From Symbiodinium sp. CCMP2592 (taxonomy: Eukaryota; Sar; Dinophyceae; Suessiales; Symbiodiniaceae): 64,000 nucleotides of DNA. Location: the NCBI GenBank assembly GCA_905221615.1, contig CAJNDT010004557.1:1359001-1423000 (forward strand), written 5' to 3'. Below, piece after piece: positions 1-64,000 of the stretch; the first letter of the stretch is position 1; every line of letters begins with the position of its first letter. The notes beneath the pieces were generated by a model. It was not told where the DNA came from, ran no database searches, and saw only the letters and a list, made by a program, of their open reading frames with translations. The translations under genes and the position numbers were made by a program.

Positions 1-64
1 TGATCGACTTAGACATAGGATTTGTTCCTGTTCCAAAGCCTTCTTGAGCCCTATACCTGTCCAT

Positions 65-77
65 CTGTCTGACTCTC

Positions 78-122
<45 letters not shown>

Positions 123-150
123 GTATACATATATATATATATATACACAT
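65..150. repeat. CT / TATC / TA compound microsatellite
   Basis: Alternating CT dinucleotides pass into TATC tetranucleotides and then a TA run. Simple-sequence DNA with no coding signal. Confidence 0.9.
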
Positions 151-717
151 GCGTGTTTAGTCTTATTGATATTGCGCTTTTCTTTTGCCTTTATTTATGA
201 GTAATACTACTATGATTATAATTATCATTGTAATGTGTAATGATGCGATGTCTGTAAGCGATTTCAGTTTTTTCTTTTGCCAAAAAATGACAACGTATCT
301 CGCCTCCAGCAAGTGGTGATAGAATGTGGTCACGGTTACCCCGAGCCTCCTCCGAGGCTGAACAGGGCCTGGTGCAGTCCTTTGCACCCTGATCTCGGCC
401 ATTCTTCCTTGCGCCTCCGACAGGTATTGCAAGGCCGTCACGTACGATTCGGAGATGGCTGGGTCTGTGGAGGCAACTCCAAGCAGCTTCATGGCGCCAG
501 GTCCTTAGCCGCTGGGAACGAATGTCAGGAAATCTACAAGGCCGAGGCCTGAGTAATTTGTAATAAGGTCCCCTTATAGTCCTTGTGAAAGCTATACGAT
601 ACTACGATATCCCCTGGTTTTTTCCCATGGGAGAAATAGGCTGAAGCGAAGGATGCAGTCTTGCGAGGAAGAAGGAGTGTAGCTTCTCTCGCGACGTCAT
701 CAGATGCAACTTCCACA
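151..717. other. Gene-free stretch, nothing recognised
   Basis: Short open frames occur on both strands but none resembles a known family or shows protein-like composition. No inverted repeat was seen. Confidence 0.5.
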
Positions 718-998
718 AGCAGCAGCAGTGGCACTAGCAGCAGTAGCAGTAGCAGCAGTGGCAGCAGTAGTAGCACTGGTAGTGTGGTAGCAGCAGGAGT
801 AGGACTAGGACTCGGACTGGAGCAGGACTAGGAAAAGTAGCAGGTGTAAGTGTAGGAGTAGGAGTAGGATCAGGTGGTAGTCGTGGTAGTTGTTGTTGTT
901 GCTGCTGCAAATGTGATTGTTGTTGCAGTTGCAGTAATAGGAACTATTATGCAGAAGTAGTAGTAGTAGTAGTAGTAGTAGTTGTTGTTGTAGTCGTG

Positions 999-1067
<69 letters not shown>

Positions 1068-1219
1068 CGGTAGTAGTGCTAGTAGTGGTAGTAGTAGTAG
1101 TCGTCGTCGTCGTCGTAGCGGTAGTGGTAGTGGTAGTGGTCGTGGTAGTGGTAGTGGTAGTGGTAGTGGCAGTGGCAGTGGCAGTGGCAGTGGCAGTGGC
1201 AGTGGCAGTGGCAGTGGCA

Positions 1220-1266
<47 letters not shown>

Positions 1267-1476
1267 CGTGGTCGTGTTCGTGGTGGTGGTAGTGGTAGTG
1301 GTGGTGGTAGTGGTAGTGGTAGTGGTAGTGGTAGTGGTAGTGGCGGTAGTGGCAGTGGCAGTGGCAGTGGTAGTGGTTGTGGTAGTGGTGGTGGTAGTGG
1401 TTGTAGTAGTAGGAGTAGGAGTAGGAGTAGCAGGAGTAGCAGCAGTAGTAGTAGGAGTAGCAGCAGCAGCAGCGGC

Positions 1477-1526
<50 letters not shown>

Positions 1527-1540
1527 AGTAGTACAGTAGT
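718..1540. repeat. About 820-bp compound trinucleotide/hexanucleotide microsatellite
   Basis: Long runs of AGT/GTA trinucleotides are interleaved with AGTGGT and AGTGGC hexanucleotide blocks, a short CGT run and AGC/AGG interruptions. Because the unit is 3 or 6 bp, all frames stay open over long distances and give poly-Thr, poly-Leu/Pro, poly-Val or poly-Tyr translations. These are artefacts of the repeat, not genes. The block structure (pure GTA, then GTG-rich, then GTA again) suggests stepwise expansion of variant units. Confidence 0.92.
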
Positions 1541-2000
1541 CGTAAAAACAGTGGTGCACAATAACTGAGATCTCGCTCGACACGACTGAGGTCACCGCAA
1601 GAGCAGGGAGAGATAGAGAGAGAGAGACAAACAAAGAGACATGAAGGGCAGCAGCTTCTGCTTCGACGTATAGGTAGGTAGTTGTTGTTCGACGGGCCAT
1701 CTAAGTCTACAGCTCGAACAGCTTGCAGGTACCGCTCGACCTGCATGATTCCATTTCGTGATGTTTGCGTTTGCTTCCTAAGCCTTCCGCCTACAAAAGC
1801 CTGGACGATATAAACCAAGAAATCAAACCCGCATTAATAACCATAAAGCCCTACATACTACAAGTAATTTCATAATACAATGCTGGAAAAGATGACAGCC
1901 CTTGCAGACGGTATAAAAAACCTGTGCCCTTCATTCTCCAGAGGCTCGGAAAGGTAGCGTTGGCGGCGCAGACCGCTGCAAAGGCTCCCTGGTGCGTTGA
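1541..2000. other. Gene-free stretch, nothing recognised
   Basis: Mixed-composition DNA next to the large microsatellite, with a short GA-rich patch near 1610-1640. No coding or structural signal was recognised. Confidence 0.5.
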
Positions 2001-2107
2001 CATGGGAGTTTCCGAAAATCAGGGGTCCCTTAATTTCTTGTCCTTATAATAAGGATCCTACTATTCAGGGTATTTGATGAAGGTCCCCTAGTTTGGGAAA
2101 CTCTCAT
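2001..2107. repeat. PAL-C foldback element
   Basis: Begins CATGGGAGTTTCCGAAAAT and ends with the diverged complement (GGGAAACTCTCAT). The interior has the family core CTTATAATAAGGATCCTA. About 107 bp, non-coding. Confidence 0.8.
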
Positions 2108-2463
2108 TTGGAGGTTGAGGGTGGCCTGCTGCAAGAATATATAAGGTGTTTAGTGCTCATCATTGAGGCGTATCGGGTTTGGCGTGTTGTTCTCACCCAC
2201 GCGCAAGGGTGAAAAGCTGCCGAGGAAAGAAGGTAGGTACCGGTATGTTTCCCAACTCATTAGCAGCCACCAGCCCTTTGTCGCAACTCCTAAACCCTCC
2301 CAATCCAAAACCTTAGCCGTTAACCCCTAAATCCTAAACCCTATCATCCCGACAAGCCCACCCAACTCCCCAAAATCTCTAAGCTGCGTCGATCTCTACT
2401 CTGTTTCGGACGGGTGGGCAGAGCCAGTGTGGAAAAAATGTAAACCGGACCGGTAACATGAGG

Positions 2464-2568
2464 GCCTCAGTAATTACCTATACTATTTTTTGGGGGGGTT
2501 CCTAGTATAATTCTAACATAATGGGCTTTGAACCCGATTCTAATTATTAAGGCCCCTATATTAATGAG
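2464..2568. repeat. Imperfect inverted repeat (GGGCCTYAATAATTA type)
   Basis: The left arm near GGCCTCAGTAATTACC is roughly complementary to the right arm near TAATTATTAAGGCCCC. A similar arm pair occurs at 52806-52903, so it may be a low-copy foldback family. The match is imperfect. Confidence 0.45.
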
Positions 2569-2624
2569 GAGTGGACTTTGGAGGTCTGGGTTTACTGTTT
2601 CGGGGTTTAGGGTTTAGAGTTATA

Positions 2625-2680
2625 GGGGAGTTTCCCGAAAGTTAGGGGTGCCTTATTTTGGGGCTCTTATAATGAGACCA
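2625..2680 (+). repeat. Solo left half of a PAL-C element
   Basis: GGGGAGTTTCCCGAAAGTTAG followed by TGCCTTATTTTGGGG matches the left half of the PAL-C copies at 4324 and 27366. No right arm follows, so this is a truncated copy. Confidence 0.7.
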
Positions 2681-2913
2681 AGACTCAATCCCGCTGCAGG
2701 AGCTTTTGACCAAGGACACAGTTGCTGTCACTGAGAAAGCCCCAACTGCAAGCCGGATTCCTTACATCCGGCGGTAATCCCCAGGACCAAGCCATCGCTC
2801 CTGTAATAAACCCGACATGTCCCTAAACCCCAAGTCGCTACACCAAAAGCCTAAGACCCAAAACCGAAAGATTGAAGCTCCAAACCCGACCTCCCCCCTT
2901 CAACAAAAGCCCA

Positions 2914-3007
2914 CCTAGAGGCCCCATCGTAGTTCCTTTTTTGGGGTTCATAATATATAGAATCCTGAAAGGTAATCCCAAAAAGGAACTACTATGGGGC
3001 CTATGGG
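2914..3007. repeat. PAL-B foldback element
   Basis: Left arm CCTAGAGGCCCCATCGTAG and right arm CTACTATGGGGCCTATGGG are near-complementary over about 30 bp including the shared GTTCCTTTTT block. The interior keeps AGAATCCTGAAAGGTAATCC. Confidence 0.88.
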
Positions 3008-3009
3008 TA

Positions 3010-3740
3010 CGCCCCCCTAAACCCTAAACCCCTGAAACTCCTAAATTTCAAGGAAGCGGGCCTCGGCGACGTGGCGCCAGCCGAGGACCCCCCAAAGGGG
3101 GGGGTGGAGCAGGGTTGAGTTCCTCCAAAACCCTGGTAAACAGGAATATTCCTTAAGCCTTAAACTTCCGTACGAACGGCAATAACCCTAAATCCTAAAC
3201 CCGAGTTGGAAGTAATTCCCTATTCAAGGGGTAAGCTCCGGATCGGTTTAGGATTCCTTTATGGGTTGTTTAGAGGGTTCTGTTCTAGGTTTTGTAGACT
3301 TTACCTGGTTCTGTGAAGGGGTTCAGGGTTACCTTTAGGGTTTGGTGTTCGTCCAGGGGTTGGGCTGTTCGGCTGACCGGGTCTCGTTTCTAGCAAGCAG
3401 GGGCTTGAGGTTTTGTTGGGCCTGAGGTATGTGAGCGTCGGGTGCAACAAAGTGTATGTCGCTGCATGAGATTCCCGAATAAACCCAGTTCTATCCGTAG
3501 TTAGGGGTGGCCTGAAAAGAATAAATGTTGTTACCTCGGGCTCCGTACCATGAATAAGGCAGAATCTGCCGTAACACCGAGCCTGATTATTATAGGCCGT
3601 AAGGTCCCCATGTTAAGGCAGTACAATCTGTGTTGTTCCATCCAGAATCATGGAAAGCGAAGCTGATTCTGCTGGTCTCAGGACACGAAACTGCGAGGGC
3701 ATCATTACCTGGGCCCCTATACAAGCCCCATAAGGTATAA
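3010..3740. other. Gene-free stretch with scattered telomere-like heptamers
   Basis: Isolated CCCTAAA/TTTAGGG units in both orientations (for example near 3020, 3185 and 3330) lie in otherwise unremarkable DNA. No coding signal was seen. Confidence 0.5.
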
Positions 3741-3828
3741 GCCAGAAAATTGGAATATGATTATCCTAACCCTTCTATGGTAAATTATAGGGTATCCTAC
3801 CATGAAACCATATTCCAACTTTCTGGAG
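3741..3828 (+). repeat. PAL-E foldback element
   Basis: Left arm GCCAGAAAATTGGAATATG and right arm CATATTCCAACTTTCTGG pair over about 18 bp. The interior TAACCCTTCTATGGTAAAT is shared with the copies at 5641 and 8136. Confidence 0.88.
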
Positions 3829-4111
3829 TTACCTGTAGCCCAGTTTGTCAACTCACTCTGGAACCAGTGGCAGTGGCGGTGTTGGAGAAGCTGGGGCCGG
3901 GGAGGTAGTGATGGTGGGACACGAGTCTTATGATACACTGGGCGCCCACGCGCCGCCCCGACCCGAGTAATACTTTGGCAGCAATTAGCACGTGTCGTCG
4001 TGATGGTTGTCGTCGTGGTGGTGGTGCCTGAAATAGCAGAAGCAGAAGTCGCAGCAGCCTGTAGCACCGTGGTCGTCACACATCTATTCAAGCCGCTAGT
4101 CATGAAAGCAA

Positions 4112-4158
4112 TACTCGTAGCATGAAACTATTGTAGTAACATTATCATGCTACGAGTA
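4112..4158. repeat. Short perfect hairpin, 14-bp arms
   Basis: TACTCGTAGCATGA at 4112-4125 is exactly complementary to TCATGCTACGAGTA at 4145-4158, with a 19-nt loop. It does not match any PAL family seen here. Confidence 0.75.
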
Positions 4159-4323
4159 CATTATACTTATCATTGTTCTTGTTATTATTATTATTATTAT
4201 CATTGTAACTACGGTTTTGGGTATCGTCCTGGTCGTCGTAGCAATCGCTGTGAGCATTGGCAGTCTGTCGCAAGCGATGGTGAGCAGGGGGCCCAGGTGG
4301 AGCAGCAGTGGCAGAGATAGAGA

Positions 4324-4431
4324 TATGGGAGTTTCCGAAAATTGGGGGGTACCTTATTTTGGGGACCTATAATAAGGATCCTACGTTTTAGGGTACTATA
4401 TTAGGAACCCCTATTTTCGGAAACTCCCATA
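4324..4431. repeat. PAL-C foldback element, well preserved
   Basis: Starts TATGGGAGTTTCCGAAAAT and ends TTTTCGGAAACTCCCATA, so TA sits at both outer ends, compatible with a TA target duplication. The core contains CCTATAATAAGGATCCTAC. Confidence 0.9.
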
Positions 4432-4434
4432 TCG

Positions 4435-4547
4435 GTCCCTAAGTGTCCATGCACCCAAATAGTATATACTTTGACCTTAAAGTACTCCCTTTTTCCCGTA
4501 CATTGGGCCCAAAGTATATACTATTTGGGTACATGGACCCTTAGGGG
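4435..4547. repeat. PAL-H foldback element
   Basis: Arms of about 37 bp (4435-4472 and 4511-4547) share the complementary core CCCAAATAGTATATACTTT and the outer GGTCC..TCCATG blocks. It lies 3 bp after the preceding PAL-C. It is the only full copy of its type in the window. Confidence 0.85.
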
Positions 4548-5124
4548 GTAGGAGTAGCTTCCTTTTTAGCTACCAAGAAGCCCCAATAGTTCGAAGCCCC
4601 ACGTTTGCTTCAGGACTGCCAATACTGAGGATGGCATCAGCAAAGGACTGCAGGCATAGATGGCGAGCATCGGACATCCTCAGGCCCTGATCCTTTGAGC
4701 CTCAAAGTCGCGAAAGCGCTGTGGCATGAAAGTGTCAAAGCCACAAGCTCCACACCGAAAGTGCTAAGTGCGGCACCACAACACCTTATCAAAAGCCGAG
4801 CCGGAGGTTCGTCGCAATATAAGTAGTTGAGTAGTCAATGAGAATAGAGCTTAGGGTAGTGCTATACTGTATTTATGTAGGGACTTGGAGAGAAACGTAT
4901 TGATACCCTTGCTGCATAACCCAGAACAGTCGGATCCGCATTCTACGGATCCAGAAGACCGAACCCCAAACATATGACATCCCCTAAGCCCTAAACAAAA
5001 GCCATTCATCCCAGCGCAGCTGGCACGTCTGCACTGCTCAATGGCGCTGACCCCGTGCGGCCTGCGAAAAAGAATGGCCGCCGAAGTGGCCTATTTTTTG
5101 TTCACTGTTTGGTGCTTTGGGGCT

Positions 5125-5147
5125 TATATATCCATATATATTCAATA

Positions 5148-5187
<40 letters not shown>

Positions 5188-5225
5188 CACATATAGAAAC
5201 ATGTATACATACACATACATATGTA

Positions 5226-5269
<44 letters not shown>

Positions 5270-5346
5270 CACATATATATATATATATACACATACATAT
5301 ATATATATATATATGTCTATATATATATATATATATTATATTATAT
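5125..5346. repeat. TA/TATACA microsatellite
   Basis: Long TATA runs are interrupted by CATACA and ATAG units. Short Tyr/Ile-rich frames across it are artefacts of the repeat. Confidence 0.92.
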
Positions 5347-5478
5347 CTCACAATTTGGAGCAGCATTCCCGAAGAGCATTCTGCCGGAAGGGTTCCGAAG
5401 GCCGTGGTGCGAAGAGATCGGGGGACTGCAGCGAAAATAGCGCAAAACAGAAGGCCGTGACTACCTTCCAAAATCCTA

Positions 5479-5574
5479 CCTATAGTCTCCATTGTAGTTC
5501 CTTTTGGGGGTTATCTTATAGAATCCATACTATATAACTGGTTAAAGCAAAAAGGAACTACAATGGAGACTATG
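5479..5574. repeat. PAL-A foldback element
   Basis: Left arm CTATAGTCTCCATTGTAG and right arm CTACAATGGAGACTATG are complementary, with flanking GTTCCTTTT/AAAAGGAAC. The interior keeps TTATAGAATCC. Confidence 0.88.
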
Positions 5575-5640
5575 CGTAAACTCTGGACTTCAGCCCGGGC
5601 AAGCGACTTAGCATGTAATCATGTCAAGCTATACAGTAGA

Positions 5641-5732
5641 AGCCGGAAAGTTGGAATATGATTATCCTAACCCTTCTATGGTAAATTATAGGGGAATCCT
5701 ACCATTAATCCATATTCCAACTTTCTGGAGTT
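5641..5732 (+). repeat. PAL-E foldback element
   Basis: Almost the same sequence as the copy at 3741: AGCCGGAAAGTTGGAATATG on the left, CATATTCCAACTTTCTGG on the right, and the same interior. Confidence 0.9.
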
Positions 5733-7933
5733 CCCTTTATAGTAAGATGGGAGGGGCCTCACGGGCGCAAGTGAGTTTAGGCATTAGTCAGCTGGGTTTG
5801 AGGGCTTGCCCCCTTCAGCTCTCCGATGAAACAGAGAACGGTAGCAGCGGGGGTAGCCGAGTTTGGTATGTAATGCTGGCTTGCTTTCTTGGCATGGAGC
5901 GGGGGTATAGTTGAAAAGCCGTGATGTTGCTCTCATCATCTGGCAACAGAACATGAATCAAAGCACTGGCAACACGGGCAATCATTATGAGCAGGGTAGG
6001 TTGTCGCCAGTTCGCTAGCTGCTTGCCAACTTTGGGCACTTTGAATGAAATACGATGCCGGACAGGTTAGATCGTTGAAGTGTTGGGCTGGCGATTGGCT
6101 CCATCAGTTGAGCATGTTAGACCTTCCCTCAAGCAACCACCCTTCGAAGGAACAGGATATGAACCTTTTTGCGACGATTGCGAGACAGATGTCAGCTTCT
6201 GCACTCATGCTTTCAGACTGCTTGCAAATGGTGACACGTGGTAGTGTGGATGGTGGATGCCAGGTAAAGAACCCCGCATCTCGATACTGAAATCCAATCT
6301 GAAGAGCATCTCCCGAAATGCTCCCTCTGGCTATTCCAACTCCTTCCCTTCCGGCGTTTTGGTGACGATTGCCTTTCCTGCTGATCTCTTCCCTCAACCA
6401 TGGCTGTCTCTCGCCATGCGGCTGCTGGCCGGAGTGCAAAGGCTCCTTCGCCTTTGAACCAAGCAGGGCACACGGAGGATCAAGGGGTGCAATGCAGGGC
6501 TCCGAACTATAAGCAATGCTGCTCCGCAGGCTGCAGGGTTCCATAGTAGAGCAAGCACCAAATCCTATGCTTATGATGAAGGCCCCTTGAATGGCATTTT
6601 GAGTTTAGAGGCGCGGGGTTAATTTCATTTAGCACGTTTAAGTTTGCATGTGTGCTTCGGAAGGTCCTACAAGTGTCGTCGTAAGCTGGCCAAGAGACCA
6701 CGGACCAGTTTCTGGCTTGGTGATTTTTTGTTCCTAAGCCCGCTGTCCTGAGATCTCGACCACAGACTGCCTCTTGTGTTCCCAGATGCAGCCTTTGACT
6801 TTGCAAGGTCAAACCCTAGAACTCCTTCGGACAGCTGACGTGCTTGTAGATGATAAGAGCGCCGCCTAAGTCAGTACTTCCCCGGCACTCCCTCCCGTGT
6901 CTTTGGGAGGGCTTCGGGTTTATGTTCCACGACTTTCTGGCGGCCGTTAGAAAGTAAGTTCGACTCACATAACTTTATCTCTTGGCAACATGCCGGTAAC
7001 AGCACCACTTGTCGAAGGTACATAAGGGTGAGAGCTTATCGTTAGGAGCTGGTGGCCAACAGGTGTCAAGCAAGGTTTGGGGCAGTTAGCACTCTGATGG
7101 GCTTGAGCCCCTGGACTCCTGAATCATGCGAGAGCATCCGCAAGACCAAACCCCTAAACCCTAAATCCCAACCCTAAACCCGGAACCTGGAATGAAGTGA
7201 TACGAAGCCCGGAGCCCCTCAAGCAGTCCTTAAACACTTTAGCCTTTCTTTCTGCTTGTGTGAAAATGTAGATGTGATTGTCCCGGAGCGAAATTGGGAA
7301 TACCCACTGGTGACTTGTACCATAAACCGCAACACTTCAGTTTACGTTCTTCGCCCTGGACTCTCTCTACACTAAATCCTAAGTCCTGTCAACCCGAAAT
7401 TCTAACGATTCCGAAAACCCAGGTTCCTCGCAGCGTAAGGCGATTCAGATTAGGTTTTAGGGTTTCGGTTCGCTTGCGGTCTGAGTTAAGATTTAGGGGT
7501 TTAGGGGTGTAGGGTGTGATGTTTTTGCAGACTTGGGCATATTTGGGCCACGGTCGTAGGTAGTGTTACCGGGCTACTCTACCAACGTAGAAGAGGGAGC
7601 AGTTATTCGTGTTGCAGGTCATGAAGAAGCACAAGAAGCTGTCCAGGCTTGTCGAATGTGCTCACCAGTCGAAACTTGAGACGCAAATTGAATTCCCAAA
7701 CCCAAATCAGCCCCAACACCCGAGCTTGTGGTGATCCGAGCCGCTGGTTCATTCCATGGCCACAATGGAAGGAAGCGGGTCATCTGCTGAGTAGCTGCAT
7801 GGTGAAAAGCGACACAGGGGCGTGGTCTTTAGAGATGCAGAAGCATTGATGTTTCATGTCCCTGAAAGCGGCAGATTCGACCCCATATACCCTAACACTC
7901 TGCTGCCATCCAGGACATAGTGCATGTTCCATT
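5733..7933. other. Gene-free 2.2-kb stretch
   Basis: The longest frame (6104-6544, - strand, 146 codons) and its neighbours overlap one another in several frames and match no family I recognise, so none is called. Telomere-like units occur near 7148-7185 and 7455-7512. Confidence 0.45.
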
Positions 7934-8044
7934 CCTATAGTCTCCATTCTAGTTCCTTTTTTTGATTAACCAAAATCTCTATGATAGGCCCTAACCATAA
8001 AAATGGTTCACCCCAAAAAAAGGAACTACAATGGAGACTATAGG
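7934..8044. repeat. PAL-A foldback element
   Basis: CCTATAGTCTCCATTCTAG and its complement CTACAATGGAGACTATAGG form the arms. The interior is longer and more diverged than in other copies. Confidence 0.87.
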
Positions 8045-8135
8045 TTCGATCGAATGCATGGAAGGTCAACCAGGTCCACTGCCGGCTTCTCTCACGGGAT
8101 CAAGGCACCTTGTTCTATGATGTTCTAAGGTAGAA

Positions 8136-8218
8136 GCCAGAAAGTTGGAATATGATTCTCCTAACCCTTCTATGGTAAATTATAGGGTATCCTAGCATGA
8201 AACCTCCAACTTTCTGGA
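8136..8218 (+). repeat. PAL-E foldback element with shortened right arm
   Basis: The left arm GCCAGAAAGTTGGAATATG is intact. The right arm is CCTCCAACTTTCTGG and lacks the CATATT block found in the copies at 3741 and 5641, so a small deletion has occurred. Confidence 0.85.
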
Positions 8219-8626
8219 GTTTCCTATATATGTGGTTAATGAGAAAGACAGGCCGGGGGGCGGGGAGCCGCGGGTAGGCGAGGGCGCGGCGGCTGCAAGT
8301 GCAGCAGCTGCTGCTGGCTGCCAGTGCTTCTTGTTGTTGATCTATTCCTGCTGTTGTTGTTACTGTTACTGCTGCCGTCACTGTTATCATTATTTGTATG
8401 TGGCATCGCCATTACATGTCCAATGGTTCCATTGTCTATTGTTTCTATGACTGCTATAACAATCTTACTAGTATTGCAATTGCTGATATCATCGTTTCTT
8501 TCGTGTGCTCCTAATGCTTGCTTTGTCACAGCTGTAGGTCTTGCCTTTCAGGCCTGCGTGCTTTGAGGTTGTAATGAACACAAGAGGAGCGAAGCCTGAT
8601 ACTGTCCTAATTTCCCAAAGAACCCT

Positions 8627-8735
8627 TTATCTATGTATCTATCTACATATTTATCTACCCTGGTTTCATGTGTATATATATACACATAAATTATATATAT
8701 ATATATATATATATAACACATAGGAACATATATAC
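8627..8735. repeat. TATC / TA microsatellite
   Basis: ATCTATCTACAT-type tetranucleotides are followed by TA runs. Confidence 0.85.
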
Positions 8736-8862
8736 ACACAAGCTGTACATGTATGTACCTTCCGAGTAAGCAAGGCGAAGTACCCCCGAAGCCCAGCGCG
8801 AGGTTAAAGCTGGCAAGCAAGCGGCTGCCCGACCAAAGAAACAGCCGAGAACCCAGTTCTAC

Positions 8863-8979
8863 GGTTTAGGGGTTTAGGGTTTAGGGTAGCGCGCATCGGC
8901 CTCGGTTCAAAAAAGGGTTTAGGGATTTAGGGTTTAGGGGTTTGGGGTTTAGGGGTTCAGGGTTTAGGGTTTAGGGTTT
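8863..8979 (+). repeat. Interstitial telomere-like tract (TTTAGGG/TTTAGGGG)
   Basis: Two blocks of TTTAGGG, TTTAGGGG and ATTTAGGG variants are interrupted by about 30 bp of unique DNA. The degenerate units argue for an internal array, not a chromosome end. Confidence 0.88.
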
Positions 8980-8983
8980 GATC

Positions 8984-9077
8984 GTGGTTGACAAAATTCT
9001 GGTCCTTTTTTGGGCCCCGATTATAGTATACTGATATTTGGGGTACCCCAAAAGGGACCATGATTTTGACAACCACC
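8984..9077. repeat. PAL-F foldback element
   Basis: Left arm GTGGTTGACAAAATT, right arm ATTTTGACAACCACCC, with inner complementary GGTCC-TTTTTTGGG and CCAAAAGGGACC blocks. Confidence 0.85.
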
Positions 9078-9079
9078 CA

Positions 9080-9186
9080 CCTATTTATAGTTTCCATTGT
9101 GGTTCTTTAACAAAAATTTTTGGCGGTTACCTCATAGGATCCTTAGTATAAGCGGTTAAGCCAGAAAAAGGAGCTACAATGAAGTT
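9080..9186. repeat. PAL-A foldback element, degenerate
   Basis: TATAGTTTCCATTGTGG on the left and GGAGCTACAATGAAG on the right, with a recognisable interior (CTCATAGGATCCTTAGTATA). It abuts a better-preserved PAL-A copy. Confidence 0.72.
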
Positions 9187-9187
9187 C

Positions 9188-9298
9188 TACCTCCGGTCTC
9201 CATTGTGGTTCCTTTCCGGGTTTACCTTATAGGATCCTTAATATGTAATGTATCATTGGTTAAACCAGAAAAAGGAACTACAATGGAGACTATAGGTA
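9188..9298. repeat. PAL-A foldback element
   Basis: TACCTCCGGTCTCCATTGTG and CAATGGAGACTATAGGTA form the arms, with TA at both outer ends. The interior is CTTATAGGATCCTTAATATG. Confidence 0.88.
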
Positions 9299-9651
9299 TT
9301 CTGCCATGTCCCTTTCTGTGCAGGCGGCATTTTATTCGGGATCCTGGTATGGAGACTTCAAAACAGAGAGACCTACTAATACTGACACGCGAAGGTTTGA
9401 GTCCATCAAAGCTGCAAGAGCAGAAGCTAAGCCTTAACCATAAACCAAAAGAGCTGCGAGGTTTCGGCAAATTTCAGCCACAGACCCTAGACACGTATGT
9501 CATCACAGTGCTGGTGCTTTCAGTACTGTTGTTGCCATTGCAGCGGGAGTGCTGACGGTGTGGCCGCCATCACCGTGATAGGTGCTATGCCCAAAACCGA
9601 AAACCTTCTCGCAAGGTAGGAAGGAAAAAAATCCCTGAACCAACCAGCCAA

Positions 9652-9735
9652 CCTAAACCCCAAAACCCAAAACCCTACACCCCTAAACCCCAAACCCTAA
9701 ACCCTAAATCCCAAACCCAGCACCCTAAACCCTAC
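9652..9735 (-). repeat. Interstitial telomere-like tract (CCCTAAA)
   Basis: Degenerate CCCTAAA, CCCCAAA and CCCTACA units, opposite in orientation to the tract at 8863. Confidence 0.8.
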
Positions 9736-10010
9736 AGGCCCTACATTGCTGCGCCGCAAAAGCTAGGAAGTTGGAGCACTCTTCTGAAGCACAGTAAATT
9801 GAACCACTGGGTGAGTGGAGCCACAGGCAAGCTGCAATCCCGTAACCTTGATCTCCGGAAGTGCCGTTCGTAAACTGCGGCGGGTTTAGGGTGTAGAGTT
9901 TAGGGTTTAGGGCTTTCGAACTCGAATTCAGGTCCCCAGAAAAGCCACTACACAGCCGTATCAATACGCTTGTAGACCGCTGCAAAACTGTATTTAAACC
10001 TGATCTAGCC

Positions 10011-10116
10011 TACCTATAGAGTCTCCATTGTAGTTCCTTTGCGGGTTTAACCAAGCCTATCATCTGGTTAGGCTCCTACAAACTAAGCAACCAGGAGCCA
10101 CAATGGTCTGAATGTA
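10011..10116. repeat. PAL-A foldback element, degenerate
   Basis: TACCTATAGAGTCTCCATTG opens the element. The right arm GAGCCACAATGGTCTG is only partly complementary. Confidence 0.7.
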
Positions 10117-10522
10117 GATTCTTCTCACCCTAAACCCTAATCGGCGGGACACGCTTTCGAACTCGTTGAAAGAAATTCGTGGAAAAAACAGTTTATAGGA
10201 TCATAGAAATATCCAGAAATTAGCCCAACAAGAATTACAAGGGAGACTTTCGTCGGAGGTCCGCGGGCTCTTCGCCTTTCCCGGGCTTCCAGAGGCCAAC
10301 CGCTGCCGAGGCCACCGGGGAATGTCAGGTGGGGTTTACAAATGCTCAATAGCCATTTATCAGGTTTTGTAAGGCTTTAAGTCAACATGTTGAAGGTTTA
10401 GGGTTTATGTATTTTTGAGAAGGTGGTCATACGTCGTGAGATGTGTTGCAAGGCTTTTCAAAGAGCTTTCCCGAGCTTTGCCATGGTTGCCGCTGCTGGG
10501 GGTCGACCTATACTAAGATGAT

Positions 10523-10614
10523 CATGGGACTTAGTAAGTAAGGTTTTAAGTCCCCTAATTGGGGTTATAGAAGTATAGTTACCATATTTATAACCCTACT
10601 TACTAAGTCCCATG
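10523..10614. repeat. PAL-K foldback element
   Basis: CATGGGACTTAGTAAGTA at the left pairs with TACTTACTAAGTCCCATG region at the right; the inner GGTT/AACC blocks also pair. Related to the copy at 16345. Confidence 0.85.
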
Positions 10615-10620
10615 AGCCTT

Positions 10621-10825
10621 TAAGTAGTCTCCATTGCAGCTCCCGTTTTTTGGTTTAACCAATATATTTTAGAAGGGGCCCCCACCCTGTAATAGTGACT
10701 ATAAGGACTATATTAGGTCCCTATGATATTCCTATTATACCACTGTTACAGGGTGGGGGCCTTCTAAGATATACTAAGGATCTACATAAGGTAATCCCAG
10801 ACAAGAACTATGGAGACTATAGGTA
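10621..10825. repeat. PAL-A foldback element split by a PAL-D element
   Basis: The left half (TAGTCTCCATTGCAG, then GGTTTAACCAATATAT) and the right half (ATACTAAGGATC, then GAACTATGGAGACTATAGG) are two parts of one PAL-A copy. A complete PAL-D copy at 10669-10767 lies between them. Removing the insert restores a normal-length PAL-A. Confidence 0.87.
10669..10767. repeat. PAL-D foldback element nested inside PAL-A
   Basis: Arms TTAGAAGGGGCCCCCACCC and GGGTGGGGGCCTTCTAA, extended inward by TGTAATAGTG/CACTGTTACA. ATAT occurs on both sides, a possible target duplication. Confidence 0.9.
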
Positions 10826-10913
10826 GCGCACGTCCAAGCTTCGGGATCTGAAAAGCCGTTAGCTTCGGCTTCGAGGTCGGTTCAGCCCTAAGTTGTGCAT
10901 GTAGTAGAGAAGC

Positions 10914-11045
10914 TAGCCTCTATCCTTTCTGGGGTACTTTAGTCCCTATATGACATTATACCACCTTTCAGGTTCACGATAGTAGGGAAGGTAGCCTTCA
11001 ATCGTTTTTGGGTGTTACAATCCCTATATGACACTATACAACCTG
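10914..11045 (+). repeat. Two imperfect direct repeats of about 54 bp
   Basis: Copy 1 (10914-10967) and copy 2 (10991-11045) both run TAGCC..., then TTTCTGGGG/TTTTTGGGT, then TCCCTATATGACAYTATAC. About 24 bp separates them. Confidence 0.7.
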
Positions 11046-11552
11046 ACAATCAACGGTTAACGTTTGGTTCCCCTAGGCTATTGGACAAGCAGGATGTACA
11101 TACTTGCAGCCCACTAGAGAAGGCGCACTGTCAAAGGTAATGCTCCACTTGTGTAGTCTTCTGCCGTTGCTTTCAACTGCGACGGCCGTTTCGGAGGCAG
11201 TCCAACGAAACAAATCGACATCGAACGCGGCAAACACCATTCCTGATGTTCAGACAGACACCGGCACCCCAAGCCCCAAAGTCGCTAAATCCCAAGCCTG
11301 AAACCAACATATCTTAACATCCACCATTCACAATTTCCGAGACACGTAGCCTTCAACCGTAAATTGCCCCAGAGTTCCGGCTAAGTCCTGACAACGCTGC
11401 AGGTGCATCGCTTGCACACTGCCTTGGCACGAAGCTTTGGTGAACGTGTCCCAGGCCCAGCAAGCCTCGACTAAGCCCGGTACCAGAAACTACCGTAAAC
11501 CCTAAACCCTTAAACTCCGAACCCACACGCCTCGCCAAACCCCTTAAAGGGA

Positions 11553-11645
11553 ACTCCAGAAAGTTGGAATATGGTTTCAGGGTAGGATACCTTATAATTT
11601 ACCACAAAGGGTTTGGGATAATCATGTTCCAACTTTCTGGCTTTT
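11553..11645 (-). repeat. PAL-E foldback element, reversed
   Basis: CCAGAAAGTTGGAATATGG and CATGTTCCAACTTTCTGG form the arms. The interior ATAATTTACCACAAAGGG is the reverse complement of the other PAL-E interiors, so the insertion is in the opposite orientation. Confidence 0.88.
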
Positions 11646-11797
11646 ACTTTAAGCTGATACCAGAACCTACCCTAAACCCCAAAGCCTAAACCCTAAGCTG
11701 ATCATCAGCTTCTAGTTTGACACAGTCAAAGTACCTGCGGAGACCGAGACCTCGTGAGGCATGTCCGAGTTGCGAGAGCAGAAACCCCTAAACTCCT

Positions 11798-11880
11798 TTA
11801 GGGGTACTTAGATATATTTTTTAATTGTTCGTTATTATGATCCCTAAGAAACGCTGTGCGTGTCGCACGGCCTGTAAAGT
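11798..11880 (+). repeat. PAL-J dispersed repeat, partial
   Basis: TTTAGGGGTACTTAGATATA, then GTTCGTTATTATGATCCCTA, matches the copies at 52353 and 55106 but diverges after CCTAAGAAACGCTG. Confidence 0.65.
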
Positions 11881-12242
11881 TATTTTTAACTCTTTCTGGG
11901 GTTCCTCCTTGTAGCATACAGTACACTATATCCTAAGCAGTCCTTCATGAGGAATGGATCATTATGTAGCCGCATCAGCACGGCCCTTGATCCCAAACAC
12001 ACGTGTTGTCACCACCTAGTGAACCGTTCTTCGGAGCTACCCTGCAATGAGGGCTCGTTCTTGCTAGGTAGGAGGCAGAAAAAACACTAAGCCCTCGTAG
12101 GCTTCAAGCTTTCGGGTTGGGGTTGTGGGAGGGATTGGGTGTCTTTGGGTTTTTTTTTGGGGGGGGCTGACGGCGCGAGCTTTAGGGTTTACGGGGCATG
12201 GGACCTCGGTCAACATCGACCCTAAAGGAACCCAATACTACC

Positions 12243-12336
12243 AGGACCCTCCTTGTACCCTCAAATAGGGGTATATGGTCCCAAATACGGGGCATCTACG
12301 GTCTAATAGAGGGTCGATGGAGTGTCTAGGTACCGT
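12243..12336 (-). repeat. PAL-O dispersed repeat, copy 1
   Basis: GACCCTCCTTGTACCCTCAA, later CATCTACGGTCTAATAGAGG, is found in reverse complement at 54238-54317. Weak internal complementarity (GACCCTC/GAGGGTC) suggests a foldback element. Confidence 0.75.
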
Positions 12337-12436
12337 CAAAGGGAACATGAACACCGCGAATTTATCAGCCAGGCAAGACGCGGCGACCAATTCTGGACAC
12401 TGTGGTTGGAACGATCCTGCCGCCAGCTTCGCATTC

Positions 12437-12510
12437 ACTTAGGGGTACCTAGAATCCCGAAGAAACAGCTAAAATTACAATTAATGCTTGGGTTCTAAGT
12501 TCAGTATAGT
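12437..12510 (+). repeat. PAL-J dispersed repeat, internally deleted
   Basis: CTTAGGGGTACCTAGAATCC is followed directly by AAGAAACAGCTAAAATTAC and TTCTAAGTTCAGTATAG. The TATTTTTTAATT centre of the other copies is missing. Confidence 0.7.
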
Positions 12511-12591
12511 TCAGGAAACAACCACGTTAAACTTCAGCTCGCCAGGATGGGATTCCATGATGCTTTTGGGCCTCGGTATTTAGAAGGAGAT

Positions 12592-12703
12592 GGGTGGGTG
12601 TCAAAATGAGGGTCCCTTTTTGGGTCCTTATTATAATACGGCACCTAATATTTGGTACCATATTTAGGATACCCCAAAAGGGACCATAATTTTGACAACC
12701 ACC
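12592..12703. repeat. PAL-F foldback element
   Basis: GGGTGGGTGTCAAAATGAGG on the left and ATAATTTTGACAACCACCC on the right; the interior has TATAATACGGCACCTAATAT. Confidence 0.88.
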
Positions 12704-13051
12704 CGGATAGTAGATTGGAAGCCCTTTTCAGGCCGGACCAAAAGCGGCTTTTTAGGGGAGTATGCCAAAAGACCCTGGCTCTGCGCTCACCAGAAGTCAC
12801 TCACGGGGCAGTTCCCATTCCAACGCATACGCGCGGTATCAGTAGCATGCGAGTGTCACACTGGACCCTGCACCCTAAACGATGAGGCATGCCCGAGTTG
12901 TGAGAGCCTAGACCCTCACCGCACCGCCCATGTTCAGTGCCCTGGCGAACAAGTTTAGAGTTGGCCCTGCTCCTGGAGCATGCTGGTGTAACCCTGCTTC
13001 GCGACTCGCTCAGCCATGCAGGAGGCAAAAAATACTCCAATGGGCCCCACG

Positions 13052-13130
13052 CATAGGCCCCATAGTGGTTCCTTTTTGGGATTACCTTATAAATAGGAAC
13101 CCCAAAAGGAACTACTACAGGGCCTATGGG
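13052..13130. repeat. PAL-B foldback element
   Basis: CATAGGCCCCATAGTGG and CTACTACAGGGCCTATGGG form the arms. The interior is shortened. Confidence 0.85.
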
Positions 13131-13193
13131 TTTCGATCCTGCGCGCTTCTATGCGCCGTCCCTCAAGACGGGAGAGGGGCTCTTCGGCACTTG

Positions 13194-13292
13194 GTAGTTT
13201 CCGAAACTTAGGGGTACCTTATTTTGTGGCCCTTATAATAAGGATCCTACCCCAAACTATATTAGGGTACCCTATTTTCGGAAACCCCCACA
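13194..13292. repeat. PAL-C foldback element
   Basis: TAGTTTCCGAAACTTAGGGG on the left, CCTATTTTCGGAAACCCCC on the right, with CTTATAATAAGGATCCTACC inside. Confidence 0.85.
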
Positions 13293-13515
13293 TCGTGCGA
13301 CATTTTCTGAAATCTCTGCATTTCAAACAGAGGTGCCCGTGTAGGAATCCGTTCCAAGCCAGCTGCAACGACACGCGACCTTGACCAATCAAAACCGACC
13401 TTGTTGTAGGGCTCCAATCAGTGACTTCCATAATTAGTCTTAGGGTGTATGATGAGAATCTACAAAAAGTCGATTATGGCAGGTTACAGGACACCTTAGA
13501 CAGAAAGAAGGCCCC

Positions 13516-13607
13516 CACCATAGGCCCCATAGTCGTTCCTTTTTGTTTTGGGATTACCTTATAGGAGTTTAAAGATGAAAAAGGAACTACTATGGGGCCT
13601 ATGGGTA
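13516..13607. repeat. PAL-B foldback element
   Basis: CACCATAGGCCCCATAGTCG and ACTATGGGGCCTATGGGTA form the arms around ATTACCTTATAGGAGTTTA. Confidence 0.88.
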
Positions 13608-14497
13608 GTTTATCTGCGATAATGGAGCCCCCTAAACCCTAATCTAAACCCTATAGATCCCTTATAGGAACCCTTGTAGATCCCTTTAAAGGAACTCTAG
13701 GAGGGGACCCCCCACAATCGTCAGATGTGAGGTCACAGAACACGACCAACACAAACTCCCACCGAGCTTTCCGCCAGCTGAAGAAGAGCAGCTTGCATGA
13801 GTATTTAGGGGCCAAGGGTGTCGGGGGCCGGGGTAAGGGTAAAGGAGGAGGGGGGAGGGACGACTTAAGGTTTCCGGGACGGCTGATCTTCTCCGACTTT
13901 TCAGTCGTGCTGATAGTTTGGGGATGTTCAGTGGCTCACTGCTGTTACTCTCAATAGTATATTGATATGGACTTGAAGTATTTCTGAGTTGTTTGTCGAA
14001 CTCGACTTGCTTAGCTGTCACGTTTCCCGTCATTGCGTGTTGGGACGTGCAGGACCAGACGCTGCAGGGGCTTTCTGTTGCAAGAGGATTCGTCCGGCAT
14101 TTGGTCACATGCAGGATACATTGCATATCTTTACATGCCGTAAGTAGGCATTAACAGCTGTATGACGTTGATCGGTTCAGGTCGATTGCAATCACACCCT
14201 GGCCCGAACACCCTTGGTAAACCTTATAGTGCTGCTCTGTCACAAGACGTGAACGGTCCCTGTTCCAGTAGTGAAGGTCCGTTCTTTCAACCTGATTGAA
14301 AGTTGATGGATTTCAGGTTTCACATGATTTCCGGCAGTGTTGGTTGAGGCTTCTCGCACTTGTCCCAAACCCCCACGACCCAACACACCAACTCTCCTAG
14401 AGCCCTCCCGAATCGCGGGAATCTCCGGAATCATTGGTACTGTGACAGAGAGACAGAGAGACAGAGAGAGAGAGAGAGACAGAGAGACAGAGAGACG

Positions 14498-14529
<32 letters not shown>

Positions 14530-15414
14530 CAGAGTGACACACGCAGACAGGGACAAGACAGAGTCAGACAAAGTTGACCACAAGCCCTTCGACGACCCTA
14601 AGCCCTGAACTGCCAGATATGTTATGCCTCCGTTCTTCCGGCAGCATGCGAGGTCAGTGCGACTTCTGCTCCTGACCCTTTCCAAAGCGCCAATGCTCCT
14701 CCAAGGCTATCCATCCTGGGACTCTGTGAGAACAGCCGCTCCACGTTCAGTGCAGGCACCTTGTTTACGGCTGAGAGTTGACCTGTGCAGCCAGTCCCTT
14801 CAAAGTAGTAGGTTATGACCCTAGAAATATTGATTGGGTATAACCCTGAACACTGGGTTCTTGGAGTGCAGAGTAGGCGCGGCAGGTCGCGGTTAGGTGT
14901 GTTCTCATTCAATTCAGGTTGAAAAAGTTGAATAAGGGTTCGTCAATCAGAATAGCATTTGAAGTTCTATGGTGTCTTGAGAACATCCGTTTTCTCTTGA
15001 GTAGTCGTTAAAGACTATCTTGCGAAGCACTGTTGTGAAGCCTCGTCTGCGAGGGTTTCAACCCTAAACCCACATAAACCCAAAGCCCCAAGCAAACACC
15101 AAAACCATAAGAACCCTGACAATTCCCTTACACGAGACTTCCCTTGAACCCTAAATGCCCTAAATCCTAAAGCTATAAAGCCCTAAAGCCATAAAGCCTT
15201 TACCCAAATCTACACTCAAGGCTGCAATCCGTTGCGGCGGACTCGCCCCGAAGTGCCATGCACGCATCTACGTGGGTTTAGGGCTTAGGGATCTATTTGG
15301 GATTTGGGGTTCAGGGTCAGGGTTTCGGGATCTATGAAGGGTTCAGTCGGTTCAGTGTGGCGAGTTCACGGGATATCGGCAGAGTCTGGGCTCAAACGAG
15401 GTATAAGGGATCCA
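13608..15414. other. Gene-free 1.8-kb stretch
   Basis: Holds a GA microsatellite (14443-14540) and CCCTAAA-type units near 13629-13650 and 15058-15190. A 146-codon frame on the - strand (13686-14126) matches nothing recognised and is not called. Confidence 0.45.
14443..14540. repeat. GA / GACA microsatellite
   Basis: GAGAGACA-type units run for about 98 bp. Arg/Glu- or Ser/Leu-rich frames across it are artefacts. Confidence 0.9.
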
Positions 15415-15509
15415 TACCCATAGGCCCCATAGTAGTTCCTTTTTGAGATTACCTTATAGGATTCTAAATATGAGCCCCCAAAAAGGAACGACTATGGGGC
15501 CTATAGGTA
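15415..15509. repeat. PAL-B foldback element
   Basis: TACCCATAGGCCCCATAGTA and CTATGGGGCCTATAGGTA form the arms, with TA at both outer ends. The interior is ATTACCTTATAGGATTCTAA. Confidence 0.9.
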
Positions 15510-15574
15510 GTGAGGGAACTGGACGGGGTCTCACCGGTTGTGGTGTAACCCGACGGGTCCATGTCTCCCGACCC

Positions 15575-15677
15575 TACCTATACTCTCCATTGTAGTTCCT
15601 TTTTTGGTTTAACCAATTATATATTAAGGATCCTATAAGGTAACCCCAAAAAGGAACTACAATGGAGACTATAGGTA
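15575..15677. repeat. PAL-A foldback element, well preserved
   Basis: TACCTATACTCTCCATTGTA and TACAATGGAGACTATAGGTA form arms of about 30 bp. The interior is AATTATATATTAAGGATCC. It begins 66 bp after a PAL-B copy. Confidence 0.9.
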
Positions 15678-16344
15678 AACCCTGAACGGTGGCCGTGAGC
15701 TGTGTTTCTGCGAAGTCCTTTTGGGGCGACAGTACGTGCTACAATGGGTACATGAACCCTAGAGAGATAGGGATTTAGGGTTTTGGAGTTGGTGGTTTCG
15801 TCTGCGGGCTTTACTTACTCTTTAGGCGGTACAACTCTTTCGACATCAACGTTTGAGGGCTCGGAGTGGCAGTGCTTGAGTCGCCCCAAAAGGCTCTACG
15901 AACCTATGTGGTCCGCACATGCCTACACACAGCAGACAGCCCCTTTCCATATCATATGTCAACGCCCTATACCTATAGATCTCCTGAAGGGAAAGCTTAT
16001 AGGCACGCGGAGGGTGGGTCGGGTTTGGACATCTTTTCTCCCGTCTCCGGTGGAGCACATCCATGAAAGTGCACCTTGACCCAAGCTCCCAAGCCTTGAT
16101 AAGCTTTAACACCCATTCTCAGACCCTCGCCCAACGCAACCCTGAACAACAAGCCCTAAACGCTGCATCCTCACCACCCCGCCACCTAAACCCTTCAGCT
16201 GCACAGCTCAGAAGGTTTTGGGTTCAGACACAAAGTTGTAAGGTCATTCCTCCCAGAACGACTCACCCCGAAGCTGCCGTGAGCACCGAGGAAGACCAAG
16301 TGGATCCAAACTATCCTCAAGACTCTTCACAAGGCAGCTTCTTC

Positions 16345-16453
16345 ACTTGGAGGGTCGGGGGGACTTAGCTAGTAGATCATAAGTGGAGTATTGGGGTTAT
16401 GGTACTTATAACTCCAAAAATAACTACTTAGTAAGTCCGCCGACCCTCCAAGT
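16345..16453. repeat. PAL-K foldback element, long arms
   Basis: ACTTGGAGGGTCGG and CCGACCCTCCAAGT are exactly complementary outer arms. The inner GGACTTAGCTAGTAG and CTACTTAGTAAGTCC blocks also pair and relate it to the copy at 10523. Confidence 0.85.
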
Positions 16454-17337
16454 AGAGCTTGCGAGAACGTGGTCGGCCGAAGCCCCCATGCACCTGTAAA
16501 GTCCTTTGTAACTGCGTTATGAGCAGCTACGCCGCATATAGCCTGGCCACTAAATCCCTTGGTCTTACTGTTTGTTTACTGGCCCAACTTGGGTCAGTAT
16601 GTCGTGTTACTTTGTCTTCTTTCGGGCATTGGTTCCTGTGCGGCTGGTCGCTGACATGACACTTCACTGTTGTAGTATATTGCTGTTGTATTAACAGGTT
16701 AGTCCACCGTCATTTTCTGTACATACATACATACTGTATATACATACATAGTATGTTAGGATTTTATTGTTGTATCATTGCATTATTCGTTTTTGTGGGC
16801 ATGTTGAAGGGATGCAGGGTTTAGGCTTCAGTCTGGGAATGTCAGCGCGGTGTTGGGGGGTATGGAATTGAAACCCACCTGCGGGCCTGGGCTTTGGGGC
16901 ATACTACTATATAATAAGTGGACAAGCACTGTGACAGGACGTTGTTTCTAGCTACTCAGACCTCCAAACTATATGCTCAAGCCTTGCACGATTTGGGTTT
17001 CAGGGTTCATTTAATCAGCCGTATACCCGGCTCCTCAAGAACCCCATGCAGGAGCGAGGCAAGACGTCGATGGAGTTCCTGAGGACTGTGCTGCTTGCCA
17101 GCTGGTTCCCGACGAGTGTGAGTAGAGGTGCCAGTGCACTTGCGCTACACATGGGGCCTTGCAGCATCCTGCCGAAAAGAAATCTTCCAACTTAGAGAAA
17201 GGACCGTCTTGAAGGGCTTACAAACCATGTCACGTACCCGCTAAAAGGTTGGCTGCAAAAGCATATGCTGACCTGATATAACAAGCCGCTGGTACGCGAA
17301 ATGTCACAAGTTTTGAACTCAACCGTTTGCAAAGCCC

Positions 17338-17580
17338 CTTTGAACCCTAAGCCCCCAAACCCCTAACCCCCAAACCCTTGAACACTAAGATCCTAGATCT
17401 GTAAACCCTGGACCCCTAAACCTCCAAACCTCCAGACCCTACACCCCTAAACCTCTAAACCTCCAGACCCTACACCCCTAAACCCCTAACCCTAACCCCC
17501 AACCTAGCCTAGGCGGGGAGAAAAAAGGGTTCAAAGAACAAATACCCCCTAAACCCCTAAACCCTCAGACCTTTAATAGC
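17338..17580 (-). repeat. Degenerate telomere-like tract (CCCTAAA/CCCCTAAA)
   Basis: Repeated CCCTAAACCCC, CCTCCAAACC and CCCTACACCCC variants over about 240 bp with short unique interruptions. Confidence 0.75.
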
Positions 17581-17653
17581 TAAGCAGGAAGGCATCGAAA
17601 GAGTCGGTCCATGAGGAGCTGGAGCGACTCTCGGGATGAACATCTTCTCTAGT

Positions 17654-17871
17654 GTAGGGAACCTGATTAAGAAACCTTGGGCCTTTATTAGGGTTCCTTT
17701 AAAGGGGTCTATAAGGGTTACTATAGGGGATTAGGGGGTTGAGAATTCCTTAGAGGGATCTTTAAGGGTTCTACGGGTTTAGGGTTTTAGGGTTTAGGGT
17801 TTAATGTAGGAACCCGATTAAGAAACCTTGGGCCTAAGGGTTCCTTTAAAGGGGTCTACAAGGGTTACTAC
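17654..17871 (+). repeat. PAL-I left halves, two copies
   Basis: GGAACCTGATTAAGAAACC (17654) and GGAACCCGATTAAGAAACC (17806) are each followed by CTTGGGCC and TTCCTTTAAAGGGGTCTA. Neither has the complementary right arm seen in the copy at 17913. Confidence 0.75.
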
Positions 17872-17912
17872 AGGGGGTCTAGAAGGGATCTATAAAGGGT
17901 TTAGGGTTTAGG

Positions 17913-18013
17913 GTAGGACCTGATTAAGAAACCTTGTGCCTTTATTAGGGCTCCTTCTATGAATCCTACTATTTTGGAATTTTAGACCCAGGGTTTCTTA
18001 ATCCGGTTCCTAC
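17913..18013. repeat. PAL-I foldback element
   Basis: GTAGGACCTGATTAAGAAACC on the left and GGTTTCTTAATCCGGTTCCT on the right form the arms around a TATTAGGGCTCC interior. Confidence 0.83.
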
Positions 18014-18515
18014 ATTAGCTAGGCCGTTGGGACAAAACCCTAAACTCGATCACCCTAAACCCTAAGCTCCTAAACCCTAAGCCTCTTAGACTACCCTTAT
18101 AGTAATCCTTATAGGAACCTTCCCTTATTGGGCATAAGAGGATGTTTTCTATTTTTTTAGTTGTTCTTTTGAAAGGGGCCTCAGGCTGTCCTTACAGCCC
18201 TACTATTTGGGAGACCCTCGGAAAGCAATATCATGGTGGAAGAGGGCCTTTTAGCTTCCTACTGGCTTCTTGTAGCTAACATATCCCATTGTTATAGGTT
18301 TGTCCTTATCAAAGTGCATCCACTATAGTGTTCTGGGTTTGCTCCCGAAGCCGGACTTGTCAAAATATGCATCCTGCATCATGAGAACTTTGCTGGTTCT
18401 CGCTCATCTAGATAAGTATGGAGAAAGGGAGCAGCACACTATCAAAATCAAACCAAAGCCGTAAACCCTTCTTAACCCTCAAACCCCCAGAACGGAAATA
18501 CGCAAGGCCAGGCTG

Positions 18516-18621
18516 TACCTATAGTCTCCATTGTAGCTCCTTTTTCTGGTGGAACCAATCATACATAAAGGATCCTATAAGGTAACCCCAAGAATAGGAA
18601 CTACAATGGAGACTATAGGTA
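18516..18621. repeat. PAL-A foldback element
   Basis: TACCTATAGTCTCCATTGTA and CTACAATGGAGACTATAGGT form the arms. TA ends are present on both sides. Confidence 0.9.
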
Positions 18622-18688
18622 AACCCCTGTTAGGGTACATAATCACCCTAAACCCTAAATCCTTAAACCCCTAAACCCCTAAACCCCC

Positions 18689-18719
18689 AAAATAGGAACT
18701 ACAATGGAGACTACAGGTA
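18689..18719. repeat. Solo right arm of PAL-A
   Basis: AAAATAGGAACTACAATGG, then AGACTACAGGTA, matches the PAL-A right arm. No left arm occurs upstream except that of the complete copy ending at 18621. Confidence 0.75.
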
Positions 18720-18837
18720 GAGTCCGGAAACCGGAAGCCCTCGAGCGTTGGACTCCTAAGGATTCCAAGGCATCGGCAAGAAGACCAGCGTGTCCTGGCA
18801 AAAGCACAGTAGGCTGCAGTGCTCCAGGGTGCATCGT

Positions 18838-18849
18838 AGTAGCAGCAGC

Positions 18850-18882
<33 letters not shown>

Positions 18883-19022
18883 AGGAGTAGGAGTAGTAGT
18901 AGTAGTAGTAGTAGTAGCAGCAGTAGTAGTAGTAGTAGTAGTAGTAGTCATCGTCGTCGTCGTCGTCGTCGCGGTGGTGGTCGTGGTGGTATTGGCTGCG
19001 GCAGCGGCGGCAGCAGCAGCAG
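18838..19022. repeat. Compound AGC / AGG / AGT / CGT trinucleotide microsatellite
   Basis: AGC units give way to GAGCAG, then AGT/GTA, then CGT and GGT, and back to AGC. Resulting frames (poly-Ser, poly-Val, poly-Ala, poly-Tyr) are artefacts. Confidence 0.9.
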
Positions 19023-19213
19023 GACGTATGCACTGAACCTGCGATAGTTTGAAGAACCCCAAACCCTCTACATTTTGCTCTTAACGGACGCGAAGACGCA
19101 AAGCTTGGAGGGAGAGTGGCAAGCTAATCGCAGGTTTAGGGTCTACGGGGTTCTTACTTAACAGGGCACTCCTTCGCCTCGGTTGTCACAGCCCCTGGAA
19201 ATTACCCGAAGCA

Positions 19214-19311
19214 GGTTTCCGAGAATACGGGACCCTAGTATAGGACCCTAAATAGTAGGATCCTTATTATATGGACCCCAAATAAGGTACCCCCTCTTTT
19301 CGGAAACTCCC
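19214..19311. repeat. PAL-C foldback element
   Basis: GGTTTCCGAGAATACGGG on the left and CTCTTTTCGGAAACTCCC on the right; the interior AGTAGGATCCTTATTATATG is in the reverse orientation. Confidence 0.83.
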
Positions 19312-19339
19312 AAACCCTAAACCCTTATAGATCCCTTTA

Positions 19340-19373
19340 AAGGTAACCCCCCCTAATTTTCGGAAACTCCCCA
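19340..19373. repeat. Solo right arm of PAL-C
   Basis: GGTAACCCCCCCTAATTTTC followed by GGAAACTCCCC. No partner arm. Confidence 0.7.
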
Positions 19374-19421
19374 TGGTCAGGCGATCATCAACTGCTTCGA
19401 CTGTTCGAACCCTGACATGGC

Positions 19422-19574
19422 AGTCGACCCTCGATTGCCACTTCAAGAACAGGGTTTGGGGACCCAACCCTAAACCCTAAACCTTATACTAGAATTACAA
19501 TAAGGAATGAACCCCTACAATAGTATAGGTAATTGTTAAGGCCCGTATAGTCGACCCTCGATTGCCACTTCAAG
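19422..19574 (+). repeat. 26-bp exact direct repeat flanking a 101-bp segment
   Basis: The same 26 bp (beginning AGTCGACCCTCGATTG) occurs at 19422-19447 and 19549-19574. The segment between contains telomere-like units and a weak inverted repeat (CCTTATACTAG / CTATAC-like), so this could be an insertion with a long duplication or a segmental repeat. Confidence 0.8.
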
Positions 19575-19659
19575 CACTCCATGTGGATGTTTAGGGTTTA
19601 GGGTTTGGGGGTCTAGGGTTTCGGGTTTGGGGTTTGGGGTTTAGGGTTTAGGATCATGT

Positions 19660-19760
19660 GGGTGGTTGTGAAAATTAGGGTCCCTGTTTGGGTCCCAAAT
19701 ATCATACGGCACCTGATTTTTAGGGTACCCGAAAAGGGACCTTAATTTTGACAACCGCCC
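19660..19760. repeat. PAL-F foldback element with 4-bp target duplication
   Basis: GGGTGGTTGTGAAAATTAGG on the left and AATTTTGACAACCGCCC on the right. ATGT directly precedes (19656-19659) and follows (19761-19764), a plausible 4-bp target-site duplication. Confidence 0.87.
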
Positions 19761-20270
19761 ATGTACCTTTAAGGGCTCCTTCAAGGTTGCTTGAAAGGGG
19801 TTCACTTGCAGGGATCTATGATGGGTTTGTGGGGCAAATGGGGGTTCTGCATTAGGGCTTCTGGGCCACAGTCTACAGAATGGACGATGCGGGTAAAAGA
19901 TACATGGAGCCTTGGAGAAAGGTGTGGGTTGCGAGGTTTTCGGATCTGGGGCGTCCAGGTTGCAGCGTTACAGGGTTAATGGGCTGACGGCTGTGCTGGA
20001 GCTTTTGATACAAGATGATACAGGAGTTTCCTTTCCGACAATGTAGAGGCCGAAACCATCAGCTTTTTCCTTGGGGGCCCGTTTGAGAAGTGCAATATAT
20101 ACATATATCCCCCCCCTTACCCTCAAGGCCTTAGGATTCCTTCTTGTAAGTGTATGATAAAAGCATACAGCATACCCCACAGGCCTTGTTGTCGTCATCA
20201 AGGCCGTCTCTTATGTTCGCCGGGCTCCGGCTTGCTTTTTTTCAACTCGACATGGGATGAACCCTAAACC

Positions 20271-20368
20271 TTAGAAGAGGCCCCCACCCTGTAATAGTGA
20301 CTATAAGGATTATGTTGGGGCCCTATTTTCCTATCATGCCACTATTACAGGGTGGGGGCCCCTTCTAA
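20271..20368. repeat. PAL-D foldback element
   Basis: TTAGAAGAGGCCCCCACCC and GGGTGGGGGCCCCTTCTAA form arms extended by TGTAATAGTG/CACTATTACA, pairing over nearly 30 bp. Confidence 0.92.
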
Positions 20369-20982
20369 TTCTAACCCAAACTCTAGTTACGGGGCTTTCC
20401 ATTACGCTGTCAGGGGCTGAAACTCTCCTAGCAGTGCCGCCATCTCGGCCGGTCATACTTAATTTGGTACTTGTTCGGCACCATTTGCCAGCTCTACCCA
20501 AAAACGGCACTTCAGAAGAGGCCGCAAGTTCAGCAGCCTTATGGCCAAGACAAAAGGAAGGTGCGGAAAAATCGAGAGAGACCTGCAGAAATGTTACCGT
20601 GATTGAATTTATTTGGCGACATGTCTGGGAAAACACGTAAGGGCACTCCACCCTCCTTCCCTAAGTGCGCAGCAAACCCGCTTTCTTCCCTCGGCCGAGG
20701 ACACCCATGTCTACCGCTACGCCCTGCAACTAGGTGGGGTTCCAATCGATTTATATTGGGCGTGGAAAGGTTGCTGGGAGGCTCCGTTGAAGGCTTCACG
20801 GCCTGGTGTAGAGCATGGGCATGACGGTTCGTGCTGCGCACATGGCGGAGCGACCATCTTATGCATGTCCCCTCTGCAGATCTAGCAGCCCTTGCCCGGC
20901 GAATACACCGCAACCGTTGAGCAATCGGGTGATTTGTTGCAGCGTGAACAGCCCAACATGCCGTACTATCGCCTGGGGCGAA

Positions 20983-21064
20983 TATGGGATAGTACCCTAA
21001 ATAGTAGGATCCTTATTATAAGGACCCCAAAATGAGGTACCCCAAATTTTCGGAAACTCCCATA
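20983..21064. repeat. PAL-C foldback element lacking most of its left arm
   Basis: TATGGGA is followed directly by TAGTACCCTAAATAGTAGG. The right arm TTTTCGGAAACTCCCATA is intact. About 20 bp of the left arm is deleted. Confidence 0.83.
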
Positions 21065-21751
21065 TCTAGTGTCGGGGCTGAAGAGTGTCATTCGCTGCGG
21101 TGCCCATAGCTAGCAGAAGTTACCCGTCAAATCCTTTTCCGGTCATCAAAGTTCATGTGCTAGCCTCAGCACTGAAGCCCAAATGCAACGGCAAGGTGTC
21201 TCTTCCTTTCTCTAGGTTATGATTATGTTGGGGATGCCATCGTCAGATGCTTGATCTGGTCTTCAGGGTTTGGGTTCAATTTTCGCTGCTACGGGGCTAA
21301 TTGGGTTTTTCGTGTTGTTTTGGCACAACAAACCCTACACCCTAAACTCAAAAGCTAAACCCCTAAGCCCAAACCCTAGCCTGCCTTTGTGCGAGTGTGC
21401 GAGCCTAAACCTACACCGGGCCCAAAATTATTTTCCCCAAAGCTTAGAGCCTAAAAGCCAAAGCACCTTCGAACCTCAAGGATTCGGAAGCCCTGCAACC
21501 CTAGCCGCAAAGCTTCCACAAAGAAACGTTGCAAACCCTATTCAAGTCAAGGTTATAAACCCTAGTACAACCGAAGAAAGTTTACTAATACCTTATGAAC
21601 AACCCCTAAACCCTAAATCCCTAAATCCTTAAATCCCTAAACCCTAAACCCTGTAAATAATACCTTATGGACACCCTCGGAAGCCGGTGTTGATCCCTGT
21701 GGAAACAGGCTGGGCTCCCACGGAGAAGGAGCGCGCTAGGCACAACAAGGC
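21065..21751. other. Gene-free stretch
   Basis: A 120-codon frame at 21270-21632 is built partly from CCCTAAA units and is not called. Nothing else was recognised. Confidence 0.45.
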
Positions 21752-22052
21752 TAGGGATTTTAGGGTTTAGGGATTTGGGGAAGTCCGTGCTTAAAAAAAA
21801 GGGATTTGGGGATTTAGGGTTTAGGGATGTAGGGTTTAGGGTTTAGGGTGTAGGGATTTAGGGTTTAGGGTTTAGGGGTTTAGGGTTTAGGGGTTTAGGA
21901 TTTAGGGTTTAGGTTTAGGGTGTAGGGATTTAGGGTTTAGGGTTTAGGGATTTAGGGTTTAGGGTTTAGGGGTTTAGGGGTTTAGGGTTTAGGGGTTTAG
22001 GGTTTAAGAGTTTAGGGTTGATAGGGTTTAGGGGTTTAGGGTTTAGGGTTCA
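21752..22052 (+). repeat. Longest interstitial telomere-like tract, about 300 bp
   Basis: Nearly uninterrupted TTTAGGG with TTTAGGGG, ATTTAGGG and GTAGGGA variants. The mix of 7- and 8-bp units and the non-repetitive DNA on both sides mark it as internal. Confidence 0.92.
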
Positions 22053-23277
22053 GTTTATACTCGTACCTGCAAATCCACAATCCTATCGTTTTAGGGGTTG
22101 TGCGGTACGCAAATGGGGTCATAGAAGCGTATATTGTCGGGTTTGGGATTACATGCATAAGAGGTTTTGTAAGGGTTGTCAGGTTCTGCACGGGCTTACT
22201 GCGCCGACATCTGTCAGGGCTCTTCATGATTGTCCCATGTGGAGGCATGGCGGCCTCGGGCTTAGGACTTAGGAGTTCATGGGTTTTGATTTTTTCACTT
22301 TGTCCTGTGTTTGATTGAGCAGCCTCAGAGCAAGGCACCCTAGACCGAAATCCCTGCATGGTTGCAAGCTTGATTGGTGCCATTGCCCGGAGACAGCTCA
22401 GGATGGAGTTTCAGAAAGTAGGATCCAACAGAATCCAACATAGGATACTCTAGTGGCACTAACATATACGGACGGTTTTCGTCGTTGTGACAAGAAAGGG
22501 TCGGAGTCATAAGCCAACATCGCAAGCTGAGACCCGCGTCCCTGTCCACCATGTTGGGCATTACCAACAGCACATCATCTAGCTTTTGCTCCAAGTCCTT
22601 GTCCTTACTATTTCGGCCATTGCAGCAGGGACGACCAACAAGACGACTTCTCAGGGCTGAGTCTGGATGAGCTCGTTTCAGGTGATGATATAAGCGCAAG
22701 CCACGAGGCGGACCAGCGACAGTAATAATAGTGATAATAATAATAGTAGTAATAGTAACAATAATAATCATCATAGTAATGAGCATTGGTGAATCGGAAC
22801 TGCCGCCAGCCATCGACACTAAGCCAGTCTGAACTGGAACCCTCACAGCCGACCTGAAAGACGACGACACGGTGCCATTGTCCTACTACCACAGATGCGA
22901 TGCGGTGCTGCTGGAACTGCTTCACCAATGCTCATGTGGGCGATTCCTGGATTTCTCTCCGGGAGCAGGCGATGCTGCTCTTGAATGCATCACCCGTCGG
23001 ACTATGGCCCACTTCCCACGCCCCAAGCCAGCATTGCCCTGAACATGTGAATGCTTGCCCCTAAGCTTGCAACAATTCCATAAATCCGCTATATATGCTG
23101 CATATGCTTTCTACAGTCTGGCCCATTGCACAAGCCCATGACGCAGTGCTCAAGTTCCAGGCCCACGTATAGACGTAGAACCTGGGCGAGCGCCACAACT
23201 CCACAAGCCCGGAGTTATCCTCAGCATCAGAATCTATGGAAGCCCTAAACCCTCCTAAAGCTCAAAACCCAATCTGA
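22053..23277. other. Gene-free stretch, function unknown
   Basis: A 176-codon frame lies on the - strand at 22340-22870. Its centre is a low-complexity ATT/AAT repeat (22720-22775) read as an Ile/Thr-rich run, and the rest matches no family I recognise. Not called as a gene. Confidence 0.4.
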
Positions 23278-23336
23278 CCTCCCTAAACCCTAAACCCTAA
23301 ACCCTAAAAACCCTAAACCCTAAACCCTAAACCGTA
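23278..23336 (-). repeat. Interstitial telomere-like tract (CCCTAAA)
   Basis: About eight near-perfect CCCTAAA units. Confidence 0.88.
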
Positions 23337-23610
23337 GCCTTAAGATAACCATGAGGCGAAAGGGGCGAGGCCATGGCCCGTGGTGACGCGCGACAACGTG
23401 TATCTGCACTTGGACGCACACTTTCCGGACCGTTCATTGGTTTAGGGAACATTCCCCTTTAAAGGGTCCAGGCACTCAAAATATTTATGCAATTTTTGGG
23501 GTCTGAAGGTTTAGTGGCACTTTGCCTTATCACTTATTCTGTACTTTAAACGTCGGGCTCCAAAACCGTGTTCGCAACTTCAAAGCTCCCAGATTGCTTG
23601 CACTATGCGT

Positions 23611-23703
23611 CACCTAGAGGCTCCATAGTAGTTCCTTTTTGGGGGACATATATGGAATCCTATAAGGTAATCCCAAAAAGGAACTACTATGGAGCCTATG
23701 AGT
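23611..23703. repeat. PAL-B foldback element
   Basis: CACCTAGAGGCTCCATAGTA and TACTATGGAGCCTATGAGTA form the arms. The matching G-to-A change on both sides (CTCC / GGAG) keeps the pairing. Confidence 0.88.
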
Positions 23704-24312
23704 AAGGATTGAGAGCAGCATATGACAGCAGCAGCGCTGAACTCAAGACTCCGAATCCTGCAGCCTCGCAACAACTGCGCAGCAACTGGTTCTTGAACGC
23801 GCATACAAGTTTTACGATTTTTCATGATTATAATCATGCTGCATACAAGTTTTACTATGTATCGTGGTCCTCTAATCAGGGTCCAACAAGCTTCTATATG
23901 GGTGGTGTGACACGAGTTCTGCGAGGATGCTGTGGGGTATTCTAGGCATTCTACATGGGTTCTAATGGGTTCTATAAGGTTTCACTACGACCCGAAGTGC
24001 CTTGAGCGAGAGCATTAGAGTCATTAGAGTTTCAAGTGAGCCGTAGCAACATGTCTTTCTGCCAGGATGCTCTGAAGTACTCGATGCACCTCATTCTCAC
24101 TGCAGCTCGGTTGCTTTGTTCATGCTTTCTGAAGCAGCTCACTATAGTGAAGGTTTCGGGCGCGCAGGGAATGCCACTGTCTTGCAAGGCCCCCACAAAT
24201 ATCTGAGTGTGTCTTTACAAGCCTTTATATTACGATACCCCAAACATGTAGAACTAGGAGGTTCAGGTAGGGTTTGCCTGCCTGGCTGTGCCTTACGTGG
24301 ACGGCATGACAC

Positions 24313-24328
24313 GGAGAGAAGAGAGAGG

Positions 24329-24359
<31 letters not shown>

Positions 24360-24410
24360 GGACAGAGAGACACAGAGAGAGCAAGGCAGGGAGAGAGGGA
24401 GAGAGAGAGG
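24313..24410. repeat. GA-rich microsatellite
   Basis: GAGAGAGG and GACAGAGA units over about 98 bp. Confidence 0.88.
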
Positions 24411-24631
24411 CGTCATCAATCGTGAAGGCCCCTGAACTTTGAATGCTATTAACCTGCAGGCCCAAGCCCATAAACACGAAGGCTTCAGGAGCACAGGATT
24501 AGGAAGCCCGTTTTCGAGGACACGGAGGGAGGCTTGCCCGTCGTCTGCGGTGCCCGCAACATGCTTCGTTTCGATGGGAGGCTTTTCTGCATTTCTGGAT
24601 CTAAACGATAGGATAGGACTTTTAGAAGCCC

Positions 24632-24706
24632 CTTAAACCCCTAACCCCCCGAACCCCTAAACCCCTAAACCCTAAACCCCTAAACCCTAAACCCCGAACC
24701 CAAACC
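24632..24706 (-). repeat. Interstitial telomere-like tract (CCCTAAA/CCCCTAAA)
   Basis: Alternating CCCCTAAA and CCCTAAA units. Confidence 0.85.
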
Positions 24707-24819
24707 CCCAAGCCTTTCCATGACTGCCTGGTGTTCCGGGGAAGGCTTATTTCATCCTGTAGTTCGACTCCCAGGCCGAACGAGATTCTCAGCGGGCCGC
24801 GTACACCCTAGTAAGGACG

Positions 24820-24957
24820 CATAGGCCCCATCGTGGTTCCGTTTTGGGATTCATACATAGAATCCTATAAGGTAATCCCAGAAAGGAACTACTATGAAGC
24901 TTCATATTTAGAATACTACCAGGTAATCCCAAAAGTGAGCTACTATGGGGCCTAGGG
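24820..24957. repeat. PAL-B foldback element with duplicated right half
   Basis: One left arm (CATAGGCCCCATCGTGG) is followed by two successive right halves, each carrying AGGTAATCCCA and a CTACTATG terminus (one ending near 24897, the other at 24956). The tandem right half makes the copy about 40 bp longer than usual. Confidence 0.82.
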
Positions 24958-25149
24958 CAGACTGCCCGGCGAAGATGGCCTTCTTGGGGCATATATGTAA
25001 TTTTCTGCACCGTCGAAGCCGGAGGAGCACATTTCGACATAATAGAGGGGCCTAAATAATCAATTACAACTGTTTTTTCAAGGGTGCCTGAGTACAATTA
25101 GGGTATAATATACCCCAAAACCCCATTATGAATATTGTGGCCCGTATAG

Positions 25150-25977
25150 TAAGGCCCAACAGGGCATTGGTGGTTTAGGACCTACGAGAACGGCTTTTCG
25201 ATGGAAGGCGTCTTCAGACCCTACATCCAAGGGTTTAGGGTTTAGGGTTTAGGGGTCCGTTTAGAACCCGAACTTGAGTGCTAAGGAAGAAGGTGACCGT
25301 GGATGGAAAGCCGCTGAAATGAACTCTATTGGAGAGGTTCATGAATTTGCGCGGGTCTAGCTTGGATATCGTCGACAAGTTTCAGCGTAACAGCGGGTTC
25401 AGGCTTTAGTTCAAGATTTAGGGTTCCTGTTGCAGGCACACCCCGCTGCTGCTGTGCTTCCTGCACCTGGACGCTCCAATGCAGGTCCCGTCGTAGGTAC
25501 TTAAATCCAGACTGATAAGACCTCTGTGGTGCATCGGTTCATCCTTAACATGGCAGCTATGCTCGAGCATCCAGGTGTTCAATTTTAATTCTTTAGAGAT
25601 GGTCGCTTCCATCGACATTAGTCTCGGCCTCGCTTATCGCTTGAAAGCCTCAGGCCCCGTGTTCTGTCTGGCAAACCGAGTGTGAGCGTTGAAATCCGGA
25701 GTTGCCCTCAGAGGCCTATCGGTTTGCCGGGTTCCTGCGCAATTTTCGCGACCAAGAACGGGGCCCTCCAGCCCCTGCTGCCCTGCAATTTCCGCCACAG
25801 ATTCAACAGATATGAGTATATCAGGATCATGCCATAGACACGATTACAAAGCTGTGTAGCAATACGAAGCCATGAATTGGGGTTGGGGAGGAGACGGGGT
25901 TTCGCCTGCACATTTAGATTAGTACATGAGCATGTATACATACACATAGCCCCTCCCGGCCTCACACAATATAACAC
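25150..25977. other. Gene-free stretch
   Basis: Contains a short TTTAGGG tract at 25227-25255 and otherwise unremarkable DNA. Confidence 0.45.
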
Positions 25978-26114
25978 ACACACACACACATTCATGTGTA
26001 TGTATATATATATATATGTGTATATGTATATGGGCATATATTTATATGTATATATGTACGTAGGACCTTTAGGGTCCATTTGGCGTAGGGCTGTGCTCTG
26101 TGTGTCAGTATATA

Positions 26115-26152
<38 letters not shown>

Positions 26153-26155
26153 ACA
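25978..26155. repeat. CA / TA microsatellites
   Basis: A CACACA run at 25978 is followed by TATATG-type units and a pure TA run at 26115-26150. Confidence 0.88.
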
Positions 26156-26311
26156 TACAGAATTAAACTTTTCCAGAGTTTCATATTTAGATGAGGTCAA
26201 GTCTGTATATTTTGAAATCGTCTGGAATTAAAAACCTAAAGAACGTGAAACATGTAAATACGGAAAATCTTTACATTATGTAAGAACGCGCTTTGTTGTC
26301 CCTCTCTTACT

Positions 26312-26324
26312 GTGTATATATGTG

Positions 26325-26355
<31 letters not shown>

Positions 26356-26490
26356 CTATACACATGTGTGCATGTATGCATGCATGCATGTATATACACA
26401 TACTTACATATGCTATATGTATGTTTATATATATATATATGTATATACTCATACTTACACACATACATACATACATACATACACATGTTC
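26312..26490. repeat. TA / CATA microsatellite
   Basis: TATATA, CATACATA and GCATGCATG units over about 180 bp. Confidence 0.88.
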
Positions 26491-26941
26491 ACATCTTTAG
26501 ATATGAATATGCCCTGATTCAGGGCTTTACAGATCCTTCTTGCACGAATGCCGGATGGAGGAAACCTCTTGTGCATTGAACAAACAGACAACAGCTGCAT
26601 GCTTCACCAAACGAAACTTTTCAATCCAATGAGTTCTTAATCCCTATAAACCGTGAAACCCTATGACATTCCATAACCCCTAAATCCCTAAACCCATGCG
26701 CATAAGCTTCAGCTGCTTTTCGCCCGCGTTGACCGCGTCGGCCTCCAGCTCACGAGCAAAATCAGCGCGATGTGGTTGTGGTCCCAAGTTCCCAAACCCC
26801 AAGCCCCTAATCCTAAACCCTATTATATAGCCCTAAACCCCTATGAACCCCAGTCGCCTAACCCTAAACACGGCAGTATCCGGTGGGTTGGGGTCTGCAG
26901 GTGCCGGGTCGAGGCTGAGGCAGATGATGGATGCAAGCTAC

Positions 26942-27163
26942 CATGGAAGTTTCCGAAAATTGGGGGGGTACCATATTTAAAGGGATCTATAAGGGTTCCT
27001 TTAAGGCTTCCTATAAGGGATCTATGGGGTTTAGGGTTTAGGGTTTGGGAGTTTCCGAAAATTAGTGGGTACCGTACTTTGGGATTTTGGGGGTCCATAT
27101 AATAGGGATCCTACTATTTAGGGTAGTATATTAGGGTCCCCTATTTTCGGAAACTCCAACATG
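26942..27163 (+). repeat. Composite PAL-C unit (half plus full copy)
   Basis: A PAL-C left half (GGAAGTTTCCGAAAATTGG) is followed by an 80-bp link (TTTAAAGGGATCTATAAGG and onward, ending in TTTAGGG units). A full PAL-C then ends CTATTTTCGGAAACTCC at 27158. The same arrangement recurs at 29731-30042. Confidence 0.85.
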
Positions 27164-27365
27164 GGTTTAGCGTTTAGGCCCTACCCGTGCCCTTTCATGG
27201 GCTAGATAATGGGTATATAATAGCTATATTAAGGGTATACACCTTGGTGTCCTTATTAGTCCCTCCTTTTCCCCTTTGATTCATCCCTTGTTTAAGGTGG
27301 TGCACATCGCTGAGGGCTTGGGGATCAAAGTACGCAAGCCCTAAACAGGAGCACTTGGCCCACAC

Positions 27366-27436
27366 GGGGGTTTCCGAAAATTAGGGGTACCTCATTTTGG
27401 GGCCCTTATAATAAGGATCCTACTGTTTGGGGTAAG
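27366..27436 (+). repeat. Solo left half of PAL-C
   Basis: GGGGGTTTCCGAAAATTAGG, then CTTATAATAAGGATCCTAC; no right arm before the next copy. Confidence 0.75.
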
Positions 27437-27463
27437 GAAAAACATGATCTTTTCAGGCCCTCA

Positions 27464-27573
27464 TATGGGAGTTTCCGATAGTAGGGGACCCTAATATTGT
27501 ACCCTTAATAGTATATAGGATCCTTCTCATCAGGACCCGAAACTATAGTTCCACTATTTTTCGGAAACTCCCA
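27464..27573. repeat. PAL-C foldback element
   Basis: TATGGGAGTTTCCGATAGTA and TTTTTCGGAAACTCCCA form the arms. Confidence 0.87.
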
Positions 27574-28049
27574 AATCCTGGTCTCGTGATCGTGTAAATC
27601 GCATGAACGGTGCGCGGAATCAGAGCCACGCAAACCTCCGCTCCGCAGAACCCTCAAGCCTAAACCCACCTATGCGAGCCTCGTTCTTGCTAAGTAGGCG
27701 GGAAAAGATCCACCTACCTTTCTTAGCCCTAAACCCTAAACCCTAAATTCTTAGGCCGAACCCTCAAACCGTTCAAGCCCAGCCCGAGGACAGTCAGCCC
27801 CGAACCCTTGAAAACTTATTAGACCCCAGGCCTGTAGCATCATGCCGTTCGCAGGTGTTTAGGGAGTAGGGCTAATTACAGGGTTTCATGAGGCGGGCAT
27901 GTAGTGCAAAAAGTGTTCCATGATGAACCCCTAAGTTCTGAGCCGCTGTCGTACTGACACTGCCGTGTGGCTCAAAGGGACCGACACCGCTGCAGTACCA
28001 AACAGGGGTCCCCGTCCCTCCATCCAAAAGAAAGCTCGGAGCTCGGGCT

Positions 28050-28210
28050 GTGTTTTGGGGTTTAGGGGTTTAGGGTTTAGGGATTTAGGATTAGGGTTTA
28101 GGGTTTAGGGGTTTATTTAGGGTTTACGGATGTAGGATTTAGGGTTTAGGGTTTAGGGGTTTATTTAGGGTTTAGAGATTTAGGGTTTAGGGGTTTAGGG
28201 TTTAGGGCTC
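28050..28210 (+). repeat. Interstitial telomere-like tract (TTTAGGG)
   Basis: TTTAGGG, ATTTAGG and TTTAGGGG units, with a higher-order repeat in which GGGTTTAGGGGTTTATTTAG occurs twice. Confidence 0.88.
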
Positions 28211-28232
28211 CTTTCAGGGAACCTTGATCTTA

Positions 28233-28328
28233 TTGTTGGTTAGTAGGGAGGGAGTGGAGGAATGGGGTACAATTATAAATTATAACTACGATTACTACCA
28301 TTCTTCCATTCCCTGCTAACCAAAGGTA
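28233..28328. repeat. PAL-L foldback element
   Basis: TTGGTTAGTAGGGAGGG and CATTCCCTGCTAACCAAAGG form imperfect arms. A second member is at 52037. Confidence 0.75.
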
Positions 28329-29586
28329 AGTTTGGGGTTTACGGCTCTTTTCAGGGAACCTTGATGGTAAACTTAAAACCCGGCCCGAACATCCCTGAAC
28401 CCTACCCAACTCGACACTCTACCCGAAACGCGAAAGCCCATCCTATATCCTGAAAGGCTTGAGGGTGTTAGTCGGAGTTTCGGGGCCCCTGGCTCCCTAC
28501 ACTCAGCGTGTAGAGTCTGGGCTTGTAGGATTCAATTTCTTTTTTGGAGTTGACGGCGCCCAGGTAACATACTGCGGACCCCTCGTTTGTACACCTCCGT
28601 GCTTCCCTTTAGGCCTTTGTACTGGGATTCCGAGTATCGCGCTTGTTTGGGGAGGTGTTGTTATTAATCAGTGGGCTCCCTTGGGATTGAGTGTGTGAGA
28701 GTTCCTAGAGCATTTGGCTCTCGTCCCTTCTGTTAGGAGAAGGTTTCTGGGGTTTCATAGTTTGCCCTAAACAAACCCATGAACCCTTCATCGTGGCGTT
28801 TTCTGTCGGCCGTCGACCTACAGGTCGTCGGGTGTGGGAGCTTCAGGGACTTTTGATTTTGGGACGTTTTGGTTTTCGATGTTTGATTTTGAGGGCTTCG
28901 TGCATTTACCGACCGAGAAGGTGTTCGTTTGTTTTCGGGTACCGGATTTGTCGCGTTGAGAATGAAGAGTAGTCTCTTTGAGTGTTCAATGCCTTTGATG
29001 CCTGGGCTCGCCGAAATCTGCCTAGTCCCTTCGGCAACCGTATTTTCATCGCTCAAAGCATGCACCCAGATCGTGACTACGAAGTTTAGACGCTAGGGAT
29101 CTGGGACCCAGAAGCTCGGGGGGTTCCCCAGAATTTAGACGGAGCGAGTCTGTGAAGGTTTTGCGATCACCTTAAAGTCTAAAGCCTCGAGCACGCTGAA
29201 CTCTACACACTACACATTTTTAAAGCGGTTCTGAACAGAAAAAGGGTGCAGGAACAGTAAGTTAAAACCAACTCAATGTGGAATCCGAAAGCCTCCGCAA
29301 AAGATCGCCCAGAGTGTGAGCGCCGACAGCCCTCGAGCCGCACAAACCCCGAGACCCAACCGAAGCCCTAAGCAACGTAAAGCTTAAACCAAGACTCGCC
29401 CTAGACCCCTAAGCCGTAAACACCTCGACCCCAAGCCCACTACCCTTGTGAAGCGCAAGACTCACATCAGTTTGCCTTCGCTAAACCCTAAACCTTAAAC
29501 CCTTGACTGGCCCCTTAGAAAGTTTCACATTGTCAGACTCCGAACCGTATGCCTCGCCTGGATTGTCCGAGTGCGAGCGCCGAAAC

Positions 29587-29668
29587 CTTAAACCCTAAAC
29601 CTTAAACCCTAAACCCTAAACCTTAAAACCCTAAACCTTAAACCCTAAACCTTAAACCTTAAACCCTT
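29587..29668 (-). repeat. Interstitial tract mixing CCCTAAA and CCTTAAA
   Basis: Telomere-like CCCTAAA units alternate with the variant CCTTAAA, a regular alternation not seen in the other tracts. Confidence 0.85.
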
Positions 29669-29730
29669 TGTGCAAGGTCATCTCACGCATTTGCAACAGG
29701 CCGGGACCTGCCAGCTGGTGTAGAACCGGA

Positions 29731-30042
29731 TATGGGAGTTTCCCGAAAATTAGGGCTCGTTTACTACTATTTGCTTAAGAACCCCCAAAAAAAAACATAT
29801 TCCTTATGGGGGTAATATAGGGATTATTATTTTATTTTTTGGGTGTTTCTTAAGCAAATAGTAGTTTAAAGGGATCTATAAGGGTTCCTTTAAGGCTTCC
29901 TATAGGGGATCTATGGGGTTTAGGGTTTAGGGTTTGGGAGTTTCCCGAAAATTAGGCGTACCTTATCTTGAGGTCCTCATAGTAAGGATCCTACTGTTTA
30001 GGGTATTATATCCGGGCCCCCTGTTTTCGGAAAGCTCCCATA
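29731..30042 (+). repeat. Composite PAL-C unit carrying a nested foldback
   Basis: Same half-link-full arrangement as 26942-27163 (shared TTTAAAGGGATCTATAAGG link), but with an extra 105 bp (PAL-M plus one target copy) between the PAL-C half and the link. It ends GCTCCCATA. Confidence 0.87.
29764..29864. repeat. PAL-M foldback element with TTTA target duplication
   Basis: CTACTATTTGCTTAAGA and TCTTAAGCAAATAGTAG are exactly complementary, with further pairing inward (CCCCAAAAAA / TTTTTTGGG). TTTA flanks both sides (29760-29763 and 29865-29868). The related composite at 26942 has a single TTTA and no insert, which serves as an empty site. Confidence 0.9.
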
Positions 30043-31187
30043 TGGGGCTGAATGTGACTTGGAGTTTATTTGGGTTCAGTTCAGGGTTGTTGGGGTTTAG
30101 CCAACATTTTGCTTCAGGGGCCAGCGTACTCAAGAGAGGCTATCCCCATGATAGTTTCTATATCCGATAGAAAATAGTAAGCCCCAACTTTCAAGCCGCT
30201 GTTCTCAAGTGTCACTAAGTCCCATAAATGTTGTTGGTGGCCTTTCTACTCCATTTCCCACTTTTTTGTCGCCCCTTAAGAAGTGAGAGACAGGTAGGAT
30301 CGAGGATGTTTTTGTTTTTTGTAGGGCGGAGGTGTATTCATCAGGGGTCCTGGCTGCAGCTTAAAGTGGCTAAGCTCAGCCTCCCCTTTGGTCCTAAACG
30401 CCCGAAGCACTAAAGCGAAAGCTGAGCCGTTCGACCTTTTGGACCTTTGCCGAAAACCTGACCTTACAGCCCTCCGGAAACTCCTGTAAAAGCCTGAAGT
30501 TCAAGCCTCTATGTCCCCACAGCATCTCAAGACCCTTAAGCCGTGAGCAGCCCCGCACCGAAACTTGAGGACCAATTAAGTCCAAGCCTGTTTGGGGTGT
30601 GTTGTCGTGTGCTTAGGGTTTTGGTGTTCGGGCTGTTAAGGTTTGCTTCGGGGCACGCGGCGTTCAGATAGGCTTCCTCTAATTTGTGGATAGATCTTTT
30701 AAACCCTAAACCCTAAACCCTAAAGAAAATTAATTAGAAGCAACGCCCCAAATCCGAAGCCATGACCTGAACTCGAAGACCGAAATTGTTTCAGATTTGT
30801 TGGGCACCTGGGGCCCTCCAGGAGTCTCAAAGCTCTCAGTTGGTCCTGCATAGGAGAGCCTCACTACTTCATTTTCAACTCTTTACCTAGCCAAGCTGCT
30901 GCCACCAGTATGCAGTATTGCTTTTCGGTTATTGGTATCGCTAAGGGATACCTATACATGTTTTCGCCTTGGCGCTCAACGCAGTGCGCCTTTGCCAACC
31001 TAGCAGCGACCTTTACACAGCACATTTGGCCTTCATGAATTTCGTAAAAGATATCGACCTCACCTGAATTTCTTGGACCCCTTCATTCCAGAGCTAGGAC
31101 AGCCAAACCTTAGCACGCCCGGCTTAGTTCCAGACCTGAAGCTCAAACTCCAAGAACCCCAAGAGGTAAACCCTAAACTTAATCCCC
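30043..31187. other. Gene-free stretch
   Basis: No coding or repeat signal apart from a short CCCTAAA run at 30698-30722. Confidence 0.45.
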
Positions 31188-31292
31188 ACCATTAGTCTCC
31201 ATTGCAGTTCCCCTTTTTGGGTTTAACCAAATATCTAACTAGGATCTTATAAGGTAACTCCAAAAAAGGAACTACAGTGGAGACTATAGGTA
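31188..31292. repeat. PAL-A foldback element
   Basis: ATTAGTCTCCATTGCAGTTC and GAACTACAGTGGAGACTATA form the arms, with paired single-base changes. Confidence 0.87.
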
Positions 31293-32413
31293 AGCCCTAA
31301 ATCCAAATCCTAGCTTCGCTTGGCAGGTCGAGGTCTTCCACGCGAGCCTTGATCTACTACTCTTGACTAGGCGCTTTCTGAAGGCTGCATGTGCCCTATA
31401 TAGTATATACTGAGGCCTCCAAGACGCTCCTATATCTATACATCATATGTATATACACACATATATACATATATGAGTTGAAGGTTTCGGGCGCACGAGG
31501 ACTTCGGGCGCTAAACCTGACCCAACGAAAGGTGAGATGGTGCGACTGGGAATGGGCCCCGACCTGAAGAAAAGACAAGAGAGAGCGAGAGAGAGCGAGA
31601 GTAGTTCTTTTTCGAACGGATCTGTGGGGCTCCGTTTATCCTTGTAGGCTTGCTTGCTGCGACGCAGAGTTTCGGGCTAAGACTGGAGCGTAGCAAATCC
31701 TGAGCTTGTACAATCCGTTGTTGTATTTCCAAAGACCTGAAGCCCCACCTCACATCTCGAGTACTTGCAACCAGAACCTCTCACCCTTTCGATTCCAAAG
31801 CCCAAAACCTGAAATGAAGCCCTGGAAGTCCACAGCCCCAAATCCTCTGATATAGTAACAAAGCATATCTATGAAAAAAGGCTAGAATCGGATGTTATTG
31901 CCAAGTACTCAGACTTCGAAATTCCGGCTCGGGGTGTTTGGGGATTGGTGCTTCAGGGCTTCAGGGTTTAGGTTTGCAGGGGGTTCACGATCAGTGAGCC
32001 TACTTCCAGACCTGCATCCCGAAACATTATGCCCTAAATCTCAGTAACAGTAAGAATGCAATAGGCTGCTAGGCTGAGGCATAAACACCAAAAGAACCAA
32101 TGCCAATAACAAATCTAAGCCCCTGAAAGAGCCTAAACCGCCAACCCCTCAATCCTTAGACACCCTGACAACCATCCCTTTGTCGTGCAGTTCACAGCTC
32201 CTCGGTGGTGCGCGCCCCTCAGTCGTAGTCTTCTTCCCGTACGGGCGTATATACCGAGGGTTTAGGGTTTTAGGGCGTTAGGGTTTAATATTAGGGGAAT
32301 ACTTGCCCAAACCTTTTTGCCCCTAGATTACGTTCAACAGGATTCCTATCAGGGTTCGTGTAGCGGCTCTTTCGAGGGCCAGGGTTGACTATCGGGTTTT
32401 AATGGGTCCATGC
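31293..32413. other. Gene-free stretch
   Basis: A short TATG microsatellite (31437-31475) and a GAGAGC patch (31578-31602). No gene recognised. Confidence 0.45.
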
Positions 32414-32540
32414 ACTTGAATGGATGGTTGGATTGATGGATGGATAGATGGATCGACGGACGGATGGACGGATGGGCCGATGGACGGATGGACCGATGGA
32501 CGGATGGACGGAGGGAAGGAGGGAGGGATGGATGGATGTT
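32414..32540. repeat. GATG / GACG tetranucleotide microsatellite
   Basis: GGATGGAT units with GGAC, GGCC and GGAA variants over about 125 bp. Confidence 0.9.
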
Positions 32541-32559
32541 GCAAGTATAGTGTGCAGGA

Positions 32560-32572
32560 ACAGTATAGTATA

Positions 32573-32619
<47 letters not shown>

Positions 32620-32625
32620 GTACAG
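32560..32625. repeat. TA microsatellite
   Basis: A near-pure TA run. Confidence 0.88.
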
Positions 32626-33515
32626 TTTGGTTCAGACTCAGGGTTTACCAGGCTTGCTATGTTGATTCTATATGGCAGTTCCAGGGCAGTATCATGTATG
32701 CTACAGGGGTACATGGACCCTCACCTTGGGGTTCAGGAGTTGCAATCTCGAGGGGTTTGTATGTTCAGCAATGTTTGGAAATGAGGCTTAAGTTCCAGGT
32801 TCCTGGGTGAGGTATGCAATCCCTTGCGTCCTTGCAAGCAAGCCTGCAGCAAAAAGGTATGCAATCCCTTGCACCGATGTTCGCATAGCCTGGAGCACTG
32901 GTCGGGGATTAACAACTGAGGCCAGCTTGCATTTTGCACCCAAGGGCTCCCTCAGTGGAACTCGCACCAGGGGAATGCCACGTATAGGCTCTGATCACTG
33001 ATCCACAAACCAGGTATCTTGAAGCCTTTAGGGCCACTTTAGGGAAGGCTGTCACAAGATGAACCCTAAAACCTAAAATTCACCAAGCGAGATGGTCGGT
33101 TCGGTTCGGGAAGCTCGACTGCCCCCGTAAAGGTTTGGAGTTTCGCAATCGACTATGGGTGCAGGCCGGCACCCCGCGCCTTGAACGCTCCCGAAAGGAT
33201 CTAAAGCCCCCCGAAATGCCCTAAACCCTACGGCAACCTTCAAAGCACACATACAGAAACACGGTTCCCAGGCGAAGCCGTACGCCCACCATGTCCTTCT
33301 TCAGGCACTGCCAGCAAGGATTGAGGGTTCAGGGTTGCCGGTTGTTTGGAGAAATCTCCACTAGCCAGAATCATGTTCGGGACCCCTGAGCAGTCGGCAG
33401 TCTAACTAAACACTTTGACCCTTGAGAACTTTCGACTTGCATCCCACGGTTGGTTTCGGACGAATTATATACCTGCGGTGCGACTCTGTCAGCTGGGCGG
33501 GTGGGAAAAAACCCT
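32626..33515. other. Gene-free stretch
   Basis: An 18-bp direct repeat (GGTATGCAATCCCTTGC core) occurs near 32811 and 32865. Nothing else recognised. Confidence 0.45.
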
Positions 33516-33602
33516 TTTTAATACGAATACTCATACTAATATTAATACCAATACTGATATTAATACTACAATACTAATATCAATACTAATACTAATACTA
33601 TC
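33516..33602. repeat. AATACT hexanucleotide microsatellite
   Basis: ACTAATATTAATACC-type units repeat over about 85 bp. Confidence 0.88.
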
Positions 33603-33689
33603 TCGTTTATAGTCCTTTTCATCGTGAGGTCCTTGTTCTTCGTCTTGTCCTTGCTGCTGCTGTCGGCCGCACAGGACACAGGCGATGCT

Positions 33690-33717
33690 TAGGGCTTTTA
33701 GGGTTTAGGGGTTTAGG
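33690..33717 (+). repeat. Telomere-like tract, left flank of element 1
   Basis: TTTAGGGTTTAGGGGTTTAGG ends directly at the left LTR. Its last five bases (TTAGG) are repeated immediately after the right LTR. Confidence 0.9.
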
Positions 33718-33980
33718 TGATGAAAGCCCTGAGCCTGTCAGCTCTGTGTAATTACATGCGTGCCACGAGACCTTGATGGTCCAAGCTTTGCGGAGTGCTA
33801 GAAGACTGTAGTCAGTGTGAAGCACGGCAGGTCCTAGCAAGCATAGCAGTCCCAAGAACGGCAGAAGCCAGCATAGATTGTGCGCTTCGTGGAAACAGAT
33901 TTCTTCGTCAATTCGCTTGCGTTTGCCATGTCGCATTCACATGCTGTTTCTGGTGCATCAGAGAGTGCCTTGCTTCAGCA
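33718..33980 (+). repeat. 5' LTR of element 1
   Basis: 263 bp, begins TGATGAAAG and ends CTTCAGCA, the usual TG...CA termini. It is 262/263 identical to the 3' LTR. An open frame in the gag frame runs through its last 100 bp. No TATA-like box is obvious. Confidence 0.95.
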
Positions 33981-34001
33981 GGGTATGAGCCCAACGCTAC
34001 C
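33981..34001 (+). promoter_or_regulatory. Candidate primer-binding site (Met tRNA anticodon arm)
   Basis: The sequence directly after the LTR starts GGGTATGAGCCCAACGC. Its reverse complement contains GGGCTCATACCC, which resembles the anticodon arm of initiator Met tRNA (CAT anticodon) with one base missing. Drosophila copia is known to prime from a 5' half-fragment of initiator Met tRNA at the same region. The assignment here is by resemblance only. Confidence 0.45.
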
Positions 34002-35934
34002 CGATGAAGATAGTGCTCCAAACTATGGGGCCCTCTTCACGGAGCCACTGCGAACGGAAGGTGAGGCTTCACTCTCAGCACCTACAGCGGCTTTGCCTAA
34101 TGGGGTTCCTAGCGTACCACCACGTGAAGTTCATGGTCTGGACCCCGCTGGCCCTTGTAGCACTGTGAATGATGGTATGGAAGCGCCCAGAGCGATGCGT
34201 CAGATTCCTGTTGATGGAACAGCGTCGCCTACCGAGAATGTGGCCTTGACAGCCTCGACTGCTGCACCGAATGGAGTATCTCTTCCGTTGTTTCCGGCCT
34301 TTCAGCCCTCTCCTCTGCCAGGACAATCACCGGTTGATGTGCGAGAAGGAGGACGTGGACCAGGCTCGTGGTTCACCCGGTTGGGGGATTATATACAGAA
34401 GAGAGTGGAGGTTACTTCGTGGTCCTCTCCACCGGGGTCTACTTCTAACCAAGCGAGTGTGTGGCATAACAGGAGTCAAGTGCAGACTATGATGGTTGCG
34501 TCTCCTACTATGGGAGAAAGGAGGCCCGAGTCGAACTCAAGCGGATCCGCAGGGATACCTCAAGAGATGGTTCAGGCCGAAGTGGCTCGGCAACTGGACA
34601 GCGCGATGAGCGAAGTGATGAGTCGACTGCAGGACGAGAGGCTGAAGACTGAGCGAGCAGCTTTGGAGGCGCGGCAGCTACGGGAACAGCTCGAAAAATT
34701 CGAGATGGCGGCCCAGGCGGCGCCGCCGCTCCCGATTGGTCCCCCACCGGGGATGTTACCGCTGGGTTCGAATGATCATGGAGCTTCTACCGGAGTCCCT
34801 GCGAATCATCCTCTACCTGGTCCTGTTATAGGTTCGGCAACTACTATGGTGCAAGGCAATCAACGTCATCGTGATCTAGAGTATGCAGGTGAAGACGCTA
34901 TAGTTGCAGGAGGCTTAGGTGTACCAAGCGGTGATCGGGCCTTTGCAAATGTTGGAGATACTGTTGCTGAGGGCTCTACTGTACCAGAAGGTGATCGGGC
35001 CTATTTGAACTTGGGTTACAATGTTCTGGGAGGTCCTACCGTATGCCATGGTGATCGGGCCTTTACAGCAGTTAGGGGTGTAGAACCCAATATTTATGAT
35101 CCTGGAGCTTCTACCGGAGTTCCGGCGAATCATCCTCTACCTGGTCCCTTCGAAGAACATGGAGCTAGGTCTCGTACCAGGTCTCAGTCGCCGAGTGGTC
35201 CACGTGCCTTTTTGCAGGGCTTGTTCGGTCTGGGTACAGCTGGTCGTGATGATGGACAAGCGTTTGACTCCAGGGTTCAGTCTGGTTCGAGAACAATACC
35301 TACAACCTTCACACCACCTCCACTTCAACCTCCCTTACCTCCACCACCACAACCACCTACACGTATGGCTACAGGTGCAGCGGCGTCGGCTCGGGATGAC
35401 AGTGTCTTGGCGACTTTGGCCCGAGGCATAGAAGCGCTACTGCAACAGCAACAGCAAGGACCCCGGCATGATCGTCCCGAAACGGTTAAGCCGGGCATCT
35501 CTGAACTTCCCCACCTTCCGGAGTACCAGCCGGCGACGGGGTCGATAGACTTGCTTCACTGGTTGACGCACATAGCACCAATGATGGAGGATTTGTCAGA
35601 TACCAGCTTGCTTTGGTGGCAGCAGACGGTCAAGGACGCCCTCACATGGTATGCCCAGTACTCAGCGGCTCCGCCGTTAGCGCGACTGCAGCTTCGTCCT
35701 CGATCAAGTCATGACCCTCGTCCTGAGTGGGCTAGGGTTGAAAGACGGGCTACAGCAATGATGTTGAGTGCAATCCCAAAGGCGATCCGCGAGGAGGTAA
35801 TCGCTCATGGGCAGATGTCAAGCTTGGATGTGCTGTGCAAACTTTACTCGGTGTACCAGCCGGGTAATCTGCAGGAGAAGTCGTTGGTTCTGCGGATGTT
35901 GGAGCAGCCTGAGGAGTGCACCACGGCGCTTTAG
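33985..35934 (+). CDS. gag: Gag, N-terminal part (element 1), ends at in-frame TAG
   Basis: Gag-like structural protein of a copia-type element, needed in the known families to package the RNA into particles. The frame is open from 33880 inside the LTR. I place the start at the ATG at 33985, four bases past the LTR, although the in-frame ATG at 33928 is possible. Visible features: a Ser/Pro-rich N-terminus; a coiled-coil-like Glu/Arg/Leu segment at about 34565-34720; a tandem-repeat region (34770-35147) with two GASTGVPANHPLPGP copies enclosing three GDRAF/GDRAY units; a poly-Pro/Gln stretch (about 35310-35460); and a globular part from about 35500 (LPHLPEYQP onward). It stops at TAG 35932-35934. 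The next segment continues in the same frame, and its continuation aligns with the Gag of element 2 (LRRW..., then LVRGLDK against LTHGLDQ), so the stop interrupts gag. Confidence 0.85.
   Translation: MSPTLPDEDSAPNYGALFTEPLRTEGEASLSAPTAALPNGVPSVPPREVHGLDPAGPCSTVNDGMEAPRAMRQIPVDGTASPTENVALTASTAAPNGVSLPLFPAFQPSPLPGQSPVDVREGGRGPGSWFTRLGDYIQKRVEVTSWSSPPGSTSNQASVWHNRSQVQTMMVASPTMGERRPESNSSGSAGIPQEMVQAEVARQLDSAMSEVMSRLQDERLKTERAALEARQLREQLEKFEMAAQAAPPLPIGPPPGMLPLGSNDHGASTGVPANHPLPGPVIGSATTMVQGNQRHRDLEYAGEDAIVAGGLGVPSGDRAFANVGDTVAEGSTVPEGDRAYLNLGYNVLGGPTVCHGDRAFTAVRGVEPNIYDPGASTGVPANHPLPGPFEEHGARSRTRSQSPSGPRAFLQGLFGLGTAGRDDGQAFDSRVQSGSRTIPTTFTPPPLQPPLPPPPQPPTRMATGAAASARDDSVLATLARGIEALLQQQQQGPRHDRPETVKPGISELPHLPEYQPATGSIDLLHWLTHIAPMMEDLSDTSLLWWQQTVKDALTWYAQYSAAPPLARLQLRPRSSHDPRPEWARVERRATAMMLSAIPKAIREEVIAHGQMSSLDVLCKLYSVYQPGNLQEKSLVLRMLEQPEECTTAL
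34771..35147 (+). repeat. Nested tandem repeats inside gag
   Basis: A block encoding GASTGVPANHPLPGP occurs at both ends (about 34774 and 35100). Between them a roughly 60-bp unit containing GGTGATCGGGCCT occurs three times (near 34929, 34989 and 35049). The repeat stays in frame. Confidence 0.85.
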
Positions 35935-36936
35935 GCAGTTGAGGGGCTTCGGAGATGGAGCCTGTGGAGACGGAGGGCGGCTTCCTTGGGGATGACGGAG
36001 CCCGATGCGTCGGTTCTGGTGAGGGGCTTGGACAAGATCACGGCGCCCATCATCCAGGGGAGTGGCGAGCTATCGTTCCGGGTGAGCTTGATCAGAAGTA
36101 CTCTGCAGGTGGATGTGAGTCCCTCTTCGTCTACGGTGACCACCTTTCACCAGCACCTCCAGGCCGAGATGGAACAGCAGGCCAGATTCGGAGTGGCCAA
36201 AGGGATTTCGGATGTTTCTCCTGCGATACGAGCGGTTACCACTGGCACCACCGACACTACAACTTCATCACAACAACTACCTACTACAACTTCACCTACA
36301 TCCCCTACTACCAAACCACAAGGAGCTTTGTGCAGGTTCTTCGCCTCCGATAAGGGGTGTCGCCGAGGAAATGGATGTCGGTTCCCGCATACGTGGGCCT
36401 TGTTGGAGAAAGGAAGCCGTCAGAGGAAGTGTTTGTGCTGTGGGTCCACTCAGCATAAGGTGAGGGAGTGTCGAGCTCCCGGAGGTGGCCAGGCAAAGTC
36501 GGCAGCTTCGCGTACTGAGGCGGCGGGTCCAGGTGAAACGGGATCTACGTCACCAACGGCTTCTGCTTCGGACTCCCCGGCGAGGAAAGTGAAGTTTGAT
36601 GGGGAGCAAGTGCAGGCCAAAGTGTTTCAAGTCCTCCAGGAGGTGAAGAACATTCCTTTGTTCAGGTCAGTGATGGACACGGTGAGCCGGTGGGCGTCCC
36701 AACCTGTACCGCCTTCCCCTAGGGCACGATCGGCTTTGTTGGACTCAGGTGCAACCCATGTTCTACGTGCGCCTGCTGATGATCAAGAATGGGACCGAGC
36801 CAAGGATGTGAATGTTCAGTTAGCGGGCGATGGCTATGCGGCCATGCGGCAAACACCCGCAGGTACGATACTCAACGATGACCAGATGGCTCAGGTGATT
36901 GTGCCGTTGGGCAAGGTGATTGCCAATTTGGGTTAA
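35935..36936 (+). CDS. gag-pro: Gag C-terminus with CCCH and CCHC fingers, plus aspartic protease
   Basis: Same frame as the upstream gag segment, open between the TAG at 35932 and the TAA at 36934; the first ATG is at 35986. It contains the end of the Gag globular region. A CCCH finger of C-x8-C-x5-C-x3-H spacing starts at 36331, and a CCHC knuckle (CLCCGSTQHKVREC, C-x2-C-x4-H-x4-C) follows at 36430-36471. The protease has the active-site motif ALLDSGATH, with catalytic Asp at 36742-36744. Such proteases act as dimers to cut the polyprotein. A CCCH finger directly before the knuckle is unusual for retrotransposon Gag, but the same pair with identical spacing is present in element 2. The terminal TAA falls where element 2 reads on (NLG-stop-RLHW against ELRCNVSW), so it interrupts the protease/pol junction. 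Confidence 0.87.
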   Translation, partial: AVEGLRRWSLWRRRAASLGMTEPDASVLVRGLDKITAPIIQGSGELSFRVSLIRSTLQVDVSPSSSTVTTFHQHLQAEMEQQARFGVAKGISDVSPAIRAVTTGTTDTTTSSQQLPTTTSPTSPTTKPQGALCRFFASDKGCRRGNGCRFPHTWALLEKGSRQRKCLCCGSTQHKVRECRAPGGGQAKSAASRTEAAGPGETGSTSPTASASDSPARKVKFDGEQVQAKVFQVLQEVKNIPLFRSVMDTVSRWASQPVPPSPRARSALLDSGATHVLRAPADDQEWDRAKDVNVQLAGDGYAAMRQTPAGTILNDDQMAQVIVPLGKVIANLG

Positions 36937-39900
36937 CGGTTGCATTGGACTTCCAAGGAGTGCTACCTGTACGGCGAGGACGGTGAGATCATCAACTTGG
37001 AGGTGGTCCGCGGATGTCCTGAGGTGAGTGAAGAGGTTGCAAAGAAGTTGATTATGCGGTTAGAGGAAACTCAACTTCCTCAGCTTCAGGATGCCACTGC
37101 AGCATCGGCTAAGGCACTCAGCTGTGTGACGTCGAGTTGGTGGGTTTGTCTCATGGAGTATGTGATGACGGGCAGCGGTGAAGCTGCTAAGATGGCAATC
37201 AACAAGGCCCCCTTCTTACTGTACAAGGATGTGTTGGTGGAGGCCCTGGCAATTTCAAGACCGCGGAAGGGCATCTGGGAGCTGTTGAAGGCCATCAATG
37301 TGAATAGGCGAACTCGCAAGCGCCTGATGAACTCTTCCTCGTGGGTGATTCGTTGGGATCCTCCGGCGGTAGATCGACCTCGGGATGCCTTGAAGCATTT
37401 GGGAATGGCCAAGGAGACCATGTACATCAACCTGAACACCTTGCTGATGGAGAATGAGTTTGAGGATGTGTGGAAGGTTGTGCTATGGGGTGCAATGGAT
37501 GGAAAGATCAGCACCGTCGTGGCAAAGGACAGTTTGGGGTCTCCGATGGACCACGTGGTTGCAGCCCCTCATCGCAGCAAGGTGCATTATCTACATGCGC
37601 TGGCGACGGCAGGTCGGACTGCCCATGGTCAGGGTGCTGTGAGATTGTTGGTGGAGGACCTCCATCGAGTTCAGCGAGATCAGCGCGATGGTGTTGAAGA
37701 GAGTATGTGGCCGGCATGGTCAATGTGCAAAGATGCCAAGGAGTACATGGCTGAAATGGGGATTGTTGATATCTCCATAGCTGAGTTCACGGGCGAGAAC
37801 TATGTGAGGGTGGCCCGTCTTGATGGAGATGCAGCGTGGCGCTTGCATGTCATGCGGGGGCATCAACCTTTTCGTCGAGATTGTTCGGTTTGTGTTCGCA
37901 ACAGTGCCACAGGCAAGCAGCACCGAACAACTATGCACCCGATGGCCTACACGTTGAGTGTAGATGTGGTGGGACCGTTGAAGGAGCATGGGAAGTCACC
38001 AGATGGGAAGTTCTTCAAGTACTTTGTCATTGGCGCCCTGAGAATACCTAAGGTTGAGGGTGGTGATGGACATCCAGAAGTTCACGGGCATCCCATCCCT
38101 CCAGATGGTGTTGATGAAAGCGAGGAGGAGATCCTCTCAGAGGAGGAGCGCGACGAGGAGGAGGCCGTTTCCGAGGGTGACTACTGTGATCCTGCTGAGG
38201 TCGAAAAGGAGAACGAGCGGTGGAAGGAGTTGAGGGCTACGTTTAAGGAGCCCATTGCTACCACCACCTTGTACTTTGCGGTTCCTGTTAACAACAAGAA
38301 GGCTGCTACGATGCTACCGGCGGTGCAGAAGATTGTCTTGGATGTGAAGGCCCTTGGCTACCCGGTCACAAGGTTGCACAGTGATCGTGGTGGTGAGTTC
38401 AGAGGTCACTTGGTGCGACGCTGGGCCTTATCCCAAGGCATGTGGCCTACTACGACATCGGGGTCGGAGTCGGCATCCAATGGAGTCGCTGAAGCAGGAG
38501 TGCGATACCTAAAGCGCAGAGCTAGAGTGCTACTGGATAGCTCAGGGGTGGGTCGGCAGCACTGGCCTACGGCGGTTCAGCATGCAGCAGCTCAACAACG
38601 TTGCGACCAACTTGGAGTTCTACCTGCGCTCCCTGTTGCCTATGGTACCAAGGTGTATGTGAAGACCAAGAAGTACAAGACTGGTGCAGTTGAAGACTTT
38701 GGACCGCATTGGACCCGGGGACGGTATGTTGGACCGTCCACAGACATTCGAGGAGGTCATGTTATACTGAAGGACTCGGGCACCTTTGTACAGACCACCC
38801 ACGTGAGAATTACCAGGGAGCCACCCCCCTTGGATACCATTGCACCGACTGTGGTTGTGGAGCCTGAAGCCATTGAGAGTCCGGTCCCTGGAAGGGAGGA
38901 ACCTCCTCTACCACCACCAGATATCCCTCCACCTGAAAGGAGGCTCCGAGCGAAGACTCCGCGGGCCGCGAAGCTTGACGAGCTTTATGAGCCCTGTGTT
39001 GAGCTGTCTGAGGCTACCCAGGGCATAAAAGGTTCGTTCGAGGAGGAGCTCGAGTTGAAGTACCTCCGCCTGGAGGAGATTGAGTACCTGGAGGGTGTTG
39101 CGCGTGGCTTGTATGAGGGTAAGAAGTTCTCCAAAAATGATGGCCACAAATTGTTGAGTTTGTTTGCGGGGACCTGTGGCAATTTAAAGGTCCCACGTGC
39201 TCCAGAAGGGCAAGGCTTGGTGCTGGGTGCCTTTGTTCATGGAGGGTCATTTGGAGTGACTCGTTATGGTCGAGACCTACCATGGGTCATGAAGTACTTC
39301 AACACGTACCTCTATGAAAGGATGAAAGCTCGTTGGCCACATGTGCGTCCCACTTGGACTACTCTAGCCCTTCAATGTGCAGAGACTATTCCTCGTCACC
39401 GTGATGTTCACAATGAGAGAGCGACGTTTAACTACGTTGTGGAACTGAAGGCTGAGGATAAGGGAGGGCTGTGGGTTGAAGACAAGGGCCTCGAGCGCGG
39501 TGTCGTTGGAGGTGAACGTTTGGAAGACTTTCAGTATGAGGCGCAGGACGGTGCGGTGTATGACGGTTTTGTGGTTGATATCACAGAGCAGCCAGCGGCA
39601 TTTAGTCCTATGACCCCGCACGCCTACGTCACGAATGGTCATCGACGGTGGTTCTTGAGTGCCTACACACCACAGGGGTTTTCTCGGTTGAGTCTTGGTG
39701 ATCAACAATATTTGCAACGTGCTGGGTTTCCTCTTTGTCAAGAAGATGAAGATAACCATGGAGTGCGGGAAGAGGCTCCTGCACTAAAGGCTGCTGACTT
39801 ACCTTGTGGGACTACGTTGAGCGGAGCTCATGGTGCCCCTCGAGATGTGGAAGTAGCTACTGTGGGTGATTGTGAAGGAAGCTTCAGCGACTGGGCCATC

Positions 39901-41484
39901 TACGTTGAGGACTATGTCGAGGAGGAGGCAGATCCGGGAGAATGTGAGCAAGTACGATGCTTGAGGAGGATTGGTTCTTCCGATGATCCTGGTGATGAGC
40001 TTTGGTCTTTGGTTGAGGCATCGGAGCTGTTGTCCGAGGAACAGGTTGGCCCAGAGGTTGTTGAGAACTTTGGTGAGAGGCTGGAGCATTGGAGCTCTAT
40101 GGGAACTTTGGAGGTTCCAAGGATTGCAAAGCTCGAGCCTGAGTACACCCCAGGCATTGAGGAGATCATCAAAGGAGCAGTGGAGCAGCGGTGTCCGCTT
40201 CGCCATACCTACAATGTGAGCCCACATGAGGCTAAGGCGGAGATTGAAAAATGGCGGGCCGCGATAGCCAAGGAGGTGGGAGTCGTTGAGAAGGGATTCA
40301 AAAGGATCCGGGCCGACGAGGTCAATGAGATGAAGAAGGAGTTCACTGTACAGGAGTTGCCCTCAAAGTTAGTGTATACCGTGAAACCTCCGAACACCAC
40401 ACCTACTACAACTTCAGATTCGGAGGATGAGAGTTTGTACTGTCGTCGCAAGGCTAGGGTGGTGTGTTGTGGCAACTTTGCAGACGAGGAGGGTTCCGAC
40501 CTCTTCGCCGGAGGCATCGCCGCCGAGAGCATGAGGTGCGTGCTCGTGTACACGGCAGACCAGGGCTGGATGGTTGGAATAGTTGATGTTACTGGAGCAT
40601 TTATGCTCACTCCGCTCCCCCAATCACAAGGGCAAGTTCGTTACATTATACGCCCACCAGCTGCTTTGGTGGCTCTCGGTCTAGCTGACCGAAACGAAAG
40701 GTGGCTGCTAACGCATGGCATGTACGGCTTGCGTCAATCGCCCAGGCTTTGGGCAGACTACCGCGACACCGAGCTGAAGAATATCACTGTGGAGTATGAC
40801 GACAAGGTCTGCGGGTTGAAGCAGGGTGTTGCAGAGCCGAATATGTGGTTGGTGTATGAAGTGGGAGCACCGCTAGATCGACCCCCTGAAGGCTTGATTC
40901 TGGTGTACGTTGATGATATAATGCTATGCGGACCTAGAGGTTTGGTGTGTGCGGTGGCGGCTAGAATTTCTCAGTTGTGGAAAACTTCGGAGCTGGAGTT
41001 GCTGACTGCAGAGCACGACCTACGGTTTTTGGGGTGTGAAATATCAACGTCCGAGGATGAGAATGTGTTCTACCTCCACCAGCGGCCTTACATTGATGAA
41101 ATTCTTCGCCATCATGAGGTTGCGGCTACTATGCTGTCACAAGTGCAAGCTCCGCGGGATATGGTGACCTTTGAAGCCTTTGAAGGAGAATCCCCGGGCA
41201 CTCCCGAGGAAATTAAGGCCGCACAACGGCTGTGCGGCGAGCTGTTGTGGCTTGCCCAGCGTTCAAGGCCGGACATATGCTACGTTGTCAGTGCTATGAG
41301 TTCGCTTTTGTCGAGGGCGGCTGTTCGGTGTGTTGCTATCGGTACAAGACTTTTGGCCTACTTGCAGCAGACTAAGAACTTGGCGCTGACGATGAGAGCT
41401 ACCACCAGCGATCGAGCTTATCGCCTACTCGGACAGCTCTTTTGCCCCGCAAGGGAGCCGAAGCTTCACTGGAGTGGTACTTAG
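36937..41484 (+). CDS. pol: Pol: degenerate methyltransferase-like region, integrase, dioxygenase-like domain, reverse transcriptase
   Basis: Residues are counted from 36940. Residues 130-205 align with the methyltransferase-like region of element 2 but lack its glycine-rich motifs. Integrase: zinc site H303/H308/C315/C318, catalytic D342, D482, E518 (D,D35E), with an acidic Glu/Asp-rich insertion at 385-425 between the first two Asp. Residues 735-925 form a 2-oxoglutarate/Fe(II) dioxygenase-like domain: HRD at H820/D822, GG at 842-843, distal H894, and R903 nine residues later. Reverse transcriptase: D1216 in VDVTGAF and YVDD at 1323-1326. RNase H begins but the frame is lost: an extra T at 41418-41419 shifts it, giving a stop at 41482. 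All catalytic residues seen are intact, so loss of function comes from the frame breaks. The dioxygenase assignment rests on motif spacing and on conservation between two divergent elements. Confidence 0.85.
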   Translation, partial: RLHWTSKECYLYGEDGEIINLEVVRGCPEVSEEVAKKLIMRLEETQLPQLQDATAASAKALSCVTSSWWVCLMEYVMTGSGEAAKMAINKAPFLLYKDVLVEALAISRPRKGIWELLKAINVNRRTRKRLMNSSSWVIRWDPPAVDRPRDALKHLGMAKETMYINLNTLLMENEFEDVWKVVLWGAMDGKISTVVAKDSLGSPMDHVVAAPHRSKVHYLHALATAGRTAHGQGAVRLLVEDLHRVQRDQRDGVEESMWPAWSMCKDAKEYMAEMGIVDISIAEFTGENYVRVARLDGDAAWRLHVMRGHQPFRRDCSVCVRNSATGKQHRTTMHPMAYTLSVDVVGPLKEHGKSPDGKFFKYFVIGALRIPKVEGGDGHPEVHGHPIPPDGVDESEEEILSEEERDEEEAVSEGDYCDPAEVEKENERWKELRATFKEPIATTTLYFAVPVNNKKAATMLPAVQKIVLDVKALGYPVTRLHSDRGGEFRGHLVRRWALSQGMWPTTTSGSESASNGVAEAGVRYLKRRARVLLDSSGVGRQHWPTAVQHAAAQQRCDQLGVLPALPVAYGTKVYVKTKKYKTGAVEDFGPHWTRGRYVGPSTDIRGGHVILKDSGTFVQTTHVRITREPPPLDTIAPTVVVEPEAIESPVPGREEPPLPPPDIPPPERRLRAKTPRAAKLDELYEPCVELSEATQGIKGSFEEELELKYLRLEEIEYLEGVARGLYEGKKFSKNDGHKLLSLFAGTCGNLKVPRAPEGQGLVLGAFVHGGSFGVTRYGRDLPWVMKYFNTYLYERMKARWPHVRPTWTTLALQCAETIPRHRDVHNERATFNYVVELKAEDKGGLWVEDKGLERGVVGGERLEDFQYEAQDGAVYDGFVVDITEQPAAFSPMTPHAYVTNGHRRWFLSAYTPQGFSRLSLGDQQYLQRAGFPLCQEDEDNHGVREEAPALKAADLPCGTTLSGAHGAPRDVEVATVGDCEGSFSDWAIYVEDYVEEEADPGECEQVRCLRRIGSSDDPGDELWSLVEASELLSEEQVGPEVVENFGERLEHWSSMGTLEVPRIAKLEPEYTPGIEEIIKGAVEQRCPLRHTYNVSPHEAKAEIEKWRAAIAKEVGVVEKGFKRIRADEVNEMKKEFTVQELPSKLVYTVKPPNTTPTTTSDSEDESLYCRRKARVVCCGNFADEEGSDLFAGGIAAESMRCVLVYTADQGWMVGIVDVTGAFMLTPLPQSQGQVRYIIRPPAALVALGLADRNERWLLTHGMYGLRQSPRLWADYRDTELKNITVEYDDKVCGLKQGVAEPNMWLVYEVGAPLDRPPEGLILVYVDDIMLCGPRGLVCAVAARISQLWKTSELELLTAEHDLRFLGCEISTSEDENVFYLHQRPYIDEILRHHEVAATMLSQVQAPRDMVTFEAFEGESPGTPEEIKAAQRLCGELLWLAQRSRPDICYVVSAMSSLLSRAAVRCVAIGTRLLAYLQQTKNLALTMRATTSDRAYRLLGQLFCPAREPKLHWSGT

Positions 41485-42547
41485 TTGGAAGGGTTCGCCG
41501 GTGTCATGGAGGGCGGCCAAACAGCCGTTCACTTGCTTGAGCACGGCGGAATGCGAGTTGGTGGCGTCGATTGAGGCTCTGACGATGGCAAAGTCATTGG
41601 AGGCGATTGTCAACCAGCTGGAGCCGCAGCCCCGGACGATCATTCTGGGAATTGATAATCAGGCGACCATTGCGATCGCACAGCCGTCTACTACAGCCTC
41701 GTGGAGGACAAGGCACCTACGTGTGAGGGCGGCCTACATACATGAGCAGGTTGAATCGAATCAGGTTCAAATCCGGTATGTTCCGGGGAAACAGCAGTGG
41801 GCGGACCTACTCACCAAGAGCTTCCCTCGGCAGCGCTTATTTGAGCTTACTGGCCTGTGGGGTTTTGTGGATCGTGTTCATGAAGCTTCTAAGAAGGCGG
41901 TGGTGAAAGCGATGTTGATGTGTATGGTGGTCCAGACTACCCGCGCTCAGGAGCACCCGGAGCCCCTTGCTATCAATACCTCCCTCGAGCTCTACGTGAT
42001 GATCCTGGTGCTGGGTATAGCGGTGGTTGGACTTTGGGAGTTCATATGGCTATGCGTCGATCGGTGTTGTACGAGGCCTGAAGAAACCCGGACAGCGCGC
42101 AGAATGAGGCGGTTACAAGAGGCTGTTCAACGGGAGCTGGAGACCCAGATCAACGAGGCAGCCGCTTCACCTACCGGGACCAACCGTGGACCTCCAACTA
42201 CTCCACCAAGACCAAGGAGGGCATCCACCTCTATGTCATCATTATCAGCCCCCTCTTCGGTGCTGAATTCTCCTATGCCAAGGAGACCGTGTGTAGCTAA
42301 TGCTGCTACTCAGACCGAGATCAATGAGGACTATGTGCCGATTGTTGAGTACCTTGACCGCGATGTACCGGTACCTGTCCCAGTTCGCGAGTGGCACCCC
42401 GGACCACTTTATGTCACCCCTCATGGCGATACCTTTCATACCCATGAACGATGTTGGGGATTGAGGAATGCTAGATCGCGTCCTTTGCGATTCTGCCAAC
42501 GTTGCCGTGATAATGGTGGTCATTCACTGCGCGAACGCCATGGGTGA
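41420..42547 (+). CDS. pol: RNase H and C-terminal membrane/zinc extension (element 1, frame-shifted end of Pol)
   Basis: The frame is one base off the upstream Pol. Reading from 41420 gives IAYSDSSF with the first RNase H Asp at 41432-41434, then STAECE, GIDNQA and QWADLLTKS with the remaining acidic residues. RNase H removes RNA from the RNA/DNA hybrid during reverse transcription. After RNase H come about 220 residues not usual for copia: a hydrophobic segment (LELYVMILVLGIAVVGLWEF) fit to span a membrane, a Cys-rich stretch just after it, a Ser/Pro-rich linker, and a C-terminal patch FHTHERCWGLRNA...CQRC with zinc-site-like spacing. The patch resembles small Ada/ComEC-type zinc motifs, but I cannot assign it. 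Element 2 also has a membrane segment after RNase H but a different C-terminus. Confidence 0.83.
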   Translation: MAYSDSSFAPQGSRSFTGVVLSWKGSPVSWRAAKQPFTCLSTAECELVASIEALTMAKSLEAIVNQLEPQPRTIILGIDNQATIAIAQPSTTASWRTRHLRVRAAYIHEQVESNQVQIRYVPGKQQWADLLTKSFPRQRLFELTGLWGFVDRVHEASKKAVVKAMLMCMVVQTTRAQEHPEPLAINTSLELYVMILVLGIAVVGLWEFIWLCVDRCCTRPEETRTARRMRRLQEAVQRELETQINEAAASPTGTNRGPPTTPPRPRRASTSMSSLSAPSSVLNSPMPRRPCVANAATQTEINEDYVPIVEYLDRDVPVPVPVREWHPGPLYVTPHGDTFHTHERCWGLRNARSRPLRFCQRCRDNGGHSLRERHG

Positions 42548-42598
42548 GCTGAGCAGGCTGCAGTATGGAGAGTATGATCTCCCTTCTACAGGTCGCTC

Positions 42599-42607
42599 AA
42601 GGAGGAG
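42599..42607 (+). promoter_or_regulatory. Polypurine tract of element 1
   Basis: AAGGAGGAG lies directly before the 3' LTR, the position and composition expected for the plus-strand primer. Confidence 0.8.
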
Positions 42608-42870
42608 TGATGAAAGCCCTGAGCCTGTCAGCTCTGTGTAATTACATGCATGCCACGAGACCTTGATGGTCCAAGCTTTGCGGAGTGCTAGAAGACTGTA
42701 GTCAGTGTGAAGCACGGCAGGTCCTAGCAAGCATAGCAGTCCCAAGAACGGCAGAAGCCAGCATAGATTGTGCGCTTCGTGGAAACAGATTTCTTCGTCA
42801 ATTCGCTTGCGTTTGCCATGTCGCATTCACATGCTGTTTCTGGTGCATCAGAGAGTGCCTTGCTTCAGCA
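42608..42870 (+). repeat. 3' LTR of element 1
   Basis: 263 bp from TGATGAAAG to CTTCAGCA, identical to the 5' LTR except A at 42650. It is followed by the TTAGG target duplication. Confidence 0.95.
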
Positions 42871-42960
42871 TTAGGGGTTCAGGGTTTAGGGGTTTGGGGT
42901 TTAGGGTTTAGGGGTTTAGGGTTCAGGGGTGTAGGGGCTTTGGGGGTTTAGGGTTTAGGT
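42871..42960 (+). repeat. Telomere-like tract, right flank of element 1
   Basis: TTAGGGGTTCAGGGTTTAGG and further TTTAGGG/TTTAGGGG variants continue the array that stops at 33717. Confidence 0.9.
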
Positions 42961-43149
42961 CCCGAGTGAATCTTTGTGGCTGAGTAGGTAACCTTTTTGG
43001 AGGCTTAGCGTACTACAAGGGGTTCCTTTAAGAGATGTATAGGGCTCCTACAAAGGAATCTTAGTAGCTGAGCAGGAAACCTTTAGCCTTTTCGGGTTTA
43101 TATCATCCCACCATAATTGCAAACGTGAACCTTTTTGGGCTACAGTTAA

Positions 43150-43244
43150 CCCCATAAAGTTGGAAACCGGATTAAGGCCAAATAGTGCTGGGTTTCCCTA
43201 TACATGACTCTGAAGGATTGAGGCTATGGGGTTTCCAACTTTTG
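43150..43244. repeat. Foldback element loosely resembling PAL-E
   Basis: CCCCATAAAGTTGGAAACC on the left and GGGGTTTCCAACTTTTGGG on the right are near-complementary. AAAGTTGGAA is shared with PAL-E. Confidence 0.7.
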
Positions 43245-43740
43245 GGCTTCTACTGTAGGATACTCAGCTCCTGAGGACTGTGAAGCCCCTCGCTCAATCT
43301 CCTGCAGCACATACACCGGGACGTGACAAAGAAAAGCACAAGGAGTCTTGGACATGTAGGCCTGCAGAAAAGGTAGAGATAGACCTACAGACCGTAAAAC
43401 CGTCGAATCCCCAAGCCCTGGTAGTTAACGAAAGTCGAGGATCGCTATAGACCTTGTCAGGCTTTGTCCGAGTGTGAGTGTTAGCAAAAACCCTTGACCC
43501 TAGACTTCGACTTCCGAAACACCTTTGATCCTCCAAGCCGCAAGCTAAGAAGGCCTAAAGCAACCTTGAGCCCAAAACCGTGAGGTCGAAGTTCAGTCCC
43601 TTGGATAGGACGCAGGAGTTCAGCATGAAAGGACCATATTTTAGAACTCTACTATAGATCCCTTATAGACCCCTTCAGAGGAACCCTAAGAATAGTGTAG
43701 AGGGCGAGATCTTCCTCGACCGTCGAGAGCGACATCAACA

Positions 43741-43844
43741 TCGGAGTTTCGCAAAATTGGGGGTACCTTACTTTGGGGTCCTTATTCCAAGGATCCTACT
43801 GTTTCGGGCACTATAGTAGGATCCCTTATTCGGAAACTCCCATG
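43741..43844. repeat. PAL-C foldback element, diverged
   Basis: CGGAGTTTCGCAAAATTGGG and TTATTCGGAAACTCCCAT form the arms, with several mismatches. Confidence 0.82.
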
Positions 43845-46229
43845 TGGGGTCCTGAATAGATCATGTTGTTCCTTATCCTTTTGTTGTTAAAATATGCTCA
43901 CCCAGTGGGTGTTTCGGCAAACGAGAGTTTAGGGCTTGTAGAGTTCAGGGTGGTTCGATTCTCATCACGGGAATCTCAAGCTCTTCGCAATCTGTTCTGG
44001 CTCCTACGTGCACTCGCAACAGGAATTTACATCTTGTTGTCGGGCCTTTTCCCTTTTCATTTCCATGTACATTGGTCAGGTGTTGAGTGTTTCAGGGCTT
44101 AAATTGGATTGATTTAGGATGCAGTTCCTCGGGAGCATTGCGCTCCTCCTAGGTTATCAGAGACCCCGAAGCACCTGCACGCAGAGGCTTCTGAACAGTG
44201 AAGTAGCGTAGGCTGGTTGGGGGGGCTCTAGGCTCTTTATGGTTTGGGTTTAAGGTCAAGGTCATGGAGGGTTCTGGGCACTTAGGCGACGGGGCGTACC
44301 TCGAAAGCACTGGAGAAAATCAGTCCCAACTCCAATCGCTAATCCAGAGCCCCCAAAACCACGAAGCTCCAGCCTGAAAAGCAGCAAGAGCTGCAAACCG
44401 CTCCGGCTACGGATACGCTCGCGCCCGAAACCAAGAAGGCCCAGGGGAGACTGAGACTGTAGCCCCCTCCTGCTTACTTTATAGTCCTGAACACTTGAGA
44501 CCTGTAACCTAAACCACCAAAAGCCTTAAACTCTAAGCTCCAAACTCTGCACCGCGTGCTGCGCGCCCGAGAGTGAATGGCGAAACTCCGAGCACCCCAC
44601 GAACCAAAACCTCACCAGGCTTGTCCGAGTGCGAGCACTGAAACCCTAAACCCCAACCTTAAAGCCGAAACCCTAAACCCTTAGACCCTAAACCCTTGAA
44701 CCCTATAAGCCCTAAACCACGAACCCCGAAGCAGGTACCGCCATGGTCGATGCTTCGGATCCCTGCGCCAGCAGAGGAGGTAGGCTCCTCACGGTGGCGA
44801 GTGTCGGCGCCTCATGTGCTGAGGGTTTAGGGTTTAGGGTTTAGGGGTTTAGGGTTTAGGCTTTGGGGGTTCAGGGTTTACGGTGTGTTCAGGGTCTAAA
44901 TGAACCTTGTAAACCCCACTGTGGTTTGGGTTCTTTATTTCGATGTCCTTTTAAGAACCCTGAAAACTTAAACGGGTAGGTTATTCTGGGGTCAAAGAAG
45001 GGGCCAGGCTTAAAACTTGTGGTTCAGGGTGGAGGCTCAGATTGCTTGGGTTCAACAGCTAACCCGGAAAATGCCCGATCCTAGTGGTTTTTGCTTTTAA
45101 ATTGACGGGGGGGTCCCCGTGGATGGTAGGTTGGATGTTGGCTGAAGACGCTGCCACAGAAGCAGGTTTCGGTAGCTTCAAGTCAGAAGGTTCAGGGCTT
45201 ACTGGAACGTCGAAGGAAGCTAGGTTCAGGGTTTAGGGTTTAGGGTGAGCTTCCTGGATTTAAGCTGAACTGACGTGCAGGAGGTTTGAGCCGAGGAATT
45301 CGGATGTTTGTTTCGAGCTTGAGGGTGTTAGGGTTTAGGGTTTTAGGGCGGAGTCGCAGCAGGCCAGTTGCAAAAGGGTTTAGGGTTTAAGTTCTAATCA
45401 GATATTGACCTTGTCTCGGCAAGGGAGCTGAGGCTTTGATTGTTTGCGTGTCTCGGAAGTGCGACGTGCAACAGAGCGGCCTTGACAATTCGAATATGGT
45501 CTTGGGGTATGTGAAAGTATAGCCATAATAATAAGACAGCTTCAACTTACATATTATTGGGTTTATGTAGTGTCTCAGGAAATGGTTTTATGTTGATAAA
45601 GCTGCTTGAGCATACTTGTTGATTATGCTTCTAAAGGTGCTGAGTCTCTCAGCTCGTGAGTTCTGAGCGAGATCAGCCACAAGGCGATCATGACCCGAAA
45701 CCGCTGTCGCAAGTCAAGCGAGGCCAGCGTGCCCGAACAAGCCTTTATCATCTTGCAGTCACGCAACAAGTAAAGCCGCTGCTCTGGTATAGGGCTTAGG
45801 GTTTGTATGATTACAGTAACAATTTCCCAGAGTGTTCGTGGGGTTCTTTATTCAGCCTTGTTTTTGGCGTGGCATAATATAGTGACACCACACCATGTTG
45901 TAAGTATGAAGTCTGCTACAGTACCCACCCCTTTGACAAGCAATGAGGGTTCAGAGAGTCGGAGGTAATTAAGGCCATAAACTCCCATCCACACACACAC
46001 ACACACAGTTCACCAAGCCCATGCACTAACCTTAATATGAAAACCGCTAGAGCCTAAGCTCAGAGCTTCACACCCTGCGCCCAAGCGTAGCTAGGGCTTA
46101 AACCCGCAGGCTCATGTACTCATGCACTATAAACTTTGGCCTGAGATGGGTTCCTGTACTTGGGATTCAGGTCCGAATTACAAGGCATAGCCCCTAAATG
46201 CTAAACCCCGCCAACCGGATACGTGAAGC
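43845..46229. other. Gene-free 2.4-kb stretch
   Basis: Contains telomere-like tracts at about 44640-44720 (CCCTAAA) and 44822-44880 (TTTAGGG), a short CA run at 45990, and otherwise no signal. No open frame exceeds about 80 codons. Confidence 0.5.
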
Positions 46230-46233
46230 ATCT

Positions 46234-46464
46234 GGGTGGTTGTCAAAATTAGGGTCCTTTTTGGGTACCCTAAATATTAGGTGCCGTACTATAATAGGGA
46301 TCCAAAAACTAGGATGCCCAGTAGTACCCTTATTCCCTTTTTGTAGTCCTAGGTTCCTTATAGAGTTACCCAATACCAAAAAGAGAGGCCTTTTTATTCT
46401 TAGGTTACTGGGTATCCTAGTATAATAGGGACCCAAAAAGGGACCATAATTTTGACAACCACCC
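46234..46464. repeat. PAL-F foldback element split by a PAL-G element
   Basis: GGGTGGTTGTCAAAATTAGG opens and AATTTTGACAACCACCC closes the element. ATCT flanks both sides (46230-46233, 46465-46468), a second case of a 4-bp duplication for this family. A complete PAL-G copy interrupts it. Confidence 0.9.
46309..46420. repeat. PAL-G foldback element nested in PAL-F
   Basis: 112 bp, from CTAGGATGCCCAGTAG to TTACTGGGTATCCTAG. It is 110/112 identical to the copy at 48406. A near-repeat of about 19 bp (TATAATAGGGATCC / TATAATAGGGACCC) occurs on the two sides. Confidence 0.92.
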
Positions 46465-46468
46465 ATCT

Positions 46469-47330
46469 GGAAAACCGGCCCTTAGGTTGGATTCATTGCA
46501 GGTGGCGCCGGTTTCTCGGTAAACGGCGAGCTGCCGTGTAACCCAGGTGTGTACGATTCTATAGGGGGATAATCAGGCAGCTGTTGCAGGTTCTCTAGAG
46601 CTTCTAGAGCTTATGTGGGGTGCTGGGAGTTTACCTGATTTGTGCAGGCTTTGGTAGGCATTCATGGGTTTGGGGGTTGCAGCTGTTTTTGTATATACAC
46701 CATATGGTTCATGTCATGTACTTTGCTTAGCCATAGACTTTCAATTTCAGGCGCATACCTGAATTGAGGTATATATAGTTGAAGCTTTGGACAACCTACG
46801 AAGAGCCACGACGTGGACAAGTGCAAGAATCGGTTTCCGGCATCCCAAACCAACCATCGTCCCTGAATCCCACAGTGTGGAGCCTGTGTGTGTTTATGTA
46901 ATTGTCCCAAGCCTCACCCTGAGCCGACAGCCTGTATACCCAACCCAATTACTGGTGTCCTGTGCATTTTGATCTGTTGTACATTCCATCCCCACGTCCT
47001 GCTAACGCGGTAGTCGGGCTGTCATTGAGTCCTGGGGCTTGCCAGCACTACAGGAGTCGAAGTGGATTTTTGCTTGGGGCTGCGGTGGTGCTTTAGCGTT
47101 TCGTGTCAGCCAGAACCCTGTAGATTTCAACTCAGTCTTCGTGTTGTGTTCCCTGTTTCGGATATCTATAATAATGCTCGTTTGGGGCCCTTGTGATACT
47201 TATGCCATAATATGCACCGCAAACCCGCTTCTGACTGCTAGCCCCGGAATCCTAAACCCTTACACCTGAGATTGTGAATCCTTGCCTGCCGCGTGCGAGT
47301 GCAACTGTCGAAACCCTTAAACCCTAAACC
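46469..47330. other. Gene-free stretch
   Basis: No recognisable feature beyond a few CCCTAAA units near the end. Confidence 0.45.
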
Positions 47331-47441
47331 GCCCAGACCTTCCAAAATCCCTTAATTAAGGAATATACCTTAAATTATAATAGGATCCCTAATATGATTT
47401 AAGGTATATTCCTTAATTAAGGGATTTTGGAAGGTCTGGGC
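47331..47441. repeat. PAL-N: 111-bp palindrome with 45-bp perfect arms
   Basis: The first 45 bp (GCCCAGACCTTCCAAAATCC onward) are exactly complementary to the last 45 bp (47397-47441), with a loop of about 21 bp. CTTAATTAAGG inside each arm is itself palindromic. No other copy in the window. Confidence 0.95.
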
Positions 47442-47590
47442 GTTAAGCCCTCAACCTGAACCCCTTAACTCTTGCGGCTCCAAGCCCCCTTATGCCCTAA
47501 ACCCCGAACCCTTGAGCCTGAAACCCTATTCTCATGATCAAAGCCCCTCTGATTTTTGAGGGCCCGTAAACTCTTAAACAGCCCCAAACC

Positions 47591-47693
47591 TTAGAAGGGG
47601 CCCCCACCCTGTAATACTGGTATAATAGGAATATAACCGGGCCCTATAATATAATCCTTATAGTCACTATTACAGGGTGGGGGCAGCTCCTAA
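47591..47693. repeat. PAL-D foldback element
   Basis: TTAGAAGGGGCCCCCACCC and CACTATTACAGGGTGGGGGC form the arms. The right terminus has a small change (GCAGCTCCTAA). Confidence 0.87.
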
Positions 47694-47694
47694 C

Positions 47695-48405
47695 ACAAAC
47701 CCTAAATCCGAACTTTTGGCTTGATAAGGAGCCTCCTAGACTCCTCAGCGGGAACGAGTGAGTTACTAAGGCCATTAAACAACTGAACAGGTGTTTAGGA
47801 TTTAGGGCTTAGGGTTTAGGGTTTAGGGCTGAACCCCTATAGACCCCTTCCTATGGAACCCTGCAAGACAGATTTCACAGTGGAAGTTGTTGCGGCCACC
47901 ATGACGCATGATTGAGGCCTTGACGGTACGAGATCGAGATCCACTGGCTTCAGCGTTGCTGTCTGTACCGGGCCCGACTGTAGGGTTTAGGGGTTTAGGG
48001 TTTGTGTAGGGGCGTAGGGATTTATGTTTAGGGTTTAGGGTGCCTTATTCTCCAGGGTTCCTTAGGCTGCAGCTACCTAAAGAGTAGGTTGCTGGTCACA
48101 TCTCGGCAGCAGCCCAGTCACCGATGAGTTAGGTAAGCGGGATACAGATTGTTTAGGATAAGCTTAACTTAACTTATAAGGAGTGGTGTTTGGGAATTGG
48201 GGTTCAAGACAGGAAAACCGTAACACATTCTTTCCCAACACAAGGCCATGAAGCCTAATTACTGTCAAGCTCTGATTACTGCCCCCGGCCCCCCCCGCCC
48301 GAGACTGAGCTTAGGGCCTTTTTGTCAACGGGATTTTGTTGATCACCCGATGTCCAATCTAACCAAGATGCTCGTCCATATCGCAGTGGGTGTTTGTGTC
48401 AGGTT
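47695..48405. other. Gene-free stretch
   Basis: Telomere-like TTTAGGG units at 47797-47828 and 47981-48040; nothing else recognised. Confidence 0.45.
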
Positions 48406-48517
48406 CTAGGATGCCCAGTAGTACCCTTATTCCTTTTTTGTAGTCCTAGGTTCCTTATAAAGTTACCCAATACCAAAAAGAGAGGCCTTTTTATTCTTAG
48501 GTTACTGGGTATCCTAG
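48406..48517. repeat. PAL-G foldback element, solitary copy
   Basis: 112 bp, differing from the nested copy at 46309 at two positions. It is inserted in unrelated DNA, which fixes the element ends at CTAGG and CCTAG. Confidence 0.92.
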
Positions 48518-48669
48518 GCCAGTCATTCACAAGAAGACCCCAGGAGCTGATCTGTTGATCCATGAGGTGACCTGGGAACATGTTGCAAACCAACGAAGCA
48601 GCTGCCAAGCCAGCGCGACGAGAAAGATGCACACTAAAACACCCAAGCCCTAAACCCCCTGAGCCTTAC

Positions 48670-48711
48670 ATGCACACACACACGCATGTATACGTATACG
48701 TATACGTATAC

Positions 48712-48761
<50 letters not shown>

Positions 48762-48924
48762 GTATACGTATACGTATACGTCTATGTCTATGTCTATGTA
48801 TATGTATATGTATATTTACATGTACATGTATATGTACATGTACATGTACATGTACATGCACATGCACATGCACATGTATATACATGTATTTGTTTGTGTT
48901 TATGTTTATGTTTGTGTTTATGTA

Positions 48925-48961
<37 letters not shown>

Positions 48962-48978
48962 GTATGTACACACGTACA
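48670..48978. repeat. Compound TACG / TA / TATG / ACATG / TTTATG / TGTATG microsatellite
   Basis: About 300 bp with at least six successive unit types. Frames of up to 178 codons across it are Tyr/Ile/His-rich artefacts. Confidence 0.92.
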
Positions 48979-49770
48979 TCTATGCATACATCCTTTCATA
49001 CATGTTTTATGTCGAGGTAAGCGATGTCCTCCTAGCCGTCCTTGTTTCACTAGACTCCCCCCCATACGAAAGCTCAAGTTCAAGACAGGTAGATTGCAGG
49101 CATTACCTTGACCCCTAAAGTCTTTCCACCCTTGCCAGATGACGCTTTCTCCAAGTCTTGACTTGCCCATGACTATACTGTATTAGTGTTCCTCTCGGGA
49201 AACCTGATACCCCGAACCAGAAACCTGAATCCTACCTGCTAAAGCTTAAAGCTTGATCCCTGAGCTTCAATTAAGTCCTATTCTTTCAACACTGTCGACA
49301 CGTCTTGCGGGTGCCAAACTTCCTCCCTAAAGCCCAAATCCTAGACACCTTGCAAAGGACCTAAACGTTAAATTCTGCACCAGCTAAACCCGGAACCCCC
49401 AAAACCCTCGGTGCTCAGGCGATCTGAACGCTGGCCCTGAAAAAACAACTTTCCCTAAACTGGCCTTGCCGGGCGAGCAGTTTGTTGTGAGGGGGTTTAG
49501 GATCTAGATGTCTCAGAGATTTAGAGGCTATGAAAGGTTTTCATGGTTTCCTGTTTCTATACAGGAGCCTGTTTCAAGAGTCAGATAATATGTTTAGGTA
49601 CATGGACCATGGGGTACCTGCCCGGCACCTGGCTAAGAATTGACGGGATCCACACGACCAGCAACATTGCGATGCCCATCTTGCCCACGCTTCGATTCCC
49701 GACATATAGGGGTGGGAAGAGTGGGCAATGATATCCGTTCATTTAGCCCATACACTCCTCACCTAAACTC

Positions 49771-49881
49771 CTAGGACCCAGAGTAGGCCCTTATTTCCTT
49801 TTTTTAGGTTTTAGGTTCCCTTACAGCCCCTTTAAGCCAAAAAGGGCACCCTTTTTATTCCTAGGTTACTCTTGGGTCTAG
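49771..49881. repeat. PAL-G foldback element, divergent
   Basis: CCTAGGACCCAGAGTAGGCCC on the left and AGGTTACTCTTGGGTCTAG on the right, with the shared CTTTTTATTCCTAGGTTAC interior. Confidence 0.78.
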
Positions 49882-51536
49882 ACTCTGAAGCTGCAAGCCC
49901 TAGACCCTTCCAGGGTGTAGGGATGCTCGCTGGCCAGACTTGGATGATTTCCAGCTCAGGAACTCCCCGGCGGGCCCTTGATTCAAGAGCGCGCAATCTT
50001 TAATCGAGACCTGCGCCGCTCTCTCCCTAACCAGAAGGAAGCACAATGCACTTCTTGGAACTATATAGGCTCTCAGCTGTTGTACCTTTTTGGGACGATT
50101 ATAAGGTGCTTTGTGCAATCTAATTAGGACCCTGTAGTAAGAAGTATAAGATAACCATGACAAGGGACTCAAGTTGAGGCTCAGCCTTCAACTTTTCAAT
50201 TCGAGGAGGGATTGGTTGTCTGTTTCTTTTTTTTATCCGGTCTTGGGCAGCGAAAAAACTGAAATCTGCTTGGATAGAATGCATGGATTCTTGAGCATGA
50301 TGTTTCTACACCTGACGACACAATTACGACAGTGGATAGCCGCATTGGCTTCCTCCTTCTTCCTCTTTGCACGACGTGGTCAACGTACCCAAGGAGGGCT
50401 TCTGCACCCCGACCTGCGCCCGACCAAAGTTTGGTACATGGCGCTGTCACAGGGACCTAGTCCCCGGCACCTAAGAGACGTTCCATGGTTTTTCCACGGA
50501 ATGTGGAGAAGAGAAGGGGCTCGAGTTTTATGGGACGAAGAGTTTCGGTTTTGGTCTTGGAGTGTACAGTTCCACTAGACATTCAGATGACGGCGTGACT
50601 GGGCCCCTTGTGGAATTTGCGGGTGCATGCATGCCTCGTGGACACCAGCCGCCTCCCTCCCAAAACCAAACCAAAACCCCTAATATAAGCCTTAAATCGT
50701 TTGGCACCACAGGTTCAGGTAGGTTTAGTGGAGTCTTAAGAGACCCAAGATCTGACCCTGAACCCTGAGCCCATGAGGGTCTTAAGCTTCTTAGCCGCCA
50801 TTTGGGGTACCAGAATGCCTGACTCCGAAGCTTTCGTGCTTAGAGATAATTGCAATCACTTGCTGATTTCTGGGGCATATTTTACTACAGCGATAATTAG
50901 GAGCCCCAAAAAAGGTTTGCTAATTATGTAAGCCCCTTCCTTAGGGGAGGCGCTTGGTGGCCCAAGACCAGCAGTCAAGGCAGCCGCGGGTAGTATCTTT
51001 TGTGAGCATGGCACTGGTACGGTACGATCCGCTCACCGGAAGTGCCAACCGCAACTGCACGATTGCGAAGTATAGTCAGCAGGAAAACTCTGCGCTGATT
51101 TGTTGGGCCGCCTTCGCGTTTCTGTTTGGAGGGGAGCCGGGGTCGGCGGCTAAAATTGGGGTAGGGTATGAGCTTGGAGATCGGCTTCCGAATGACTCAT
51201 TCGGACGAATCCAGGCTCAAAGTTTCGTGGCTGTGGGTTCAGGAGTCGGGGTGTGAGCACCAGAGTTCAAGGATTTGGCGTTTAAGGTGAAATGGCCTGG
51301 AGTTCGGGGATTTTGTGCTCAGTTTGGGCCTTAAGATTCTTGTCGTTTCGATTGGTGCCCGCCCGCTTTCATGTTCTTCCACGTGCATGTGCTGGTTTCG
51401 CCTGAGCCCATTGCTTCAAGAAGTGCTTTGGCTTGAACAGGGTTAGGGTTTGAGGCTCTTTGGTTCAGGGTTTGAGGCTTTGGGACTTTGGGGTGTAGTG
51501 TTTAGTTCAAGGGCCGCAATGTCGCAGGATCGTATG
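49882..51536. other. Gene-free stretch
   Basis: A 134-codon frame at 50174-50578 (+) contains a hydrophobic patch but matches no family I recognise, and it overlaps antisense frames. Not called. Confidence 0.4.
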
Positions 51537-51542
51537 TGTGTG

Positions 51543-51587
<45 letters not shown>

Positions 51588-51618
51588 ATATGTATATATA
51601 TATATGTATGTATGTATT
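51537..51618. repeat. TA microsatellite
   Basis: TGTGTATATA followed by a TA run and TATG units. Confidence 0.9.
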
Positions 51619-51782
51619 GAGCTTTCGAGTTGTGAAGCGTTCGGGGCTTCCTTTCATGCCATGAGCTCAGGCGTCGGTGCGGGATCCTTGTAGGCTTCGT
51701 AGCTGGGCGCGTAACCTTTAACCTTTTGGGGTTCTGTGAAACCGACCGTAACTCAATAGGTTAAACCTTTTTGGGGGCTGGG

Positions 51783-51872
51783 ATGCTCAAAACCCAAAAC
51801 CCTAAACCCTAAACCCTAAACCCTAAAACCCTAAACCCTAAAACCCTAAACCCCTAAACCCTAAACCCTAAC
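51783..51872 (-). repeat. Interstitial telomere-like tract (CCCTAAA)
   Basis: About a dozen CCCTAAA/CCCCTAAA/CCCTAAAA units. Confidence 0.9.
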
Positions 51873-52036
51873 CCCTGAGTAAGGGATTGAAGGCTTCGGG
51901 TCTTGGGTTGACGGCCCAAGGGTTGCTATTGGGGCTCCAGGCTTGAAGTTCCACAAGGATCGGATGAAGGGTTTGAGGGTTTCAGCTTGAGGGCTTAGGT
52001 GTTCAGGGCTGGAGGGTTTCAGCTTGTGACGGTCTA

Positions 52037-52152
52037 GTTACCTTTGGTTAGGAGGGAATGGAAGAATGGTAGTAACTCCATTCCCCTACCTACCCTGCCC
52101 TACTACTACCCTACCCTACCTACGGGTACCCTATCCTACTAACCAAAGGTAC
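52037..52152. repeat. PAL-L foldback element with CCCTA-rich interior
   Basis: TTACCTTTGGTTAGGAGGG and CCTACTAACCAAAGGTAC form the arms. The interior has expanded CCCTACC units not present in the copy at 28233. Confidence 0.8.
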
Positions 52153-52202
52153 CCCAAACCCTAAACCCTCCTTAGGGTTTTGGGGTGTAAGGTCTTGGGG
52201 CT

Positions 52203-52258
52203 TTGAATAAACCCTAAACCCTAAACCCCAAAACCCCTAAACCCTAAACCCTAAACCA
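52203..52258 (-). repeat. Interstitial telomere-like tract (CCCTAAA)
   Basis: About seven CCCTAAA/CCCCAAAA units. Confidence 0.87.
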
Positions 52259-52352
52259 ATTTCGGGGCTCAGGGTCGGGAGCTCTGGGGTGTCTGGGTGG
52301 CTGAAAGCTTTGAAAGCTCTCCGCACCTCAGCTTCACGACTCCCCAAGAATG

Positions 52353-52455
52353 ATCTTAGGGGTACTGAGAAATATTTCTTTAATTTTTGGTTATTATAAT
52401 CCCTAAGAAGCAGCTAAAATTAAAGTTTTTGCTAGGGTTCTAAGTTCAGTATAGT
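52353..52455 (+). repeat. PAL-J dispersed repeat
   Basis: CTTAGGGGTACTGAGAAATA, TTGGTTATTATAATCCCTAA and GGGTTCTAAGTTCAGTATAG are shared with the copy at 55106. Only short terminal complementarity is visible (CTTAGGG / CCCTAAG). Confidence 0.8.
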
Positions 52456-52805
52456 GGTGTCATGCAGTTTGTGAAATGGAGTTTAGAGGTTAGGGTTTAG
52501 GATTGAGGGGTGAGTTAATATCTGTATCCCTTTACCGTCCCTATGTAATTACACTGTAACTATGTAATTACACTGTAACATGCCCTGGAGCCCTATTCCA
52601 ATTCCTACGGCCCCTATGCTGCCATGGATGCTTGCAACGATTTCAGGCATCATAGCCTTTCTGGGCAGGGCCAGCCTTTATATCCTGAGCCTCTACACCC
52701 CTAAACTCCTTCGCCATCGGCCCACCCTCCCCCCACTCCCCTCAAACAGCAAGACGGTAAACCAAATGCCTCAACCCTCGCCCACATCACGGAAACTGCA
52801 AGAAG

Positions 52806-52903
52806 TAATATAGGGGCCTTAATACTTAACTATACTATTTTTGGTGTCCCTTACTGACCCTTCATCGGAACACTATTCTATTCATTAATGCCCCTAGAGT
52901 AGC
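52806..52903. repeat. Imperfect inverted repeat
   Basis: AGGGGCCTTAATACTTAACT and TTCATTAATGCCCCT are partly complementary, similar to the arms at 2464-2568. Confidence 0.5.
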
Positions 52904-52964
52904 GTTTCACCCCAATCCCCCAGTGCCGCCATGCCGGCATATGGGGTGGAGATCTTGAGGCTGG

Positions 52965-53155
52965 GGGGTTTAGGGTTTAGGGGTTTAGGGTTTAGGGTTG
53001 CGGGTTAGGCTTTAGGCTTTCAGGTTTAGGAGTTAGGGTTTCGGTTTAGGGCTTTGACGTCCGACATCCGGGAGTTTAGGTTTAGGGTTTAGGATTTAGC
53101 AGTTAGGGTTTTAAGGTTTGGGGTTGAGGGTTTAGGGCTTAGGGTTTTGAGGTTC
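52965..53155 (+). repeat. Degenerate interstitial telomere-like tract (TTTAGGG)
   Basis: TTTAGGG, GTTAGGGT and TTTAGGCT variants over about 190 bp with interruptions. Confidence 0.8.
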
Positions 53156-53978
53156 TTCAATGCGACTCGCACGGTAAACCCGGCAACACCTCCGGAGGCC
53201 TAGCTGCATAAAGGTTTGGCTCCGACTCAAGCAGCATTGCCTGGCATCCGTGCCCAATTGCTCTGAGAATCAAAGCGGAAACGGGGGGACCCGTAATGGG
53301 GACCCCTACAATATAGTGGGCTATATAATGGTTATATAATAGCTATATTCAGGGTATATACCTAGGGGTCGCCTTTTACCCTTGGAGAGAAATCAATCGC
53401 TCTGAGAAATCCTTCGTCGACTTCCAGGCACTGGCAAGGGCGCGAGCCTCCGACACGGAATCTGCAGAGTCGGAAGAGGAGATAATCATGAGTATAATAA
53501 TGTAGCAATAGTAATGATGGTACTAAAATTAATCAAGATCAATCATAGTAATACGTATTTTGGTAATTGAGAGAAGGCTGGACCTTCCACTCCCCATCCG
53601 CATAGCGCGACCTACCTGTTCGAGATGTAGTCCGCCTGACTGGCGCGTGTCGCCTGTGCTTCTGCAGCAGGATGAAGGCTTTTTGGTGTTGTGGCTATAG
53701 ACAAGGAACAGGGAGTTCAGACCATTTTCTGGACTGGACGAGCGTTACAGGACCTTCATGTGACAGGACCTTCATTTGTGGCTCATATCGGTGCGATTGG
53801 AGTTCTACGGCCTCTTTTGCGTACTGCTGCGATCTTCTTGAATTTCACGACTTAGCGTTTACACAGTTTTCGTTTGTTGTTTTGGGTATCATAATTCCTC
53901 ACAGCTAGGTTGTTAAACTGCGCAGTTTGTCAGCAAAAGGGTTCGAATGTTTGGGGGTTTAGGGTCGGAGTTCAACAG
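53156..53978. other. Gene-free stretch
   Basis: A segment at about 53325-53370 (ATATAATAGCTATATTCAGG) resembles one at 27205-27240, a low-copy dispersed repeat. No gene recognised. Confidence 0.45.
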
Positions 53979-54088
53979 ATGTGGGAGTTTCCGAAAATAG
54001 GGGACCCTAATATAGTACCCTTAATACTAGGTTCCTTATAATAAGGACCCCAACATGAAGTACCCCCAATTTTCGGAAACTCCCATGT
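53979..54088. repeat. PAL-C foldback element
   Basis: ATGTGGGAGTTTCCGAAAAT and ATTTTCGGAAACTCCCATGT are complementary, including the outer ATG/CAT. Confidence 0.9.
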
Positions 54089-54237
54089 CAAGCATGTATA
54101 GGTGCTACACTACTTGTGGGGTTCTACGAGGGTTCCGCAGAGAGGGTTGGACCTGAAGGGTTCCAGGGTTTAGGGGGTTCAGTGTGGCTTAAGCTGCTTA
54201 AGCTAAGGGTTTAGGACCTTAGGCTCATGTCGTAGAA

Positions 54238-54317
54238 AGGGTACCTAGACCCTCCATCTACCCTCTATTAGACCGTAGATGCCCCTTATTTGGCTATTTG
54301 AGGGTACAAAGAGGGTC
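54238..54317 (+). repeat. PAL-O dispersed repeat, copy 2 (inverted relative to 12243)
   Basis: GGTACCTAGACCCTCCATC, CCCTCTATTAGACCGTAGATG and TTTGAGGGTACAAAGAGGGT match the reverse complement of 12243-12336, with a deletion of about 15 bp in the centre. Confidence 0.78.
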
Positions 54318-54500
54318 TCACTTCTAGCACGATTTTTGCAAGTACCAGAGCGAATAAGAATCCCCAGCTCTACTCGGCCCTGCTTTCAGAAACTGCCAGA
54401 TTTCTCTTTGCGTTAATCGTATTCGCTGTGTTCGTTCGTCGACTATAACTACCCATTGATATTGAAAGAGGTGGGAGCCATGATGGTAATCCTTATTAAA

Positions 54501-54604
54501 TACCTATAGTCTCCATTGTGGTTCCTTTTGGGGGTTACCTGATAGGATCCTTAATATATAATTGGTTAAACCAAAAAAAGGAACTACAATGGAGAGTATA
54601 GGTA
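54501..54604. repeat. PAL-A foldback element
   Basis: TACCTATAGTCTCCATTGTG and ACAATGGAGAGTATAGGTA form the arms; the interior TAGGATCCTTAATATATAAT is canonical. Confidence 0.9.
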
Positions 54605-54940
54605 GGGAGCTAAAGAGCCAAGGGAACCCCCAAAACCACTGGTTAGACTACCCCCCAAGATCCACCCGGATGTTTATTTGGGACCCCGTCTAGGGCCCGG
54701 GGCGACTTCATTCCTGACATGGAAAGTTTTCCTTCCTACGCCGCGTCGTACCCTAAACCCTAAATATTAGTCCTAACCCGTTAAACCTCCGAATCCCCTA
54801 TACAAATCCCTAGACCAAGACTTAGAACCATGCTGAGTGCCCCGTCTCTGCCGGGTCGCCCTTGCTTTTTTTGCTGCGAATGCCCGGCCGGCTGTAAGGC
54901 TTCCGGATCCCTAGCCTAAACTAGGTTTTGGGAACTGAAT

Positions 54941-55016
54941 TTGGCATAAGATACCTTAATAAGGAAACCCTATTATGTACTATAGGTTCCTATTATGGTA
55001 TCTTAAATCAAATCCC
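54941..55016. repeat. Imperfect inverted repeat
   Basis: TAAGATACCTTAATAAGG on the left and CCTATTATGGTATCTTA on the right; the outer GAATTTGG/CAAATC blocks pair weakly. Confidence 0.7.
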
Positions 55017-55105
55017 TTAGGCCGGAACCCAGTAAACCCTCGCATCCGCCGCAAGGCACAAAGCAGAGCTCCTCGAGACGAAAGAGCGTGCCTCGCCTTC
55101 TTCTT

Positions 55106-55200
55106 AGGGGTAGGTAGAAATATTTTCAAATCTTTGGTTATTATAATCCCTAAGAAACAGCTAAAATTACAATTTGTGCTAGAGTTCTAAGTTCAGTATC
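55106..55200 (+). repeat. PAL-J dispersed repeat
   Basis: CTTAGGGGTAGGTAGAAATA, TTTGGTTATTATAATCCC and TTCTAAGTTCAGTATC match the copy at 52353. Confidence 0.8.
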
Positions 55201-55234
55201 ATCTTGTCGTGTTCGGTTTAGGATTCGGGCAACA

Positions 55235-55339
55235 TACGGTGGATGATAGAGTTCCTGCATTATCTTCAGGACCCTAAACTATGGGGATTACGGTATATTC
55301 CTTGTTATGGGCAATGCAGGTTTTATATCATCAACCGTA
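55235..55339. repeat. Foldback element, about 26-bp arms
   Basis: TACGGTGGATGATAGAGTTC / CTGCATT at the left is near-complementary to AATGCAGG / TTTTATATCATCAACCGTA at the right. Its right end overlaps the left end of the PAL-I copy by 3 bp. Confidence 0.8.
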
Positions 55340-55438
55340 GGAACCTGATTAAGAAACCTTGGCCCAATAACCCCCCAAAATAGTAGGATGCAGAAAAGAG
55401 CCCTAATGAAGGCCCAAGGTTTCTTCGTCAGGTTCTTA
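55337..55438. repeat. PAL-I foldback element
   Basis: GTAGGAACCTGATTAAGAAAC and AAGGTTTCTTCGTCAGGTTC form the arms, matching the copy at 17913. Confidence 0.83.
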
Positions 55439-55439
55439 G

Positions 55440-55978
55440 ATGTGGCTGAAACGACTTTAGGACTGTAGGGGTTTGGGGATTTAGGCTTCCAGATGTTCCT
55501 AAGATTTCAGAGGCACGGGCCGTCTACTGTAGAAGAAAACCGCAAGTCACGTTGTCGGCGTGCCGAGATGTCACACCGGCCGTCTGCAGTCCAACTTGAA
55601 TTACTGAGCTGGGTGGCATGTTGGCAAAGTTGTTTCCTTCCCTTCAGTTTCTACATGGGTATACCGTGAGGTATACCTATTCACGATGACTTTATGTGGC
55701 GCTGAATTTAAGAGCCTTCCGGGCCCTACACTGCATTGTAGAAACCCTCGCCATTGTTTGTAACTCTGATAGCCGTCATCCCAATAGTGTAACCCTGGTA
55801 GCGGCCCATCAGACGCTAGCAACAAACTTTGAAACCGGGTCAACCCTTACCCTCATAGCATCGCTCATAGAATCTCTTACTGAAATCCAAGGCACGGTCT
55901 ATTTCTCGAGCTAAAAAGGCCTCAGTGTGCAGTGAACTGTTCGACCTTGGTACGCAAGGTGCTGGATCTCCGTCCACC
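55440..55978. other. Gene-free stretch, probably partly 3' LTR of element 2
   Basis: Telomere-like remnants occur at about 55465-55485. From somewhere after these to 56049 should lie the 3' LTR of element 2, whose outer end cannot be fixed because the partner LTR is outside the window. Confidence 0.4.
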
Positions 55979-56049
55979 ACACTAGCCTGGTATGTTCCAA
56001 GCTCTTTCTCTGCCCAACACTAGCCAGGTATGCTCGATGAGCATCTGCA
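55979..56049 (-). repeat. Inner end of the candidate 3' LTR of element 2, with internal direct repeat
   Basis: On the - strand this begins TGCAGATGCTC next to the polypurine tract. CACTAGCCTGGTATG (55980) and CACTAGCCAGGTATG (about 56018) form a direct repeat with 38-bp spacing, as often seen in LTR promoters. The full LTR extends further left by an unknown length. Confidence 0.5.
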
Positions 56050-56059
56050 CTCCCCTCCC
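56050..56059 (-). promoter_or_regulatory. Candidate polypurine tract of element 2
   Basis: CTCCCCTCCC on the + strand reads GGGAGGGGAG on the coding strand, directly before a TG terminus and 224 bp after the Pol stop. Confidence 0.6.
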
Positions 56060-56283
56060 AGCTATGCTGGGATCTAAAATAGGGTAGGCTAGTTCAGAAA
56101 TAACGGGCGTACATGAGCTACGAAGAAATACGGATCATTCAGATCACCCTCCGAGCGGCAAGGCTTCAAGAGGTCTGTGTCATTAGCGTTAAAAGTGGAA
56201 AAGTAGTCAGCGAATGTATACAGGAGCACTTAAGATCCTGCATATACACGACCGGCTATAGAGACTCAAGGCCTTTCACGAGT

Positions 56284-59200
56284 TCACGGTCGCCTTCGCG
56301 CAACTTCAAACTCCGTGCGTCCCGTCCAGAGCTGAGACAGCTTACGAGCCCCACACTCAGTAGTGTCAAGTACGTAGTCAGGCAAATGCCCTTCGTAGAG
56401 ATACCAAGTCTTTCGACGACCTGTCAGCTGCACATACGGAAAGCTGTTGACTATCTCTGCTGGTGCATGAAACAGCTGCGATCTCGACGAGCTGTGGAAC
56501 CGAACCAACACGTGGCTTGATTCATCATAGCACCAGCGGTCAAACGGTCCAGGGTCAACCCAGGCATCAACCCAGCCAAAGCTACTTCCAAACAGCTGCC
56601 TTCCATACAGCCTCTCTTGCTCCATGTGCCGCAAAGCCGCATTCCGGTAGGACTGCACCTGATGCTGTCCTAGTGAGACCGTCTGTACATTGGGCTGATG
56701 ACTGCCAGTGAGGCTCCTACATGGACACAACCTAGCCCGGAACCAACCAAGAGCCCAAGCTCCGCCCTTGACGCCTTTCAGCGCAATGAACTTAGCGACT
56801 TCCCATGCGACAATCAGCGCAACCGCAAGCAAGCATTCGGACTCCAAAAGAGCCGAGAAAGAATCATCATTGTCATCATCCTGGACACGAGCGCCTTGGA
56901 CCTGCCCCACCTGGCTGGCGATAGCCAGTGCAGCAACTAACATGGCAAGTCTAGGGTCAGCGCTGGCCGGTGCGGCATAAACACAACTAGACTCACACTG
57001 CACATGAGTTGCTTCATCATGTGATGCCTCCGAGCCCTCACTCCATACGTAGCCTATCAAGTCAAGGAGAAAGTACAACCGGGATTCTGGCATCGCCTTT
57101 GTAAGGCAATCGGCAATCATTTCAATGCCTGGTAAATGTTGGATCATCAATGCCTCGTCTGATATAGCTTCATGAAAGTGTCTCGCACGTAGTCTGAGGT
57201 GTCTCGTCCGCCACGCTCCTCCGGGAATGATAAGTAGCTGGATGCATGCAGCATTGTCGATACATTGAGTCCACCGCAACTCTTGCCGGCACATCTCCGC
57301 CCAGAGGGGAGTCAATGCTCTCGCTAACACCATATTGTCCACGGCGGCAATGATTTCGCTTTCGGCCGTTGAAAGTGCCGTCAGCGTTTGGCGGCTACTG
57401 TGCCAGCTGACCGCACCGCCTGCGATCACCAACAGAATACCTGTATGGCTTCGGCCACCGTCATCCTGACCAAAGCTTGCGTCCGACCATCCCTCAACCG
57501 TACATCGACTCCGTGCACATCTTAGCGGCTCCTGGCCGCGCCAAGGTTCATCAAAGGAGCCATACCGGAGTTGTAGATGGGAGGTCCTCGCCAGATATGC
57601 CAGCGTCTTCAAGCCATCCCTGTACACCGAAGAAGGGCACCTTGAGCAGTATTGGCCTAGCTTGCTCACGGTGTATGACACGTCTAAACGTGTTTTACCC
57701 GATAGCCAGAGCAGCTCACCGACTAGTTTCTGCGCACGGCGCAGAAGAGGAATACTCAACGTTTCTTCCTCCTCGTAACCGGTCTTAAAGTCCGGAAGAG
57801 AAGACTCGACAGGCAATGCATACCGAGATACCAGATCACTCAAGTACGAGGTCTGATGGAGGTGATACGCTCCATCACTTCCCCGCTCAACCTCAATGCC
57901 ACAGAAGCGCAAACCATCCTTCAGCCAGTTCGGCGCGCTGGTTTTCCAGAGGCCGCCAAACGCCGCTATCATGAAAGAAAGTTCGTCCGTTGCCCCAGTT
58001 AAGAGAAGATCATCAACGTACACTCCCAAGATGGCTAATATTTCTCCCCATTCGTCTCGAAACTCGATACACCCAGTCTTACCTTCAAGAGCTTCCAGCA
58101 CAAACCAGATTGAGGGATCGGCCTCAGATCGTCGCAGTTTGCGCAAACTCTCCCCGGGTCCAGTCCACGACCACTGAGCCAATGTGGAATCACGATACAC
58201 CGACCAATCAGCCGGACTCTCGACGAGTCCATAAAGTGCGCGGTCTACCAGAAGATAGGTTTGGGGATCAAGAAGTCCCGCATCAATTATCAAACGAGGA
58301 ACTGCCACAGCAATCTTGGAACCGTCTCGTCGCCGAGCTGGCGCAAGCAAAAACGCCGTTTTGACGTCAATGACTACTCCATCCCACCGAGAACCTGCTG
58401 CCCATCTCAGTTGTAACCGCAAGCTTTCAGCCTCCAAGCCACTGGCATAAATCTCTCTCCGACTCTCTGCCTTAGCAGCCGTAGAAGAAGGACCTGATGA
58501 ACTTGACGATGCCGGGTTGATAAGGCCTGTATGTGACGACTGAGCGTCCGGGAGGTAATTTCCACAGGCCACTAGACGCGCACGTTTACGCCTATCCGGA
58601 GCCTTAATGGAGAACACCAACTTCCCCGGCACTACCTGCACCCTTACACCACTGGCCTCTAATTCCTGCAACTCCGCCTTCGTAATCAAACGGACAGCCT
58701 GATGCACGGTAATCAAAGCAGTAAGCTCCTCCGCGATTGCATCCTTCCATGCAGACAAGTCCTGCCGCACTTCATTTAAGGAAACCTGTTGAGTTTGCAG
58801 CAAGATATCCGGAGCAGGCTCCCCAGTGATGGGAAGATCGTTCGTCCCCAACTCTTCAAGCGCAGCCTCAACCTGCAACTGCATAAGGGTCCTAGTCGTG
58901 ACATCCAAATCGGGATCGATAGCCTCAGCCAACTTCCTAAGCCGGACTACCTTAATCATCCTGCTTGTGGGTTCCACTATCATGTTTTCGTACTGGGCCA
59001 TCCACCCAAGCACTGACATGGCATTTTGCGACTGATAGTCACATCGGTAAGTTCGGAATGAATCACACACACCACGATAACCAGCATAATAGTCCAGCAT
59101 ATCATGGCGGTCACCGCATTCAAAGGCAGCCTCAAGACTCCCCCCCGATGTCCGATCGGGTGGCCCCGCACTTGCTGACACGGCACACACAAAGTATCGG

Positions 59201-62200
59201 GTGCTATCCTCTCCTAGCTCCTGTCCTGGCTCTACTGCCGCGCACGGGCACTCTAGAGCACCATCTGTACCGCGGACTCCCCCATGTTGCACTTCATCTT
59301 GGACTCTAGCTTGCAAGGCCCTGACAGAAGGTTTCAGTGCCAAAGGGTTGGGGCGATACGGAGCAGGAACGTTAAAGCCTAAGGACAACAAATTGTGAAT
59401 GTCTAGAACGGACAGCTTTGCAGCAAAACCCGGAGTGTACGCAACGACAACCAACCTAGGTCCTATAGCTGGCTCCACGCCATGAGGAACAAGCGGATCG
59501 ATGTAGGCCTTGCCACCGCTGTACTCCAATGGCCCATCCGGTGTAATGACTCTGCCCCCCGCAAACTCCGAAAGACATACGACCATGTTTCGGTAACCAT
59601 GCTGATTATGAACATCTCGATGCAATTCAGCCACTGCATTAAACGAAATCCGCAATGCTGTATACTCGTGCGCGGCATCGAAGCTCGCAACCAAGCGATT
59701 GAGCAGCCTAAGCAACGTGGGACGCACCTTAGTAGCCGTAATAAGGCCAACCTGCGATCCTCGGCAGAACGCCCCGAAGGAGATAACCCACGAAAGAGAG
59801 TTGCCCAGCACATCAGAATCAATGCTTCGGCTACCCTTCTTAGCTGTGCTGCACAGAGATGTATACACTACGCTCGCAACTTCAAGGGTGTCCAACTGAT
59901 GCTTTTCCAACATGGTTTTGGCTACCCCCTCAGACACTTCAACACTAAAACCCTGGTCTCCGCCCCGGATTCTGCGCAATGCCATAGGAGCGAAAAGCTC
60001 AGGAAACAAATCCCCATCGTCAGTGACATCCGCCGCACCCCCGACCACTGTTGCACCCGGTGCCTCATGTAGCCGGTCATGCCCGGCTTCCGACACACGT
60101 GCAACCTCTCCACCTACCACAGCTAAGTCTCCTAAAGCAGCGTCCGTATCCCTCGGGGTTATCAGGCTTGTCTTGCCTCGAGTCCGACGGTCGGGATCAA
60201 CCCGCCAAACCTCGCCCGGAAGGGTAATTGGAAGAGCGTTAAACGGTCGGTTCAACCTGATAGTTGTAGATACCAGTAATTTCGGATCATCAAGAGGCTC
60301 CAATGCAATGGTGTAACCCTTCGGGGTGTAACTGGAAGGACCCACGATGAAACCGTTGACAAACCGACTGGACCAGTGATTCTCTTCATTCTTCTTCTCA
60401 CGTACACACACCTGCGTGGCCCAAGGAATTAAAGATCTGACTGATGTATCAAATTTGGCAAGCTCTGAGCGCAAGAGGCCCTCTCCGGCATCCAGCGCGG
60501 CAAGCGACCAATAAGAAGGACCAAACCCTGGAGGAGTGGAAAGACGAGAACGAATAGCAGCCTTGATCAACCCTACGGCCGATTCTGCTCGTCCCTTGCT
60601 TGAAGGATCATGTCCCTCCGTGCAAGTATGAACAAGGTTATGGCTGTCAGCTACATTCCGCACCATCCTGTTCATCCACTCTCCTCCCCTATCCGTGTGC
60701 AATCGCAAGACCGGAAAATGCCACTGATGCAGTTTCGTCAGAGTTCGGGATAACGCTGCCGAAACCTCCTCCTTGGTACGCCTCGGAAGCGTTTCAACAA
60801 ACACAAGGCGCCGCATGCTAATTCCATCTACTTTGGTAGCATAGCACTGCTTCCAAAACCTAGTGTTGTCCTCTGCCTCTTCTTGGCAAACTCGGCACAC
60901 CTTAGGAATCGCATCAACCGCCTCTGTATCAAAGAACCCTGCATCATCAGCCTCGGGCATACCTTCATCGTCCGTCACTTCCTTGGGCATCCTGCCTGGC
61001 CTCCCCGATTCCGGATCATACTCAGGCACGCCTTCATCGTCTGTGACTCCTACCGGCATCCCACCTGGCTTCCCCGATTCAGGATCTACGTCATCATCTG
61101 ATGGTTCATACTCCATACAGTCCTCCGGAATCGCTCCATCCGAAGGCTTACCTACACCATCTATCCGATCAGCTGGGCTCTGTGGTTGCGTACTGTTGGG
61201 ATCTGCGTCATCTTGAATCCCAGCCGCCTCCGAAGGCTTACTACTCTCCCACAGAAATTCCTGAGTCTCTTCATCTATAGGAAAAGTGTAGCAAGCAACA
61301 AACAGATACCTCGGCTTAGGCATACACTTCAAAGGCGAGAGCTCAGATAACCCAGCAACATACGGCCCTCCAAGATCAGCAGCCAAGCTGAATGAATCCA
61401 CTGTGGGACCCCGGCTACGATGAGGTCTCCTCTTCCCCGCCCCCCGTAGGCACTCCCGGCAATCAGCGCGATACGGAAAATGACCTCTCTCTACATGTTT
61501 CTTGTACTCCAACTCAGCATCACTCAAACGAATCGCCGACAATCTGTGCACATGCAGCCTCATTGCAGGAGGCCGATATTGCCCTGGTCTTTGACGTAAT
61601 GGTCTTATCCTTGGGATCACCTGTTCCGGAAACTCCCCGCGATCCTCAACTAGCCACTGCCGCACCTCAAGCAATGAATCATGTGCCCCGCGCGACGCTT
61701 CAGTAATGTAAGTACTCTGCTCATATGCACGCCTACGCCTGTCCTCGGCCTTATCTGTGATCCAGATGTCCCATGCCTTCAGAACCGCCAAGACCAGCCC
61801 AGGGGCCGACCGATCATGATGCCGATGCCGATTCAACAGGACACGACGATGCAACAAAACATACAAGTCCCACGATGTTGTGAGAATACCTACAGGTTTG
61901 GGTTGAGTGGTGCCAAAGAAGCCCTGATCACACTCCGCAGTCCTGAAACCAGCGATCTGGCTAAGCTTGTTCATTATGGGCCATCCGGGAAAGGCTGTGC
62001 TTTCATACCTGGATTCCTCGGGATTAGAAAACCCATCACGATCATGAGCATTATCATTCTCATCATTTGGCATCAGGTCATGGTCAGAAGCCGTGAGTGC
62101 GACAAAAGTGTCACCATGAACAGCTTGCGCTAGGGCACAAAGTCCGAGGGCCCTCATCGACAGGACAGCGTAGGACCCCCTGCAATCAGAAGGTTTTGGC

Positions 62201-63531
62201 AATCCACCAACTACCCCCCGAATCAAACCCAACTTGGCGAGCCTAGTCAAATAGCTCCAAACCCCGTGGCTCAGAAGGTCATGGCCGTTTGCAACGTCAA
62301 TCGAAAGCACTCTGTAATCACTCCTAGGGCGATGCACCCAGTCTTGCAAGCCTGAGCACAAATGTACCAACACCCCCTGGGACCTTTCCAAAGATCTCCT
62401 GAGTCGCCGATTCCAAGGAGTCTCATCTCCCGCAATCCAGAAGGAAGGAGTGCCAATAGCCTCAATGACCTTATCCTCTGGAGCATCCGAAAACAGCGAA
62501 GCCATAACACCGAAGAACGCGGAATCAAAATCTCGCAACCAATCATCCTCGCGCCCTGCCACAAGAACTTCGCGAGCACTGCGCTTTAGACTGGCCCAAA
62601 CCTCTGTAAAGTCCAACTGCTGACGATCGCTTATGAGTCTCAACCGCGCCGCTTGAATAAGATTGACGGCTCTGTGAATCTCCAACTCTTGAATAAGTTC
62701 TAGCGCGACCGACCTATCAACATAAGGACACTGGTCAATCATGGTGATGTCCAACCACCCCCTGCCCGGATGCCATACTCGGCACAATGAGCCCTCCCAG
62801 CTCACATTGCACCTTAGTTCACTAGCCAAACAACCCATCGGCACTATGGGGTCCACCTCCACATCAGAAAGCAAAGTGCCAGTTCTGTTTATCCAAAGCC
62901 GCGTCTCTCCTGATGCCAATGTTACATTTACAACCCTCGCATGGTCAAGCTCATCCATCATGGCAGTTCTTAGGGGGTTCGTAGCTCCCCCATCCAAAAG
63001 TCCCATAGCCTCAGGTACCGGCGGATTGGGCACATAAGCATCGGTAGAGCTCGCAGCCCTCATGGCCGACAACTTCGGTTGAGAGGCCGTGACTGAGGAA
63101 AGCCGAAGGCCCTGCAGCATAGCCTGAGCATTAGCCAAGATCTCCTCCGGTTTCATAGCAGCAGCCTTTGGATTAGGGACTTCAGGGGCCCCGCCAGATG
63201 CCTTTGGGCTCACAAGACTGGCTACGGAATCCTTCTGATGAGGAGCAGTTGTCGCGTCCGGTTTGTGTTTAGGCCCTCCGGGCGCCTCGCATTCAGCGCG
63301 CTTGTGCTTGGTACTGCCACAATTAAAGCACCTGTTATCAGCATCACTCAGCACCGCGAAATCATGCTTGAACTGACACTTGTTACCTAGACGGCACCCA
63401 TTGTTCCTGGAATAGAAGCTACATACTCCCTTAGCGGCTACTCCCTTCCCCCCGCTACCTGAAGCAGTGACTGCGCTCGCAGGCTGATTGGATGAAGGAT
63501 TTGCGTTTGAAGAGCCCGGAGAAGCCCCCCC
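56284..63531 (-). CDS. pol: Pol polyprotein of element 2 with methyltransferase-like and dioxygenase-like domains
   Basis: Residues are counted from 63354; the frame is open upstream to the G9 run at 63525-63533, and that upstream part holds the CCCH finger (VCSFYSRNNGC...KH). CCHC knuckle at residues 9-22 (CFNCGSTKHKRAEC). Protease DGGAT at 121. Residues 327-400 are methyltransferase-like: VHLCSG at 330-335, acidic D353, GHDL at 357-360, and GGLPKPSD at 383-390, where C5-methyltransferases have a Pro-Cys. Integrase: H620/H625/C632/C635, D660, D888, E924. An acidic insert (700-810) carries two copies of a DPESGxPGxMP..VTDDEG unit. Dioxygenase-like domain 1160-1335: H1245/D1247, GG 1266-1267, H1291, R1300. 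Reverse transcriptase D1663 and YVDD 1779-1782. RNase H D1958, E1998, D2033, D2082. A membrane segment lies at about 2174-2192, followed by an unassigned C-terminus to 2356. Confidence 0.9.
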   Translation of the reverse strand, partial: GGASPGSSNANPSSNQPASAVTASGSGGKGVAAKGVCSFYSRNNGCRLGNKCQFKHDFAVLSDADNRCFNCGSTKHKRAECEAPGGPKHKPDATTAPHQKDSVASLVSPKASGGAPEVPNPKAAAMKPEEILANAQAMLQGLRLSSVTASQPKLSAMRAASSTDAYVPNPPVPEAMGLLDGGATNPLRTAMMDELDHARVVNVTLASGETRLWINRTGTLLSDVEVDPIVPMGCLASELRCNVSWEGSLCRVWHPGRGWLDITMIDQCPYVDRSVALELIQELEIHRAVNLIQAARLRLISDRQQLDFTEVWASLKRSAREVLVAGREDDWLRDFDSAFFGVMASLFSDAPEDKVIEAIGTPSFWIAGDETPWNRRLRRSLERSQGVLVHLCSGLQDWVHRPRSDYRVLSIDVANGHDLLSHGVWSYLTRLAKLGLIRGVVGGLPKPSDCRGSYAVLSMRALGLCALAQAVHGDTFVALTASDHDLMPNDENDNAHDRDGFSNPEESRYESTAFPGWPIMNKLSQIAGFRTAECDQGFFGTTQPKPVGILTTSWDLYVLLHRRVLLNRHRHHDRSAPGLVLAVLKAWDIWITDKAEDRRRRAYEQSTYITEASRGAHDSLLEVRQWLVEDRGEFPEQVIPRIRPLRQRPGQYRPPAMRLHVHRLSAIRLSDAELEYKKHVERGHFPYRADCRECLRGAGKRRPHRSRGPTVDSFSLAADLGGPYVAGLSELSPLKCMPKPRYLFVACYTFPIDEETQEFLWESSKPSEAAGIQDDADPNSTQPQSPADRIDGVGKPSDGAIPEDCMEYEPSDDDVDPESGKPGGMPVGVTDDEGVPEYDPESGRPGRMPKEVTDDEGMPEADDAGFFDTEAVDAIPKVCRVCQEEAEDNTRFWKQCYATKVDGISMRRLVFVETLPRRTKEEVSAALSRTLTKLHQWHFPVLRLHTDRGGEWMNRMVRNVADSHNLVHTCTEGHDPSSKGRAESAVGLIKAAIRSRLSTPPGFGPSYWSLAALDAGEGLLRSELAKFDTSVRSLIPWATQVCVREKKNEENHWSSRFVNGFIVGPSSYTPKGYTIALEPLDDPKLLVSTTIRLNRPFNALPITLPGEVWRVDPDRRTRGKTSLITPRDTDAALGDLAVVGGEVARVSEAGHDRLHEAPGATVVGGAADVTDDGDLFPELFAPMALRRIRGGDQGFSVEVSEGVAKTMLEKHQLDTLEVASVVYTSLCSTAKKGSRSIDSDVLGNSLSWVISFGAFCRGSQVGLITATKVRPTLLRLLNRLVASFDAAHEYTALRISFNAVAELHRDVHNQHGYRNMVVCLSEFAGGRVITPDGPLEYSGGKAYIDPLVPHGVEPAIGPRLVVVAYTPGFAAKLSVLDIHNLLSLGFNVPAPYRPNPLALKPSVRALQARVQDEVQHGGVRGTDGALECPCAAVEPGQELGEDSTRYFVCAVSASAGPPDRTSGGSLEAAFECGDRHDMLDYYAGYRGVCDSFRTYRCDYQSQNAMSVLGWMAQYENMIVEPTSRMIKVVRLRKLAEAIDPDLDVTTRTLMQLQVEAALEELGTNDLPITGEPAPDILLQTQQVSLNEVRQDLSAWKDAIAEELTALITVHQAVRLITKAELQELEASGVRVQVVPGKLVFSIKAPDRRKRARLVACGNYLPDAQSSHTGLINPASSSSSGPSSTAAKAESRREIYASGLEAESLRLQLRWAAGSRWDGVVIDVKTAFLLAPARRRDGSKIAVAVPRLIIDAGLLDPQTYLLVDRALYGLVESPADWSVYRDSTLAQWSWTGPGESLRKLRRSEADPSIWFVLEALEGKTGCIEFRDEWGEILAILGVYVDDLLLTGATDELSFMIAAFGGLWKTSAPNWLKDGLRFCGIEVERGSDGAYHLHQTSYLSDLVSRYALPVESSLPDFKTGYEEEETLSIPLLRRAQKLVGELLWLSGKTRLDVSYTVSKLGQYCSRCPSSVYRDGLKTLAYLARTSHLQLRYGSFDEPWRGQEPLRCARSRCTVEGWSDASFGQDDGGRSHTGILLVIAGGAVSWHSSRQTLTALSTAESEIIAAVDNMVLARALTPLWAEMCRQELRWTQCIDNAACIQLLIIPGGAWRTRHLRLRARHFHEAISDEALMIQHLPGIEMIADCLTKAMPESRLYFLLDLIGYVWSEGSEASHDEATHVQCESSCVYAAPASADPRLAMLVAALAIASQVGQVQGARVQDDDNDDSFSALLESECLLAVALIVAWEVAKFIALKGVKGGAWALGWFRARLCPCRSLTGSHQPNVQTVSLGQHQVQSYRNAALRHMEQERLYGRQLFGSSFGWVDAWVDPGPFDRWCYDESSHVLVRFHSSSRSQLFHAPAEIVNSFPYVQLTGRRKTWYLYEGHLPDYVLDTTECGARKLSQLWTGRTEFEVARRRP

Positions 63532-64000
63532 CCTGCATCGGCAGGGTTGTTCGCCTTCCCTCCTTTCGGATTGCCCTTCCCAGCCTCAGCCCCTTTTCCC
63601 CCCGCTGCCTTCGGCGCCGGTGGTGGATCATGGACTGTTCCTGACTGGCCTGCACCTTTACCCTCAGCCCTCAACGCTTGCAGACGCTGTTGTTTGGTAA
63701 GTTGCGGCTCCTCACACAAACCAATCGCTGCGGTTTCTAACTCAGCTTGCAAAGCGCGAGCAAACGTACTGAGTCCTTGCAACGTGGGGTTATGATCGAT
63801 GGCACACTGGGTTCTCACGATGTTCATCCGAAACATAACGTGCGGCATAGTCGCCAACAGCTGCTGACACATCTGATCTAAGCCATGTGTTAACAAACTC
63901 ACGTCGGGCAGAGTAGCACCCATCTGCACTGTGCGATCAAACCACCGAAACCATTTGCGCAAACGTGAAACAGCATCCGACGATGTAGTGGCCTGTCCTG
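63438..64000 (-). CDS. gag: Gag of element 2, partial (continues beyond the window edge)
   Basis: The frame is open from the right edge of the window, so the true start is outside; the TTG/ATG-like starts inside are not meaningful. Its first part (WFRWFDRTV, then LLTHGLDQM and FARALQAELE) aligns with element 1 Gag (LRRWSLW, LVRGLDKI, FHQHLQAEME). A Gly/Lys/Ala/Pro-rich linker follows and leads into GGG codons at 63533-63525. Beyond this G9 run the gag frame reads on only to a TAG at 63438-63440, with unrelated composition, while the true continuation (Ser/Asn-rich linker and the zinc fingers) lies in the -1 frame. The protein's functional end is therefore probably the frameshift site. Confidence 0.85.
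   Translation of the reverse strand, partial: GQATTSSDAVSRLRKWFRWFDRTVQMGATLPDVSLLTHGLDQMCQQLLATMPHVMFRMNIVRTQCAIDHNPTLQGLSTFARALQAELETAAIGLCEEPQLTKQQRLQALRAEGKGAGQSGTVHDPPPAPKAAGGKGAEAGKGNPKGGKANNPADAGGGLLRALQTQILHPISLRAQSLLQVAGGRE
63525..63533 (-). promoter_or_regulatory. G9 run at the gag-pol junction, candidate -1 frameshift site
   Basis: Nine G on the coding strand are read as three Gly codons in the gag frame. Gag codons start at positions congruent to 2 mod 3 and Pol codons at 0 mod 3, a -1 shift. A run of G is a valid slippery heptamer. A one-base error or mutation in the homopolymer would look the same. Confidence 0.5.

Follow-up and report, generated by a model that had tools for sequence, protein, structure and literature searches.

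A TET/JBP-like Fe(II)/2-oxoglutarate dioxygenase domain predicted in the Pol polyprotein of Symbiodinium copia retrotransposons

Results

Two copia elements in the window

The stretch of Symbiodinium sp. CCMP2592 DNA analysed here (the window, 64,000 nt) carries on its plus strand a Ty1/copia retrotransposon, element 1, with the following parts.

33717-33980, plus strand: 5' LTR of element 1 (264 nt, 1 mismatch against the 3' LTR)
33877-36936, plus strand: gag and protease part in one frame, with a CCCH-type zinc finger and an LLDSGAT protease motif
36937-41484, plus strand: open Pol frame with integrase, dioxygenase-like domain and reverse transcriptase
40414-41124, plus strand: copia reverse transcriptase RVT_2 (residues 1159-1395, E 8.8e-13)
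41396-42547, plus strand: RNase H part, assigned by eye, in a frame other than that of Pol
42607-42870, plus strand: 3' LTR (264 nt, 1 mismatch against the 5' LTR)

The assignment to Ty1/copia draws on the LTRs, the order protease-integrase-reverse transcriptase and the RVT_2 match, with the protease (LLDSGAT motif) assigned by eye. The zinc finger of gag matched zf-CCCH_4 below the Pfam cut-off (E 2.2e-4), and a Pfam scan of the RNase H part returned no RNase H match. Judged by its sequence, element 1 is a young insertion, since a single mismatch separates its two LTRs. Its gag-pol frame is split by two in-frame stops (TAG at 35932-35934 and TAA at 36934-36936), and, as read by standard decoding, the element could not yield an unbroken Gag-Pol; other copies have long open frames. 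The database gene model of element 1, P0001, lacks the residues around both stops. A telomere-like tract of TTTAGGG-type repeats flanks the element on both sides (33686-33716 and 42871-42970), and a short-repeat tract with a spacing of 8, GGATGGAC-like, lies just upstream of it (32414-32545).

The minus strand carries element 2, a diverged copia, which holds a second copy of the domain; the first-pass annotation of the domain concerned element 1 only.

56287-63585, minus strand: stop-free frame of 2433 residues, spanning the gag zinc finger and everything up to the end of Pol
59341-59910, minus strand: diverged copy of the dioxygenase-like domain, between integrase and reverse transcriptase
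63998-63441, minus strand: further gag of element 2, upstream and in another frame, up to the window edge

No LTRs of element 2 were found within the window. In its copy of the domain we identified H1322, D1324, N1327, H1368, R1377 and Y1383 (an HRDVHN motif, a distal His and Rx5Y), and a profile comparison with the family of element 1 gave a probability of 99.2% (E 1.1e-19). Three database proteins were found for element 2, and the motifs are common to all. Its relatives P0060 and P0061 are long polyproteins (3437 and 3252 aa) with extra parts.

Conserved residues of the domain

In element 1, the domain comprises about 230 residues placed between the integrase and the reverse transcriptase of Pol.

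39055-39753, plus strand: putative TET/JBP-like Fe(II)/2OG dioxygenase domain, residues 706-938 (from motifs, conservation and predicted fold)
39397-39414, plus strand: H820-R-D822-V-H-N825, with an invariant Asn and the residues proposed as first and second Fe ligands (H, D and N each in 47/47 copies)
39619-39621, plus strand: H894, proposed third Fe ligand (47/47)
39646-39666, plus strand: R903-x5-Y909, the Rx5-aromatic 2-oxoacid motif of TET/JBP, as defined in the available part of PMC4150289

The first-pass annotation had read residues 820, 822, 894 and 903 (counted from 36940) as H, D, H and R, and these, with N at 825, are indeed the residues of the open frame 36937-41484. It had also placed the domain correctly between integrase and reverse transcriptase, but with a start at residue 735, whereas the domain begins at about residue 706 (39055). 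Of the turn that it saw in KGGLWVED, the conserved part consists of L844 (43/47) and W845 (44/47).

In an alignment of 50 rows (the window and 49 relatives, gaps left out), H820 is present in 48/49, D822 and N825 in 49/49, H894 in 47/47, and R or K at the position of R903 in 46/48; at the level of sequence, this conservation rules out a chance occurrence of the motif residues of element 1. Among 47 copies with less than 80% identity, a set that leaves out L001 (which is the window's own) and partial L027, L028 and L029, the residues H820, D822, N825 and H894 are invariant. The HxD...H facial triad was found in 71/71 sequences before this thinning, as well as in 17 diverse rows that include the second class of elements described below. 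The expectation that all four motif residues would be conserved across relatives thus held for H820, D822 and H894 but only in part for R903, where 38/47 copies have R (22) or K (16) and the remaining 9 have N, Q, D or T. The copies that lack R/K at this 2OG-binding position and have intact Fe ligands are L035, L040-L042, L045-L048 and L050, and in seven of them a few residues are deleted immediately ahead of this position; such copies may use the cosubstrate differently or have lost activity. The position of Y909 is Y or F in 46/47 copies.

Predicted fold

AlphaFold predicted a jelly-roll for the domain of element 1 (pLDDT 86); for the domain of element 2, one of five models had a pLDDT of 45. 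With the two predicted models as queries, Foldseek matched 55 and 87 PDB entries (E<=0.001), and among the 50 rows listed for each model nearly all are named as oxygenases of the Fe(II)/2OG superfamily; the rest comprise a thiol dioxygenase and proteins that are uncharacterised. The double-stranded beta-helix of this superfamily is thereby predicted in two models. TET enzymes were the top PDB fold matches of the element 2 model, with ALKBH3 next and within 1 Z unit, while TET was not singled out among the matches of the predicted element 1 fold; identities in the TET rows of the structural alignments were 11-18%. The initial proposal that copia Pol holds a domain resembling 2OG/Fe(II) dioxygenases, which was to be given up if the predicted structure lacked a double-stranded beta-helix, is supported by the predicted jelly-roll together with the invariant triad.

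Relation to the TET/JBP family

The window domain drew no significant match in Pfam, PDB, PHROGs or NCBIfam, whether it was searched as a single sequence or as a profile: it has no Pfam family, and a profile search of the PDB returned no related sequence. None of 21 members of the family matched a Pfam 2OG-oxygenase family (these being 21 of 25 non-redundant domains, with the incomplete P0027, P0028, P0030 and P0031 left out). The connection to known enzymes came from a search of the genome with the Pfam Tet_JBP profile, which found four places at E 2-3e-4, all under the curated cut-off and all encoding the same domain family (E 7e-25 to 5e-17 with A1, our profile of the domain). The domain of one relative, L051, taken alone matched Tet_JBP (PF12851) at E 4.4e-7 (29.7 bits, against a curated cut-off of 34.9) and no other family at E<=10. 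L044, whose frame also encodes RVT_2, likewise matched Tet_JBP (E 0.0021) and nothing else; the other 9 of the 10 copies scanned did not match it.

L051 belongs to what is, by sequence, a second class of retroelements with the same domain. A profile comparison of four sequences of this class with A1 gave a probability of 99.5% (E 3.7e-23), compared with at most 0.56% in 20 column-shuffled controls. Frames of the L051 class span about 1250-1350 residues and run on into reverse transcriptase and RNase H (RNase H by eye); RVT_1 matched below the cut-off in L055 and L068 and was not listed for L069. L068 and L069 showed no Tet_JBP match. We do not assign the class of L055, L068 and L069 to DIRS elements, as scans of the three other L055 frames and of one frame of L056 detected no tyrosine recombinase. 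A genome search with the L051 domain yielded matches at E<=2.2e-32 in all 150 scored places (150 of 5109 candidates), with stops inside the match in 4 rows.

Following the dioxygenase-like domain in L055, L068, L069 and P0050 we noticed, by eye, a stretch whose motifs recall C5-DNA methyltransferases (L055, residues ~240-520 of a 1283-aa frame; L068, 3651-2884, minus strand). L055 and L068 have APPCGT in this segment, and L069 lacks a PPC motif. We make no claim that these segments are methyltransferases, as searches of Pfam and PDB gave no support.

The signatures described for TET/JBP enzymes in the available part of PMC4150289 are HxD, Hxs (a small residue two after the distal His) and Rx5-aromatic. 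The last is present in the window (R903, Y909) and, among the 47 copies, in 21 with R and 16 with K, leaving 10 that lack it. Hxs is absent in the window (HAY) and occurs in 2/47 copies, L044 and the P0050 row, and also in L051 (HAT), L053 (HAT), L068 (HLT) and L069 (HAT). No sequence exceeded the curated Tet_JBP cut-off, L051 being the best relative, and the window domain did not match at all. Because Hxs is missing in most copies and the Pfam score stays under the cut-off, the domain is, on these sequence comparisons, best classed as TET/JBP-like, not as a strict member. The initial leaning to TET/JBP was strengthened by this Pfam bridge and by the fold matches of element 2. The elements do not have the make-up of fungal TET-bearing DNA transposons, with a transposase in place of integrase and reverse transcriptase, as RVT_2 and integrase are both present.

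Breadth, position and selection

At E<=0.001, 50 database proteins were related to the domain, with identities from 86% down to 25% when the window's own is excepted; the best match is a Symbiodinium sp. CCMP2592 protein that is 100% identical over the domain. The survey for the same domain in copia Pol that the first-pass annotation had proposed bore this out in one Symbiodinium genome: in a six-frame search of 1.098 Gb, all 150 scored places, out of 3208 candidates, matched at E<=1.4e-16. The genomic counts, 150 of 3208 for the element 1 domain and 150 of 5109 for the L051 domain, are lower bounds from unmerged lists. Stops inside the match were seen in 2 of the 150 rows of the former, and many of the places lie in open frames of 2000-3500 residues. 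Frames of ~3187 aa recur many times among the scored places.

Protein searches, which required shared 5-residue words, returned no match outside Symbiodinium among the named rows, a result that does not imply absence elsewhere. No phage source was found, since a scan of viral contigs with A1 gave 12 pattern matches and no relative, and tblastn of phages with the L051 domain gave 4 places at E about 8-10 only.

The order of domains in 64 proteins was integrase-domain-reverse transcriptase in 48, integrase-domain with no reverse transcriptase found in 8, domain-reverse transcriptase in 5 and domain alone in 3; for many of the database proteins, which are gene models, the introns are doubtful. 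Exceptions in position were P0050 and L058, in which the domain lies far upstream of the reverse transcriptase (in P0050 with the integrase in between, by eye), and L057, in which it lies downstream of a weak RVT_2 match (E 0.052). The long frame of L057 (G000:C1757:34500-44400, 3148 aa) contains, along with the dioxygenase-like domain, an RNA 2'-phosphotransferase KptA/Tpt1 segment at residues 2455-2642 (PF01885, E 7.2e-8, above the cut-off).

The domain is under purifying selection: the median pairwise dN/dS over the domain was 0.07 in the 24 pairs with dS 0.05-1.5 (out of 220 pairs computed; the pairs share sequences). We compared its divergence with that of its neighbours in the 36 of 64 proteins in which each of the three domains was covered by more than 75%, a set that leaves out element 2 and counts one element twice, as P0001 and as element 1. 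Identities were correlated at r = 0.931 between domain and reverse transcriptase, 0.949 between domain and integrase and 0.947 between integrase and reverse transcriptase (Mantel, 0/999 permutations). That the divergence of the domain tracks reverse transcriptase and integrase as closely as integrase tracks reverse transcriptase suggests, at the sequence level, that it is a long-standing part of the element rather than a stray capture. Over 615 pairs its mean identity was 0.449, less conserved than integrase (0.527) and reverse transcriptase (0.542).

Candidate activities of the domain

We hold, with moderate confidence and as one joint claim, that the Pol of dinoflagellate copia elements includes a TET/JBP-like Fe(II)/2-oxoglutarate dioxygenase that is kept by selection, and that this enzyme would hydroxylate 5-methylpyrimidines in the element's own DNA. 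The computed basis consists of the predicted fold, the motifs, their conservation, purifying selection, co-divergence with the reverse transcriptase and the breadth of the family in one genome; catalysis, a nucleic-acid substrate, self-directed action and an anti-silencing role are what we infer from it. Against this reading stand the Tet_JBP scores under the cut-off, the rarity of Hxs, the 9/47 copies without R/K and a conservation lower than that of integrase and reverse transcriptase. The same holds for the absence of Pfam and PDB relatives of the window domain in sequence searches, for the element 1 fold, which does not point to TET in particular, and, in element 2, for the closeness of ALKBH3 and the one model of low pLDDT.

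An AlkB-type enzyme of RNA or DNA repair or demethylation, which would remove m6A or alkyl lesions from element RNA as in the orchid gypsy elements, appears unlikely. AlkB enzymes have a second Arg (Rx5R) in their last strands, whereas the residue at +6 after the 2OG-binding position is aromatic in 46/47 Symbiodinium copies and C in one. No AlkB-type Pfam family matched at E<=10 in the scanned sequences (HMMER filters drop most matches above ~0.1), the L051 domain and L044 match Tet_JBP alone, and the predicted fold of element 2 leans to TET.

That the target of hydroxylation is a protein, be it Gag, integrase or a chromatin protein of the host, instead of a nucleic acid is, in our assessment, very unlikely. 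Prolyl hydroxylases are among the Foldseek matches, and HxDxxN, which is found in PHD2 too, is for that reason rejected as proof of TET when taken alone; however, the best VIA rows of both models are nucleic-acid oxygenases, and the sole Pfam 2OG family matched is Tet_JBP. Equally improbable is that fold and iron site are kept in a nucleic-acid-binding or structural module of the replication complex with selection not acting on catalysis, which would fit the 9/47 copies without R/K and their persistence in long open frames (L041, 3380 aa; L042, 3491 aa) but would have no need for three Fe ligands in 47/47 and R/K in 38/47 copies.

Discussion

In the mechanism that we propose for a TET/JBP-like dioxygenase, the domain, encoded within the Pol of dinoflagellate copia elements and in most of them flanked by integrase and reverse transcriptase, may either be released or stay fused with these two enzymes in the replication complex. 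It would be delivered along with them to the cDNA and could hydroxylate pyrimidines at their 5-methyl group, turning thymine into 5hmU or 5mC into 5hmC, either in the element's own cDNA or in the newly integrated copy, and the altered bases could cause host silencing to treat element DNA differently. Thymine is somewhat more likely than 5mC as the substrate, because host DNA holds 5hmU. New copies might benefit by being made to resemble host DNA, or by escaping silencing through cytosine methylation, as the available part of PMC12730594 proposes for fungal TET transposons.

The host setting is unusual: the sections available of PMC6723414 put the share of thymine replaced by 5hmU in dinoflagellate DNA at 12% to 70%, depending on the species, and those of PMC11071213 report 5hmU enriched on repeats in Breviolum. 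A possible role of this base in silencing speaks against the first of the two benefits, resemblance to host DNA. Going by its title, Li et al. 2024 (PNAS) ties an enzyme for 5-hydroxymethyluridine to the silencing of transposable elements in dinoflagellates. If 5hmU does silence transposons, self-marking would be harmful to the element, unless it served to limit copy number. We found no paper describing the domain in the open-licence literature, where the spelling 'TET/JBP' with a slash may have been missed; kinship with the enzyme of Li et al. would bear on novelty.

Several known systems resemble parts of this picture. Fungal DNA transposons and some Helitrons carry TET/JBP, with coding regions mostly undisrupted, and a 2025 study found, in its available text, no retrotransposon with such an enzyme (PMC12730594); mobile elements thus code for a TET/JBP-type dioxygenase in both cases, but the Symbiodinium domain sits inside a retrotransposon polyprotein. 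Orchid Ty3/gypsy elements are likewise LTR retrotransposons with a 2OG/Fe(II) dioxygenase domain, which the portion available of PMC9289625 describes as of AlkB type, in a separate ORF and in two Phalaenopsis species, whereas in Symbiodinium it is TET/JBP-like, lies inside Pol and is found not just in copia but also in at least one further class of retroelements. Within the same host group, LINE and DIRS retrotransposons of Symbiodinium carry a base-modifying domain; these are DNA methyltransferases (DNMT), reported as absent from copia in the part available of PMC5890265, and neither TET nor dioxygenase nor oxygenase occurs as a word in the main text of that paper. With metazoan, Naegleria and Coprinopsis TET and kinetoplastid JBP the domain shares HxD, the distal His, Rx5-aromatic and a predicted jelly-roll (the structures compared being TET), and it differs from TET enzymes in its identity of 11-18%, its smaller size and the lack of Hxs in 45/47 copies.

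A bolder version, which we consider unlikely, makes the dinoflagellate retrotransposons the writers of the unusual base: TET/JBP-like enzymes encoded by the elements, hundreds in number, would oxidise T or 5mC in nascent cDNA, new copies would carry 5hmU or 5hmC from the moment they insert, and part of the abundant 5hmU of dinoflagellate DNA, or the host's own thymine oxidase, would derive from these enzymes. With a TET/JBP-like enzyme in the polyprotein of silenced elements, who writes 5hmU, and in whose interest, would become a directly testable question. The Symbiodinium elements would be a retrotransposon case with TET/JBP-like enzymes, such as the available text of the 2025 fungal study did not find, and the apparent presence in many jumping genes of a coral symbiont of a domain related to the marking of DNA bases could bear on the interplay between these elements and the unusual DNA of their host.
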